Of a stretch of 64,000 nt of DNA, positions 1 through 64,000 are shown one piece after another. The stretch comes from Odiellus spinosus. Taxonomy: Eukaryota; Arthropoda; Arachnida; Opiliones; Phalangiidae. The position numbers were made by a program, and so were the translations under genes. Every line of letters begins with the position of its first letter. The first letter of the stretch is position 1. The notes beneath the pieces were generated by a model that had not been told where the DNA came from, did no database searches, and saw only the letters and a program-made list of their open reading frames with translations. The stretch covers positions 20,121,600 through 20,185,599 of the forward strand of contig OY987226.1 of assembly GCA_963920705.1 (NCBI GenBank), given 5' to 3'.

Positions 1-370
1 AGTTAGCTTTTCTCTGAGACCTCTTAAGTATTAACCGATTGCACAATTAGAAAGTAGACATTCCCTAGATTATTCTGAAATAATAAAATCTTGCCTCGCC
101 ACTCCAAAAAGATACTTCGCCACTAATAGAAATCAAGCAAAATTGACCCATATCTTAAAATGGACCTAGCTCTTCTCTACAATCTCCTAGGCATAAACCG
201 ATTTTTACCATTAGAAAGTAAACATTCCCTACTAAATTATGTTAAGATCATAAAATTATGTTTCGCCACTCGATAGAAATCGAGCAAAAAAAAAAAAAAA
301 AAAAAAAAATGAAAATGGCCATAACCTTTCTCTGCAACCTCCTAGCTTTGCATAAACCAATTGCAGGCAA
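1..370. repeat. Tandem dispersed repeat, about 2.5 units of ~155-170 bp
   Basis: The words ATTAGAAAGTAGACATTCCCTA, CGCCACT..ATAGAAATC.AGCAAA and TTCTCTACAATCTCCTAGGCATAAACC recur at about 30, 120-200, 210-290 and 320-360, giving successive diverged units. A poly-A run of about 24 breaks the last one. A related two-unit block is at 38130-38385. There is no coding evidence; the short frame here begins with ATG but is only a low-complexity translation of the repeat. Confidence 0.55.
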
Positions 371-804
371 TACGTCTATTCCAAAGAAACTTCCCTTTTT
401 CAATAGAAAGAAAAGTTTTTACACTCAAAACACCAAGATACTAAGTAAATGCATATCAAATTTACTTCATAAAATTTGCGCAAAACGGCTAATTTTAGTT
501 ACTTTTCATTTACTTTTTCAAAGTATTAGTTTACTATTTTCACCAAAATTAAGGCAGACTTTGAGTATCACCCCTGCAGTTTTGAAGTCAACTATTCTGC
601 CGATATTTAACATTGTGGAATCAATATTCCATAACCAGAGTAATACGTTTTCCATTTGAAAGATTTTTGGTCAAGCGAAATATGATTTTTAACATTAGTT
701 TGTCCAAATGCATGCGCGTACCATAGAGACATTTTACAATGTACCGATCAGTATGGGACGAGATTTTTTTGCTGTTAAAGTTGACTCTCTTCGTTTCTTT
801 TTGA

Positions 805-3281
<2,477 letters not shown>

Positions 3282-4740
3282 ACAACAATTCCACCCTTCC
3301 ACCCCCTTCCTGCTCCGGCGCCCCGAAAGAATTTCGATATATCATCTCTCAACCGATAGTAGTTAATTCCCACCCCCCTATTTCCTCGTTAGAGATTATT
3401 ATAACAAATTATTAATATAACAAAAGGAGAAACAAACTTTGAAACGGCGGCTCGCTCCACTTTTTAAAAAAGATGTTCTCAAATATTTCAAATTTTAATT
3501 AATATATTTTTTTAGCGTATTATAATTATTATTATTAATTGGTTTTTCCGAGATAGTATTATAATATTTTAAAGCTTCTGATTGATTAAAATCATCGACC
3601 AATCATCATTGGTCGTCGAACGTCCGGAGTTTAAATTTTACCAATGTTTCAAAGTTCAATTCAATCGTTTTTAAATTTAATGCTAAAATAGTTTAAACGA
3701 CGATGACTCAGTCGACCTTACTCGGTCGTGGTCTACAGGCAGCCAAGTGGTGTTTAATGGTTAACAAAACATTTTTGGAGATAAAATTCTTAAATCCTTT
3801 TAATTAAAATTAAATTTCAGTTTACTAAAAGTTGAGTTTGCGCGAAATTGTAAATAATCGTCTTTTCGTTTGTATATAATAATAATAATATCAATAATAA
3901 TTATGGCACCCCCTCGTTAGCGACGTTTCAATTTACACTTAAATACAAAATTTAAAAAAATGACGAACGCTTTTAATTTTTATAAGAAATTATTTTTCAA
4001 ATTTAGGAAAAAACTTAGACTTTTAAAATATTTAAATTAAATTTAATTATTCAAAGTTTTTTAAAAATGACGAAATAAGAACTGAATTTTTCCGAATAGT
4101 TATCGGCTCAGGAGAAAATGTTTGAATTTTTATCGCTATTCTTCTTTCTATATAGAATTTAATGGTAAATTAATTTTCATTGTGGCATAATTAATTCTAA
4201 CATTCCCGCCATCGAAAATTAATGAATTCTTGAAGCGAGTAATTAAATTTAATTTTTTAGGCATTTAAAGCTTTGAAAACGCGCGTTACCAGAAAAAAAA
4301 AAAAAAGCAACCAATCCATTAGCTGTGATAATTTATGGGTTTGCATTTTTATTTTTAACTAAAGCGCGAGCGTTTAACATTTTATTCTTTTTTCGGGGGT
4401 TGCGGCTCTTCTACCTTTTCTCTTAGTTGCCTCCCATTAATGAGTTAACGACGAAATAGGCTTTGACGAGTGGTTGCAATAAATACTCGTTAGTTAGCTT
4501 ACAGTATTTTGAGATTTTTTTAAAGCTACAGTAAAAACAAAACCCGTTATAACGAAATATCACTTATAACTTAATATTTTGTTATATTCAGTTAGATATA
4601 TACCTAATTTTAGGGGACGAACTTTAGTTATAACAAAGTTTTCTAGTTCTTGAGTTTTTTATTTTAAACTGATCTTTTTTAAAACAAACGAAAATTTTCA
4701 GATATAGAATTAGCGGACGAAGTTTAAGAAAAGTTAGCTT
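3282..4740. other. WDR47 3' flank / probable 3' UTR, AT-rich
   Basis: This is very AT-rich sequence with no gene. A canonical AATAAA lies at 4478-4483, 1.2 kb after the WDR47 stop, and could mark the transcript end, but nothing in the sequence proves it. Confidence 0.4.
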
Positions 4741-4743
4741 TTT

Positions 4744-5156
4744 CGTTATAGCCAGAGATCTTACAATGCTGCGCTGTAGAGATATGCCTCTTCCCAAATC
4801 CTCTGTTTCGTCTGCAAACTGCGGGTTGATTGTAGCGCCATCTCGAGTCGTGGAGATAATACAGCACATCCCTCTTTCCAACTCGAGACAAATGGATATA
4901 ATTTGATAAAATAATTATATGACGTGTTCCGAGTATATTCGAAAAAGGCGCGAATTTGAAATCTCGTAAGCCTTGAAAAACATGCATTTGTAGCCCATTA
5001 CCCATTTTGGTAATAATTGGGCCAGAGTTATAGAACTTTTATATGGATTATCCCCGTCTCGAGGATGGCGCCACCAGTCTATAGAAGTCACTTTTCCCCC
5101 AAAGAGGCTCGGGCGTATCTCTACAGCACAGCGTTGCAAGATCTCTGGCTATAATC
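4744..5156. repeat. Foldback element, ~410 bp
   Basis: The ends GTTATAGCCAGAGATCTTAC and AAGATCTCTGGCTATAAT are inverted copies. The symmetry continues inward through GCTGCGCTGTAGAGATATG against TATCTCTACAGCACAGCG, and TAGCGCCATCTCGAG against CTCGAGGATGGCGCCA. Translations of this segment are products of the palindrome and not genes. Confidence 0.75.
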
Positions 5157-6639
5157 AGCAACCTAAACCAAATAATTAGTTTGCTGCAAAGACGAGGATT
5201 AGAAACTATAAAGAAATTTGACATAAACAAAGGTGTTATTTTTTCCCCCATAATTTTTTTATAACGAGGTTTTACTAAATTTTTGGGGTTTCAAGGTTAA
5301 CTTCCTAGATTTAAAATTTTTTTTGGGAAAAGTGTACTGGTTTTGGTCAATGTCTGACACCTTTGGCTTTGTTCCACGCGGTGGTGGCTTTGTTGCAGGC
5401 AATATGATCTGGTACTTAATGTCCATTAGCGTTTATTTTTTTCCAGTTATATTCTTAAATAGTTTAGTTTTGGATTCGTTTTTTAAAAAGCGGAAACGTC
5501 GTATCGTAGATACAAAATGATTTAGTCGTACGATTGAATAATGGAGTATCAAGGCTTCGAGGAAATGTTATTTTTAATTATCAATTTTTGTGCCAAAAGA
5601 TGTATACAACCTTCGAGCCCCCGAGTAAATAATATAGTTATCCCCGCAACACCCCCTCGTCCTCCCAGCATTTTTAATTAGGTCGTAAATGATGGACCTA
5701 ATACAAATTTCTCGAAAGAAAGAAATTATAAAGTTAAAGGGAAAAAATCCGATTTATTAAATGTACAGAAAAGCGGCCACGTTTTTAAATGCGCTACTTT
5801 TTATTTTTCTCTTTAGTTAGTCTCGTTTTTTATTATTGTAAAATGTTAATAAAATCTACGACGTAATATTTTTAGTTGACTAAACGTTTCAATAATATAT
5901 TTTACATTTTCAGAATTCCAATCATTTTTCGCGATAGTTGACTTTTCTAAGATTCAAACTAGTCTATACTTCTAAAAAGTATTGTAAATTGCATCAAGCG
6001 TCCTGAAAAATGAACCATATATGGGGCAAAGACACGTAACGCCAGGATACGTACATGGACTCGGATACCAGCGGCTCCCAGCAAGTCCGGGGCGCAAAAT
6101 CACCTTGCGAAAGTGTGCACGAAACTCATGATCGAATGTTCCAGGATTTTGGAGTAAAGTGGAAGGACTTCAACCAAAGGGGACGGCTCGATCTCTAGGC
6201 TTTGTTTTTTGCTATATGGATTTCAACCTTCTATGACTTTTATTACCTTGGCTTTCAGTGTGACGTGACGCGACGTCACCCACGCTATTTCCTATAATAA
6301 AAAGGTTGCCGCCAAAATGGCCGCCATGGTCAATGCTATGGAGCGACACTACTCTATTGTTCTCATTGTGTTTTCTGTATATGGATTTTTGCTTTTTTGA
6401 TCTCGGTTTATTTTCTTCTTCTCCCTACTTCTCTCCTTTCCTATCCTCATGTCAGAATTCTCACTTGTCCCTTGTCCCCCCCCCCCCCCTGCCACGAGTG
6501 AATGTCTCTGGATTTGGACATAAAGACTCCGATTGGCATCAGTTGGGGAAATTAAAGACCAATTGTGGCTAAAATGAGAAGAATCGTAGCCTAAATCATT
6601 AGCGCTACTATCCCTTCGAGTATCTTTTATAACCATGAA
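5157..6639. other. Intergenic, no gene seen
   Basis: AT-rich sequence with a C homopolymer of about 15 near 6477-6489. Short open frames have no family resemblance. Confidence 0.5.
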
Positions 6640-6968
6640 CAGAAGCCGATGAAACCCTCCTTTGAAGTCTATTACTCCCGGGTCTTATCTACTCCTCTCT
6701 GTATGGGTTAGTTTCAAAAAGCGCGATTCGTACGCCTCCTAACGGTAGATATTTTCGGAGCGGGAGTTCGTCGAGCAAATATCTCTAGCAGCCTTGGAGT
6801 TCGTCAAAAAACGTCGTCGTTTGTGGAGAGAGAGAATTTCCAATTATCCGTAGACAGGGGGTATGAGGACCCCTCCGATCTCGTATTGTGAATTTTTCCC
6901 ATGCAGAGAGGAGCGCTATATGGAACATTAGAGTAGTAGACTTCAAAGGAGGGTTTCATCTACTTCTG
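6640..6968. mobile_element. MITE-type element, copy 1 of a two-copy family
   Basis: It begins CAGAAGCCGATGAAACCCTC and ends with the near inverted copy GGGTTTCATCTACTTCTG, giving terminal repeats of about 30 bp (reading on through CTTTGAAGTCTA). The interior has no long ORF. The reverse complement of almost the whole element recurs at 30983-31421. No clear target duplication is visible for this copy. Confidence 0.75.
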
Positions 6969-7415
6969 CCTTGAATGATGCGAGATTGGCGTTGCAAATT
7001 CGTCAGTCGCAAAAAATACAAACTCATCTATGCTGGCGAAGTGGAACCTCAATCCTCTAAACAAAAACTTTTTTGAAACCGGAATATATTAGCGTAATTA
7101 GTTTGGTGGGGGATTTGGTCGCTAGTGTCGAAAACAAATCTAAAAATCTATTTTTAAAGTTTACGAATAATCTAGTAACGCGATATCCATCCAGTATCTG
7201 GTTATAACCGAATTCGATCGTCAGTCGAAGCACGATAAATAAGGAGGGCGACAAGAGGCCGGCTGGACTACCGCCGCCACTTAATTAACGCCTTATAATC
7301 CTATTACCCCAATTAAAGGAATAGTTTAAGCGAAACTTTAAAACAATAAAATGAATAACATAAAAGCGGCGAAGAATTTCCAATATTGAAAGTTCTTTTT
7401 TTTATTGATTATACC

Positions 7416-7778
7416 AAAAGTCTATCACTTTATTCCACAAAAGTAAACAACGCCCCTTAGCTTAATACTATCAACAAAGGGCCAGGTAACATACTAGCCT
7501 ATTACATGAAACTAGCCAAAAAGGTCATCACCCCTGTCTGGCTCCAGTGATTTGGACTCTTCCTCGATATTTTGAGGCGAGAGAGGGACGGAATTTGTCT
7601 ATATTGTCTACCCTCCCGACTCAGAAATTTCTCCAAAAAGTGGTGCTTCCTATTTTACTAATACATCAACTCTAGCGGCCGCTAGAGTGTCTCGAATCAG
7701 AATCTGCCGGTACATTTACCTGGCCCTTTGCTGATACGGGGTGTTGTTTACTTTTACGGAATAAAGTGATAGACTTTT
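7416..7778. mobile_element. Foldback MITE with perfect 9-bp target duplication
   Basis: The element starts AAAAGTCTATCACTTTATTC and ends with its inverse GAATAAAGTGATAGACTTTT. The arms extend about 75 bp, through AAAGTAAACAAC and AAAGGGCCAGGTAA, with a 15-base gap in one arm. It is flanked on both sides by GATTATACC (7407-7415 and 7779-7787). A 9-bp duplication is compatible with several DNA-transposon superfamilies (8-9 bp for Mutator-like and hAT). No coding capacity. Confidence 0.88.
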
Positions 7779-7959
7779 GATTATACCAAGAGCCGCTGAA
7801 TTTTCCTAAGGAGTCTCGTTTTTTTAGGCAAACTTGCGAGCAAAAAATGTTTTTGACAATCTAAGAAGAGAGCGACCGTGCTCACGGCTCTGAAAATATT
7901 TACGGGGCTTTCAACGAACTGAAGACCGTGTCAAGCCATAAAAATAAACCATAGATTTA

Positions 7960-8075
7960 TCCCCATGACGCACTATTTCAAACTGTTTCCGAAGCAGTTT
8001 CGAACAATCGATTCACACGATTGCAAAGAAATGTTTTGAAACTACGATGTCTAGTATGAAGGCAGCTATAGTGTG
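7960..8075. repeat. Fragment of repeat family E
   Basis: CGAAGCAGTTTCG, an AATCGATTC box and TAGTATGAAGGCAGCTA match the inner and terminal words of the complete copies at 23278-23529 and 24931-25218. It is truncated and diverged. Confidence 0.45.
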
Positions 8076-8880
8076 TCACGAACGTAACTAAAAAGGTTTG
8101 CTTTGCTATTACGTACTTGGAATAAGATCGTATACGCTTCTGATTGTAGTATTTTATTTACAGGCGGCTCTTGATGGAATCGAGTTGATCGCGAATCTCT
8201 AAATTAAGCGTGTTGATAAAAGTCGTCGCTATAGCTCGTATTATACTATTCCTTTAAACGGCGTATGATTTAACTAAAATTCCGATCTTTAATCTATCTG
8301 CTAAATATATATTTTGAAAGACATCGCGGTTAATACCCGAGTCGGATCCAATTTCGCCGCCGCCACTGATAAAATCCGAGGAATATTTGCGCGCCGTGTT
8401 CGCATTTCACCTAATTTCATCACCTCCGATTTTGTATAGTTTCTCATTTTCCCCAAACTTATCTTTCTGACAACTATTCCAATTCGCCCGGAACCTAAAC
8501 CAAGAATTCGGTTGAAAACTTGCCATTTCTTTAAGGATATTAGGGTCTGAAAAGCCGTTAATAACCGTTATGGAAAGGAGGTCAGATCCAGAAATGAATT
8601 GTTAAGATCCAATTTGTTAAAACAAGTAATTTTTTATCTTAAGAAGTTAATTTGAATATTCAAAATGGGTTCAAAGTCTCTAGTGTGGACGTATATATAG
8701 AGTTATTTTGGACTTAAAAACTCAGCAAAGGTTTCACGATAATTTACAATTATCAAAGTCACGAACTATACTCGCTAAGCCTAAATCCACCGAGAAGAGT
8801 TTTGAGACTGAAAACAGAAAAAGTAATAGGTCTATTTCGTAAAAAAATGGCGACTTCTGATAAAAGGTTCTGGACAATTA

Positions 8881-9290
8881 GGCGCATGTATAAATGAGAC
8901 CCGTCCTTTAGTTAGGCGTATGTATAAATGAGACCTGTCTTTTAGCTAGACGTAGGTGTAAATGAGACTCGTCCTTTAGCTAGGCATAGATGTAAATGAG
9001 ACTCGTCCTTTTAACAAGGAGTAGGTATGAATGGGACTCGTCCTTTAGCTAGACGTAGCTATGAATGAGACTCGTCCTTTAGCTAGGCGTAGCTATGAAT
9101 GTCACTCGTCCTTTAGCTAGGCGTAGCTATGAATGTCACTCGTCCTTTAGCTAGGCGTAGGTATGAGACTCGTCCTTTAGCTAGGCGTAGGTATGAGACT
9201 CGTCCTTTAGCTAGGCGTAGGTATGAGACTCGTCCTTTAGCTAGGCGTAGTTATGAGACTAGTCTTTTAGCTCTGTTTAGGTATAAAGGA
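8881..9290. repeat. Minisatellite: eight ~34-bp units followed by four 30-bp units
   Basis: Units start at 8881, 8915, 8949, 8983, 9017, 9052, 9086 and 9120 (34 bp, one of 35), then at 9154, 9184, 9214 and 9244 (30 bp), with a decayed partial unit after 9273. Common core: GACTCGTCCTTTAGCTAGGC. The later units lack four bases (an AATG-like step), so the period changes abruptly within one array. The 30-bp part is a multiple of three and therefore gives a spurious repetitive peptide. Confidence 0.93.
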
Positions 9291-10323
9291 GACTTGTCCA
9301 ATTTAACATATCCTCGTAATCTAACCCAACCCTAGCAAATTAATTATTCGGCAATGCTTTATTTCCCGATTGAACCGCGAACGATATATATACGAATAAT
9401 TTAATTCGAATAGCGGTCGTCCGCCAAGACGAGGGAAAGGCGGTCGAACAATTTCGAGGTAAATAACGCGTGAACTTGCCTCGGGCCAATGACCTTTCGA
9501 GCGAAGATATATAACCCTCCCAAAAAATTCAGTCTTGTTTTTTGTTTTTTTAAACTTAAAAAAAATGAGGGTAGAACTTTAAAATGTCGTTGAAGCGTAT
9601 TCTTCCATTCATTATCGTCACGTTCCTTAGAGTCGTGTAGGTTTGAACGATGATATAAAGTTACGCAATGAATGGTAAGTAGGCCTATATAGCTAAGGCG
9701 TATAGGTCTGGCGTTGCGCGCCAAAGAATAAAAAGCCCCGTTACGCGCAATGGAATTTAATTCTACCATTATAGAACAATTTGATTGAAATTCGCGGACG
9801 AGTTGACGATAGTCGAGTGACTCGCGTTTAATCGCATATAAACGATAATAACTAACCCATTTAGTTTACTATAAACTTGTCTATAAATCTCTAAGCGACG
9901 TATAAATCCGTTACCAAGAACATATTAGCATCTCGAGAACAGGTGACAGCTTCCCATATCTATACTCAACCCGCTGTTGTTCCCGTTCATTCTATAATAG
10001 AAATATGAATTTATATCTGGAAATGTCATCGTTAATTTATTCGCTCTTCGTAGGCTCATTAACAATTATCATACGCGGCTGGTTTGTTTTTAATCTTTGC
10101 AGCATTATTTCGAAATCTTAAGTTTGTCTCCGTCTTAAATATGTTATTTTTCTTTATTTCGTTAATTCAATATTACGAAACTGCTTTCAAAGGGATAATG
10201 AAGACGTATATACTGGTGCTCCCTCGTCTCAATCCTGGCACCCGAGACGAGGTGGAATTAAGGGAAGGTAATATTATACGGTGGAACCTAAAGCTTTGCC
10301 CGTCCTTCTAAGACGCTAGCCTA
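9291..10323. other. Intergenic, no gene seen
   Basis: AT-rich with no convincing exon. Open frames on both strands lack codon structure or any recognisable domain. Confidence 0.5.
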
Positions 10324-10443
10324 ATACCCCTTCAGAAGTTCAGATGAGCCGAAATTAGGTTTACATAGCCTTCTCAGTTCAATAAACCTCGGTTAAATCT
10401 CATTATACAGTTTCGGTTTATTATGCCTCGTCTGAAGAGGGGA
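10324..10443. mobile_element. Short foldback element, family D
   Basis: ATACCCCTTCAG at the left and CTGAAGAGGGG at the right are inverted copies. The interior words CCTTCTCAGTTCAATAAACCTC and GGTTAA recur in the copy at 35985-36302. About 120 bp and non-coding. Confidence 0.65.
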
Positions 10444-11467
10444 TCTGAATTCATGGTATAGCTTCCTGATTAGTACCACGCCCCCTGATAATACGTAGTT
10501 TTGATAAAGGTGATATTGTCGGTCCTCCAGTGTTGCCAGTATCTTTGCGAGTGAAGCGAGAAGTTGAGAGAAAGGCAAGTGCCGTGGTTATTGTGAAGTT
10601 ATTTTGAAGTGGATGGGCAGAATAAGTTGGCCAAGGCTAAACCATAGGGGGTCAGTTACACCTGCAGGTTTAGCGGTCGAGGGTGCTTAAGCCCACTTTG
10701 CCCCCCCCCCCTCCGCTTCTGACGCCCCTCTCAGGCGCTTCCGATTGGAATTTGGAACTGATCCGTGTAGAGTTTTTAACAACACTGCAATGAAGGCGAA
10801 ACTATAGAAAGAGGGGTAGAATATTATCTATGCCTTTTTGTAAGCTTAATCGAGCCTCGGCATGGAATTCCGAGGAGCGCCGATATCTGTGTATATTGCA
10901 AAATGTTTAAATATTAGTAGGGTTTATTTATTCTTTGGCATCCAAATATTTACGCGAAAACGAGAAAGGCTTTACGGCAAATATGCGCTAATTAACGAGT
11001 CGAAAAAAAAAGCCAATATATAATTGGCTCGCGGCGTCGGCGGAAGAAATTCTTCGAATAACTATTTAAACGTGATGACCTCGAATTATATGCGAACGAA
11101 CAACGCTCCAAACCTATTTAATAATAACAATTTTCCTCGATTTCGGCATTTAGCGGTTTACTAAGTAACTATTGGTTTCATCCTTATATTCGAGACTTAT
11201 TCATCCGCGACTGAGCTTCCAATTGAAACAATTCGTTCTGGGATTTGGTTAAGCGAATTAAATTAATGGCAGTGTATGTTTAGAGTTGGTTGGAATCTAA
11301 TCTCATTCCTTATACCAATGGTTTAATACTTAAAGCACAATCTTATTAGGCTTAGAAATAGATAAATATTTTTTCCTGAATATCTTTTTAAAATTATTTT
11401 AAAATGCATGCTCGGAGGGGCACCAGGGGGCAATGCCCCAGTTTGCGCCTTTACACCTCATTTTCAT
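10444..11467. other. Intergenic, no gene seen
   Basis: AT-rich sequence with a C-rich patch at about 10700. No exon, RNA gene or repeat was recognised. Confidence 0.45.
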
Positions 11468-11725
11468 GGGGATTCGAAACTTTTGTTTAGAATTCAAAGT
11501 TTTTGTTGGGATTGCAGGATTTTTGTTGGGACTCCAAGATTTTGTTGGGAACTCGAAAGAGTTTTTGTTGAGAATTCGAAAGAGTTTTTGTTGAGAATTC
11601 GAAAGAGTTTTTGTTGGGAATTCGAAAGAGTTTTTGTTGGGAATTCGAAAGATTTTTGTTGGGAACTCGGGAAAAAATTGTTGGGATTTCAAAATTTTGT
11701 TGGGGTCTCGAAGATTTTGTTGGAA
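11468..11725. repeat. 24-bp minisatellite
   Basis: The unit GAATTCGAAAGAGTTTTTGT plus a few bases is repeated about four times almost exactly around 11545-11665, with degenerate copies on both sides (GATTCGAAACTTTTGTTTAG, CTCCAAGATTTTGTTGGG). A 24-base period keeps all frames open, which explains overlapping ORFs of about 100 codons on both strands. Confidence 0.88.
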
Positions 11726-13766
11726 AAAGTAACGTTTTCGTCGTAACTATAGAAATTTACCTTGGTTTTGACTGAAAAGTTGATTTTTTGGCCAAATAAA
11801 TCTTGATTGAAAACGCGCCTTCTCTGTCTCTTGAAGCTTGTAAACGTGTGTTAAATGAAAAGCTTTATTTAAGTTTTCACCCAAAAGCTCGATTCTTGCC
11901 AACCAAAATTTTGAATGAAAACTCGGGTGAGGGAAAATCTTTTATCAATCCGTATAGTCAACGCCGCGAAATGAAGCTGAATTATTATTTTAGAGATGGG
12001 GAGAAGGAAAGACATTTTTTTAGCGGTTTCCGCGTTTTTCCATCTCGTATAAATCTATCAAATGAAATTCGTATTTTTAGGTCGTTTCTCTCAATTTTTC
12101 TTGGCTCTGAATAAAAAAATTTGGCTGCCGTGTCGGCGTCGGATAAAAATGGCGAATAGTCAAACTGATTGAAACGTGACTCATTTTTGTTGGCGTCCTA
12201 ACGTCATAAAGGTCGCCCTCCGACGCAGCCACAAATAACTCGCTCTTAAAAAAAGATATTACGAAGTATTTTGTTTCAAAGGATAGAACCTATAATTTTG
12301 CCGAGTATTTTAACGATGACCTCGAGGTCATTTGAAAACTTAACGCATAATCGTTGTCGTCGTGTCTTTCTCGATGCGGCCCGACGGTTGAAATACTTTG
12401 ACCTTTGACCGCTAGAAAGCGACAGCGAGTTATTTAAGTTGAAAGCTCTCTTAATTTGTATTTGAACTATAAAGTCTCGGGCATCCGGTCACCCCTCTGA
12501 GGCGCCGCGCCTGCTTCTCCCCCAATTGTCCGCTCGCTTTCTGAGTTAAAGGCTCGTTTAAAGGGATAATTGAGACGAGAGAAAATGGGCGATGAAGGTT
12601 TATCGTTAATGTAAGATTAATTAAATTGGTCACGATTTGAGCAATTTCGCTCGCTCCTAACGCCATTTACGCGCTGATATAAACACGAATTAAAGTATCG
12701 AAACCACGATATTTTTCGCGCGCTTTCGTAAAAGCATATTTGAGATCGGAAATTCGCGCGCTTTTCTCGAAAGATAGGCCTAGTTTCCATTCCGGCGGGA
12801 ACTGTAAATTGGCCACTCCCCTTTTTTGGAAATTCAAATTTAGGCCTAATTGAAAATGTGGGCCTAAAACGCTAGTTTCAAATCCTATTTCCGAGAAAAT
12901 AGTTGAATATTTTTTAGTGAACACAATTTCAATAGGTTTGGACGAAACTTATTTAAACAGCTCACGAGATTTGTGATTAGCCCCGGATTTTTAATCATCA
13001 AGTTGGGATTATATTTTCTTGGTACAGATACCTACATTCTGATCTCAGCGATTCATTCCTTCGAAAATAGAGTTAGGATTAGCGGTTGCTCAAATGCGTT
13101 AATTAAGCGCTAAATAACGAGAACGCTTTGAAGTTTTTACATTTTAACATTCCTAGTCTTTATTATCTCTTTAAGAGTCCCATTTGAAAGCAAAAAATTA
13201 TATAGACTCACCATAAAGGGGGAACTATGTCTAAGTTTTGTCGGCTGATGAAAACTGCGCCTAATTTCCTATTTAGAAAACGCGATGTCTATTGTCTTCC
13301 GATCCCCCTCCCAGTAATTTCGATATAAATTCCATAAGAATGATTCACGATTCTTTCTTGGAGCTTCGCGGCGAGATTAACCCTCATTCTATTCGTCAGT
13401 TTCAATCTAAGCGCCTATCTAGCTTATCTCTGTATCTGTCTCTCGCTATTAAAGAGATACCAGGGATTGAAGAGTCCATCTAGCTTCGTATTCGCTACGA
13501 TTTCAAGCGCGAAAATAATATTAATATCCTACGAATATTTTTATATTTCTCAATCAATTTATTTTTTCTAATTCTATTTTATTCGGCGTCGTCTCTCGAA
13601 CTCTATAGGCCCCGTGAATAATTTTTACATCGAGGGAAGATGGAAAAGAAATTGAAGTAATTTAAAGGAACTCGAGCTAAAGAGGCGGACTCGAGTTTGA
13701 AAAACGTCACTTAAAGGGACTATTTTCGATTTTTAAAGCCCCTTTAAAGTCGACTTATTTTCTAGA
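11726..13766. other. Intergenic, no gene seen
   Basis: Several short open frames on both strands show no conserved domain and no splice context. A short inverted pair (GGCTGCCGTGTCGGCGTCGG at about 12123 and CTCCGACGCAGCCA at about 12217) suggests a small decayed foldback element. Confidence 0.45.
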
Positions 13767-13891
13767 TTAGCAGACGACGTTGACTATAACAAACTGTACA
13801 GTCAAAGCTAGACTGCACGTGCGTAAATCGAGCCCGGGTTTCAAACAGTTACAGCTCGAGTTACAGTCACGTCGCAACAGGGTCTGCTAAA
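13767..13891. repeat. Short foldback element
   Basis: TTAGCAGACGACGTTGACT at the left faces GTCACGTCGCAACAGGGTCTGCTAA at the right (allowing a short gap). It abuts the larger palindrome that starts at about 13920. The end word TTAGCAGACGAC also ends the palindrome at 39361-39441. Confidence 0.6.
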
Positions 13892-13919
13892 CCTGTCCCT
13901 TTACTAACCTTTCATTGAT

Positions 13920-14616
13920 TAGAGTCTATAGGTAGGTTGCATGAGGTAGGGTCTTGCTTTCCCCCTGTTGAAGAAAAGGGGGTGAATGTTTTTTACTCGC
14001 TAGATGTCTCGGACTTCCGGAAGTTACGCGTGGTTGTCGGCCATCACGGCGACTGACGCTATTAACGAGTTAAAGGATTCAAGGAATTTCTCGCCCATAA
14101 AATCGCTAATACTAAAATATTTTGTGAGTGTTATGCCGATGGACTTTCTATAATTGAAAAAAATTGATAATTGAAGGATATGTTACACGCTTAGCCCATG
14201 AAATTTTAATTAAAAGTGATTTGCGTGAAGTTTAGTTTGTTTTGGCCAAGGCTTAGACGCTTTAACGTTAGAAATTAGAAGTGTAGAAGTTAGAACTGTA
14301 AGGATCAGTACCTGAACATAATAATATCTTCTTCAAATATCTATTTTTCTCTACTATAGAAAGTCCATCAACATAGCCCTCACAAAATATTTTACTTTTA
14401 GAGATTTTAGGAGGCATTTTGGCGTCTAAACTGGCGAATACTTATAAGCATGCTATAACTCGATAAAAATAAAGCGTCAGACTCAGTCGCCGTGATGGCC
14501 GACAACTATGCGGAACTTTCGGAAGTCAGAGACATCTAACGGAAAAAAGAAATTCACCCCCATTTCTTCCACAGGGGGAAAGCAAGACCCTACCTCATGC
14601 AACCTACCTATAGTCT
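13920..14616. mobile_element. Foldback element, ~700 bp
   Basis: AGTCTATAGGTAGGTTGCAT / GAGGTAGGGTCTTGCTTTCC at the left is inverted at the right as GGAAAGCAAGACCCTACCTC / ATGCAACCTACCTATAGTC. The arms continue inward through the ACTTCCGGAAGT-like region, GTCGGCCATCACGGCGACTG, AAAATATTTTGTGAG and GGACTTTCTATA. They are about 240 bp long and enclose a loop of about 190 bp. Confidence 0.85.
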
Positions 14617-14619
14617 TAA

Positions 14620-15149
14620 GGGCCTTTCACACAAGCCAATTTTCACCTCCAAGTTCCAACTAGTTGGCCGAATTAGTTGATCCAACAACTCTCAAAAATA
14701 GTTTTAAAATTCAGTCGCTATTTGAAATAAATTAATTAAACTGGAGCCTAATACTCAGGGGCGTCGTAAATAATTTTTTAGTGGGTGGGCTGAACAAGTT
14801 GGCTAAGGACAAATTAAATGGGGTTTAGTTACAACAGGTCCCCCTCCCCTCCTGCAGTAATACTCAATCGGAAAGAAAACGGCTTCCATAGAAGGTTGGT
14901 AATTTTTCACTATATCCAAACTGACCGGAAAGTAATCCCTAACACGTAGGGTATACAGGTCATTAAGTGTCTATAATTGGTTCGCTAATTGGTGAAATTC
15001 TCGAAGTTGGTGCGATAAGTTACCTAGAAATTGGGTCTGTATTTAATTTCAGGAACTTAACCAATTTTGGTTCACACGGACCTACTAGTTGAGGCAATTC
15101 GAGTTGTCCCAACTAGTTCGAGGTAAATATTGGCTAATGTGAAAGGTCC
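14620..15149. mobile_element. TTAA-flanked MITE, 530 bp
   Basis: The element starts GGGCCTTTCACAC and ends with the near inverse GTGAAAGGTCC. It is bounded by TTAA at 14616-14619 and TTAA at 15150-15153, the target duplication used by piggyBac-type transposases. Inner inverted words include AAGCCAATTTT / AATATTGGCT and CCAACTAGTTGG / CCAACTAGTT. No ORF, so non-autonomous. The left TTAA directly joins the preceding foldback element. Confidence 0.82.
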
Positions 15150-15559
15150 TTAATTAGGGGAATGTTTTTCTGGGATGATTTGATGGACTATAGTTGGCGG
15201 CTTTCATTCTAAATAGCCAGACTTTCAGGGTCCGGCTTTCTAGGCGCTAGAAGTTCAAAATGTTTTCGACTATTATTAATTATTTAAAAGCGGAACTTTA
15301 GTAGAAAAGAGAAGCGGATGGTGATTATTAAAGTTCCAAGTTCCCCCAATTTACCGAGAAAACGAGACGAATCTTTTCCGGCTTTTATTTCAAAAACTTT
15401 TACTTTTATATTAGTCATTAAAACGTCGCGGAAATTAGAAAAACCTTTTTTTTTTTTAATTTAGTTGTGAAAATATTTTTCTGTGACTAAATATTTTTCT
15501 ATACATTCGAGAAAGATTTGTAAAAATTCGAAGGTCAATTATTTGATAAGGAGCGCGCG

Positions 15560-16443
15560 CGTGACGTCATCTTCCCCACACCCTTCCCCCACAGGGACCG
15601 CGGGGCCTCGCGTGTTGGGAAAATTTGGGCGTGGTTTCCACCCGGTATCCCACCCAAAGCTAGCGTTTCTCCCTATAGTAACAGTCATCTCGAATTTACA
15701 GCGCGTACAAAGGCAGGTACCCTTGTATCGTTACGATTTCAATTCCAGCGTTAATTTTGATTCGTACTATTCTGTCTAAGATTTTTGAGTCAACGAATGT
15801 AACCCAACTCTGTTTGGAGATAGAGGCTAGGCGAGTGGTCAGTAAATTCATCTCTCCGCCTTACATAGGCGCTGGTTAGATTAAGTCGAACCGAAAATCG
15901 GCGGTTTCCCCTCGCTTAAACCTAAACGTCAGTGTCACGAAATCGAGAGAACGGCGGACTGGGGGGGATAAGGGGTGAGTGGGGTTTAGAGCGCCCGTTC
16001 GCAATTTCCCTCCTCTCGGAAACTAGAAGAGAGGGAGAAATACCCCCCACCCGGTTAGGCGGCGGCCATTTTGATGAAATTTTTATCTAGTAAGTGGCGA
16101 ACGAAGATACGGTAGATTCTAACCTTCCCGTCTATTCCGTGAAGCGTCTCTGCCGTCGCGTTTGCCCATTTGCGCGCCTTCTTCCCGAGACCGTGACTCG
16201 GAACGCGAAGCCAGACTGCAGCCAATCGACTGAGAGAAACGGAGAGAAGAGAGGAATTTCGTTAGTAATTTTTATTAGCCGTCAGATTTTGGTCGTTGAT
16301 ATTTTGGTCTAAAGGACGCGATTCGTTTTAATTAACGGTTTTCGGCACCGAATTTAAATAGCTTTCGAGCTTATTCGTTCTTAGTCTCTCTCGGATTATT
16401 TCTCGCGAATCATTTTTGTTCTTCGTTACTCGAGAGCCGAAAC
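15560..16443 (+). promoter_or_regulatory. fax: Probable promoter and 5' UTR region of fax
   Basis: GC content and CpG density rise sharply compared with the flanks (for example GAGCGCGCGCGTGACGTCAT near 15550, which contains a perfect CRE TGACGTCA). A GGCGGCCATTTTG box (YY1-like) lies at about 16061-16073, and the fax ATG follows at 16444. The transcription start cannot be fixed from sequence. Confidence 0.5.
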
Positions 16444-16773
16444 ATGACAAAATCAGCGGATACCGAAGTGGAATCGCCAGCACCCCCTCAAGTCGTCGCC
16501 TCCGCCGAAAAGGACGAAAACCTGGAAGCGGCGTCGCCCGAATCGCCAGCGGCGGCGACAAGCCCGACCAGCAATGGGCCCCCGACGTCGGCTCTGGCCA
16601 CCCCGGCCCCCAACGCCGCTAACCCGAAAAAAGGAGCCCTTGTCCACAAAGCGGATTACGAGAAGGACGTCGTCTATTTGTACCAGTTTAGTCGATTTCC
16701 GACCTTGCCGTCAGCCTCGCCCTTCTGCCTCAAAGTGGAAACGTGGTTAAGAATGGCCGGTGTTAAATACGAG
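16444..16773 (+). CDS. fax: fax exon 1 (start codon, residues 1-110)
   Basis: The start ATG is preceded by CGAAAC (A at -3), a good initiation context, and there is no in-frame ATG upstream in this exon. The donor is GAG/GTAAGA at 16774. GC content is far above the intron that follows. Confidence 0.93.
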
Positions 16774-19700
16774 GTAAGAGCTACAACTTCTTTCTCTTTT
16801 AGGGAACGCCACTTATCCTAGCCCTAGCGTCCCTACCTACCCTCCCTTCTTAAATCATTTTGACACGCGAAGCCTCGTTTATCTTGACTAATTATTTCTT
16901 GCTGAAACTCGATCGTACAAAATCATTTCGAAAGTTAATTACCAAAAAAAAAAAAAATTAAAAAAAACGGGCCAATGAATGTCAAAACGGTTGACGCTTT
17001 TAATCAATCTTCTCGAAATCTCGTCTTAAAATCGTAATAATTAGTTTAAAGCGTCGTTTTGAGTTTTTGATATAAAGTGACGATGGAGATGATGATGGGG
17101 ATGATCCGGGTCGCGAAGAGATTTAGTTAGGCTTAGGTTAGGTTTCTCGTTGAGCGGGACGGAGAAAGACGCTAGAGTTGAGATGGAAGACGCGGCTAGG
17201 GAGCAAATCTAGGGAGGGAGGGACGGCCTCCATTCCAGTTCTTCGTCCCCCGGTTCATCTTCAGCTCCAGTCCAGAGAAAAACAGATCCAGCAGTTCGCG
17301 CGGCGCAAAAATATTTACAATTCCGTTCTAAAAGACGATCTCGAATCATTTTTTTTTTTCATTGTTATTTAAAAAGTTATTTCGTAGATACATTCAGTTA
17401 TGACGTCAGATTGGGGACCCCCATTTGTATCTACACTATGGGTTTCTACACTATTAGGGATATAAAAGTTGGGCGGGAGGGGGAGTTCTCTAGGTTTGGG
17501 GTTTAGGCGTGGGTGGATACTGTACTTCGTACACTCAATAGGGGGGGGGGGGGGTAAGAGATCTTGTGGGAAATTGGCATTGGTGACTTCACCCTGGCTC
17601 GTTCCAACCTTAGTTCTACAGTTAAAATTTTATTTCCTTATTTCAATTCAATTCCCTGATTTTGGCTGACATAATGATTCCATTTTAATATATTGTTGAA
17701 ATGAGGAATTTTGATTTTAGCTAGAAATCATAATTTTATGCAAATTTAGTAGTTGGGAGGGGGGAGAATATTTCGGCACGCCTGCTGCTGGCGATTAAAT
17801 GATCTACATTTAATTTCGAAGGCCGCAAACTCTGGTATCAAATTTTTCAAAAATCGATCCTCATTTAATTCGGATTAAAACCGGTTTTATCTTCACCCAA
17901 GGTTTAGTATTCAGTAAGGAGAACCATGCTGTATGATCCTTAAGTAAACCCCCTGGCTAATATTCCGAGTCGCGACGAATATTCAAAATATTTACGTAGG
18001 ACTCCCATTTATATTTGATAAAAATAAGTTGATAATTTTCGCCGTGAAAACTGCCTGGTTTAAATCAGCCTTAATTAGTAGATGGCAAAATTATCGTACC
18101 AACTAAAGTTATTGGGAAACTTCGATGTAAAAATGTAACAACCTTTGAATTTATTTTCGGAATCTCCATGCCTAAAAACGTATTTTAATTAGAAATCAAT
18201 TTGAGTTTTATCCTGAAAATAGGCTTAGCTGGATTCATGGAGACCCTGAATTTCTTCGCGCACACGAGTCGTCGACCAATGAGCGAATATCCGTCGTTAA
18301 GGCGAGATCTCCGTGAGACTTTAAAACACATTCGATTGGTCAATGACCCTTATAAGCGAAGAAATTCATGTGATCTCCATGAATCCAGCTAAGCCTATTT
18401 TTCCTGGTAAGTTTTGGATTTATTTCTAGTTTAATATTTGTTCGTAATTTTTCTTCTGGTGGACTAGGCCTATTCTAACGATAAGGAATCGATTAAAAAA
18501 CATTTGTTACTGGGTTGCATTCTCCCTTTAATAATAATATTGTTATTTTTCGATCCCTATTTGGTTCCTTTTCTCTAAGTAGTCTGTACTATTTTCTCCT
18601 TGTTTTAATTTAGCTTTAATTAGTTAAATTTGAGTTAACCTCTAAATCTTTTTTACTTTAATTTGAAATAAATTCTTTTAACAAAACAATACCCGAAGGC
18701 TGGAAGCAACTAATCGAAACGAGTTCCTCGAGACCTTTAAAATGATTTCCCGTATATATTACGTTTGTATATTTACATATGAATTCCTGGCACCGCGCTA
18801 TTAAGTCTAACCTAAAAAGCTTAAGTTATTTTAAAGGGATAAAGCAGTAGTCGACAACTAGTGATTTTTTTTTATTGTTTTTCCTATCGAAAATAATTTG
18901 TATCTGTTAAATAGTTTGCTTAATGGGCTAGTAAAACTTTTAAGCGAACAAATATTAAGCTATAAATTAACTCGTAATTAACGCTTAACAAGGATTCACG
19001 TAGAGTTTGAAATTTTTTAATTTTGACAGCCTTTTTTTCTGAAATTTGAAAGGGTAGGATTTCACGTGTATCCAAATATATTTTCGAATTCTGATGTGGG
19101 TATTTAAAAAAGCATATAAAGTTCATAATCACCATACCAAATGATTTTCAAATCAGTTTTTGAATTCGTTTTTGGTGTTTAAATTAATTTCTAAAGTTTG
19201 GTAAAATTTCTTAAAAGGTTAAAACGAAATCTAAATTCGGGTCAATCACATTATTTCAGCCTTCAACAGTACTTGTAATGACCTAACATTAAAAGAATAG
19301 GTCGGCGATTGATGGCTAGTTGATTGATTACTAGTGTGTTGAAGGCTGAAATAATGTGATTGGCCCGAATTTGTATTTACTTTTATTCAAATTTTACCAA
19401 ACTCAAGAAATTAATTTAAACACCAAAAACGTGTCTAAAAATTGTGAAAACTCTCAAATACTTTTTTGATATGATGATTCCGAAAATCAATTCAAAAGCT
19501 GTTTCATTTTTAGCTCCAAGTTTCCCTTTAAAGTTCCCCTTTAAAGTTCTTGGAAGAAAATGAACTAAATTGTACCAGTTGCTATAATCTTTTGTTGGCG
19601 AGAAAACGGCTGAATATTTTTCAATATAATTTGGTGAGATATTTTTAGGGAACACAACTCTTGTTGCATTTCAATGCGTGTTTTTTTTTTTTTTTTTGTA

Positions 19701-22700
19701 CAATCGAATTGGACCTATATTTATAGGATAATGAATCGATATAAAATGAGTGGTTATACCAGGCTCCATTATCCCTTTAATAACCTTAAGTATTGATATA
19801 TCCTGAAGAATGTCAAGTACTTCTCCAAGTTCGCTCGGAGTTCAATAGGTTTTTTTTTTTTTTTTTCATATCCTATTTACTACTTATACTCTCTCTTTAT
19901 ATCGGGGGACTCGACATATTTGGTTTGGTTCTTTTGAAAAATAATCGAGATATGGTACTCGATAGCGCTCGCGGTTCAAAGGTCGATCTTCGAAAGCCAA
20001 GTCGCGTAATTAGTTGGAACGCCTAGATCTAGTCTTTAGTATTATACTATAGAACCAAGCGTATGTGAAACGTGGCGAAATGTGCGTGTGTGTGGGGAGG
20101 GGATGATACTAGATTTTTGTGGATGCAAATCACCCTCTTCATTTCCTTCGACCTAAATGAGTTGTTTCCAAACCTCATCGAATTCGGAATTGAAGGAGAA
20201 ACTTACAGCTAGGCAGGGCGCCATTGGGGTACATATTTATGCGCGGATATGTTAAGAGGTGGCGCTTTCGTAGTTCCCATTCTGATTGGCTAAGCTGTGA
20301 AGAGAGAGAGAGAGAGAGGCAATCTCCGCGATAACCCCCCTCGGTGGGTCAAGTCGTAATCGAGGTTCAAACCGCCAAGAAAATAATGAGACTCGGAGAC
20401 AGATTTGCCGACTATTCTTAAAATATCGAGATTATAAAATCAAAATTTAAATATCAAATATATTTAAGCAATGAGTTACAAGATTAACGAATTAAGTTGG
20501 AATAATTATTTATAATTTCTTAATCCTGGGAATGGTTTTTAAAACGACGCTAAGCCTTGGCTATGGACGAATAGTCTTGTCAACGTTGAACCAGGGACAA
20601 ATGGAAAACGCCAAGATTTAACGGTTTTGGAACCGATTTTCCCCTCAAGTATGAACGAGGCTTTAAAGGGAGAATGCAACCTATTAACAAGTGATTTTTT
20701 TTATCGATTCCCTATCGTTTAAATAGGCATAGTCCACCAATAAAAAGTTTACAAAATGAATATTAAACTAGAAATAAATTAAAAATTTACCCGGAAAATA
20801 GGCTTAGCGGGATTCATGGAGATCCTGAATTGCCACCGTGTAAGGTCTAGCGACCAATGAGCAAAGGCCCGTCGTTCAGGCGATTGGTCGCTAGACCTTA
20901 TACGCTAGGAAATCAGGATCTCCATGAATCCCGCTAAGCCTATTTTCCGGGTAAGTTTTAAATTTATTTCAAGTTTAATATTTGTTCATAAATTTTTTCA
21001 CTAGTGAATTAGGCCTATTTAAACAATAAGGAATCAATAAACAAAATCACTTGTTAGGTTGCATTCTCCCTTTAGGTCGTCCGCTATAGAGTTACAGTAT
21101 TATATCAGTCTGGTCGGAAGCAAGGAGGGTAAACAATTAGAGGGGGTCTACAAAGTTTTCCAGAATTCTTATCAAGCATACGTCTTTCCTGGGGTTATCA
21201 TTCCTCGTTGCAATGGCGACGTCGGAAGGGATTTAAATTGTAATTTAGATTGTAGAACGTTTTCAAGGGTACAACCGATGAAATTAGCTGAATTCGTCTT
21301 CGAATCAAACTGGTTATTATGGAATTGATCCCACAGATATATTTAGATTTCACTATGAAATATTACGGCAATGTCGATAATCTATCGTTTGACAGTTGAT
21401 AAGCCTCGGCGTTCGTACGTCAAAACAAATCCGCTATCAGCTCTAGGCGTAGGTGTCTGTGCACCGAACTTGGCAAGGATTCAATTCCAGTGTTATCGTT
21501 TCGGGTCTCGTTATTAGGATAGTCGGATATATATTCTGAAATAATAAATCTAAATATACAATTCAATTTAAATTGTTAAAGATAAACTTGGAGCTAAAAT
21601 TACAACAGCTTTAAAGTTTATTTTTGGAATTTCCATGCCTCAAAACGTATTCGAGAGTTTTCAAAACAATTTTTAGACACGTTTTTGGTTTTTAAATTAA
21701 TTGGTAAAATTTCAATAAAAGTGAATATAAATTCGGGCCAATCGTATTATTTCAGCCTTCAACAGTGCTTGTAATGTCTTAGCATTCAAATAATAGGCCG
21801 GGGTTTGATGCCTAAGATCTTGGCCATAAATTCCAGCCTATTCTTTTAATGTTAGGAGGACATTACAAGCGCTGTTGAAGGCTGAAATATAATATGATTG
21901 GCCCGAATTTATATATGCTTTTATTCAAACTTTACCAAACTTCAGAAAATAATTTGAAAACCAAAAACGTATCTAAAAATTTCGAAAATAAATTCATAGG
22001 CTATTCCATTTTTAGCTCCAAGCTTCCCTTTAAATAGCTGGTCAGGCAATAGTTATTTTATGGGAGAAATATGTTGAAAACGGTATCCGTCGGTGGTGTG
22101 CGAATACAATATAATTATAATTATCGGATTACCGCTAGAAAAATTGTGGAAAAAAAATGTAGAAGCGCATATCGAATGAATTAGCAAATATCCTCCGGAA
22201 TGGCTGGAAAGGAATCATCGCCACAGACAATTGGGTCAATTTAAATATAATTAAAGGGTAAATGCAGTTACCTAAATTGTTTCCAAACCTATTGAAATTT
22301 TTGTGTAGTATTGTCTAAATACCGGTTAAAAATATTCGACTGTTTACTCGTAAATACGATTTGAAATACGCTTTGATTTCGACGAAGGACATTTCTACCA
22401 CCTGTATAGCATACTGGTTTTGTTTAAAAGGTGGTGTGTGCTTTAAAATAGGGCTAGGCCAAGGTTTAAAAGCATCTATGTATATATTAAGGCAAGATTT
22501 GGAATTAGTTAGGCCTTACTATGTCAATACAATATAACAATTGACGACTACTTTGTGTACACTGGGTTGTACACCAATTAGGCATACCTCACTGTGCACT
22601 CTAAGCCTAACGCCTACGTGTACCAGCCATTAAATTAAATAAGTAAATAAACTTTAATCCATAAAATATGAGTCGTGTGAACGGGAAAACGTGTTTTCTC

Positions 22701-25700
22701 GAATCGATTTGATTCGATTTCTCGAGACTGCTTCGGGAACCAGTTTCATTTCGGTTAGGTTTCAACAACCGATAGATGAATCTACGATAAATCGATTGAT
22801 AAAGATAATGCGTGAACACGTGACGCTTAAAACGATTCCGGGCGATTCGAATATCGGTTTGATTTAACCGTTTCAAATAGATTAAGAAATTCTAGTGTGA
22901 CCATAGCTATAGTGTTAAGCTATATTTTCCCTTTAAATTCAGACAGAAAGTTCCGTCTGAATTTTGGGCTTGTAAATAAAGGCGTTAATGTGTGGAATGT
23001 TTAAATTAAGATTGAGCTAAGGGAACTACGCGTTAAAATTTTATCCAACCGTCAAAACATTCTCGTTTGCGAAGGTCAAACCGACTGTCTCTGGCGTGAT
23101 CTTTTTAAATCTACATTTTGATTTTCGTTGAGAAACATTCCTTCGTATTAAAGGAACTGTAAATACCCGGCGAAGTCCCCCACATTAAAAAAAAAAAAAA
23201 AAAAAAAAAAACACACACACGCTGTATTGACTATTAGTTTGATGTCAAACTCGGCGGAGGTGTGACGTCAATGACAATAGCTGCGTGCATACTAGACCTT
23301 GGAATCGATTTAAACCGTTTCAAAACTTTTCGCTGGAGTCGTATGAACCGGAAACCGAACCAGTTTCTTACCGATTCGGTTTCAACAACCGATAGATGAA
23401 GCTACGATAAATCGATTTATAAAGATAAAGTGTGAACACGTGACGCTTAAAACGATTCCTGACGATTTGAATATCGGTTTGATTTTACCCTTTCAAATCG
23501 ATTAAGAAATGCTAGTGTGAACGTAGCTAATGTCACGTGATTACTTAAAAAAATGTAAGGAGACTCCGACTCCGCCAACGGATTTACAGTTCCTTTATTA
23601 GGAGAATGCAACCTAACCTTATCGTTTAAATAAGCCTAATCCACAAGTAAAAAAAAACTACAACCAAATATTAAACTAGAAATTTTAAAACTTAACCGGA
23701 AATGAATTCGTGGAGATCCTGAATTTCTTCGTATTGATGGGTCAGCGACCAATCAAATGTTATTAGAAGTTTCATGCGAGATTTCGTCATGAACGACGAG
23801 CATTTGTTCATTGGTCGCTGACTCTTTAATTCGAATAAATTCAGGATCTCCACGAATCCCGCTAAGCCTATTTTCCGGGTAAATTTTAAATATATTTCTA
23901 GTTTAATATTTGTTTTGTAACTTTTTATTGATGGATTAAGCCTATTAAAACGATAAGGTATCGATAAAAAAACCACTTGTTATTAAGCTGCATTCTCCCT
24001 TTAAAAACTATTTCTAAAAATCGCGACCTTGGCAAGTAATTACATTACCGCTTCTATAACTTTTTACGAAAAAATTAATAACTCCGCCTATTATTTTTGT
24101 TGTTAATTCTATTTCCAAATTTTTGGCGTCACGCGTATCTCTTTAGGAATTTTAAAAATGAAATAGGATATTTTTCAAAGGTCGCGATTCCATTTCAGTA
24201 TTATTGTCTCCGCGAATATCGCTTATAGGCGCCATCGTTATCAATAGGCCAAGGTTAAATTGGCAAAAGTAATAAATATCCTTTCAAAAGTCGGCGTCGT
24301 CATTTCCAAGGAACCTCGTTTTCGATTAAACAGAAGCTTTTTAAGCGTGACTAAAATCTCTAAAACAATTAGCGAAAGTTCCCAAACTCTCGTACGCGTC
24401 ATCGTTTGACGTTAACGTTTTGGTTAGTGGTTACTAGTTAATTATGCTATTGGAAAACCGAGCGCCATGACGATATTTTTTTTTTTTTTTCGGTTTTTTA
24501 ACATTCGCGCCTCATTGTCTTTCATGACTTTGTTTTAAAGGGATACGAGACTCTACAGAAACTAGTTATTTTTAACAGATTTAACAGCATAAAAACATTA
24601 TCAAAAAACTCGTCAAAGTCTTCTGTTGGTGAAAACAATTTTCACAGATATTTCCAGCCCTGTATTTTCGCGCCTTATTAATGACATAGATAACCTTGAG
24701 ATAACCCTCATTTTTCTATCGTCTGCTCTAATGTTTTTCATCCCTTGATTAGCCAGTAGATATGATCATTCTGATTATAGCTTTCAAGCAGTGTATTTAA
24801 TTCAACTTCTGGATCAGTTAATATATATAATAAATTATACTAATTCTTTATAAATAAAGTTTAACTTAATAATATGCATGTGTTATTCCTTCAACTCGTC
24901 AATCACCAATTGAACATTTAAAATCTTCTTTAGTTACGGTCACACAGCATTTTTTAATCGATTTGAAACGGTAAAATCAAACTGATATTCAAATTGTCAG
25001 GAATCGTTTTAAGCGTCACATGTTCACGAATTATTTTTATAAATCAAGTTATCGTAGCTTCATCCATCGGTTGTTGAAACCAAATCGGTATGAAACTGGT
25101 TCCCGAAGCAGTTTCGTGAAATCGAATCAAAACGATTCGATAAAAGACGGTTTCCCATTCACACGTCTCTAGCGAATCGGTTTAAATCGATTCTTAGGCC
25201 TAGTATGAACGCAGCTTATCGGTTGCCAAACTAACAAGTTATTTTATCGATTCCTTATCGTTTAAATCGGCCTAATCCACCAGTAAAACAATTTACAAAC
25301 AAATATTGAAAAAGAAATAAATTTAAAACTTAACGCTGAGAATAGGCTTAGCTGATTCCTGGTGATCCTGAATTATTTCTTATTGGTGGATCAGCGACCA
25401 ATGAACAAAGGGCCGTCGTTAAGGCGAAATCTCCGTCGATTTGTTGCTGGATCCATCAACGTTAAGAAATTCAAGATCTCCATGAATACCGATGAATCCA
25501 GCTAAGCCTATTTTGCGGTTAAGTTTTAAATTGATTTCTAGTATAATATTGGTTTGTAATTTGTTTTACTGTTGGATTAGGCCTATTTAAACGATAAGGA
25601 ATCGATAAAAATCGTTGTTAGGTTGCATTTAGCCTTCATTTAGATTACTAGTAAATTAAAAATTTATTTTTAGTTCCATATTTACTCGTAACGTATTTTT

Positions 25701-28700
25701 GAAAGCTGTCTATTTATTCGAAAGCGAATCGCTCCGTTTTCGACTGCCACGTCTTCTCTGCACTTAAATGATTATCTGTCGCTATGGAATTATTCAATTT
25801 TAGTAGCGGTACAATAATCTTACATTAGTAAAGAACCTATCTATTCGGTAACTAAGAGGATTGCTACGATTTCTGGATTAGTCTTGGATTTCCAAAATTG
25901 CTTAAAATTCAGCCTTGCGTTATTTTTATTTCGAGTCAGTCGATATTAGGCGAGAAATAATCGTATTCGTATTTAGTCTTAATTCGGTTGTTTTTATAGC
26001 GAGTTTATGACTGTGCTTCGTAGAATCGTGGTTCCGGTTGACCGCTCTTAGTTCATTTAGTCAAAATAACAGGCGGGGACCGAAGAGGAGGGGGAAGAGG
26101 CGCGTTTAGATGACTTCTCTAAAGGAACACTGACACACGATCGAGTTGAAATATCCAAGAATAGGTCTTCTTATCGCGTAGATAGAAAACACGCGAGACC
26201 ATTTAAAGGTACCACGGAGCTATACTTACGGCAAGAATCATCCGCTCAACCCCAAACGCATTCTTCCAGAGTTCAAATAAACCTGGAAATCTCAGGGAAA
26301 TAAATTAAAGGTTAAAAATTCAGGAACATTTTGAAATTTTAGTGAAATTCAAGGAGATTAAAAATATAAGTGAAATTTAAGGTTTGAGCATATTTGGTCT
26401 ATTATATTAAAATTTATTGACTTAAGTGGATAGTGGTGGTCTTGGACCTGGGAATTTCAGAGAAATATTTGTGGAAAAACCTGAAAATGTCAAGGAAATC
26501 GGTTTTGCAAAAGTTGTATGAACCCTATTTAAAGACTTCTATTTACTATACCATAGAGAATATTTTCTATAACTATACTGCCCCTGTAGTTTTGGGATCG
26601 CTGTTTCCCGAATGTAGGAAAATACGGAAGGCGCGGTTATAGGCATCTGCCAATTTTCCATTCTGAAAAGCCTAAGACCTTCCAATGTAATCGCGAAGAT
26701 CCAATAATCGTTCCTCGATGCCCTCCAACGATTACTTTAGACGATTACTCCTGTCGATCTATTCGAAGCAGTATGCGCCATCTATGACCTACAAGAAAAA
26801 ACCTTTTAAGTTTTTGGCTAGAAAATACGTAGTTTCAACTTTATTATAAAAGAGCATTCGATTACTTCACCCAGCGCTGTTCTCTGTCTAAAACGAATGT
26901 CGTTTCGAATTAAAACAGTTTTATTTTTGAAGGCATACTTATCGTGAACAATAAATATGGTTGGTATTGAGAGATTCGCCATTGTTCATTGCTTTTGATA
27001 GTTAAGGAGTGTCACGCTCCCTTTAAGTTTTACCCAAAAAAATCCCCGGCTTAGTTCTCGGGTGAACGGTTGTGGTAATTCTCTTTTTCTCGAACAAGGA
27101 GACGATTCTTTCCCGTCAGCTGACACTAAATAGCCTCGTATATATACGCAGTCTAATCTCTCCCCCTCTCGCCTCCATACACGGCGCTCATCACGGGTTT
27201 ACGACTCAATCGCCTTTAGTTTTAGTTACGAGATGTCTGTTCAATAGACTTCTCGATGGTTCGTCAGGGACAAGTTAGGAAATCTATAGTAATTACACTT
27301 CGATGCTCAGGGAAATATTAGGCCAGTTTTATAAATAGATTTCGAGGGTCTATAGGAAAAACTAGAGCGTCTTAATGCGAATCAACTTCGGGAGGAGAGG
27401 AAAATTATGGTAATATTAGGAAGAGTCTCGGAAATAGATTCCGGGATAGATCGGAATTTTTTTTATTCCATCTTAACTTCTTGGAAGGCTGTAGGATGAA
27501 GGCAGTACATAGTAAATCTACCTCGAAAATTACGAACGAATGAGTAACTTATATGTTGGGGAAATGTTAGGATAGTTTTGTAAATCGACTTCGAAGATGG
27601 GGCAATGCCAATCTCGAAGATAAACCTTGAAGGTCGAGGGAATTAAGTTGGGGTAATCTCGTAAATACATTTCGAGAGTGGGGGGGGGGGGATTAAGTTG
27701 GGGAAATCTGGTAAATACAATACGATGGTCGGGGGAATTAAGTTGGGGTAATCCGAGGGGTAATATTGTAAATACAATACAAAGGTCGGGGGGATTAAGG
27801 TGGGGTAATCTCGTAAATACATTGCAAAGGTCGTGGGGGGGTTAAGTGGGGTTATCTCGTAAATACATTTCGAAGGTCAGGGAAAATTTAAATACTTGTA
27901 AATTAAGTAGTTATTCCAACATTACTAAAACGAAGCATAACAAATATGGGTTCTCTAGTGATAATTTTCATCTATAAATGATTGTTATAAAATTTCGACT
28001 TGTTTGTAATATATTGGTCCAATGACCTTTAGTCTGTAAACGCGCTTAGTATTTCTTTCAAAATGATTATTTATATTTCAGCATAATTATACTTTGCGAA
28101 CCAGTAATTGTTGGTAATTGTATTTTAACTCGGCGTAGCCAATAAAGACGCGGCCCACCCGCTCCTTTTCCGAAAATAAAAGACCACATTCTTTCAGAGG
28201 AATTTATCCAATAATAAAATATGTTATTAATATCACTGTGCGCTTTGAAACCGCATTTTCAATACTTTCAAATATATCGCTTTTTAGGCAAACAATTAGT
28301 TTTTCGGACAAATGACCTTTTTGAAGACGAAAACTAGGTTTCTCTTTTAAAGTTTAGCGTGAACTACGTTATTATTACAGTAAATTATGACCTCTTACCA
28401 ACTTAAACCCCTCCTCCGCACCGATTAAAATTCTCCAGAGATAATTAAACACAGTCCCGCGCGGTTGAACTTTCATTATTTATCCTCGGAAGAATTCGGT
28501 GGATCCCCCCACTGGACTTCCATCCATCTGGTTCCTCGAATCCCTTGAAGTTCTTATTTTGCGTTATCCCTTTATCACCCTGTTTTTTAAAGTTTTATGA
28601 ATAAATGTCTAGGTGGCGCCATAGGCTTAAAGGGAGAATGCAACTTAACAACAAGTATTTGTTTTATCGATTCCTTATTGTTGAAATAGGCCTAATCCAC

Positions 28701-31700
28701 TAGTGAAAAATTTTACGAACAAATATTAAACTAGAAATAAATTTAAAACTTACCCAGAAAATAGAGTTAGCGGGATTCATGGAGATCTTGATTTCCTCGC
28801 GTATAAGGTCTAGCGACCAATCGAATGCGATTCTAAGTCTCGTTGAGATCTCGTGAACGACGGGCCTTTGCTCATTGGTTGCTAGACCTTACACGGTGAC
28901 AATTCAGGATCTCCACGAATCCCGCTAAGCCTATTTTCCGGGTAAGTTTTAAATTTATATCTAGTTTAATATTTGTTTGTAAACGTTTTATTGGTGGATT
29001 AGACCTATTTAAACGATAATTAATCGTTTAAAAAAATCACTTGTTAATAGGTTGCATTCTCCCTTTAAGTAACTTGAAGGATATCTAGTCTTCAGTTAAT
29101 TCACTCCTCGGGAGTACGAATAGAAAGAGAGAGGGGGAAAAGGTACTAGACGCAAAGGCAAGAATTATACTTTTAATTTAAAATTAGTTTAACCAAGAAT
29201 TCATTCAGGTTCCATAAGAATATGGGAGGGCCGCGATTCAATAACCATCCTCCCAAACTTTGTAGAAAAAGTTCGTCTGCTTCGAATCGATTTTTCAAGT
29301 AAATCGCTCCTGACATCTATTATTAACCCGCGCCATTAACGACCTTGACATAATATTTTGGGTAATAAAAATGGAGCCGACCGAAAAAAGTTCTAAGCGT
29401 ACAAATTTTGCGAAAATTGCAGACGAACTTTTGTTACAAAGTTTGGGAGAATGGTACCAGAGGCTAAAGCAAGGAGGATCAGAGAAGGAGAGGAAATGTG
29501 GGGCTGCGTTGAGTTAGAGAGAGAAGAGCCAACCTCCCACTCGGGTGGAAAGGGGGATAGGAAATTCTCGAGGTAAACTGTTGTCACGTGGTCGCTAGCT
29601 AGCGCGTCTCATAAAGGATTCGTTTTACCCACGCGACAACAATTTACCACGAAGCATCTATACCCCCGTCTGTCCCCCGTTCTCCCAGAGTGGGAGTTTA
29701 GGCCGACGCAGTAGGAACCGCGCCGTCCCCACATTTCCTCTCCTTCTCTGATCCTCCTTGGCTAAAGCTATGCTCCCAAATTCTTATGGAACCTGAATGG
29801 ATTCTTGGTTTAACCCTATTTTAGTAATGTAAAATCGCCATTTCCTTTTTTATTTTTTTGAAATCCGCCTAGTCAGTGTATATATAAACTGGCGATACTA
29901 AAGTCGTACTCCTACGCGCATGTGTAACGATCTCCGTTTTAATCTTTTTAAAACGCCCAATTTGGCGGAGAAGGAGGGGGGACGGCCTGGAGGGGATTGT
30001 CGAACTCAACTAGTTAAAAAATTAATTTACATAAAAAAATTTACTTTATCACCAGAAAGACTAAGCTGTCTCTTTTGGATTGAATTTTTTTCTAACCCTT
30101 CCCGAAGCGGTTAACGATAAAAAACAAGTTGCAGTTCTAAACACTTTATAACTTCGAACCAGCTGGGTAAAGAAAATGCGAAAAAATTTATATTTGGGGC
30201 ATTGAAAATCAATTCGCCAATCTGGCAACCGTGGAAGCTTGAGGCACCGGGCTAACAACCTCTAGAAGCGTATCTGTGAAAGCTCTCCGTTATTGAATCT
30301 AGAGTTCTAAATCAGGAATTTACCATGGTAATTTACGGTTTGCTCTGCAAAATTACCGTAATTTAGAAATTAAAAAAATATAATTTTTGGCTTTAAAAGT
30401 AAAACAATTGCTAGATCGTCTATACATAGTTTTCACTAAAGGGGGTAAGTTCCGTTCCCCCCATGTTGCCAACCACTTGTGAGTGCAGAGGGAAAGGCTA
30501 GAGTTCAGTTTTGAAACTGATCTATTCTGAACTGCACTCACAAGCTCCTGGCAACCTGGGAATGAAAGCAAAGCTGGGTAAGAGGGGTGGAATTTTCTTT
30601 TGCCCCTTTACTGAAAACTATGTATAAGAGATTTTCGAAAGTTATTCGCGCTTGGCATCGTTAACGACTTGTTAATGTAATTTTTTCATGTCTGAACCAA
30701 GTTCCTTTATCACTAAAAACTCAAATGGTCAAGCGTATCGTGAAAAACATTGCGTTATTCACGAGTGTAGGTTTATTTTAGTGAAAAAAAGCTTTTTGAA
30801 GCCTTTTAATGATGAATTTCGCGTTTAAAATCGCAGAAATTCAATTAAAACCGCGTAATTTAGCAATTACGGTAATTTTAGAACTCTATTTGAATCCCCT
30901 TTATAATTCTTCCACGAATATATAACGAACGGTAGGCTAAAAATAAATGTACTTCGAGAGTTGAGAATCATATTCATAAATTCAGAAGCCGATGAAACCC
31001 TCCTTTGAAGTCTACTACTCTAATGTTCCATATAGCGCTCCTCTCTGTATGGGTAAAATTCCCAATTTTACGAGATCAGAGGGGTCCTACTTCATACCCC
31101 CTGTATGAAATTTTAAGAAATTTATTTTTAACATTACTTGACCCAAAGGTCTACCTAGTGTTGTGGGTCTTCTTTACGAGATCGGAGGGGTCCTCATACC
31201 CTCGGTCTACGGATAATTGGAAATTCTCTCTCTCCACAAACGACGACGTTTTTTTGACGAACTCCAAGGCTGCTAGAGATATTCTCTCGACGAACTCCCG
31301 CTCCGAAAATATCTACCGTTAGGAGGCGTACGAATCGCGCTTTTTGAAACTAACCCATGCAGAGAGGGGTAGACAAGACCCGGGAGTAATAGACTTCAAA
31401 GGAGGGTTTCATCGGCTTCTGATAAATTATATAGCCATACAATACGAAACACAAACTAATATTGGGGAAACCCCGCCGTAGGGCAAGGGTTGACACGCGT
31501 CTACAAGGAAAACTTGGAGGAAACACTCGAATTAAACAAATGTTTTATCGTAGTTTCGTACGCGTTGCCAATTTGTGTCTATTAAAAATATACACGAATT
31601 AAAGGAAGCCTGAAGGATATATCGAATGAATAATTTTGTTGATGAAACAGTAATACAAATATTTTGACTCCGCTTAATTACGCCACCCTACTTATTTAAC

Positions 31701-34700
31701 TCGTCCACCATTTTGTTCCATGTAGGAAAGGGCTCAATCAGAATTTTACGTCGGGTAAATCTTAACTGGTTTTGTTTTATCGAATTTAGATGTTGTTTCG
31801 AAAAACGTATAATTTAGATTTTTTATGGCAAATGTGGCGCCACCTTTTGGAGATTTTCCGCTTTATATATGTTTATAATTAATGTCTCCGTATGGGGTTC
31901 CACAATATCATGTTTGCTTAACTTGGTTTTTAGAAGATAACTAGCCTTAAAAACCATTACGGCTAACTTTTTTTGGCTTATTCCTTTTTTGAGTAGGATT
32001 CAAAATGGTCGAGATGGAAGTTCAGAATTCAAAAGTACTTATTTAAATAACCTTTTATTTATTTTTGGAATTAAACTATTGTCTAAAAAAATTTAAAATG
32101 TAATTTCACTCCATTTCCTTCAGGCTTCCTTTAAGCCTACCCAAAGTTGCAGACGTATTACGAGCTAGAACTAGGAATAACTGCGAGCCCCAAATATGGT
32201 CGCGGTAGGGGTGGGGTGGGAGGTTGAGAGAGGCCCCGCTGATACCATTTCCTTTAGGGGGTCGAATGTCGCCGCGTAATTTCCCTTGCTGGTTTCCTTT
32301 GCGAGTTTCCCCGTCTTTTAAGATCATACGTATATGTGGGTATATTTAGATGTCGACCGAGGTCTACTTGTCTACCGTTAATTGGCATTTTATCCTCTCG
32401 AACTTGGCGTCCTTGGGCTTCTCGGCGTTATTGTATAATAGGAGTATTGAGACTGGATGCCCTAAATACTCGACATTCTCGCGTGGCCCTCTCGTCTCGG
32501 ATAACGAAAAATTTCTATTCAATTCATTCCCCGGAAGACTTCGATATTTTTTAGACCAAGAAGTTTTTATTATTCTTACCTACGCATATGCGTCTTATAA
32601 TTTTTTTTTACGTCTCGCGTTTAAGCGGAAATTTCTCGAACCTTCTTTTCTTCCTTCCTCCTATTTGAAGAAAAATCACTGAAATTTCTAAGATACGTCT
32701 CGCCCCGGGTTTTCCGCCCCGACAGACATCGCGTTTCGGAATGTGGCTACTTTAAATTTAAAGGGAAAATGAAACCGCTCTAATTTTCAACGAAGATTAA
32801 AAACTAAGTAACGGAACACGAAAAAATTGTAAGATCTCGCGAGCGTGCGAAAAGTCGCGCAAAACTTGGTTTTAAAAATCACTTTATATTTTAGATTAAT
32901 TTTCTTAGATTTTACGCGCACTTGCGAACACGCCTTTAACCCCATTTTCCAACTAAAGGCACGTTCAAACGGGCGCATTTTGCTTGTTCACACCTTTACT
33001 TTGCGGGTTTGCTTGACCGTCCAAAATAAACACATTTTTCAGAGCACCCTTTTTAAACATCGTAAATGAGACGCATAATGTCGAAATTTGATTGGCTCTC
33101 ACAATACAAAAATTTTCGTTTCGCGTTTAATGTAGACAAGAGCGGAAAACTTTCGCTTTGTCTTTAGCAAAATATGCGAAGTGGCAAAGGCGAAAGACGC
33201 GAACGCAAACCCAGTGTGGACGTATCTTTAAGCCTCGTTTGGACGATTCGACATTTGCACTCGACTATTATAGAAGCGTTAGAGAATATATTCGGGGTTG
33301 CTGATCCATTTGCTAATCAAGATTTTTGGGGATTCTCGGCTCATCTACGACTTTAGATTAAACTCGAGTTTAGATTTAGCAAATTAGACCTATTTTAACT
33401 ATAAGGAATCGATGAAAAAGTTCTCAATTTGCCAGCGACTTCATGGTCTCATAAATAGATCGAAAGTGTTGGGTCGTCCTACGCGCTTCACCCTTGACGC
33501 CACGGTGAAATAGTACTATATAAAATCATTTCCTGTTCACGAGAGAACCCATAAAAATTCAATTAGAAGACAGGATCCTTAGTTATGGTACAAAATAAGA
33601 GCAATTGCTCCAAAATCTCGCTAGAAGAATGTATAGTCCTGGTCGATTTCCGAAACCGGAAGTCTAGAGAACCTCGCGAAAATTTTGGCGGGGAAAACTT
33701 TTTGTCATGTGATCGTCCGCCATCTTTTTGTAGTGTGAAAATAGCTACAGACCGCTACACACTAACCAACGCCTCCTATACTTTATCATATAGGAAGCGT
33801 TGGACTAACAACTTGAATTTGGTTTGTGGGAAATAAAATTAGAAATAGTCTGGCAACCTGTTACTACAAAAAGATGGCGGCGCGGCTATGAGACAAGGGC
33901 CCATTTCCGGCAAATCGACCAGGACTATTCAGTCTCCTCTTCTTAATTAAGCCTAAGATTACTTTGGAAATTGTTTGTACTTCCAAATTTCAGGAGAAGC
34001 CAGTGGAAAGTATCTATTCATGTTGACAGGCCCCTAGAAATCTTAAGGCGCTTTTTCAATAAAGATTTTGGTTGGCCAAGAATCTAAAACAAAGTTGAAG
34101 CAAAGTCATAAATCAAGATTATTGTTTAACCCACGTTAACAGGCTTCGAGTGACAGAGAAGCGGATATCTAAATGAATTTGATATCGTAGCTTCTCTTGG
34201 TTTAAAGCGAATTCAAAAACTTGATTGAAAACGGGGCTTTAGGCCTGTTCACCCGGCCACCACGGAGCCCCATAATTTAAATCACGTGTCATTGTCATTG
34301 ACGTTACACCTTCTGAGTAAGCGAATGAAACAAGGTTTGTAAAGAGACAGCTTAATTAGACTTTGCCAAGCCACGTGACTGTTCGGTCTACTCTGACCAA
34401 TGAATAGATAACGCCAGGAGAGGTCTGATGTGCCTGCCATCTATTTAGTTGTCATTAGAAATTAAAATGGCAGCACTCTGGAAATCAAGGCCGGGTGCTA
34501 AAAAGTCACGTTTGGTAGAGTCTTCTTACCCTGTCTCTTTACTAACCTTGGAATGAATGATACACTAACGATGAGTTTGACGTCGAAAAGTAATTTACAG
34601 TCCTTTTAATAATGAAAGAGAAAACTCAATTATTTCTTTTCGCTCGCTTGAATTTAATTGCTATCTTAATAGGCCTAGTTACTTCAAACATAATTTTGGC

Positions 34701-37700
34701 GCTATTGTTCTTATTTTGTTCCATAGATAAGGATACTTTCTTCTATTTTAATTTCTCGGTGTAATAACTAAAAATCTCAATTTAAACGTCGAGAAAACTG
34801 TCTGTTAGTTTAAAATAACCATTCAATTTTGCGGTCCGGTAATTGAGCGAATGAATTTATATTAAGAGGTTTTCAAAACGACCAAGGGGAGAAATAGAGG
34901 TACATTAATATTGTCCGAAACCATCTCGGACCAGACGCCGCGAAAGTCGATAGACGAGGGAATTCCCCGCGGACAGACAACGCGAAAATAATTACGAATT
35001 TTTTATACTTGATCTCGTTGGCGTCGTATTATTATTACGAGCGACCACGCCCAAAAAAAAAGCGTGTCCTCCTCTTGAAAATGATGATAAAGAGCGCGGG
35101 TGATAAAATATCGGGTCACCCTACATCTTCGTGACTTTATTTGGTCTCATTAACGCCGTTCGTAAAAAAAGATCACGCGATTGACAAAGCGTCACGATGG
35201 AGTAATGAAGTTGCCCGACAATGATCTACTTTATAATCCGTCTACGGTGGTAGACGATAGCCAACCGGGTGAAATTTCAGTCAAGCGTGTCGTAACTTTC
35301 GGGCTCCGTTTTAGACTCGATGGAGCCATATACGCCTACCATCGATCTCCAAGTACGTGGTTTAATCACGTCTGCTCGAGCAGGAAATTACCCGCCCCTC
35401 TCCACGTCATTTGGTTTAATTTGAAAGGGGTCCAAGCGGGACACGCTGCTAACCTGCTTCTTAGCCGGACCCCGTCTCAACTGGTCATTATGGGCTATAT
35501 GTACTATAAATACGTGTCGCGTTCGCTACGCGTGACTGGTTGAGCTAGATATTCTAGAATTGGTAATTGATATAGGGACAGCGGAATAACGCGTCTTGGC
35601 TAGACTTATTGGAGACCATCTTGTTTGTTCAGTCCAGACGTTTAGTAACAGATTTGGTATGTATAGGTATAAAACTAATGTTTAGCAACAAGATTGTTTT
35701 AGTGCTGAATGAAATTTCTCATGTCGCTACCCGGGTAAATGGACATGGTCCTTGAATAGGCAGCGTAACTTTGGATTTGACTCGTGTAAAAAAATAGTTT
35801 AAGAATAGCTATGTGGAGGTATAAAATACTTAAAAATCTGTAGAAAATTAAGTTCAAATCTTTTACAAAAATAAAATTATTATGGTGGGTTAGAAAATTG
35901 ATCTGAAAGGTCAATTACGACGAAACTTGAAATGAAGTCGATCGCCCTGGCAAAAAGTCTGGCGACTCCTATAAATTTAATTACTTATACCCTCTTCAGC
36001 CTTCTCAGTTCAACAAACCTCAGTCAAGTCAGAATCAACCTCGGTTAATAGACGATAACATAAATTCTGACTACGTCTCAACCTTGAAAAAATGTACTAT
36101 CTTCCGTATAAACGGGTTCTATTTAACGGCTCTTTTTGTTAGTTTCAAGGCTGGAAAAAGTATAGAAAATTCTACACTTTGTACCAGCCTTGAAAAAAGG
36201 GACCATCTTCAATACAAACGGGTGCTTTTTAACGGCTTTTTTATTCGTTTCAAAGATTATTTTATAATAAGGCCTATTGTGCATTGTCTGAAGAGGGTAT
36301 AACGCTTTGGGGGAGGGGAGGTTTAGGGCGTATGCCAATGTCTAGCGCCGATCTGGTCAACCTTAATTTGCTCGAATAAAGAAAGAACGCCTTGTCCGGT
36401 ATTCACTCGTATTAATCAGCATATTATTTTTCGTTCTATTTAGAATGTGGATCACAAATTGAAGCTGAAATCGAAGAAGGGCCAGTTGCCCTTCGTGGAG
36501 TTCAATGGGGCCGAGATCGCCGATTCCGACATCATTATCAAGGAGCTGAGCAAGCAATTGGACAAGGACCTCGACCACGACCTGAACCCGGACCAACGCA
36601 ACGTCAGCCACGCCTTCATCTCCATGCTCAACAATCACACTAGCTGGTAAGTAAACATAAGACGCCTAAGTTCGTAATTAAAACAAAACAGAAGAATCTC
36701 AATATAATTTTCATACCGAAACGAACGATTACACATTTCTAACACTTTTTTGGATATTATTTTAAACCCGGTAAATGTCGTGGGAAAAAGCAAAGAATAT
36801 AGAAATCGTTGCTATTTCGCTAACGTTGAAATTAGCGAGTAAATATTCGGGAAATATCTAGGAAAACGTTGAATAAGGAATAGAGACAGTCAACTATGAA
36901 ATTACCTGGCAATTAATGGAAAAAAATGTTGATAACAAAAAGAAACAGTATCAGGAAATCGTGTTTTCCATTTTCTTCATGCTCGATCGCGAACGGAATG
37001 TCACTGCTAAGGGAGAATCGGGGAAAAACTTAGACCAAGAGGCTATGAAAAGGTCGGGAATTTCAAAAATTAGGTCATAAGACTGTGGAAAAGTCGGTAA
37101 TTTTGAAAATTGGGCTAAAAATCTGTGGAAAAGTCTGGAATTTTGAAAATTGGACAAAAAAGCCTTGGAAAAGTCGGGAATTTTAAAAATTGGGATAAAA
37201 ATCAGGTAATTGTATTACTAAACATGGCCTTACTGTAAAATACCAAAGTAAGCGGGATATGGAAACGAAAACTACACAAAGAGGATCAGGAAAACCTGCG
37301 AAAGTCATGGAATTTTGAAAAGGCAATATTTCTTTCAAGTTGCAACTCTGATGTGATAGCTCGAAGCGGCAGTCTTTTTCTTTGAGTGGGAGCCAACTGA
37401 TTTGCGCCGAGTAATAGGTGTTCGCTGTCGAAGAAAGCGGCTTGGCTTGGTTGCTTAAATTGAGTTGAGATCGTTTATATGTGGACGTAATGCTCTTTTC
37501 TTTGGTCCTCTTTTTATTAGTTGCCATAAACTTTAATCGCCGGGTTATTTGGGAAGAGGGCGAAGGGTGGTGGTGGGTGTGTTGGGCTCTTCCTTAAATG
37601 AAAGATTTATACCCCTCGGTCGCTCTCGCTATTGGTTTTTATAGGTTGGTATCTTTTTCTCACGTCCCCCTTTTTATCGAGCCACAAGCCCATCTAGGGG

Positions 37701-40700
37701 AGTTGCCCCTTAATGGGGTGGAAGAGCTGATAGGGATCGATGTACTTACGCTCCGTGTTAGACCCGAAAAGAGAAGAAGTTTCGACGTGACAAATCCTCT
37801 TAAACGCTGTACGTTAATTAAATATATTCCTACAAGTTAAATTGTCGTATTTAAATGTGGCCACCCATTGCCCAAGAATAAAACTCTAAACGGGGTTGTA
37901 AATTAGTTACAATAACATGAAATGATTCCAGTAAATTGTTATTTTAAATTTTAAAGTCAAGATACTTTGCCTAAATCTTCCAGATAAATGGGTGTAGTAT
38001 GGTCTAAAAAGCACGCATACAAAGTTTCACTCAAAAACATTTAATATTTTTCTCTTTCGAGAGAGACATTTGAATTTCCAGAAACTTTTCGCGTCATTTA
38101 TAGTTTCCGCCAGAATTAAACTTTATTTCATTAGATGGTACACGCTCCCCAGATTAATTTACAATCATAAAATTTACGTGAGCCACTCGTTAAAGATTAT
38201 TCCGCCTCTGATAAAAATCGAGCGAATATCACAAAAATGACCGGTATCATAAAATGCGCCTAACTTTTCTGTACTATCACCCAGGCATAAGACGTTCCCT
38301 AGATTAATTTAAAATACTAAAATTGACTTGAGTTACTCGTTTAAGATTATTCCGCCACTGATAGAAATTGAGCAAAAATCCAAACGTTACCCCTAAGGTG
38401 ACTGACGTCACGAATCATGTCACCTTTATCCCATGATCGGGAGGTATTGGCGACCCCCAGTCGAGAATAGCTGGCAAAAAGCGAAGCCAAGGACTGGTAT
38501 AGTTATCCCCCGACGAGAGAAGGAAGGTGCTTTCTTTTGGGGAAAGGACGGTAGATTTAATTTGGAGACAATAATGAGCTTATACTAGAATCATGCTATA
38601 ACTTCCATCTAAGCGTGTCTTTGACCGGGCATCGATTAGGTAGTCACATTCTTAACGGGTCGGGGGGGGGGGGCTTTCCTGGCTTATAGGTATCGGGATG
38701 GCGTCCGTTATCCGGCCAAACACTGTTGTTTCTTCATTTTCACTCGGGTCTTGTTTATTCCGGGTCCGCCCTATAATGTCATCTCGATCACTCGTGGGGC
38801 CACCGCCCATAAACTAACTACCTCGGGCGTGAACTTATTCCAAAAGAAATGAAGTGAATTCTAAGACCCACTGATGTTTATTGGTCGACCTCGTGGGGAT
38901 ACCTTTTCACTCCAACCGAGTGTAATACGCGAAAACTTAATTTTTGTATTTGTTAGAATCTAAAATATGATATTTAATAAAAAAAAAATGTATCTAAAAC
39001 AGTTAAATTGTGAAAATAGTCAAGTACTATTAAATTTCGAACTCACAGGTCGACCACCATTTTGAATCTGGCTCGGATAGAAGGGGATTCAAGCCAATCA
39101 AATTGGCCGTGATAAAACCGGGAAATATCGGATTAATTGGTTTTCCAAATGTTGTAAGCTTCGCGCTCTATCGGAGAGTTTGAGAAATGGAACGAGGAAC
39201 TCGAACGTGTACGCGTAGCTGTACAAATTCCATGCCTTATAGAAGCTTCTCGTAAACCGTACGGAATCATTGAATTAAGTAGTAAAAGGTGTACTATTAC
39301 GAATATTTCGTGGTTAATTATTAAAGTCGTGAACTGAACTCTATTTGCAACAGAAACGCCGTCTGCTAAGGTGTTATCGCTCCCCATTGAAAAAATACAT
39401 AATGTATTTTTCTCCTTAGGGATAACACCTTAGCAGACGACTTTTCGATCTTGAATTAGCACCCGAAATCCGCCGAAGAAATTCAGACTATAGGATTTTA
39501 TAAGAAAATTTATGAAATTCGCCGACGCCAATAGGCCTTTCTATAAAATAATCTTGGAAACGGGTAAAATACCCGTTAAAAAGCACCCGTTTGTATTGAA
39601 GATGTTGCCTTTTTTCAAGGCTGGTTCAAAGTATAGGATTTTCTATACTTTTTCCAACCTTGAAACTAACAAAAAGAACCGTTAAATAGAACCCGATTCT
39701 ACGGAAGATGTTGCCTTTTTTCAAGGCTGGGTCGTAGTCAAATTTATATTATCACTATTTGAGGCCGTCTAAAAATGGCGCCAGCAGAACCGATTGAACT
39801 CTAAAGCGTATTTTCGAAGATTTACGATAACTGGAAAATGGGTCTATAAAAGATAATTTGAGAATTGAGTAGAATGATATTGTCGAAGAGTGATGGAAAG
39901 TTTAGTTAAATTATTTTGGGATAATCGGCCGGAAAAATCGTTGAAAAGACTGGATCTAATTTTAAATTCTCCCGGTCCTAATCATCCTAATGTATTTAAA
40001 ATTATCCAAGTTTTCCGCCGAATAAAAATGAGAAGGTCTAGCAGTTCGCGAAAATGAAATCATTGTCGATTTTGGAAAGCCAACTTCTGGCTTCAATTCG
40101 GCGTATTTCGCCAAAGGGGTGTGGCCCTTACCGCTACATCCCCCCCCCCCCCGTAAAGTATTCTCCTCTCGATTTGGTTCGTTTAGACGAGATATTGTAG
40201 CGAAAACGCTGGCAGCCAGAGATGGAGTCGATTTTAGGAAGCTCAAGAGCAGCGCGGCGCGTAGAGAGAGAGAGACGGGCGATCGATTCGTCTCTAGACT
40301 GCTCCAAGACCGCTACCATTTTGATTTGGGCGGGGGTGGCCGAACCTAGAGATATGGGATAATGGATGAGAGGAGTGGGGATGAGGGGTTCCTCCTTGGT
40401 ACAACCGTTCTTGGTCTATTATCTACGTATGGTTAATTTGGCTGCTTTGGGAGCGCGTGAGGAGGGAATGCCTGATTCGAAAACTGGTCCACTTCGCCTG
40501 TTTTACCATCGCGTAAATGTGAAAATAGGCCTATAATGTGTACTCTCTCTGGCGCAGTTAAGCCTATTTTTACCATGATATTCTTCGGAATATTTAAGTA
40601 GCTACTTAAGGTTTAATCTCCCAGTTTAAGTATTTAGAAGGATTCCTTCCATCCAATGGGTTTATATTTATCGCGCAATGATTTGTTGTGGTTGGGCGTG

Positions 40701-40935
40701 GCAACCCTGTCTTTCATAGGCAGCCAAAATATCGGGCTAACTCCGTCCATTGAAAAACATTCTCTGAACCATTTGTTTTTCAGGCTAACAATTCCAAAAT
40801 AATCCCTTTAAAATCTAGATATTTTATCCTAATTACACCAAGATATCGACTATAATTTCAATGAATTAAAATCCTAGTTGGACTTCCCATCAAGAAGGGA
40901 GGGTTATATTTGACCGAGGGGTCGCGTACGCTAAC

Positions 40936-40967
<32 letters not shown>

Positions 40968-43265
40968 AAATAAATCTTATAAAAATCTTTAGATTTAAAA
41001 ACAAATCTCAAAATCTATAAATCCCCGAAATAAATCATAAATCACAAAAAAAAAAAAAAAAAAAAATCGATAAATCCCTAAAATAAATCATAAATCCGAG
41101 GAATAAATCCCTAAATCTGAAAATAAATCACCAGATCTACAATAAATCTTCAAATCAAATGATTTTGTTCTAAATCCTACGATTTTTTTTAAATCTATAG
41201 ATTTTATTTGAAATCCCTGAATCTGGGGAAAAAATCGATAAATCGCAAGGATTTATAAATCTCGTACGCTTTAATGGTGTATGTCCGACCCCTCGTATTT
41301 GACAGATACATGTATTACAACTCAGAATGGGCAGATATTTAATTATATATTGGAATGGACCTTTAAAATTCAATGCAACTCGGACTGGACTGATATTTTA
41401 TTTTGAAATTAGTGCAATTCAGCCAAACCTATCATAAATAACTCTGCCCTTTTAAAAGAAATATTTTCCTTTATTTCTTTTAAATGGCAACTTTTTTTTT
41501 TTTTTTTTTTTGAAAGGTTTGGATGAATTGCACCGTTTTTAAAATTTATTATATTCTGAGTTATAGTAATAAAATATCTATATCCATTGTATTATGTGTC
41601 ACTCAAAGTAAAAAGTTTTTGAAAATCAATTTTTGAGCCCCATTTAAAATTCCAGCTATATTATTAAATATATTTTAGCATTGAATATAGACTTTTCGCG
41701 TAATATTTTCGACTTGGGGCCGCCCAACCAACGGGATAAAGGTGACTTTCGTGACGTTTTTTACTTTATGTAAAGATTTTTTTCCTCTGTCGAAAAGAGG
41801 GGGGGATGACACACCCATCCGCAAATAGTCTATAATTGTCCATAGTCTATAAATTTTTTTAGAAATGGTCAGGAAAACCTGTAAGGGTCAAGGAATCTCA
41901 CAGCGAAAATTTTGTATGGCGTGTAGGTTGTTTTCCCCGCTACACTATGTATATTAAGATGAATATTTATTAAATAGCAGAAATATTTCTATTCGTATTA
42001 ACCTATATCGTTATGTATAACTATATATATAATTAATCAAATTAATTCGTACATTTTACTTTGTTAACTAAATAGGGTGGTCCGTTGGTGGCGTTACAGT
42101 CATCCAGGCCAGTTTCTGAAAACGGCGCAAGTAGACATCAAGAGAACATTGAACTCCAAACTTCCAAAGGGTCTTCTACAATTTGTTTTCAAAATGAGCC
42201 TAAAAAGCGTAAGATTACCAAATCATTGATCCATTTTGGTTTGGCGTTTTGGCGGGAAATTCTAATATATGGGGGTTTAACTTTAACAGAACGTGAAACA
42301 AGCGGTCAGTCACGGAATGGGTCGTCACACGAGCGAAGAAATTATCGAATTTGGAAAGAATGACTTGAAAGCCATCAGCGAAGTTCTGGCTGACAAACAG
42401 TATTTCTTCGGCAGCGAACCTCATTTGGTATTTCCGACTTTCAATTCCGTTTCGTTGTCAATATACGTAGGCATAAGACATCGTTTAACGACGTCGTTTC
42501 TCTCTGAACAGTTGGATTGCGTCGCATTCGCCCATCTCTGCCAGTTCATCTACGTTCCTTTCGGGGATTTAAAGGAGTTTATCGAGAGTGAGTGTTCCAA
42601 TTTGACGGGATTCGTTGGTCGAATGAAGGAGAGGTACTGGCCCGACTGGGACGACATGTGCAAGAGCCTCGAACTAAATACTCACCTCCCCAAGAAACAA
42701 GAAGACAAACCTCAACCTGAGGATGAAAAGAAAGAGGTAACTTCTTTAACTACAATAAAAAGGCTTTTAGGAATTTAAATAGTTTGGCAGTTAGTTTAAT
42801 CTGAACGTTCAAAAGAGATATTTTAGCTAAATTCAAAGTCTCATACAATGGAGTAATAGGCCCTTTTTCATGCGTCAAAGGCCTTTGATGTGTCAAATTT
42901 GGGGGTGAATAAGCGTAATTAGGCATAAAATATTATTGAAAAACGGCACCACGTCATCGAGTAAAACGGTGGTGCCAGCATCCGCTCTGAAATAATTGAA
43001 ACTTTGATTTTGGGAATGATCGTTTCAGAAGGAAGAAGATAAAAAGGAAAAAGGTGGAGAGGATGAGAAAGAGGATAAGAAGGCTGACAAGGAGGAAGAG
43101 AAGGGAGATAAGGACAAGGACAAGAGCGGCGAGCCTGATGAGGAAAAGGACAAGGACACGGAAAAACCTGTCTCGCCACCCACACCCCAGGACAACAAGG
43201 AGATCGAGGAGAATGAGGCCTCCAAAAAGACCAAAGAAGAACCGGACAACGCCCAAAAAGAATGA
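16444..43265 (+). CDS. fax: Failed axon connections (fax/FAXC) homologue, six exons, complete
   Basis: Coding exons: 16444-16773, 36444-36646, 42076-42208, 42290-42427, 42512-42736, 43029-43265. They total 1266 nt and 421 residues. All splice sites are GT-AG and the frame is maintained throughout. Residues 1-70 are Pro/Ala/Ser-rich and probably disordered. VYLYQFSRFPTLPSASPFCL begins a thioredoxin-like (metaxin/GST-N type) fold that runs into KKGQLPFVEFNG and EIADSDIIIKEL. The C-terminal helical GST-like part contains GMGRHTSEEIIEFGKNDLK and LDCVAFAHL. The last ~80 residues are almost all K, E and D. This closely follows insect Fax, a membrane-associated neuronal protein linked genetically to axon guidance through Abl. 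Intron 1 is 19.67 kb and packed with MITEs. The assignment is from remembered family sequence and is strong; the molecular activity of the family is unknown. Confidence 0.95.
16774..18119. other. fax intron 1, first part
   Basis: AT-rich, with runs of A (16945), T (17349) and G (17541-17553) and a short TTAGGTTAGG trace at 17130. No exon seen. Confidence 0.5.
18120..18185. repeat. Family B fragment joined to a family A copy
   Basis: CTTTGAATTTATTTTCGGAATCTCCATGCC and AAAACGTATTTT match the outer part of the family B elements at 21580 and 59845, then switch abruptly to family A sequence. Confidence 0.6.
18186..18531. mobile_element. Foldback MITE family A, copy 1 (left end lost)
   Basis: The central inverted arms GGCTTAGCTGGATTCATGGA and CCATGAATCCAGCTAAGCC flank a loop with GACCAATGAGCG. 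The right end TTGCATTCTCCCTTTAA matches the other family A copies; the left arm stops early. Confidence 0.8.
18532..19138. other. fax intron 1, no gene seen
   Basis: AT-rich intron sequence without recognised elements. Confidence 0.45.
19139..19531. mobile_element. Foldback MITE family B, copy 1
   Basis: AATTCGGGTCAATCACATTA / TTTCAGCCTTCAACAGTA is inverted at GTTGAAGGCTGAAATAATGT / GATTGGCCCGAATTTG. The right end TTTTAGCTCCAAGTTTCCCTTTAA carries the family TTAA; the left end is incomplete. Confidence 0.8.
19532..20662. other. fax intron 1, no gene seen
   Basis: It contains T runs at 19681-19697 and 19851-19866, a family A-like end fragment at about 19725-19790 (TCCATTATCCCTTTAATAAC) and a GA microsatellite at 20299-20317. 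Confidence 0.45.
20667..21071. mobile_element. Foldback MITE family A, copy 2
   Basis: The 405 bp element begins AGGGAGAATGCAACC after TTAA (20663-20666) and ends GGTTGCATTCTCCCT before TTAG (21072-21075), a one-base decay of the TTAA duplication. It is palindromic almost throughout: AATAGGCTTAGCGGGATTCA / TGAATCCCGCTAAGCCTATT, and AAGGTCTAGCGACCAATGAG / GATTGGTCGCTAGACCTTA. Confidence 0.9.
21580..22029. mobile_element. Foldback MITE family B, copy 2 (most complete)
   Basis: It is 450 bp between TTAA at 21576-21579 and TTAA at 22030-22033. Ends: AACTTGGAGCTAAAATTACA and TTTTTAGCTCCAAGCTTCCC. Middle arms: TTTCAGCCTTCAACAGTGCT / GCGCTGTTGAAGGCTGAAA. Non-coding. Confidence 0.87.
22670..22909. 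mobile_element. Repeat family E, copy 1 (one end missing)
   Basis: GGTTTCAACAACCGATAGATGAA, GTGAACACGTGACGCTTAAA and GATTAAGAAATTCTAGTGTG are shared with 23278-23529 in the same orientation, and with 24931-25218 inverted. Confidence 0.8.
23188..23220. repeat. Poly-A followed by (AC)n
   Basis: An A run of about 23 continues directly into ACACACACAC. Confidence 0.9.
23278..23529. mobile_element. Repeat family E, copy 2 (both ends)
   Basis: Terminal inverted repeats are TAGCTGCGTGCATACTAG and CTAGTGTGAACGTAGCTA. Inside are ATCGATTTAAACCG and CGATTCGGTTTCAACAACCG. It is about 252 bp and non-coding. No target duplication is clear. Confidence 0.8.
23600..24000. mobile_element. Foldback MITE family A, copy 3
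   Basis: Ends GGAGAATGCAACC and GCTGCATTCTCCCT, the right one followed by TTAA (24001-24004). Central arms are GTGGAGATCCTGAATTTCTT and AATTCAGGATCTCCACGAAT. The left arm has a small deletion that removes the GGCTTAGC word. Confidence 0.82.
24931..25218. mobile_element. Repeat family E, copy 3 (inverted orientation)
   Basis: It begins with TAGTTACGGTCACACAGCAT and ends GGCCTAGTATGAACGCAGCTTA, the reverse complement arrangement of copies 1 and 2. It is followed almost at once by a family A element. Confidence 0.8.
25220..25637. mobile_element. Foldback MITE family A, copy 4
   Basis: AACAAGTTATTTTATCGATTCC opens it, and a decayed GGTTGCATTTAGCCTTCATTT closes it. AATAGGCTTAGCTGATTCCT is inverted at ATGAATCCAGCTAAGCCTATT. 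Both termini are diverged. Confidence 0.78.
25638..27300. other. fax intron 1, no gene seen
   Basis: No supported exon, element or RNA gene was recognised here. Confidence 0.45.
27590..27885. repeat. Minisatellite, unit about 55-60 bp
   Basis: About five units share GGTCGGGGGAATTAAGTTGG, GGTAATCTCGTAAATACATT and CGAAGG, with G runs of variable length. Weaker units extend left to about 27300 (GGAAATGTTAGGATAGTTTT, GTAAATCGACTTCGAAGATG). Confidence 0.85.
28631..29064. mobile_element. Foldback MITE family A, copy 5, intact TTAA duplication
   Basis: It starts AGGGAGAATGCAAC after TTAA (28627-28630) and ends GTTGCATTCTCCCT before TTAA (29065-29068). Arms include AGCGGGATTCATGGAGATC and GATCTCCACGAATCCCGCT, with AAGGTCTAGCGACCAATCGA near the centre. 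Confidence 0.9.
29179..29824. mobile_element. Foldback element, ~645 bp
   Basis: The outer arms TTAACCAAGAATTCATTCAG / GTTCCATAAGAAT are inverted at ATTCTTATGGAAC / CTGAATGGATTCTTGGTTTAA. An inner pair, AGGAGGATCAGAGAAGGAGA (29471) and TCTCCTTCTCTGATCCTCCT (29740), is close to perfect, and CCCAAACTTTGT / ACAAAGTTTGGG gives a third pair in the left half. No coding evidence. Confidence 0.8.
30421..30626. mobile_element. Foldback element family F, copy 1
   Basis: The ends TATACATAGTTTTCACTAAAG and CTGAAAACTATGTATA are inverted, and so are AACCACTTGTGAGTGCAG and CTGCACTCACAAGCTCCTGG. A related copy is at 48595-48741 and a diverged one at 55186-55393. Confidence 0.8.
30983..31421. mobile_element. 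MITE-type element, copy 2, 7-bp target duplication
   Basis: Its terminal repeats CAGAAGCCGATGAAACCCTC and GAGGGTTTCATCGGCTTCTG are perfect inverses. It is flanked by ATAAATT on both sides (30976-30982 and 31422-31428). Compared with 6640-6968 it is reverse-complemented. It also carries about 110 extra bases near 31060-31175, where the CGAGATC.GAGGGGTCCT word is repeated, so part of the element is duplicated. Confidence 0.85.
31422..33627. other. fax intron 1, no gene seen
   Basis: Only short open frames without recognisable domains. A family A end fragment lies at 33382-33420 (GACCTATTTTAACTATAAGG). Confidence 0.45.
33628..33930. mobile_element. Foldback element, ~300 bp
   Basis: ATAGTCCTGGTCGATTTCCG at the left is inverted at AAATCGACCAGGACTATTC. 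CCGCCATCTTTTTGTAGT faces ACTACAAAAAGATGGCGG. A central hairpin is formed by CCAACGCCTCCTATA and TATAGGAAGCGTTGG. Confidence 0.85.
34327..34562. mobile_element. Foldback element, ~235 bp
   Basis: ACAAGGTTTGTAAAGAGACAG and CCAAGCCACGTGACTG at the left are inverted at AAAAGTCACGTTTGG and CTGTCTCTTTACTAACCTTGG. The end word CCTGTCYCTTTACTAACCTT also occurs at 13892-13912. Confidence 0.72.
34563..35984. other. fax intron 1, one unrecognised open frame
   Basis: An open frame with its first ATG at 35205 runs to 35543 (112 residues). I recognise no domain, and no splice or promoter context supports it. It lies in the sense direction inside fax intron 1 and is probably chance. Confidence 0.3.
35985..36302. 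mobile_element. Family D element containing a family C element
   Basis: The 15-bp outer ends TTATACCCTCTTCAG (35985-35999) and CTGAAGAGGGTATAA (36288-36302) are perfect inverses and match the small family D copy at 10324. Between them, 36047-36278 is family C sequence that also occurs alone at 61938-62169 and, inverted, at 39530-39759. This reads as one element inserted in another just upstream of fax exon 2. Confidence 0.78.
36444..36646 (+). CDS. fax: fax exon 2
   Basis: The acceptor is TTCTATTTAG/AATG and the donor CTG/GTAAGT. The exon starts in phase 0 at NVDHKLKLKSKKGQLPFVEF, which is nearly identical to insect Fax, and ends with two bases of a Trp codon completed in exon 3. Confidence 0.95.
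36647..36950. other. fax intron 2, start
   Basis: No gene seen. The intron runs from 36647 to 42075. Confidence 0.5.
36990..37205. repeat. Minisatellite in fax intron 2, unit about 45 bp
   Basis: GGAAAAGTCGGGAATTTTGA plus AAATTGGGCTAAAAATCTGT is repeated about four times with substitutions and small indels. Confidence 0.8.
38130..38385. repeat. Dispersed tandem repeat related to bases 1-370
   Basis: CCCCAGATTAATTTACAATC and TTCCCTAGATTAATTTAAAA start two units that share GAGCCACTCGTTAAAGATTATTCCGCC-type sequence and ATAGAAATTGAGCAAAAATC with the window's first bases. Confidence 0.55.
39361..39441. repeat. Short near-perfect palindrome
   Basis: GTCTGCTAAGGTGTTATC and GATAACACCTTAGCAGAC are exact inverses around a 45-base A/T-rich loop with ACATAATGT at its centre. 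It may be a miniature foldback element or a solo end pair. Confidence 0.8.
39530..39759. mobile_element. Family C element (inverted copy)
   Basis: AATAGGCC starts it and CACTATT ends it. CACCCGTTTGTATTGAAGATG, TTTTTCAAGGCTGG and CTATACTTTTTCCAACCTTG match the reverse complement of 36047-36278 and 61938-62169. Confidence 0.8.
39760..42075. other. fax intron 2, remainder
   Basis: Apart from the A-rich block and a C run at 40141-40152, nothing is recognised. Confidence 0.45.
40936..41265. repeat. A-rich simple repeat with AAATC(C/T)-type motifs
   Basis: Two poly-A runs (26 and about 22) lie among many short AAATCCCNAAATAAATC-like repeats; a T24 run follows at 41491-41514. Confidence 0.75.
42076..42208 (+). 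CDS. fax: fax exon 3
   Basis: It lies between AAATAG and GC/GTAAGA. One base completes Trp, then VVRWWRYSHPGQFLKTAQVD and IKRTLNSKLPKGLLQFVF follow. The segment fits the family helix after the thioredoxin-like part. It is easy to miss because it lies in a different frame from the exons around it. Confidence 0.9.
42290..42427 (+). CDS. fax: fax exon 4
   Basis: The acceptor is TTTAACAG and the donor TTG/GTATTT. It encodes NVKQAVSHGMGRHTSEEIIE and onward to YFFGSEPHL. The next intron is only 84 nt and has no in-frame stop. Confidence 0.9.
42512..42736 (+). CDS. fax: fax exon 5
   Basis: The acceptor is CTGAACAG and the donor GAG/GTAACT. It encodes LDCVAFAHLCQFIYVPFGDL, then GRMKERYWPDWDDMCKSLEL and the start of the charged tail. 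Confidence 0.93.
43029..43265 (+). CDS. fax: fax exon 6, Lys/Glu-rich tail and stop
   Basis: The acceptor is GTTTCAG and the stop TGA is at 43263-43265. All 78 residues are dominated by K, E and D, as in the insect protein. A run of 23 A follows at 43313-43335 and an AATAAA at 43345-43350. Confidence 0.92.
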   Translation, partial: KEEDKKEKGGEDEKEDKKADKEEEKGDKDKDKSGEPDEEKDKDTEKPVSPPTPQDNKEIEENEASKKTKEEPDNAQKE

Positions 43266-43344
43266 GCGGACAAGAAGACGAGGATCAGGGACCGCCCGCC
43301 CATACAAATCTCAAAAAAAAAAAAAAAAAAAAAAACCAACTTTA

Positions 43345-43350
43345 AATAAA
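43345..43350 (+). terminator. fax: Candidate fax polyadenylation signal
   Basis: AATAAA 80 bases after the fax stop codon. Several more A-rich hexamers follow, so the site used is uncertain. Confidence 0.4.
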
Positions 43351-44375
43351 AATAACGCGTGAGCAAAGTTTCCAAAAAAAAAGAAAAAAAAAGGACAATT
43401 TATAGAAAAGAGGCTCGCGCCAGTTATTGGTTTACCAATTAAACATTTTCTTATTTTAATCGTAATTAATAAAACTACGCGCAACGAAAGATAAATCGTT
43501 GAAGTTAAATAAAAAGATCGAGAAGGCTATAAAAATAAATTAAAAAAATTTAAAATAATTGAGAATTCCAATTATAAATTAATTATTCTAATTAAATATT
43601 GTACAAAATTAAAATTTAAAGTTCCATGGAAATCTTGATATTTAATTTCAACGAATTAACTTTAAATAAAAGATGTAAAATTAAAATGTTTTATCTAAAA
43701 AAAATTAAAAAACCACGAATTTATTTTCAATTTATGGAAAAATAAATTCGCGGATAAAATCACTGAGATGAGAAAAAAGAGAGACGACCCTTAAATATTT
43801 GGAAATTTTTGGGTCACCCTAGTAGAAGGCAAATTAAAATACGTACTTTATAAAAAAAAAAAAAAAAAAGACAAGGCTAAAGATTTTACCAATAAACGTT
43901 ATAGAGACCAAGATTTAAAAAAAGTTTTAAAAAATATGAAATTCCTGACCCCCTTATTCCCCCAAAACGCGAAAACTTGAAATGAACTTTAACCCCCAAA
44001 TTAAAAATGTTAAAAAAAAAAATGAAATGTTAAATTAATCGACGATGGTTTTAAAACGCAACGACGCTTAAAAATATTTCTAGCGTCAATATTTAAGAAA
44101 TAAGAATATTTCCCGAGAGAGCGTCCGTAATTTGACTGTAAAAATTACGGTTAATTGACTTTGTAAATATTTAAATCAAATAACAGTTTGAGGGCAAAAA
44201 ACCACATCGTTTAATTTAAAGTTTCACGGTTTATAAATATATTATCATTTGTCAAGAACTAATCCCCCCACCTTTTTTTTATCAAGTTTAAAATTTTAAA
44301 TATACTTTAATTTTATAAGCGACGATGATTTTCCAGGCGGTCGATTTTATCTAAAGCTTCGTTTAATAGTTAAGA

Positions 44376-44486
44376 AAGTTAGGGCTAGAATTGTTGAAAA
44401 AAAAAAGGCTCCGTTCTCCAAAAATAAAGCTGGAACAATTTAAAAATAGTTTCAACGGCACAAAAACAATTTCTAGCCCTAATTTT
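44376..44486. repeat. Short palindrome
   Basis: TTAGGGCTAGAATTGTT and AACAATTTCTAGCCCTAAT are inverted around a 70-base loop. Confidence 0.65.
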
Positions 44487-44605
44487 AAACGCTGTAATTA
44501 ATTATTAATACTAAATGAAAAATTAAACCATCTTGGTAGTAGATTAACAACTCGATTAATAATAGTTAAACAAATTTATTGCCCTTTAACATTTTTCCTT
44601 CACCT

Positions 44606-44936
44606 TTCGACGTAGAAGACCAATCCCCTGACAAAGATTACACTATCCATATATCTAATGACAAACAAATTAAACCAATTTCATCAAATTGGACGAGAAT
44701 TAAATGAGTCGCGACGTCAGATCTATTCATAATGTTATTAGATTCTGTATGCCGTCGTCAGATTGATTCTTTACAATTTACCGGATTTGCATGTAGTCGA
44801 GCTCGCGAAAACCTTTATCACTTGATAACAATTACTTTAATTTCGCGACTGTAATCCGCTCGATAACAGTAGCGAAATTAAACCTATTGTAATCAATTGG
44901 CGAATCTTTGTCAGTGTAACGGGGGATTGGTCGTTC
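44606..44936. repeat. Foldback element, ~330 bp
   Basis: GACCAATCCCCTGACAAAGATT is inverted at AATCTTTGTCAGTG..GGGGGATTGGTC. A second inner pair is AATTTCGCGACT / GTAGCGAAATT. Confidence 0.65.
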
Positions 44937-46881
44937 TCCCATTCCCACCTGGTGGTCAGTCTACTTGACCATTAATCGCGGTAAATCGTCGTCCCCGCGC
45001 GCGACTTATTGTAATCTATTTCTTAAGAGCGAGTGTTTGTCATCTCCGTTGTGCTGTCAAATTATTATACCAAAGTATTCGTCAATTATATACTTTTAAA
45101 TACAAAGCTGCTAAAGAGTTTTTAAACCAAAATCTACTTTTTAAAGCGATATAAAAAAATAAACAAACGGCCAACGCCAAAAAACCTAGGGCATTTCGCG
45201 AGTAGCAGACCATACAGACGAGCGACGTCGTCTCTCTCCTGGGAGAGAAGCCACCAAGAAGTTACCTCCTTAACCAAGTATCGAGGCCGATTCATTTACA
45301 TGATATTTTCCGGAAAAAAACTTAATTTTGAAGTACAAGTACAACCTGGGAACGCTTACCGAACCGGTTGACGCCAAGGAAGGGGTTCCCGTCAGTTTTA
45401 AATCGTCATTTATTAACGTCAACGTTAGGCCAAGACATATTGAAAGAAATACTCGAAAGTCTTTATCGCGACGAACATGTACCTAGCTCGACGCGTTTTT
45501 GATCATTCTTTTAAATTACAAGTTATTTCTGGGATAAAGCATAGGTTTTTACTCGAGAGCCAAATAGTACAACTCGCGGCGACTCTGTCGCTGATTGCAA
45601 ATGGCGGCTCTGCCGCTGTTTGCAAATTGACTATTGATAACTATTGACTAGGTGTCTCCCTTGCGTAGCCAGAGTACAAGAGAACCAGATTAAAATTGAT
45701 GTTTTTTTTCCGGATTTATGGATGAGTTTACGTGCGGGCCTGACTTAAAAGCTTAATAAAAAAATGACTTTTTAAATTCCCGAAAGGTTTGTTGGCGTTA
45801 GCCGTCGTATCTTAAAAAAACTAAAAAATAAAAATAAACTTCCAATTTTTCAGTAGAATTAAGTCTGGTCAGTATTATGTCTTCGATAATAAACCAATGG
45901 TCAAAACAATAACGATAAAAAAGCTTTTTATTAAGCCAAATTTATTTTAGGCTAGCTTAAAAAAAAATGTTAAATCAATTTTAAAATAATATTTAAACAG
46001 CGGATGATGTTTTTTGTATACGAAAAGAAATAAGGCATTTTTTGAAATATTTTTTCTTTTAAAAGGCGTAGACTCTCGATCGAAAATAAACTTTTTCACA
46101 GCCCATTATACATATTATAACAAATTTTTACCTTTTTAAAACAAAAACAAAAAAAAATTAATAAAATTATACATTTAAATATAAATCCATTTAAAAATCA
46201 GCGGTTACATAAATTTCCCGCCAAAAATCTTGTAAAATTCGAAATAATGTCGTAATTTAAAAAGAAAAACAAACCTAAAATTACTGTTGATCAATTTTAA
46301 TTTTAATATGGAAAAAATGAAAAAAGCCAAATTTGACAATATTTGTCGGGGTTTTATTTTATCTACTTTTTTGGCACCAAATTATCGCCTTTAAAATTCC
46401 GGTAGTTTTTAATAACAAAAATGATGAATTGATATAAACGAGAACCCGCGGAAGCGCGCGAGATTGTTTTTCGAAATAGAAAATTGACTATGGTCTAACT
46501 ACACCTTCTGAATTTTTATATATTCAGATCTTCTATAGATATATAGGAATACTATTAATTAATAAACTAGATATGCAATCCTGCAATGCTCTGTATCGTC
46601 GACATACAATATAGACTTTTGGCTCTGCCTTCCACTGTACAAATTACAGGCTCTACAGAGGGAATAGTCCCCCTTTAGCTAATGATTTTTTTACAATGAA
46701 AGGTGGGCCTAAGCGCAAGTAACATGAGTAGGGTAGGCTAGTTTATCTATCGCAATTAATACTATTTCTAGGGTATCTCCGTGGTCAATACGAGGTTATT
46801 GTAAAAGGATTTTGCAGCGTGAAGGGGCTTGAAGACGATGAGGTTAATAAACCGTCATTGTATTCTACTGTCGAATTTCAC

Positions 46882-46963
46882 CGGGACAAGAAAAGCACTT
46901 CCATCAAGCAATAACAGAGAGATCGTTGAACATTGTATCTTCTGTTATTGTGAGTGCTTTGTC
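46882..46963. repeat. Short palindrome
   Basis: GGGACAAGAAAAGCACTTCC / AATAACAGA is inverted at TCTGTTATTGTGAGTGCTTTGTCCC. Confidence 0.65.
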
Positions 46964-48594
46964 CCTATAACGCGGATTTGATATGGCGCAAAATTTGTGA
47001 ACCTACGCGTTTGATTCGAATTTTAAATTTAGCGGCATTTTGAAATCTGGTCGTGTTGGAGACTTGGAGTCATCGTCTCCTAGCTCATAATTATAAGGCA
47101 AACCCCTATTATTAACACCGTTGATCCAATAGAATGAGGAAAAGAGCGCGAAAACAATAGTTTGAAACCATTGGATGTGGCCATTATTGACGGGTTTTTG
47201 ATCATAACCGGAAGTATCGCTTCATGACGCCTACATTAACTTTCAACGTTCTCGCGCGCTTCTGAATATTAAGTTTGTAGCAACTTGGGTACGAAATTAA
47301 AAATATTTAGCTGGCCTGGTTTTTCGCGGTAGCTGTACTTTTGCTCAAATATTTACAAAAGTATTTAAAAAAACAAAAATGGCTCTAACGTAATGGGGCG
47401 CGTGCTCATGGTAAACAGTGCCACAATATCTGATAGTAATAGGGACATTTTTTACATTATAAAAAAAAACGCCTGTTCATTTACAATTTTTTTTTACTAA
47501 ATATTTTACTTTTCAGTTTTTAATTTTTTATAAAATGAAATTTGTTGTAAAGAATTTTTTTAAATATATTTTGCGAAAATGTCGTAAACCTCTCCCTCCC
47601 CCTCCGAATAAATCTCTCTGGCATTTTTATATTCCAAAAACCAAATACCGTTTGGCCATCCATCCTTTAACAACCAAAATCATCAAATGCAAATGAAAAT
47701 TATAAAATTTTAAAATCTGTAGGAATTTTTCAATTTAAAATATATATATATATATATATCTCTTTGTTTTCTGAGAAAAGTAACATTTGACGTCGAGACG
47801 ATTAAAACCCTCAACCCGACCCACAATTTTACACGTAAAAACCAATCCTATTCGCGCCAGACTATTAAATGTTTGTGTAAATCTGGGCTAATTTTTATGA
47901 AAAAAAAAAAGACTTTGTAACTAAAGCGCAGTGTGATTAAAAGTCCGTTATTGGCGAAAAAATAATATTTTTGTTTAAGAAGCGGAAACAGGTACCCGGA
48001 AACAGTTTGAAAAACGTCACAGAAACTCGCACACTTGACGTCAATTTTAATATTTTTGGCAAGGTTATGACGTGGTTCTCGGGGAGGTAGTATTTTGGTT
48101 ACCCAACTTGTTACAAAATAGAGCTTTTGATTAATAATTTTTCCTTCATGCTCCCTTTAAAAAGAAACACCATAATATGCAGTCAACCGAGTGCCTGCCC
48201 TCATCTTGGAGAGGTGATTCGTGATCGGCACTTTCAGAAGTGTATTTCACCCAAGATGCACTCGACTACCGGTCCCGGAACATACTGTATCCCAATTCAT
48301 GCTGGTACATTTTTGCTGTTAATCAAGGGTAAGCTCTCTATACCATCATACTGTGCGTATCGTGTTTTCAAGTAAATACTTTTTTAGAGCTACAAGATTT
48401 TAATTTAAAATATTTCTCTCAATATAGGATAATTAAACAGTTTTTAATTATTGCATGTTTAGCAGGGGAAAGGTTTTCCACAATATAGGTGTCAATCTAA
48501 ATGTTTTGGAGGGGGCAATAGAACAATTTTTTCTTGCTCACACACATTTTATGGTTTTTGATATTTAAAGGGATAGTGAAGTTGATATCGAACA

Positions 48595-48741
48595 TATACA
48601 TAGTTTTCGATAAAGGGGCAAAAGAAGATTCCACCCAGCTTTCCTTTCATTGCAGGATTGCCAGCAGCTTGTGAGTGCAGTTCAGAACAAATAAGTTCCA
48701 AAACTGAACTGCTAGCTTTTCTCTCTGCTTCACTATGTATA
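48595..48741. mobile_element. Foldback element family F, copy 2
   Basis: TATACATAGTTTTCGATAAAGG, GATTGCCAGCAGCTTGTGAGTG, TTCAGAACAAATAAGTTCCA and CACTATGTATA match the copy at 30421 with one arm shortened. TTAAAGGGATAGTG just upstream (48567) looks like a family-type end. Confidence 0.7.
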
Positions 48742-48920
48742 ATGAAAATATCATAATTAGTGTAAAATAAAACAAAACTTGTAGGTGCTAGAAAATTCTT
48801 TAGACTAGACTCAACCACCTTCACAAAATATTAAACGTTATTAAGAAAGTGTATTGATAAAATACAACAGATAATAGATTTGGATAATCCAATGAAATTG
48901 CCAGTCTCGGTGTAAAAGTT

Positions 48921-48926
48921 TTTATT
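48921..48926 (-). terminator. Candidate polyadenylation signal of the trihelix gene
   Basis: TTTATT on the plus strand is AATAAA on the minus strand, about 135 bases past the stop codon of the gene at 49060-50007. A second overlapping copy lies at 48925-48930. Confidence 0.5.
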
Positions 48927-49059
48927 TATTTCAGTATAATTATTAGAAACGCTTGACATTAAAAATGGGAATAAAACTATGATGGAAAAGTTTTCTTGTA
49001 AATTCTGAACTCTTGATGAATGTTATAATATTTTTTTAGGAAAAAATAAATATAGAAAA

Positions 49060-50007
49060 TTAATTGTTCACGAGATTTTGCTCTAATTTCTGGAAGTTTA
49101 TTTGTCCAATGACAGAGCGCAGGAATGGAATAAGCGCCTCACCGGTAGAGTTAGTAGCTGGCGGAACACCGTAAGGAGATTCTGTCGTTAAACTATTGTC
49201 AGGCAAACTACTGTCAGGCAAATTATTGCCGATAGACGAGTTACTATTTTTATCTTTCAAACTATCGATGTAGTCTTTGAGATTGGTGGCCAAATTCAAG
49301 ATATTTTCGTTCGATCTTTGTTGCATATCTAAAACCTTTTGGGTCGTGTCTTCAAATAAACCATTCAGTTTGTTCAATACAACATCGTACTCCTTGTCAC
49401 GCGCTAACATTTTCTCTAATATTTCATCTCTTGGTAGTGGTTTTTTTATTTTGGGTGTTCGTACCATTTTTTCTACCAATTTGCGTTTTTTGGGCGGAGT
49501 ACTTTTGGATGAACTAGAATTTTGGGCTGCTGAAGTTTTCCCAGGTGGTCTGCCTCGAGGTTTTTTGGCCGGAATCACCGGGGCGGCTTCTTCTTCGGTA
49601 CTTTCTAACTCATCAAGCTCTTCCTCTTCTTCATAACTTTCATCCTCGCTGTCAGGTTCTCCTAAGATCTCATCAACAGCTCTCCAGTATCGCCATTTGG
49701 ATTTTCCATTAGGCTTGCTAGGCATATTCTTCTTGTACAATCCTTTCAATTTGTTGATCATCTCTTGGACGGCGGTACGCCCCCTGTCCACACCCATTTG
49801 GTTCTTGAGTTTGTCGCTCATTTTATCAAATATTTGTTTCTTGTGGTTGGCGCGGTCTAATTGGGCAACGTATCTTTTCCAGACGCTCAGTAACGCGACT
49901 ATTTCTTCGTGTGGCCAAGTATCACCCTTTTCTTTCTTGTAACTCGGGTCATCGTCATAGACTTCCATGTCTAAAGAACTAGCTTGACTTTCGTCGCTAG
50001 ACGACAT
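49060..50007 (-). CDS. Myb/SANT-like (trihelix) DNA-binding protein with AT-hook, single exon
   Basis: 315 residues from the ATG at 50007-50005 (MSSSDESQASS, A at -3) to TAA at 49062-49060. The frame stays open for 17 more codons upstream but has no ATG there. Order from this start: an acidic leader; a Trp-anchored trihelix domain at about 29-118 (TWPHEEIVALLSVWKRYVAQ and KWRYWRAVDEIL, the spaced Trp residues typical of Myb_DNA-bind_4-type domains); an acidic stretch at about 119-142; an AT-hook KKPRGRPPGK at 148-157; a basic nuclear signal PPKKRKLVEK at 171-180; then a helical C-terminal region that could mediate oligomerisation. It is probably a nuclear DNA-binding regulator. No transposase domain is visible, though families like this often derive from Harbinger-associated Myb proteins. 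The exact orthologue is not recognised. Confidence 0.85.
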   Translation of the reverse strand: MSSSDESQASSLDMEVYDDDPSYKKEKGDTWPHEEIVALLSVWKRYVAQLDRANHKKQIFDKMSDKLKNQMGVDRGRTAVQEMINKLKGLYKKNMPSKPNGKSKWRYWRAVDEILGEPDSEDESYEEEEELDELESTEEEAAPVIPAKKPRGRPPGKTSAAQNSSSSKSTPPKKRKLVEKMVRTPKIKKPLPRDEILEKMLARDKEYDVVLNKLNGLFEDTTQKVLDMQQRSNENILNLATNLKDYIDSLKDKNSNSSIGNNLPDSSLPDNSLTTESPYGVPPATNSTGEALIPFLRSVIGQINFQKLEQNLVNN

Positions 50008-50351
50008 TCTTAGTCTAACTCGAATCTCTTTAATAAAATCGCTTTTAATTTTATTCAATATTAAATCAAACCCTACAAAACTAATTTATGTACTCGAAAT
50101 TTGCCCTAAACTTCTAGTTTATTATTACAATAATTATTAATTACCCACAGGTCTACAAGCAATCGTCCTTTGCGAATGGATTCAACACTAGGGACGGAAA
50201 TAAACACAGGACACTGAACATTGTCCAATAAAACCAACGAAAAAAATTTATATATTATTTCACCCTCAGACTGCACTTTACGATGGCTACCCCCTGCAAC
50301 ATGAAAAGACTTCTCACGGTTCCAAATAGGATTTGAGAGAGATATTTTGAA
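50008..50351. promoter_or_regulatory. Shared divergent promoter region
   Basis: Only 344 bases separate the start codons of the minus-strand trihelix gene and plus-strand TMEM141. A CCAAT box in TGTCCAATAAAAC (about 50222-50234) and the absence of another gene suggest a bidirectional promoter. No TATA box is convincing. Confidence 0.55.
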
Positions 50352-53248
50352 ATGAATAATTTAAATGAATTAGAGAAACAAGTTGCCGAAAAACATCCGG
50401 TAAACTTAATGTTCAATATTAAAAAATTTAAGCGTTATTATTTCATGTTTTATTTTCAGGGATTCGGAACTTATATGGAATGCATGTCTCGGGCCTTAGT
50501 CACGGGAATGATATCTTTTGGTTTAGGTATAAACATTATGTATTGTATTCTCATAATTTCTCAATCTCTCAAGTGGTCAGGTCGCGCCACAGGCGTCCAA
50601 ATCAGGCTTAGAAAAAAGAATTTTTTTCAACCAATCCTCCGGACCATGAACTCAGGAATAATTAAACTGGTTCGATTAAAAGTTCCCCTTACTATATTTC
50701 AAATATATTATAATTAATAAACTAGTCCGTGAAACCAGTGACCCTCCGTTTTTAATTTCAGAAACTGATCCAAGCATTTTATAATTTTATGAACAACTTT
50801 TTGACTTGTAGACATATCTTATTTCTAAGCCTCCAATACTCTTTTGGCTGTGTGATAAATATCCCAAATGCTCCAGAACTATTCAAAGAAATCCCATAAC
50901 TATGAATTTCTGAAGTGGGTTTAATGAGGTAATTTGTCCAATAAAAAAATATTTTTATATTCGGCGCTGTCTATGGATAAATAAGAATTCCCATTGCCCC
51001 AGAAGGCAGTGCTTATTGTCACGGGAGTCCCGTGGCAATAAGCGTGGTCTTATTGCCACGGGAGGAGGGCTCCCGTGGAAATAAGACCATGCTTATTGTC
51101 ACGGGACTCCCGTGACATGTTAAGGGTGTTTTTTTTACACTGTTGGAGGAATTTTTTCCTTGAAAATTTATTCTACAAGGCTTTTTTATTATAAAAATGG
51201 CAAGGTTTCTGATAACCGACCCCCCACAATATAACGATCGTTTTGGTTTGTTCCCATTTCGCCCAAAATTATCTATTCCCATTTCGCCCAATCCTACTTC
51301 ACCCAAACGTATTATCCTTTGGCCCAAAATTATCGATTCCCAATTCGCACAAACCAAAATTTCCTTGTCCCAATTCGCCCAATCGTTTTATCAGTTAGTA
51401 AAAAATTATCTATTCCCATTTCGCTCAACCTAAAATTCCTTTTCCCGTTTCGCCTAAAATTGTTAGGTTAGGTTAGGTTACCAAAACTAATAAATTAAAT
51501 TTTTCTTTAGATTGGGTTGGGTTAGAATGGGTTTTGGTTGGGTTAGGTTAGGTTAGGTTAGGTTACCAAAATTAATAAAGAAAATAGTTCTTAAGATTGA
51601 GTTGGGTTATGTTGGCTTGGGTTAGGTTAGGTTAGGTTAGGTTACCAAAACTAATAAAGAAAATTGTTCTATAGATTGGGTTGGGTTAGAGTTGGTTGGG
51701 TTAAGGTAGGTTGGGTTGGGTTAGATTACCAAAACTAATAAAGTAAATTGTTTAGTTACATCAATAAGTGCGTGTAGAAATAATTAAACAGGACGAAGGA
51801 ACCGATCAAGAGGATTTTGTTCGCATATGCCTTGGGTGTGGATTGGGCGAAATAAGAATTTGGTAAAAATGGAATTATGCGAAATGTGATTTGGCGAAAT
51901 GGGAATTAGGGGAAATGGGATTGGACGAAATAGGATTGGGCCTAATAAATTGGGCTGATTGGGAATTGGGCCAGTTGGGATTGGGCCAATTGAGTTTGGG
52001 CCAATTGAGATTGGGCGAAATGGGAATTGGGCCAAATGTTTTGGGCGAATCGGGGTAGAACCATGGTTTTGAACTAATTAGAACCTGGGGAGTTCAGAAA
52101 AAATACTTAAAAAAATCTTCAACCATCGGAAGTTTGAGAAAAACGCATTTCAAAATTTGAAGTTTGCATGTTAAATCCCATAGATTCTAACCCAACCCAA
52201 CCTAAAATATACCCAATCTAACCTAACCTAACCTAACCCAACCTAACCTAACCCAACCTAACCTAACCCAACCTAACCTAACCCAACCTATGGCGCATTC
52301 TATGGGATTTTAGCATGGGAATTTCAAATTTTAAAATACATTTTTCTCAAACTTCCGGTGGTCGGAGATTTTTTTTTATTATTTTTTTTGAACTCCCCAG
52401 GTCCTAAATAGTCTATAACCATCATTATTTAGTGGGGGGTCGTTTAACGGAAATCTCCCCATAAAGGCATTTTTTATAAAAAATATTTTTTCATTATAAA
52501 AAATATTTTTTATAATGAAAAAATATTTTTTATAATGAAAAAATATTTTTTATAATGAAAAAATATTTTTTATAATGAAAAAATACTTTTTATAGTGAAA
52601 AATATTTTATAATTAAAATTTTTAATAATAATTTTGGCCGCTTTGGCGAGGTAAATATTTTTTTTTAAAGTCTGTTTTTTATCTTAATTTTGGCCGCTTT
52701 GGCGCCTCATAGTAGAATAACAACAACCTTAACAAGTCACGGGAGTCCCGTGGCTATAAGCATGGACTTATTTCCACGGGAGCCCCTCCCGTGGCTATAA
52801 GTGTGGTCTTATAGCCACGGGAGCCCCTCCCGTGGCAATAATACCACGCTTATTGCCACGGGACTCCCGTGACAATAAGCACTGCCTTGCCAGAAATAGA
52901 TGAACCCCATCTATCCCTTTCTGGTATAGCTGTATTTTCTATGGAGTTAGCACTCTGGAGTTGGTATACCTCACTGAACTTAGCCTCTTACAGACGACTA
53001 TAAAACCGGCTACAAATTATATTTCAATGTAAATTGTTTTCTTTATTTTTCAAGCTGTTTCCGGTACTTATTTCGTACAAGTTTCGGTTAAAAACCGTTT
53101 GCCTTTAGAAAAAAAGTATTTCATGCCAATTTCTTTAGGCTTGGGTGCTATAGTGGCTTGGCAAGTTGCTTCTAAAAGAACAAAAAATTGCCAATCAGGT
53201 TGGATGGCCGTAGAAGAAAAATATACTTACTTCACTCAAACTAAATAG
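50352..53248 (+). CDS. TMEM141: TMEM141 homologue, three exons, complete
   Basis: Exons 50352-50399, 50460-50526 and 53055-53248 join to 309 nt, 102 residues; human TMEM141 is 108. The first intron is 60 bp and the second 2528 bp. Protein: MNNLNELEKQVAEKHPGFGT, then YMECMSRALVTGMISFGLAV, giving a first membrane segment at about 27-48. A second is at about 59-77 (YFMPISLGLGAIVAWQVA), followed by a short tail with K-x-x-x-C as in the human protein (KNCQSGWMAVEE). The match to the human V.AKHPG...Y..C.S.A...G pattern is from memory and convincing. This is a small two-pass membrane protein of unknown function. Exon 3 is separated from the rest by the large composite foldback element; splice sites are AG/GTATAA and TTCAAG. 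Confidence 0.9.
51458..51740. repeat. (TTAGG)n-rich telomere-like interstitial array
   Basis: Four blocks of GGTTAGGTTAGGTTA-type pentamers alternate with ACCAAAACTAATAAA and GATTGGGTTGGGTTAGA, giving a higher-order period of about 80 bases. TTAGG is the common arthropod telomere unit. Confidence 0.85.
52196..52292. repeat. (CCTAA)n telomere-like array, opposite orientation
   Basis: CCTAACCTAACCCAA units repeat across about 97 bases at the centre of the palindrome 52082-52404. Confidence 0.88.
52501..52600. repeat. 20-bp tandem repeat
   Basis: Five units of AAATATTTTTTATAATGAAA; the first four are identical and the last has two changes. A partial inverted unit precedes it. Confidence 0.92.
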
Positions 53249-53270
53249 ACGAACCGCTTTTAATTTATTT

Positions 53271-53276
53271 AATAAA
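53271..53276 (+). terminator. TMEM141: TMEM141 polyadenylation signal
   Basis: AATAAA begins 23 bases after the TMEM141 stop, giving a very short 3' UTR before the next gene's promoter. Confidence 0.65.
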
Positions 53277-53419
53277 AATGTAACTAGACCCAATAAATTT
53301 AAATTTTCCGGCAAAATATTAATTTCATTCCCTGGCCTATTGGAATTTCTGACGAGTTTCCTTCTGGTTTCTAAGCCAATAAGAAGCTGGCGAGGGCGTC
53401 AAAATTAAACTAGACCATT

Positions 53420-53706
53420 CATAGAACGAAAAGTATTTTTTCTCTAAGGTGGAAAGTGGAAAGCGTAGGTTTCTACGCGCTTCCAGTTAAGAGTGGCTAT
53501 GATCATTGTTTAGGGACGAGAAGCACTGAAGCAGTGACGTAATCGAGGAAAATCGCGGGAAAAAGGCGCGCCTTAACTTTCATCTTTCCGCCCTTTCGTA
53601 ATATTCGTCTTCGTCTTCGGTCGGTGGATTTTTTTGCGCGAAGTGGCGGTCCATACTCTAATAATTGTCGACGATTTATTAATTTTGAAACACGTAATTA
53701 TACGAA
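53420..53706 (+). promoter_or_regulatory. Probable promoter and 5' UTR of the DDAH gene
   Basis: A GC-richer interval with TGACGTAA (CRE-like, 53535-53542) and AAAATCGCGGGAAAAAGGCGCGCC (an E2F-like CGCGGGAAA core near 53553). The coding start follows at 53707. Confidence 0.45.
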
Positions 53707-56700
53707 ATGTCGTCGTTAAAATACACGCACGCTATCGTGTGTCGAATCCCGGATAGTTTCGCGACCGAGGCCCAAGGAGTCAAAGGTGAAATCAACCTGG
53801 AATTAGCAAGAAAACAGCACGAAGAATACCGCAAGACGTTACGGGACTTGGGTTTGGACGTCATCGAATTGCCGCCGGACGAAAATCTTCCCGATGGCGT
53901 TTTTGTGGACGACACAGCTGTTGTTTGCAACGGAACGGCCTTAATTTGTCGCCCCGGACATCCTTCTAGAAGAAAAGAGGTCAGTTAACTTCTAGAATTA
54001 AGTCAGTTGACCATCTGTTAAGCCCTGTTTTCAAAGGAGCGTGTAGGGGGCAAAAATCAATCAGTGCCATGAAAAGAAAGCGAGCGAGAATATATGCTCA
54101 GAGGGGATAGTTTTTTTTTACCCTCGCTTTTATGAAAACGATCTCTTGCTTAGTGAGAGTGCTAAAGTTGTTTTTCTCACACCAGCTCGAATTGAAAACC
54201 TGGTTTCCCGATTCTAATGATTGGTCATTTTCCTTTTGAATTGACTTTTAGGAACCACTCTAGTTAGATAATAGATGCTTGACATTAGCGTCATTTTTCA
54301 TGCTATCTTGGCAGGCTGGTCCCTTTAAACATTGCCTTCAAATGTTTGGCATTGTCAAAGAGCCCCTTGCGATAAGATAACAGATACGAGATGAGAGTAC
54401 AAATCTTTGATGCTCTTTCTAGTCAGAAGTTAGTTTTAAACTTACGTAATCAAACCTAACCAGTATTAGGCAATTGAAGATTGATTTTATAGGCTGATTA
54501 TGCTCTGAAAAAATTAAGAAACTTGCCCACCACCATACCCAGCCCAACCTATCCTTACCTTTAAAAAAAAGTCCGCTTTTTAATCACTCTGATAATGAGT
54601 GATTGATGAATGTTGACTTCATTTATTTAAGTTTTATTATAAAGAAAATTATCTAGTTTCTTTAAAAATGTTTGGAGGCATATGATTTCTAATCTTCGAT
54701 ATATTTTTGGCCTCAAAAACCAAAAAATTGTACAAAATATTGTTGACATTTACAGTCAAAAAATTATAAACCAGTTTTTCCGGCCCACAAACTGCTATAA
54801 AACGAAGAAAGTTAAAAAAATCATAAAAAAAAGTGGTCTCTTTAGAGAATTAAAGTTAATATTGTCTTTGAATTTTATTTCAGTCATAATTTACCAAAAC
54901 GAAACGTGTCAAATTTTATTAATTTTTTTAAAGGGAGAATATAGCGTGACCAAGTGTCATTGTCTTATTTTATGCATTCCTCTTTGTTAAAATTTCGGCA
55001 TTATTCAAACAAATATTGAGCTAATTTTAACTTACTTTGAAAGTAGGGTTAATAAGAACCCACTGAGAGTTTGATAACTAACCAGTCTGCCAATCGCTAG
55101 AGCGCTTTCATTATTTCAAAGTTGAAATGATTAAAACTGGGCTTAAGAGGCTTATCGGTAGATATGAATCTCCCCATTAAGTAGGTATACTTCTCACTAA
55201 ACGGGGTAAATACTGTTCCCCCAGTGTTGCCAGCCACTGTGAGCACAAACTGAAGCAAAGAGAAGGCTAGCAGTCTTGTTTTGGAACTGATCCGTTTTTA
55301 AATGGGCTCAAAAGATCATGGCAATTCGGTAAAAAGAAGTGGGAAAGCTGGGTAAGAGGGTGCAACTTTGGCACCTTTAGCGAAATCTATGTATTCTGAG
55401 TAATTTATTCTGAGTAATTTATTCTGTTACATATATTTCTAGTTTGTTATTTGTTTGTAATTTTTTACAAGGAATGTACGATAGACAATCAGTCTTTATC
55501 GCGAAACATTTTACCCTTTACCTAATCTTAAATTTTTTATTTTAATTATTATTTAAGGTTGAAACTATTAGGGCTGTCATAAAAAAGGAACTGGAACTGC
55601 CCCTAGTGGAAATAGCCGACCCCAAAGCTCTAATAGACGGAGGCGATGTCTTGTTTACTGGTAAATATTATCCAACCTTTTTATAATTTGCTAATATAAA
55701 AAATATCGTCAGGATAAGGGAGAATGAAGTGGTTTGATTGAATGTTTGTACTACATTATTCCTTTTTAATAATTTTTCTAACTGTTCAATGTGTATAACG
55801 CTGGTTTGAGGCTAACCAAATTTCAAACTGAAATTTCTCTATGGAATTTTAATGAAGAAATTTCAAAATTATGGCGTTGACCTATGGGATTGTTCCCGTT
55901 TTTATAAAGATGCCAATTTTGTCTGTCAGGTAAAGAGTTTTTCGTGGGTCTTTCTCAATGGACGAATGAAGGAGGAGCTCGGGCTTTGGCAGCGGCTTTC
56001 CCTGAATTTCCCGTTACACCAGTTCCAATCCCCTCGGATTTACATCTGAAAGACTTTATGACCATGGCTGGACCTGACATCATTTGCGTGGCTGAAGGAA
56101 ATCAAGCGCAATCTATATTGAAGGTACAACCAGCCAAAATGCTTTAAAAGGGAGAGTGCGATAGCCTGACAACGAGTGACATTCTATAGAAGATTCATTG
56201 TATAAATTAATAAGAAAGGGTACTTTAAAATGGTTTTGGTAAATTAGGAATCTAGAATAGAAAATTGATCTTTGTCAGGTGTTGTTGCTGCATTCTCCCT
56301 TTAAAGAGAGACCTTTAATTTCATTAATTTGACTCTTAGAGAATGGAGCGAGAAGCCACATATAGGTACCACAAAGTGACCGTGCCAGATATACGGGCGG
56401 CTAATTGTCTGTACGTCAACGGGTCGCTTATTCATCGAGCCGAATTTCCTAAAAGTATTCGGGTAAAAATAAGCCCCTCCCCACCTGCTTAAAGTAGACA
56501 CGCAATCTGCTTCGATTCGCGCCTTGTCAAATTGATCTCGATCCAACTAGATATTTAATCTTCAGAAACTCAAAAATTCTTGTTGTTTTTACATTCTCAA
56601 CGTCAGTTTTCCTGTTCATTTCAATGTGCTACCATAAAATAAGGAATGAAATTGGCTTACCCTATGAGGAAAAATCTTCTAATTTGGTGAAAAATGGTCC

Positions 56701-57222
56701 AAATTGGAAAATTCCAAAAGAAATTGACCAAATAGACGAAATAAAATAACAAATTTAACGAAAGTGAACCAAAATTTAAACTGGCTTTCGTACACTTTTG
56801 TTGAATTCAGGGTATTTGTTTTGATCTATTTGGTCAAATTCAGAAAAACAATTTCCAACTTGGATGATTTTTCACCAAATTAGAAGAAAGACTTTTCCTC
56901 ATTGTGAAAGCCGATTTAATTTCATTATTCAGTGGGAGCACAATGAAATAAAAATGTAGAAACAGCTTCGTAGTTTTTTCAATTTCTGAAGATTAAAAAC
57001 GAGAGATAAATTTGGCAAGCTGCCCTAATCCAATCAGGTAACGTCTAACTTAAATTAACATCATTGTTTAACCTAAATAGCGTTTTGTATCAACAGGTTT
57101 TTGAAGAGAAAATCGATTACAATAGGATCGGACTAGATTGGTCAGAGTTGGATAAAGCGGGAGGGCATCTTGGCTGCGCCGTCATTCTTGTCCGAAAAAC
57201 AAAATATATCAAGAGACTATAA
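53707..57222 (+). CDS. DDAH1: N(G),N(G)-dimethylarginine dimethylaminohydrolase, five exons, complete
   Basis: Exons 53707-53979, 55558-55660, 55930-56123, 56340-56462 and 57097-57222 give 272 residues (human DDAH1 is 285). The enzyme hydrolyses asymmetric dimethylarginine and monomethylarginine to citrulline plus the methylamine, relieving inhibition of nitric oxide synthase; it is cytosolic. Visible family marks: THAIVCRIPDSF at the start; DGVFVDDTAVVC with the acidic pair at 68-69; RPGHPSRRKE; DGGDVLFTGKEFFVGLSQ with D121; catalytic His164 in SDLHLKDF; VPDIRAANCLYVNGSLIHR; and the nucleophile Cys258 in GGHLGCAVILV near the C-terminus. So the pentein-fold active site is intact. All introns are GT-AG; intron 1 is 1.58 kb. 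DDAH1 and DDAH2 cannot be told apart firmly, but the sequence is closer to DDAH1 in wording. Confidence 0.95.
55186..55393. mobile_element. Foldback element family F, copy 3 (diverged)
   Basis: TATACTTCTCACTAAACGGGG, GTTGCCAGCCACTGTGAGC, GGAACTGATCCG, AAAGCTGGGTAAGAGGG and GCGAAATCTATGTA align in order with the copy at 30421. It lies in DDAH intron 1. Confidence 0.68.
56146..56303. mobile_element. Small TTAA-type MITE in DDAH intron 3
   Basis: The left end TTTAAAAGGGAGAGTGCGAT and right end TTGCTGCATTCTCCCTTTAA are inverted, and so are AGCCTGACAACGAGTG and TGTCAGGTGTTG. About 155 bp; the ends resemble family A. Confidence 0.7.
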
Positions 57223-57462
57223 GCCAAAATTAATCTTTCTTTGAAGATTTGGCTGCCATACGCTGACAACAACGGGTTCAAATGCAAAACAAACTAAAAT
57301 TGGTAGCTCAGACGCTCTAGCCATACTCTTATTACGAAAAAAAAATTGGCCGCTTAACTTTGAACCAGAGGTGAGCGAATTGATGTTTATTCCCTCTTCG
57401 AACAAACGTTAAAATGAAAGTTATCTACAATTTGGGTTTGGGAGGGAAAAAAAAATGTAAAA

Positions 57463-57468
57463 AATAAA
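57463..57468 (+). terminator. Candidate DDAH polyadenylation signal
   Basis: AATAAA 241 bases after the stop codon, the first canonical hexamer downstream. Confidence 0.5.
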
Positions 57469-57567
57469 TATTTTTGCCGCGCTAGTTTTGATAAAAAAAT
57501 CCGTATATAGAAATGAAACTTAATTCGAGCCTTTAAATAACCGTAGAAGAGCATTCGGCTTTTAAAT

Positions 57568-58304
57568 AGGGCTGGTCGGGTACTCAGTCTTGTTTCTCCT
57601 CAAAATATTACTCTTGACGAGTAGTGACCCGAAAAAAAGTCTTACCTACTATTCCATTGTTAGATTCGCTACTTACGAGTATTTAGACTATTGAGTAGTA
57701 GGCTCATTTAAGTATTCAGTAGCAGGTCAGGCTCAATGATTTATTTTTATATTACTAACCCCATAAGTTACACTACTAGCGAGAATTTAGAGCCAACTAC
57801 TACTCGTGACGAGTAGCAACTATATAAAACTCTACCTAATATTCGTTAGATTCACTACTCACGAGCATAGAGAACATATAGGTGGAGGAGTTGAAGCTCA
57901 ACAAGCATAAATAGTGATGTTGCTGCTAAAAATTGGTACAGAAGAGTTTCCGGTTAGCTTCATTACAAACAGAACTGGACGTTTTTCTCTGCTGCTCTAT
58001 ACCTAAACTTAACTATAGCGCAACAAGTTTTCCCCCTTTTCACTCCTCCTCTTTATTCTCTGTCGCAAGTATTTACTATCGAGTAGTAGACTTTTAACTA
58101 TAGAATATGGAATCGGGCTCACTACTGTCGTGTATTTAAAGCCAACTACTCGCAAATAATAGACAAAAAATTCTCACGAGTTGGTAGGCCTCAAAACTAG
58201 CCACTACTCTCTGGTAGCTGAAAATTGACCCATCAACTCTGATACTCATGGGGAGGGAGGTTATCCGTAAGCGAGGAAGGCAAAAGTAGTTTTCGCCCAG
58301 CCCT
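57568..58304. mobile_element. hAT-like non-autonomous element, 7-bp target duplication
   Basis: The ends AGGGCTGGTCGGGTACT and CGCCCAGCCCT are inverted. TTTAAAT flanks both sides (57561-57567 and 58305-58311). The interior is full of GAGTAG / CTACTC words in both orientations (for example CTACTACTCGTGACGAGTAG) and has no ORF. An (A)GGGCTGGNCG terminus is typical of hAT-derived elements; assignment by motif only. Confidence 0.78.
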
Positions 58305-58439
58305 TTTAAATTCCCGCAGTCCGCTTTAAAAAAAATTAACTAAAACTGGAATCTCGTGATTAAGAGACGTTTATCACTTTTAAAGATTGAAAAGGAAAAT
58401 ATAATATTTCTTCTCACTTTCTTAAATTCCCTTGTAGTG

Positions 58440-58724
58440 TAGTGCTGAGCTGATCTGATTACTTGGAAAGGTTTGATTACCAATTACAAGTAATCGATTA
58501 CCCCATTACTTTAACCGATTACTTTTTACAATTTAAATGCGGCAGCTAAAGACGCAAAAAATAGAGGTCATTGTACAGAGAAAAGTTTCACAAGGAGTAT
58601 AGGCTTGCATGAGTTATTGTAGAAAGTAATCATTACGTCTTTGGAATTCGTGGACCAATTACCGGATCTTAGCGATTACTTTTAAAAGTAATTGATTACT
58701 AGTAATCAGATCTGCCCAGCACTA
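58440..58724. mobile_element. hAT-like MITE family L, copy 1
   Basis: Ends TAGTGCTGAGCTGATCTGAT and ATCAGATCTGCCCAGCACTA. Flanking 8-mers TTGTAGTG and GTGTAGTG differ at one base, the 8-bp duplication expected of hAT. The interior is rich in GATTACTT / AAGTAATC words. Confidence 0.82.
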
Positions 58725-58737
58725 GTGTAGTGTCTTA

Positions 58738-58996
58738 TAGTGCTGGACGTATTTGAGTACTGGAATGTTTCGATTACCAATTACAATTACTGGGTAAAGT
58801 AATTGATTACCATTTACTACTTTTAAGTTTAATGCGGTAGCTAAAGACAAAAAAAAAAAAAATGTTAAATTTGTACGACTTTTGTACAAAGAAAAGTTGG
58901 ATGGCAGTAATCGTAGAAAGTAATCCACAATGGACTTTGTGGACCACATTTTTCTATTAGTTTACTTTTAAAAGTAATCAGATCCACCCAACACTA
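58738..58996. mobile_element. hAT-like MITE family L, copy 2
   Basis: TAGTGCTGGACGT starts it and TCAGATCCACCCAACACTA ends it, with the same internal GTAATTGATTAC words as copy 1, 13 bases away and in the same orientation. Target duplication not clear. Confidence 0.78.
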
Positions 58997-59844
58997 GTGT
59001 AGCGTCCGATGTAAAAAAAAGTACCAAAAATGAGCTCTTTTTAATTTAAATTGAAAAAAAATTATCATCATGAAGTGCACTTTTAACTAAAAGTTAGTTT
59101 AAAATTTTAAAACAAAGTTGTGATATTGTTGCGCGCGCGCAGAAGGCAAACTATATAAAAAATGCCTTCTTAAATTTGCCTTTTAAAAGTATAATCTTAT
59201 ATCGTAGCCGCTGCCACTGCCCGTTACGTTTTCTAGTTGTTTCATTTTTTTGTCCTTTATCTTGTTATCATTCCATTTACGTATTTTACGACTACTCGAC
59301 GAAATAAGTTGTAAATTTAAAGGTGTAGAAATTAGAACACTTTGATTGAAATTTGTTTTCCGCCAGACTCTTATCTTAAAGATAAATATGTCTCGCGCCA
59401 ATTTTTATTAATATTTGAATTAATGGCGGTTAAGAGATAACATTAAATCATAGATAAATAATCATGCTTTTATGGAGAATGAAGTATGATTTGAAAGAGC
59501 TACGCCAGTTTAAAAGAATTAATTTTAAAACGATAAAATGATTGGCTTATTTATTTTGATATTTCGTTTCTTAACCAATTTTGTTTCTTCTAACGCGAAT
59601 ACGTAACTTTATTGTATCTTGTTGGTCAGGACTACTTGGTATTGTTCTTGAATGCCTCCAATTTTATGAAGATATCTTGTACACGGTGTCAACTCATTGT
59701 TCGTACAAGATTTCAAAAAATAATTTCCCTGATATTTCTTGGTTTTCAAGACTACTTCTGTTAAAATTTTCTTAGTATATTTTTACATTTGACACGCTCC
59801 TATAAAATAATGAAAATTTCTAAAGTTTTAACAAACTATCGTGA

Positions 59845-60296
59845 TAATGCTGTTGAAGGCTGAAATAATATGATTGGCCCGAACTTGCTCTTCACTTAAA
59901 TTCAAACTTGGAAACGCTTTTGAATTTATTTTTTGGAATCACCATGTTTGGTAAAATTTGAATGAAAGTTAATATAAATTCGGGCCAATCATATTATTTC
60001 AGTTTATCAGCGCTAGCAATGTCTTAACATGAAGAGAATAGGCTGGCGTTTTGATGGCTAAGACCTTCGGCGTCAATCAACTGCATATTCTTTTAATGCT
60101 AGCACATTACAAGCGCTGTTAAAGGCTGAAATAATATGATTGGCCCGCATTTATATTTACATTTATTTAAACTTTAGAAATTAATTTAAATACCAAAATA
60201 GTGTCTAAAAATTGCGCAGAAATTCTAGAATATGGCATGGTGATTCCAAAAATAAATTCGAAAGATGCTATATTTTTAGCTTATAGTTTCCCTTTA
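59845..60296. mobile_element. Foldback MITE family B, copy 3, rearranged
   Basis: GAAGGCTGAAATAATATGAT / TGGCCCGAA occurs twice in direct orientation (59852 and 60121) and once inverted (59981). The right end TTTTAGCTTATAGTTTCCCT is followed by TTAAG. The left part is a duplicated inner segment where the outer arm should be. Confidence 0.75.
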
Positions 60297-60972
60297 AGGT
60301 AGGAAGTTAAGAAGCTCTCATATTTTTGAATAGCTACTTGGACTACTTAATGCAGTTTCGTATTCACATTTATTGGCCTAAATATATTATTGAAATATAT
60401 ATTGAATAGAGCTTGACCAATTCCGGCAAATAACAAATTTTACTTTGGAGAAAAATTGTATTTTATTTCTCAATTATCCAGAAAATGATTTTAAGTATTT
60501 TGATGACGGGTTATCGCTCTAAAATATTATATATAACTTTTGCTATTATAAATAAAAAAAAAAAAAAAATTGAAATATTGTAAACAAAAATAAAGAGGAT
60601 AAGAAAAATAAAATTTTGGTCCATACGCGAATATCATTTTCGGTGGGAGGGAAAAATTAGACCACCAGAGATTTATATTTCATCCCCCTTAGTGGGGAAG
60701 TTAAACTATTCGCACTAACTCACAAGCATTATCCCAGTAAGGGGGGTTCCATGACGTCAGCCTTTCTTTTCTCCTTGACTCTTTGCTGTCTCCCTATAGG
60801 TAGTCTAAATTTTAGGTATGGATAATGTGACGTTTTCTAAGCTTGAAATCCCGAAAATTGCCCTAGGAGTGCAATATATGCGTCTCGACTATGTGTGACA
60901 ATGAAGTCGTACAGTAAAAATTGTACAGCGAAGGTTTTCAGCAAAAATCGCATAATCTGAACAGACCTTAAC
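60297..60972. other. Intergenic, no gene seen
   Basis: AT-rich with an A run at 60556-60569. Confidence 0.45.
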
Positions 60973-60973
60973 C

Positions 60974-61032
60974 CCTATCATAGCCTCCTCGATCACGCGC
61001 TTCGGCTGCGCTCGCGATATAGAAGCCCCGGC
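60974..61032. repeat. GC-rich inverted repeat arm, left
   Basis: CATAGCCTCCTCGATCACGC, GCTTCGGCTGCGCTCGCG and ATAGAAGCCCCGGC together are the near-perfect reverse complement of 62656-62715. Confidence 0.9.
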
Positions 61033-61207
61033 AATCGGCCGAAAACCGCGAATAAATGAATTCTCGAGATTTACAAAACTCCCCCAAACTGATGCACGTC
61101 TCAAAGGGGGGAAACTGACCAAATTTGAAGGGTTTTGCCCTTTTCAGGTCTTTAATGATTTTTAAAAGCCACAATTAAAATATATGTTTTGCAAATTAGT
61201 TTATTTT

Positions 61208-61580
61208 ATCTCCCTAACCAGGTTTCATAATTTTAGGGTGATTAGTTTTTAAGTAAAAAATTAAATATCAACGTAAGATTGTAGCGTGTGCAAAGCTTTA
61301 CCGCGTGCTTCAATCATTAACTCGGGTAAGTTTTGAAATTTTGGGAGAGAAGTTTTCCTGCCATTTTCCAAATGCCATACATAGGTATTTAACTATAATG
61401 ATAATAGATTAGTGTTAATCTACTCTCACTATAGTTAAATAACTATGTATGGCGTTTTGAAAACGGCAAAAAAACTTCTCTCCCAAAATTTCACAACTTA
61501 CACGCTACCACCTTACATTGATAATTAATTTTTAATTTAAATTTATCACCCTAAAATTACGAAATCTGGTTAGGGAAATA
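61208..61580. mobile_element. Foldback element, ~370 bp
   Basis: CTCCCTAACCAGGTTTCATAA is inverted at ATTACGAAATCTGGTTAGGGAA. TTTTGGGAGAGAAGTTTT faces AAACTTCTCTCCCAAAA. ATACATAGGTATTTAACTAT faces ATAGTTAAATAACTATGTAT. Confidence 0.85.
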
Positions 61581-61937
61581 TTTCGCCTTACAACCCTAGA
61601 TTAGATTAAATAACTAGGTTTGGAAAAAATGTTGTTCGGGGCAATCTTATATTGGTATAGTTTTATAAATATATTTTTTACAACATATTGATACTACTAC
61701 TATCTGATCATAGGTTAAAATGGTGGTGAATGTTTTAAATTTAAAGAGAATCTCAAATTATTTGGGGACTCTCATTCCACAATGCTATTGTTTACGAAAA
61801 TATTAAGGGATTTCTTACAAGTTAGTGTACAAGAATGTGATGTACTACTAGGAAATAAATACCCATCATAGAGCTCTCAAAATTTTAGTTTTTCACGCCG
61901 AAACAGGGAAGAGTGGTTTGAAAACAGAGTTGTCCCC

Positions 61938-62169
61938 AATAGACGATAACATAAATTCCGACTACGTCTCAACCTTGAAAAAATGTCCCATCTTCCGTAT
62001 AAACGGGTTCTATTTAACGGCTCTTTTTGTTAGTTTCAAGGCTGGAAAAAGTATAGAAAATCCTACACTTTGTACCAGCCTTGAAAAAAGGGACCATCTT
62101 CAATACAAACGGGTGCTTTTTAACGGTTCTTTTATTCGTTTCCAAGATTATTTTATAATAAGGCCTATT
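61938..62169. mobile_element. Family C element
   Basis: AATAGACGATAACATAAATT to AATAAGGCCTATT, over 95% identical by eye to 36047-36278 and the reverse of 39530-39759. Inner inverted pairs include TTTCAAGGCTGG / CCAGCCTTGAAA. Confidence 0.85.
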
Positions 62170-62655
62170 ACCAGGCTTCAAAATTTAGTAATTTCTCTCT
62201 CTTATCAATTCTCACAATTGCAACCTTATTAATTTTAACATTTGTTTTTGAGTAAAATAGTATATTGTCATAGAATAAAAATCTAATCAGAGAGTGAAAT
62301 TAGTGCCTGTGTTAATGGACCAAGGCTTTAGATTTAAAAAGAACCCCGCGCAATAGGTGAAAACCGCAAAAAGCTCCGTCAGTAAGGAAAAATAATAGGT
62401 TGGCTAGTTTCAACAATTATTAACGCCAAATCTGTAATTCTAAAAGGCTTGGAATTAATTTGTAAATTATCCGTACATACTTAATTAGATGTGGTTGAAA
62501 AATCAGGAAGCTGGAGCGTAAATTTAAAACTTTAGACAAGAATTTGTTTCTCCCCTCGACTTTTCCCCCCTACATTTTAGTGCTTTTTCGCGCCGTCTTT
62601 TGGGGGAGTTTTACTTTCCCATTTATTCTCTCAAACACATGTTAATTTTTTTCTT

Positions 62656-62715
62656 TGCCGGGGCTTCTATAGCGCGAGCGCAGCCGAAGCGCGTGATCGA
62701 GGAGGCTATGCCCCT
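62656..62715. repeat. GC-rich inverted repeat arm, right
   Basis: GCCGGGGCTTCTATAGCGCG, AGCGCAGCCGAAGCGCGTGA and TCGAGGAGGCTATG mirror 60974-61032. The arms enclose 1.62 kb that contains two other elements. Confidence 0.9.
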
Positions 62716-63149
62716 ATATAACGATAACCAAGTTTCGGCCAAATATTCTGCTTTTAAAAAATTACCACCAAGGTTAATTTTATACTTTATTTTAATTAAA
62801 TTTAACACAATTTTTAAAAACAAGTTCGAGTTAAATTTAACGTCCACGTTAAGCCTCGGAACGTCAATTTAGTGTGCAAGAGGAGTTGGCAGCGTTCTTC
62901 ATCTAATTCATCGTCTTTTGTTCCTAGTAGTGATTTATTTCTCTATGATGATTAACATTACGTAAACATCCGCCTTAAGGCTCTTCTAATACTAATTTCG
63001 TCAACTCCTCTCGGTTTTACGAGATAAATTCAGCCCAGCCACTGTAACTTAGTTCATGTTTACTTTCAAAGTTTCAATGGCAAAGATCGGCCCGTTCAGA
63101 CTATCCGATTTTTCGTTGAAAACTCTGGTTTAGTTGATAACGTTCGGTT

Positions 63150-63694
63150 GCTAGGGTAACCCACTCTCATCTCCCGCTGCTGAACCTTTTTCACCAATGG
63201 GATCGCTTCCTCTCTTGGATGTTTTGATCACGTGACTGAAGGAGGAAGCTCCCATTGGCCGGTTTCGGAGGAACCGACACTGAATTTACTGGACTGAAAC
63301 CCGCGCTCGGCTTTGCCTCGTCTTTTCCCCTCGTCGTAAATTAATTAAAAATCGAAAGATATTTCTGTAATTATCTCAAATCTAGTCTCGTATTCTCATT
63401 TTAAAACGTTGTTTTATGTCTATTAATTTAGTAATTAAGTATTTCCGTAATCGAGTTGAGACTCGAGACGGTAATTTGTCCCCAAACGTCAAATCGCGTT
63501 AAGCCTCAGCTCTTAAGTATTTACAATTAGCATTTACTTATATAGGAAATTAGGCATTTAGTAAAATACTGTTTACTAAAAAAATAAAACCTAAATATCC
63601 CATTATTTATTTTTTATAATTTTTATAAATTTTTCAATCGCGCTCGTCTTCCCATCAGTTTTTCTTCGAGTGACATGTGATTATAATTTTGACA
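63150..63694 (+). promoter_or_regulatory. Probable promoter and 5' UTR of the RRM gene
   Basis: CCAAT boxes in direct (63194-63198) and inverted (ATTGG 63254-63258) orientation flank a perfect E-box palindrome TCACGTGA (63228-63235), in a GC-richer interval ahead of the ATG at 63695. This fits a CCAAT/E-box housekeeping promoter. Confidence 0.5.
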
Positions 63695-63942
63695 ATGGCC
63701 AAAACAAGAGGAACCAACTTTGACATATTTGTCGGAAACGTACCGCCATCGGGAGACGAGGTGATTATAATATTATATCGTATCTTTGTTTATTCTCTAG
63801 CCTCACCCATTATCCGTAGTCAATAACGCAATCTATTATCGTTACAGAAAACTGTTCGCGACTTATTCTCGCAGTATGGAGAAATCAAGGACATTTTTAT
63901 GCCCGAATCGAGGAAGCCCTCGTCGACGGGAGCCAAGATAGC
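63695..63942 (+). CDS. RRM-domain RNA-binding protein, first two exons (3' part outside window)
   Basis: Exon 1 63695-63760 (MAKTRGTNFDIFVGNVPPSG DE, donor GAG/GTGATT) and exon 2 63848-63942 (KTVRDLFSQYGEIKDIFMPE, donor GC/GTAAGT). The joined peptide is the first half of an RNA recognition motif: RNP2 is DIFVGNVP, followed by helix 1 TVRDLFSQYGEIKDI. RNP1 should be in the next exon, past base 64000. The particular orthologue is not recognised. Donor GTGATT of exon 1 is weaker than the others, but the protein reads through it cleanly. Confidence 0.82.
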
Positions 63943-64000
63943 GTAAGTTTCATAGCTACATAAGTCTTAATTTTTTTGATTATATTTTCAATATTTTTTC

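Follow-up and report, generated by a model that had tools for sequence, protein, structure and literature searches.

Three nested transposons in intron 2 of TMEM141 of Odiellus spinosus, with telomere-like arrays in the two inner elements

Intron 2 of TMEM141 in Odiellus spinosus holds a nest of three transposons, and this arrangement is real and well-supported. The outermost, here called E, is a foldback element. It encloses P2, a palindromic element in its own right, abundant and with a centre rich in CCTAA. A member of another abundant family, P1, with a TTAGG-bearing centre, is inserted in the left arm of P2. With high confidence, E is a non-autonomous, Rehavkus-like foldback MULE in which P2 and then P1 became nested, the unit has spread whole, and the telomere-like arrays belong to P1 and P2. 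Telomere-like arrays in palindromes can be passengers of mobile elements, not scars of chromosome repair, a point that bears on interstitial telomere repeats taken as old chromosome ends. The locus is also a case of three nested transposons travelling as a single unit. The surprising part is that the DNA transposon family seemingly carries an AlkB-type repair or demethylase gene.

The locus and the host gene

The window is the whole stretch of DNA that was analysed, 64 kb in length (C2:20121600-20185599), and the genome searched comprises 443 Mb in 286 contigs. Element E is inserted in intron 2 of TMEM141, whose three-exon protein matches the Pfam TMEM141 family (2.2e-25). No tRNA genes were found in the window, and an Rfam scan of the window at gathering scores gave no match. 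At a cut-off of 110 codons, the copy in the window contains a single stop-to-stop frame (122 codons, 51019-51387, minus strand), which has no support as a gene. The features of the locus are collected in Table 1.

Table 1. Coordinates of the host exons and of the three nested elements in the window
Feature	Position	Strand	Remark
TMEM141 exons	50352-50399, 50460-50520, 53055-53248		boundaries read by eye
Left target duplication of E, TTGCCCCAGAA	50994-51004		right copy TTGCCAGAA; two-base difference (CC)
E left arm: tip GGCAGTGCTTATTG and three palindromic units of ~40 bp	51005-51117	+	
Inner part of E left arm, partly common to other E copies	51118-51198	+	
Putative old target duplication left by P2 in E, ATAAAAAT	51191-51198		right ATAAAGGC at 52461-52468, 5/8
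P2 left terminal piece (GGCAAGGTTTC...), severed from the rest by P1	51199-51244	+	join crossed by 14/20 of the fetched copies
Left target duplication of P1, ATCGTTTT	51237-51244		within P2 left arm
P1, 818-bp weakly palindromic element (GGTTTGTTCCC...GGGGTAGAACC)	51245-52062	+	
P1 centre: 79-bp tandem repeat with TTAGG runs	51462-51752	+	
P1 right arm: 15/30-bp tandem repeat (GGATTGGGCGAAATG)	51840-52049	+	
Right target duplication of P1, ATGGTTTT	52063-52070		7/8
P2 main part, from the remainder of the left arm through the centre to the right arm (end ...ATCTCCCC)	52063-52460	+	
P2 centre: CCTAA/CCCAA array	52187-52290	+	
E interior right of P2	52461-52735	+	
AT-rich 20-bp tandem array, E interior	52478-52608	+	
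E right arm: four palindromic units, tip ...CAATAAGCACTGCC	52736-52886	-	
Right target duplication of E, TTGCCAGAA	52887-52895		

Structure and bounds of the outer element

E has long inverted ends built from short repeats, as expected of a foldback-type element. Its outer arms (51003-51065 and 52826-52888) are 98% complementary over 63 nt, and its inner arm stretches (51067-51141 and 52711-52785) are 88% complementary over 75 nt. Palindromic units that recur every 37-42 bp or so make up the arms. Read through, the sequence has three of them in the left arm and four in the right, which agrees with the initial annotation of this DNA; the nested inverted symmetry with palindrome-cluster arms that it described is real. 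Within the 64-kb window, CACGGGANTCCCGTG occurs four times at two or fewer mismatches, every time within the E arms, against an expectation of 0.06, and four occurrences were reached in none of 100 shuffles. The left 113 bases of E form one long hairpin when folded with DNA parameters.

Judged from the sequence, E is bounded at 51005-52886. The annotated span of 51003-52888 was close, with its exact ends displaced because the outermost AAGG/CCTT include the tips of the target duplication; similarity among tip-recognised copies starts at the tip and therefore places the ends at 51005 and 52886. The same annotation had read the whole as a single composite element. The foldback arms are real, but the inner palindromes are not parts of one element: they are two separate transposons, one inside the other.

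Dispersed copies and target duplications

A genome search with the left 115 bases of E, in which all 30 first-look candidates were scored, gave 69 matches that merge into 20 loci, window included, so the proviso that E might share its ends with no other copy does not apply. Two of these loci, on C140 and at C1:9.036 Mb, are apparently the same place seen twice. The exact 14-base tip GGCAGTGCTTATTG occurs 26 times in the genome, and its reversed control does not occur. Seven of the 26 exact tips (L080-L086) fall outside the 20 loci. Four of these seven are one tip fragment within another repeat, and L082 has no further E similarity beyond the tip; therefore the 26 tips do not represent 26 elements, and at least five of the seven extra places are not useful E copies.

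Dispersed copies with target duplications, a feature of foldback-type elements, are found for E, with both ends present at seven of the 20 loci (the window, L011, L012, L013, L017, L018 and L027). L019 was left out as a duplicate of L018, and the other 12 loci are without one or both tips at two or fewer mismatches. The 9-base flanks of the seven two-ended copies match at 6, 9, 9, 7, 8, 8 and 8 positions, whereas 42 control cross pairs average 3.1 matches and never exceed 5. The duplication around the window copy needs a 2-base gap and matches at six of nine positions when ungapped. Duplication lengths of 7, 8, 10 and 11 were rejected for inconsistent matching among copies; isolated higher matches are seen at such lengths in L018 (6/7) and in the window (7/11). 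L027 is only 45 bp long, with one palindromic unit flanked by TACCATTTT and TACTATTTT.

Copies with the same ends and with target duplications support the mobility proposed for the foldback element in TMEM141 intron 2, and the alignment of copies suggested for defining its ends and duplications yields 51005-52886 and a length of 9 bp. Searches of IMG/VR viral contigs for the E tip, the palindrome unit and an AlkB relative confirmed nothing.

The two inner elements

Two inner palindromes with TTAGG or CCTAA arrays at their centres had been described inside E. P2 is one such palindrome: its arms at 52098-52175 and 52309-52386 are 81% complementary, with 104 of 122 aligned bases matched. A genome search with 52063-52735 shows the repeat to be abundant, with 1427 first-look candidates, of which 40 were scored. 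When P1 is left out and the two parts of P2 are joined, the alignment in 14 of the 20 copies fetched runs from the terminal GGCAAGG (window 51199) across the join, starting at query 53-59; among these, L053 stops short of the right end, and L047, L049, L052 and L056 overrun somewhat. The other six copies (L043, L048, L054, L055, L058 and L059) start at query 100 or 139, beyond the join. Both ends were recognised by pattern in 13 of the 20 copies, and the 8-base flanks of these 13 match at 56%, compared with 26% in 156 cross pairs. Two copies match exactly and five of the 13 match at three or fewer of eight positions. L017 has P2 the other way round, with the flanks of the window copy likewise turned, so that P2 looks like an old resident of E. 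L011, L012 and L014 contain only partial P2, joined to E arms at CCTAA/TTAGG arrays, and these arrays may have acted as exchange points.

P1 is a weak palindrome. Its arms (51245-51460 and 51840-52062) give an inverse match at 138 of 195 aligned bases, with a score of 41 against a shuffled maximum of 29 (n=200), and the pair is absent from the 25 longest of 152 inverted pairs in the window. TTAGG runs start at 51463, 51543 and 51622. P1 is likewise an abundant repeat, with 935 first-look candidates (40 scored) in a genome search with 51240-52060, and both of its ends were found in nine of 11 copies examined. The 8-base flanks match at 76% in these nine copies, compared with 27% in 72 cross pairs.

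Origin of the telomere-like arrays

The arrays had been attributed either to telomerase repair of breaks followed by inverted duplication or to the element's own repeats. Under the first account, telomerase added TTAGG to broken ends of a foldback element, and inverted duplication then produced the palindromes. Several observations would suit it: TTAGG is the telomere repeat of this genome, read at nine of 20 contig ends (one of the 20 reads N) and in keeping with an arthropod; exact 30-bp TTAGG arrays occur at 25 or more interstitial places on contig C1; the arrays lie at palindrome centres in opposite orientations; and a third palindrome, seen by eye in L017 (3355-3660), has short TTAGG-like runs near its centre. 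However, P1 and P2 copies elsewhere carry the arrays as well, the TTAGG runs of P1 sit in a 79-bp repeat unit and not in a plain telomere array, and CCCAA variants are abundant in the P2 array. The arrays are also not found as an insertion in otherwise unbroken sequence at the site, the arrangement looked for as a mark of telomerase repair.

In the fetched DNA, a sample biased by the choice of DNA, P1 and P2 account for 26 of 31 array places. Among the remaining five, the flank score exceeds 95% of the null only at L018 and L019, which are copies of one duplicated place. Flanks that reach 290 bases outward from the TTAGG runs score above the 95% null value in only two of the 12 rows for P1, a result that, within this biased sample, speaks against strong palindromes around the P1 arrays.

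Because the arrays are parts of P1 and P2, telomerase repair at the site is not needed to explain them. Each array belongs to a separate abundant family, and the capture of telomere repeats within E at the TMEM141 locus is rejected as very unlikely. The second account came nearer the truth, with the difference that the owners of the repeats are P1 and P2, not E. At a much earlier stage, the arrays within P1 and P2 may or may not have come from telomeres.

Movement of the nested unit as one piece

Two further loci, L010 (C4:4.31 Mb) and L009 (C7:11.78 Mb), show the same placement of E, P2 and P1 as far as they extend. Compared with the window, L010 has substitutions at 7 of 1061 positions outside the arrays and at 26 of 686 inside them, with 12 indel events; the corresponding values for L009 are 1 of 457, 1 of 137 and three. 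In L010, the arrays diverge faster than the remainder, and because they change faster, slippage is the probable source of changes in array length. Each of the two loci has one extra palindromic unit on the left. L010 is without the last 21 bp of E, and L009 ends within P1, without about two thirds of the unit, so the window copy is the only complete nested copy.

The flanks of L009 and L010 do not match each other, and those of the window share only two stretches, of 44 and 22 bases, with L009 and none with L010. The same nested unit thus lies in different flanks and must have moved after nesting. Local rearrangement or segmental duplication would offer another way to place the same sequence at several sites, and the truncation at one end of two of the three nested copies could be taken in its favour. 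Yet similarity starts at the GGCAGTGC tip, the flanks are unrelated save for the two short stretches, and 9-bp duplications accompany seven E copies, which makes rearrangement in place of transposition extremely unlikely.

The history by transposition that explains these findings best is as follows. E, with ends that are arrays of ~40-bp palindromic units, inserts via a 9-bp staggered cut. The older palindromic element P2, which makes an 8-bp duplication, resides whole or in part in several E copies, and P1, also with an 8-bp duplication, jumped into the left arm of P2 within one E lineage, both having presumably been captured by ordinary insertion. The three-layer unit then reached three or more sites without coming apart, including TMEM141 intron 2, probably by the cut-and-paste action of a MULE-type transposase on the palindromic arms.

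Coding relatives of the outer element

PF10551 (MULE) has 72 matches genome-wide. When neighbouring matches are merged, these form 69 places, 52 AlkB matches form 41 places, and E accounts for 27 places (20 loci and seven tips). At two of the 27 E places, on C33 and at C2:30.42 Mb, a MULE match lies within 4 kb, 3.2 and 3.4 kb downstream of the E left end and on the same strand; 0.034 such neighbours are expected if placement is assumed to be uniform. AlkB matches lie within 4 kb of E at four places, at one of which (L020) the match falls outside the E end seen.

The interiors of the C33 and C2:30.42 Mb copies are 93% identical over 2.9 kb. The tip of the C2 copy has one mismatch, and that of the C33 copy has diverged (GACACTGCTTATTATC) and was missed at two mismatches. 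Inside the E end lies an AlkB-type ORF (Pfam 2OG-FeII_Oxy_2, 5e-26), whose closest solved relative is human ALKBH3 (6.6e-25), with ALKBH2 at 4e-13. In the C33 copy, this ORF contains the motifs WHSDNE, WQHR and RLNITFR, corresponding to HxD, H and RxNxTxR, which we take to be catalytic; in the C2 copy, it is interrupted by a stop. The transposase ORF that follows matches the ZSWIM1-3 RNaseH-like domain (2.4e-26) and MULE (1.8e-10). Past the last ORFs of the C2 copy lies a minisatellite (9147-9982). A 333-aa frame in the same copy, taken by eye for an Ulp1-like protease, was rejected, having no Pfam match and only chance-level PDB matches.

Between C33 and C2, the AlkB frame differs by four synonymous and five non-synonymous changes (pS 0.027, pN 0.010) besides the stop in C2, and the transposase by four and seven (pS 0.024, pN 0.010), too few in either case to judge selection. 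The transposase frame is open but cut short in C33 and broken into several frames in C2. As for the autonomous relative with the same ends that the initial annotation proposed to look for, MULE transposase occurs at two loci with an E left end, in damaged frames; no intact autonomous copy was found among 39 transposase matches, and neither coding locus showed a right E end over the sequence inspected.

Further copies connect this interior with non-coding members. L015, a decayed copy, combines an E right arm and a remnant of AlkB with the interior start found in the C33 and C2 copies; it also has inner inverted stretches that match at 171 of 189 aligned bases, and a minisatellite before the right arm (1547-2196, a 23-bp unit repeated 28 times). 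The arm of the C2 coding copy matches that of the non-coding L017 beyond the tip at 59 of 65 aligned bases, including an exact 43-base word. By eye, the E tip at L081 is joined to sequence resembling the tail repeats of the AlkB ORF.

E might instead be moved by a transposase outside the MULE group, for example of P type, with the MULE genes as later neighbours. The foldback shape arises in several superfamilies, Galileo being of P type according to excerpts of PMC3169594, and an E copy with both ends plus a transposase was not seen at the loci described. Against this stand the 9-bp duplication, which fits a MULE, the interior that two loci share beside the E end at similar spacing, the link that L015 makes between the right arm and the same interior, and the arm sequence shared beyond the tip by the C2 copy and L017. 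A mover of another kind is quite unlikely in light of these points. Position and shared sequence suggest that the MULE transposase is linked to E mobility: the mover would be a MULE/ZSWIM-type transposase supplied by E-ended relatives such as those on C33 and at C2:30.42 Mb, and the non-autonomous members would have lost the coding interior.

A tentative, though serious, possibility is that the E family, as a Rehavkus-type foldback MULE, took up an ALKBH3-like DNA/RNA demethylase gene and kept it for its own use, with non-coding members that carry other palindromic elements. The AlkB protein could perhaps clean alkylated or methylated single strands of the hairpin ends or undo silencing marks.

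Comparison with known systems

By behaviour, E is a foldback MULE, like Tm1 and Muta1, and its most fitting place is among the non-autonomous members of a Rehavkus-like MULE family. MULEs make target duplications of 8-11 bp, usually 9 bp, and E shows the latter length. Judged by published structure, Rehavkus appears to be the nearest described kind. In the excerpted accounts, Rehavkus is a MULE outgroup of insects and annelids with a 9-bp duplication, inverted ends of 26-400 bp, a PHD finger and a minisatellite before the 3' end (PMC6446971), and Rehavkus-1_TC, 9.5 kb long, has inverted ends that contain short tandem arrays (PMC10218199). E shares the 9-bp duplication, its inverted ends fall in the range of tens to hundreds of bases, and they are likewise built of repeats. 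The minisatellites of its family, after the last ORFs in the C2 copy and before the right arm in the decayed L015, may correspond to that of Rehavkus. Unlike Rehavkus as described there, E relatives have an AlkB-type ORF beside the transposase, and their PHD finger match is weak (E-value 0.064, below the cut-off).

Tm1 of root-knot nematodes, a Mutator/Foldback family, has composite, repeat-built inverted ends, 9-bp duplications, a MULE transposase in a few members, non-coding members and one nested case, according to excerpts of PMC3169594. In that account, Tm1 ends consist mostly of 14-bp tandem repeats, whereas E has palindromic units of ~40 bp, and the Tm1 transposase is of Phantom type with FLYWCH, whereas that of E relatives best matches ZSWIM1-3. 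FLYWCH, the mark of Phantom alongside MULE, gave no match at E<=1 in the pieces scanned, where the N-terminal part lies in broken frames. Muta1, a MULE of Aedes, is described in part of PMC5225508 as having an imperfect palindromic terminal motif, subterminal tandem repeats and 8-9 bp duplications, with derivatives that vary in repeat number; its 12-bp subterminal repeats and 10-bp imperfect palindrome at the tip differ from E. Tetris of D. virilis is a non-coding foldback element with 8-10 bp duplications for which an autonomous copy was not found, and the excerpts of PMC4079207 do not mention nested palindromic elements or telomere-like arrays such as those in E.

The terms AlkB and 2OG are both absent from the main texts of PMC6446971 and PMC13359780, and among the papers listed by literature searches none places AlkB in a MULE, though Repbase may hold an AlkB-bearing entry. 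Acquisition of an AlkB-type demethylase domain has been described for orchid Ty3/Gypsy elements (PMC9289625, in part), which are plant retrotransposons, whereas E belongs to an animal DNA transposon family. If the association is true, it would extend AlkB from the plant retrotransposons and RNA viruses covered in that excerpt to animal cut-and-paste transposons. The AlkB-bearing relative of E is the point worth following and can be tested in the laboratory.

Palindromic elements in the window

The Odiellus spinosus genome seems densely populated with palindromic elements, because at least 11 self-reverse-complement stretches, several of them belonging to one family, lie in the 64-kb window besides E, the outer foldback-type transposon (table). 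A repeat of about 230 bp is also present in the window in three copies (36047–36278, 39530–39753 and 61938–62169) with 89–97% identity.

Self-reverse-complement stretches besides E, and target duplications of P1, in the window
Feature	Position
Self-reverse-complement stretch	18216–18401
Self-reverse-complement stretch	19145–19450
Self-reverse-complement stretch	20664–21074
Self-reverse-complement stretch	21668–21981
Self-reverse-complement stretch	23616–23959
Self-reverse-complement stretch	25227–25625
Self-reverse-complement stretch	28626–29069
Self-reverse-complement stretch	29470–29760
Self-reverse-complement stretch	56615–56952
Self-reverse-complement stretch	59952–60176
Self-reverse-complement stretch	61207–61580
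P1 target duplications, window copy	51237–51244 / 52063–52070

Target duplications of P1

The left and right target duplications of P1, the TTAGG-bearing inner element, were compared across 19 copies from the window and other sites, with five copies that have a common flank counted once and two sites matching at 3/8 positions excluded. At 10 of the 13 independent sites (at least 4/8 matching), the two duplications differ at the third base, with a C in the left copy at nine of these ten. This third-base difference could be a signature of repair or insertion.

Telomere-like arrays and E ends elsewhere

Among the matches listed on contig C1 of the same genome, exact TTAGG arrays of 30 bp occupy 25 interstitial positions, all preceding the contig's terminal array at 35.43 Mb; one of the 25 sits in L043, a copy of the palindromic element P2. 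By eye, a third palindrome is visible within another, non-coding E copy (L017, 3355–3660), and short runs resembling TTAGG lie close to the centre of this palindrome.

Four loci (L080, L083, L084 and L085) have a common flank, then a 23-base E tip, then common unrelated sequence, and their tip is a fragment embedded in another repeat. A diverged E-like end lies on the minus strand of L086 (approximately 2486–2546), with 75% identity over 61 bases and differing palindrome letters, and perhaps represents a sister family of E.

AlkB-type genes

Near the coding E copy on contig C2, the reverse strand of L089 (approximately 1500–2120) contains a putative piece of a Polinton-type capsid gene, recognized by eye. 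The AlkB-type protein has 52 matches in its own genome, merging into about 41 places. Many of these lack stops, with just 45–60% identity to the E version. AlkB-type genes form a large family in this genome.
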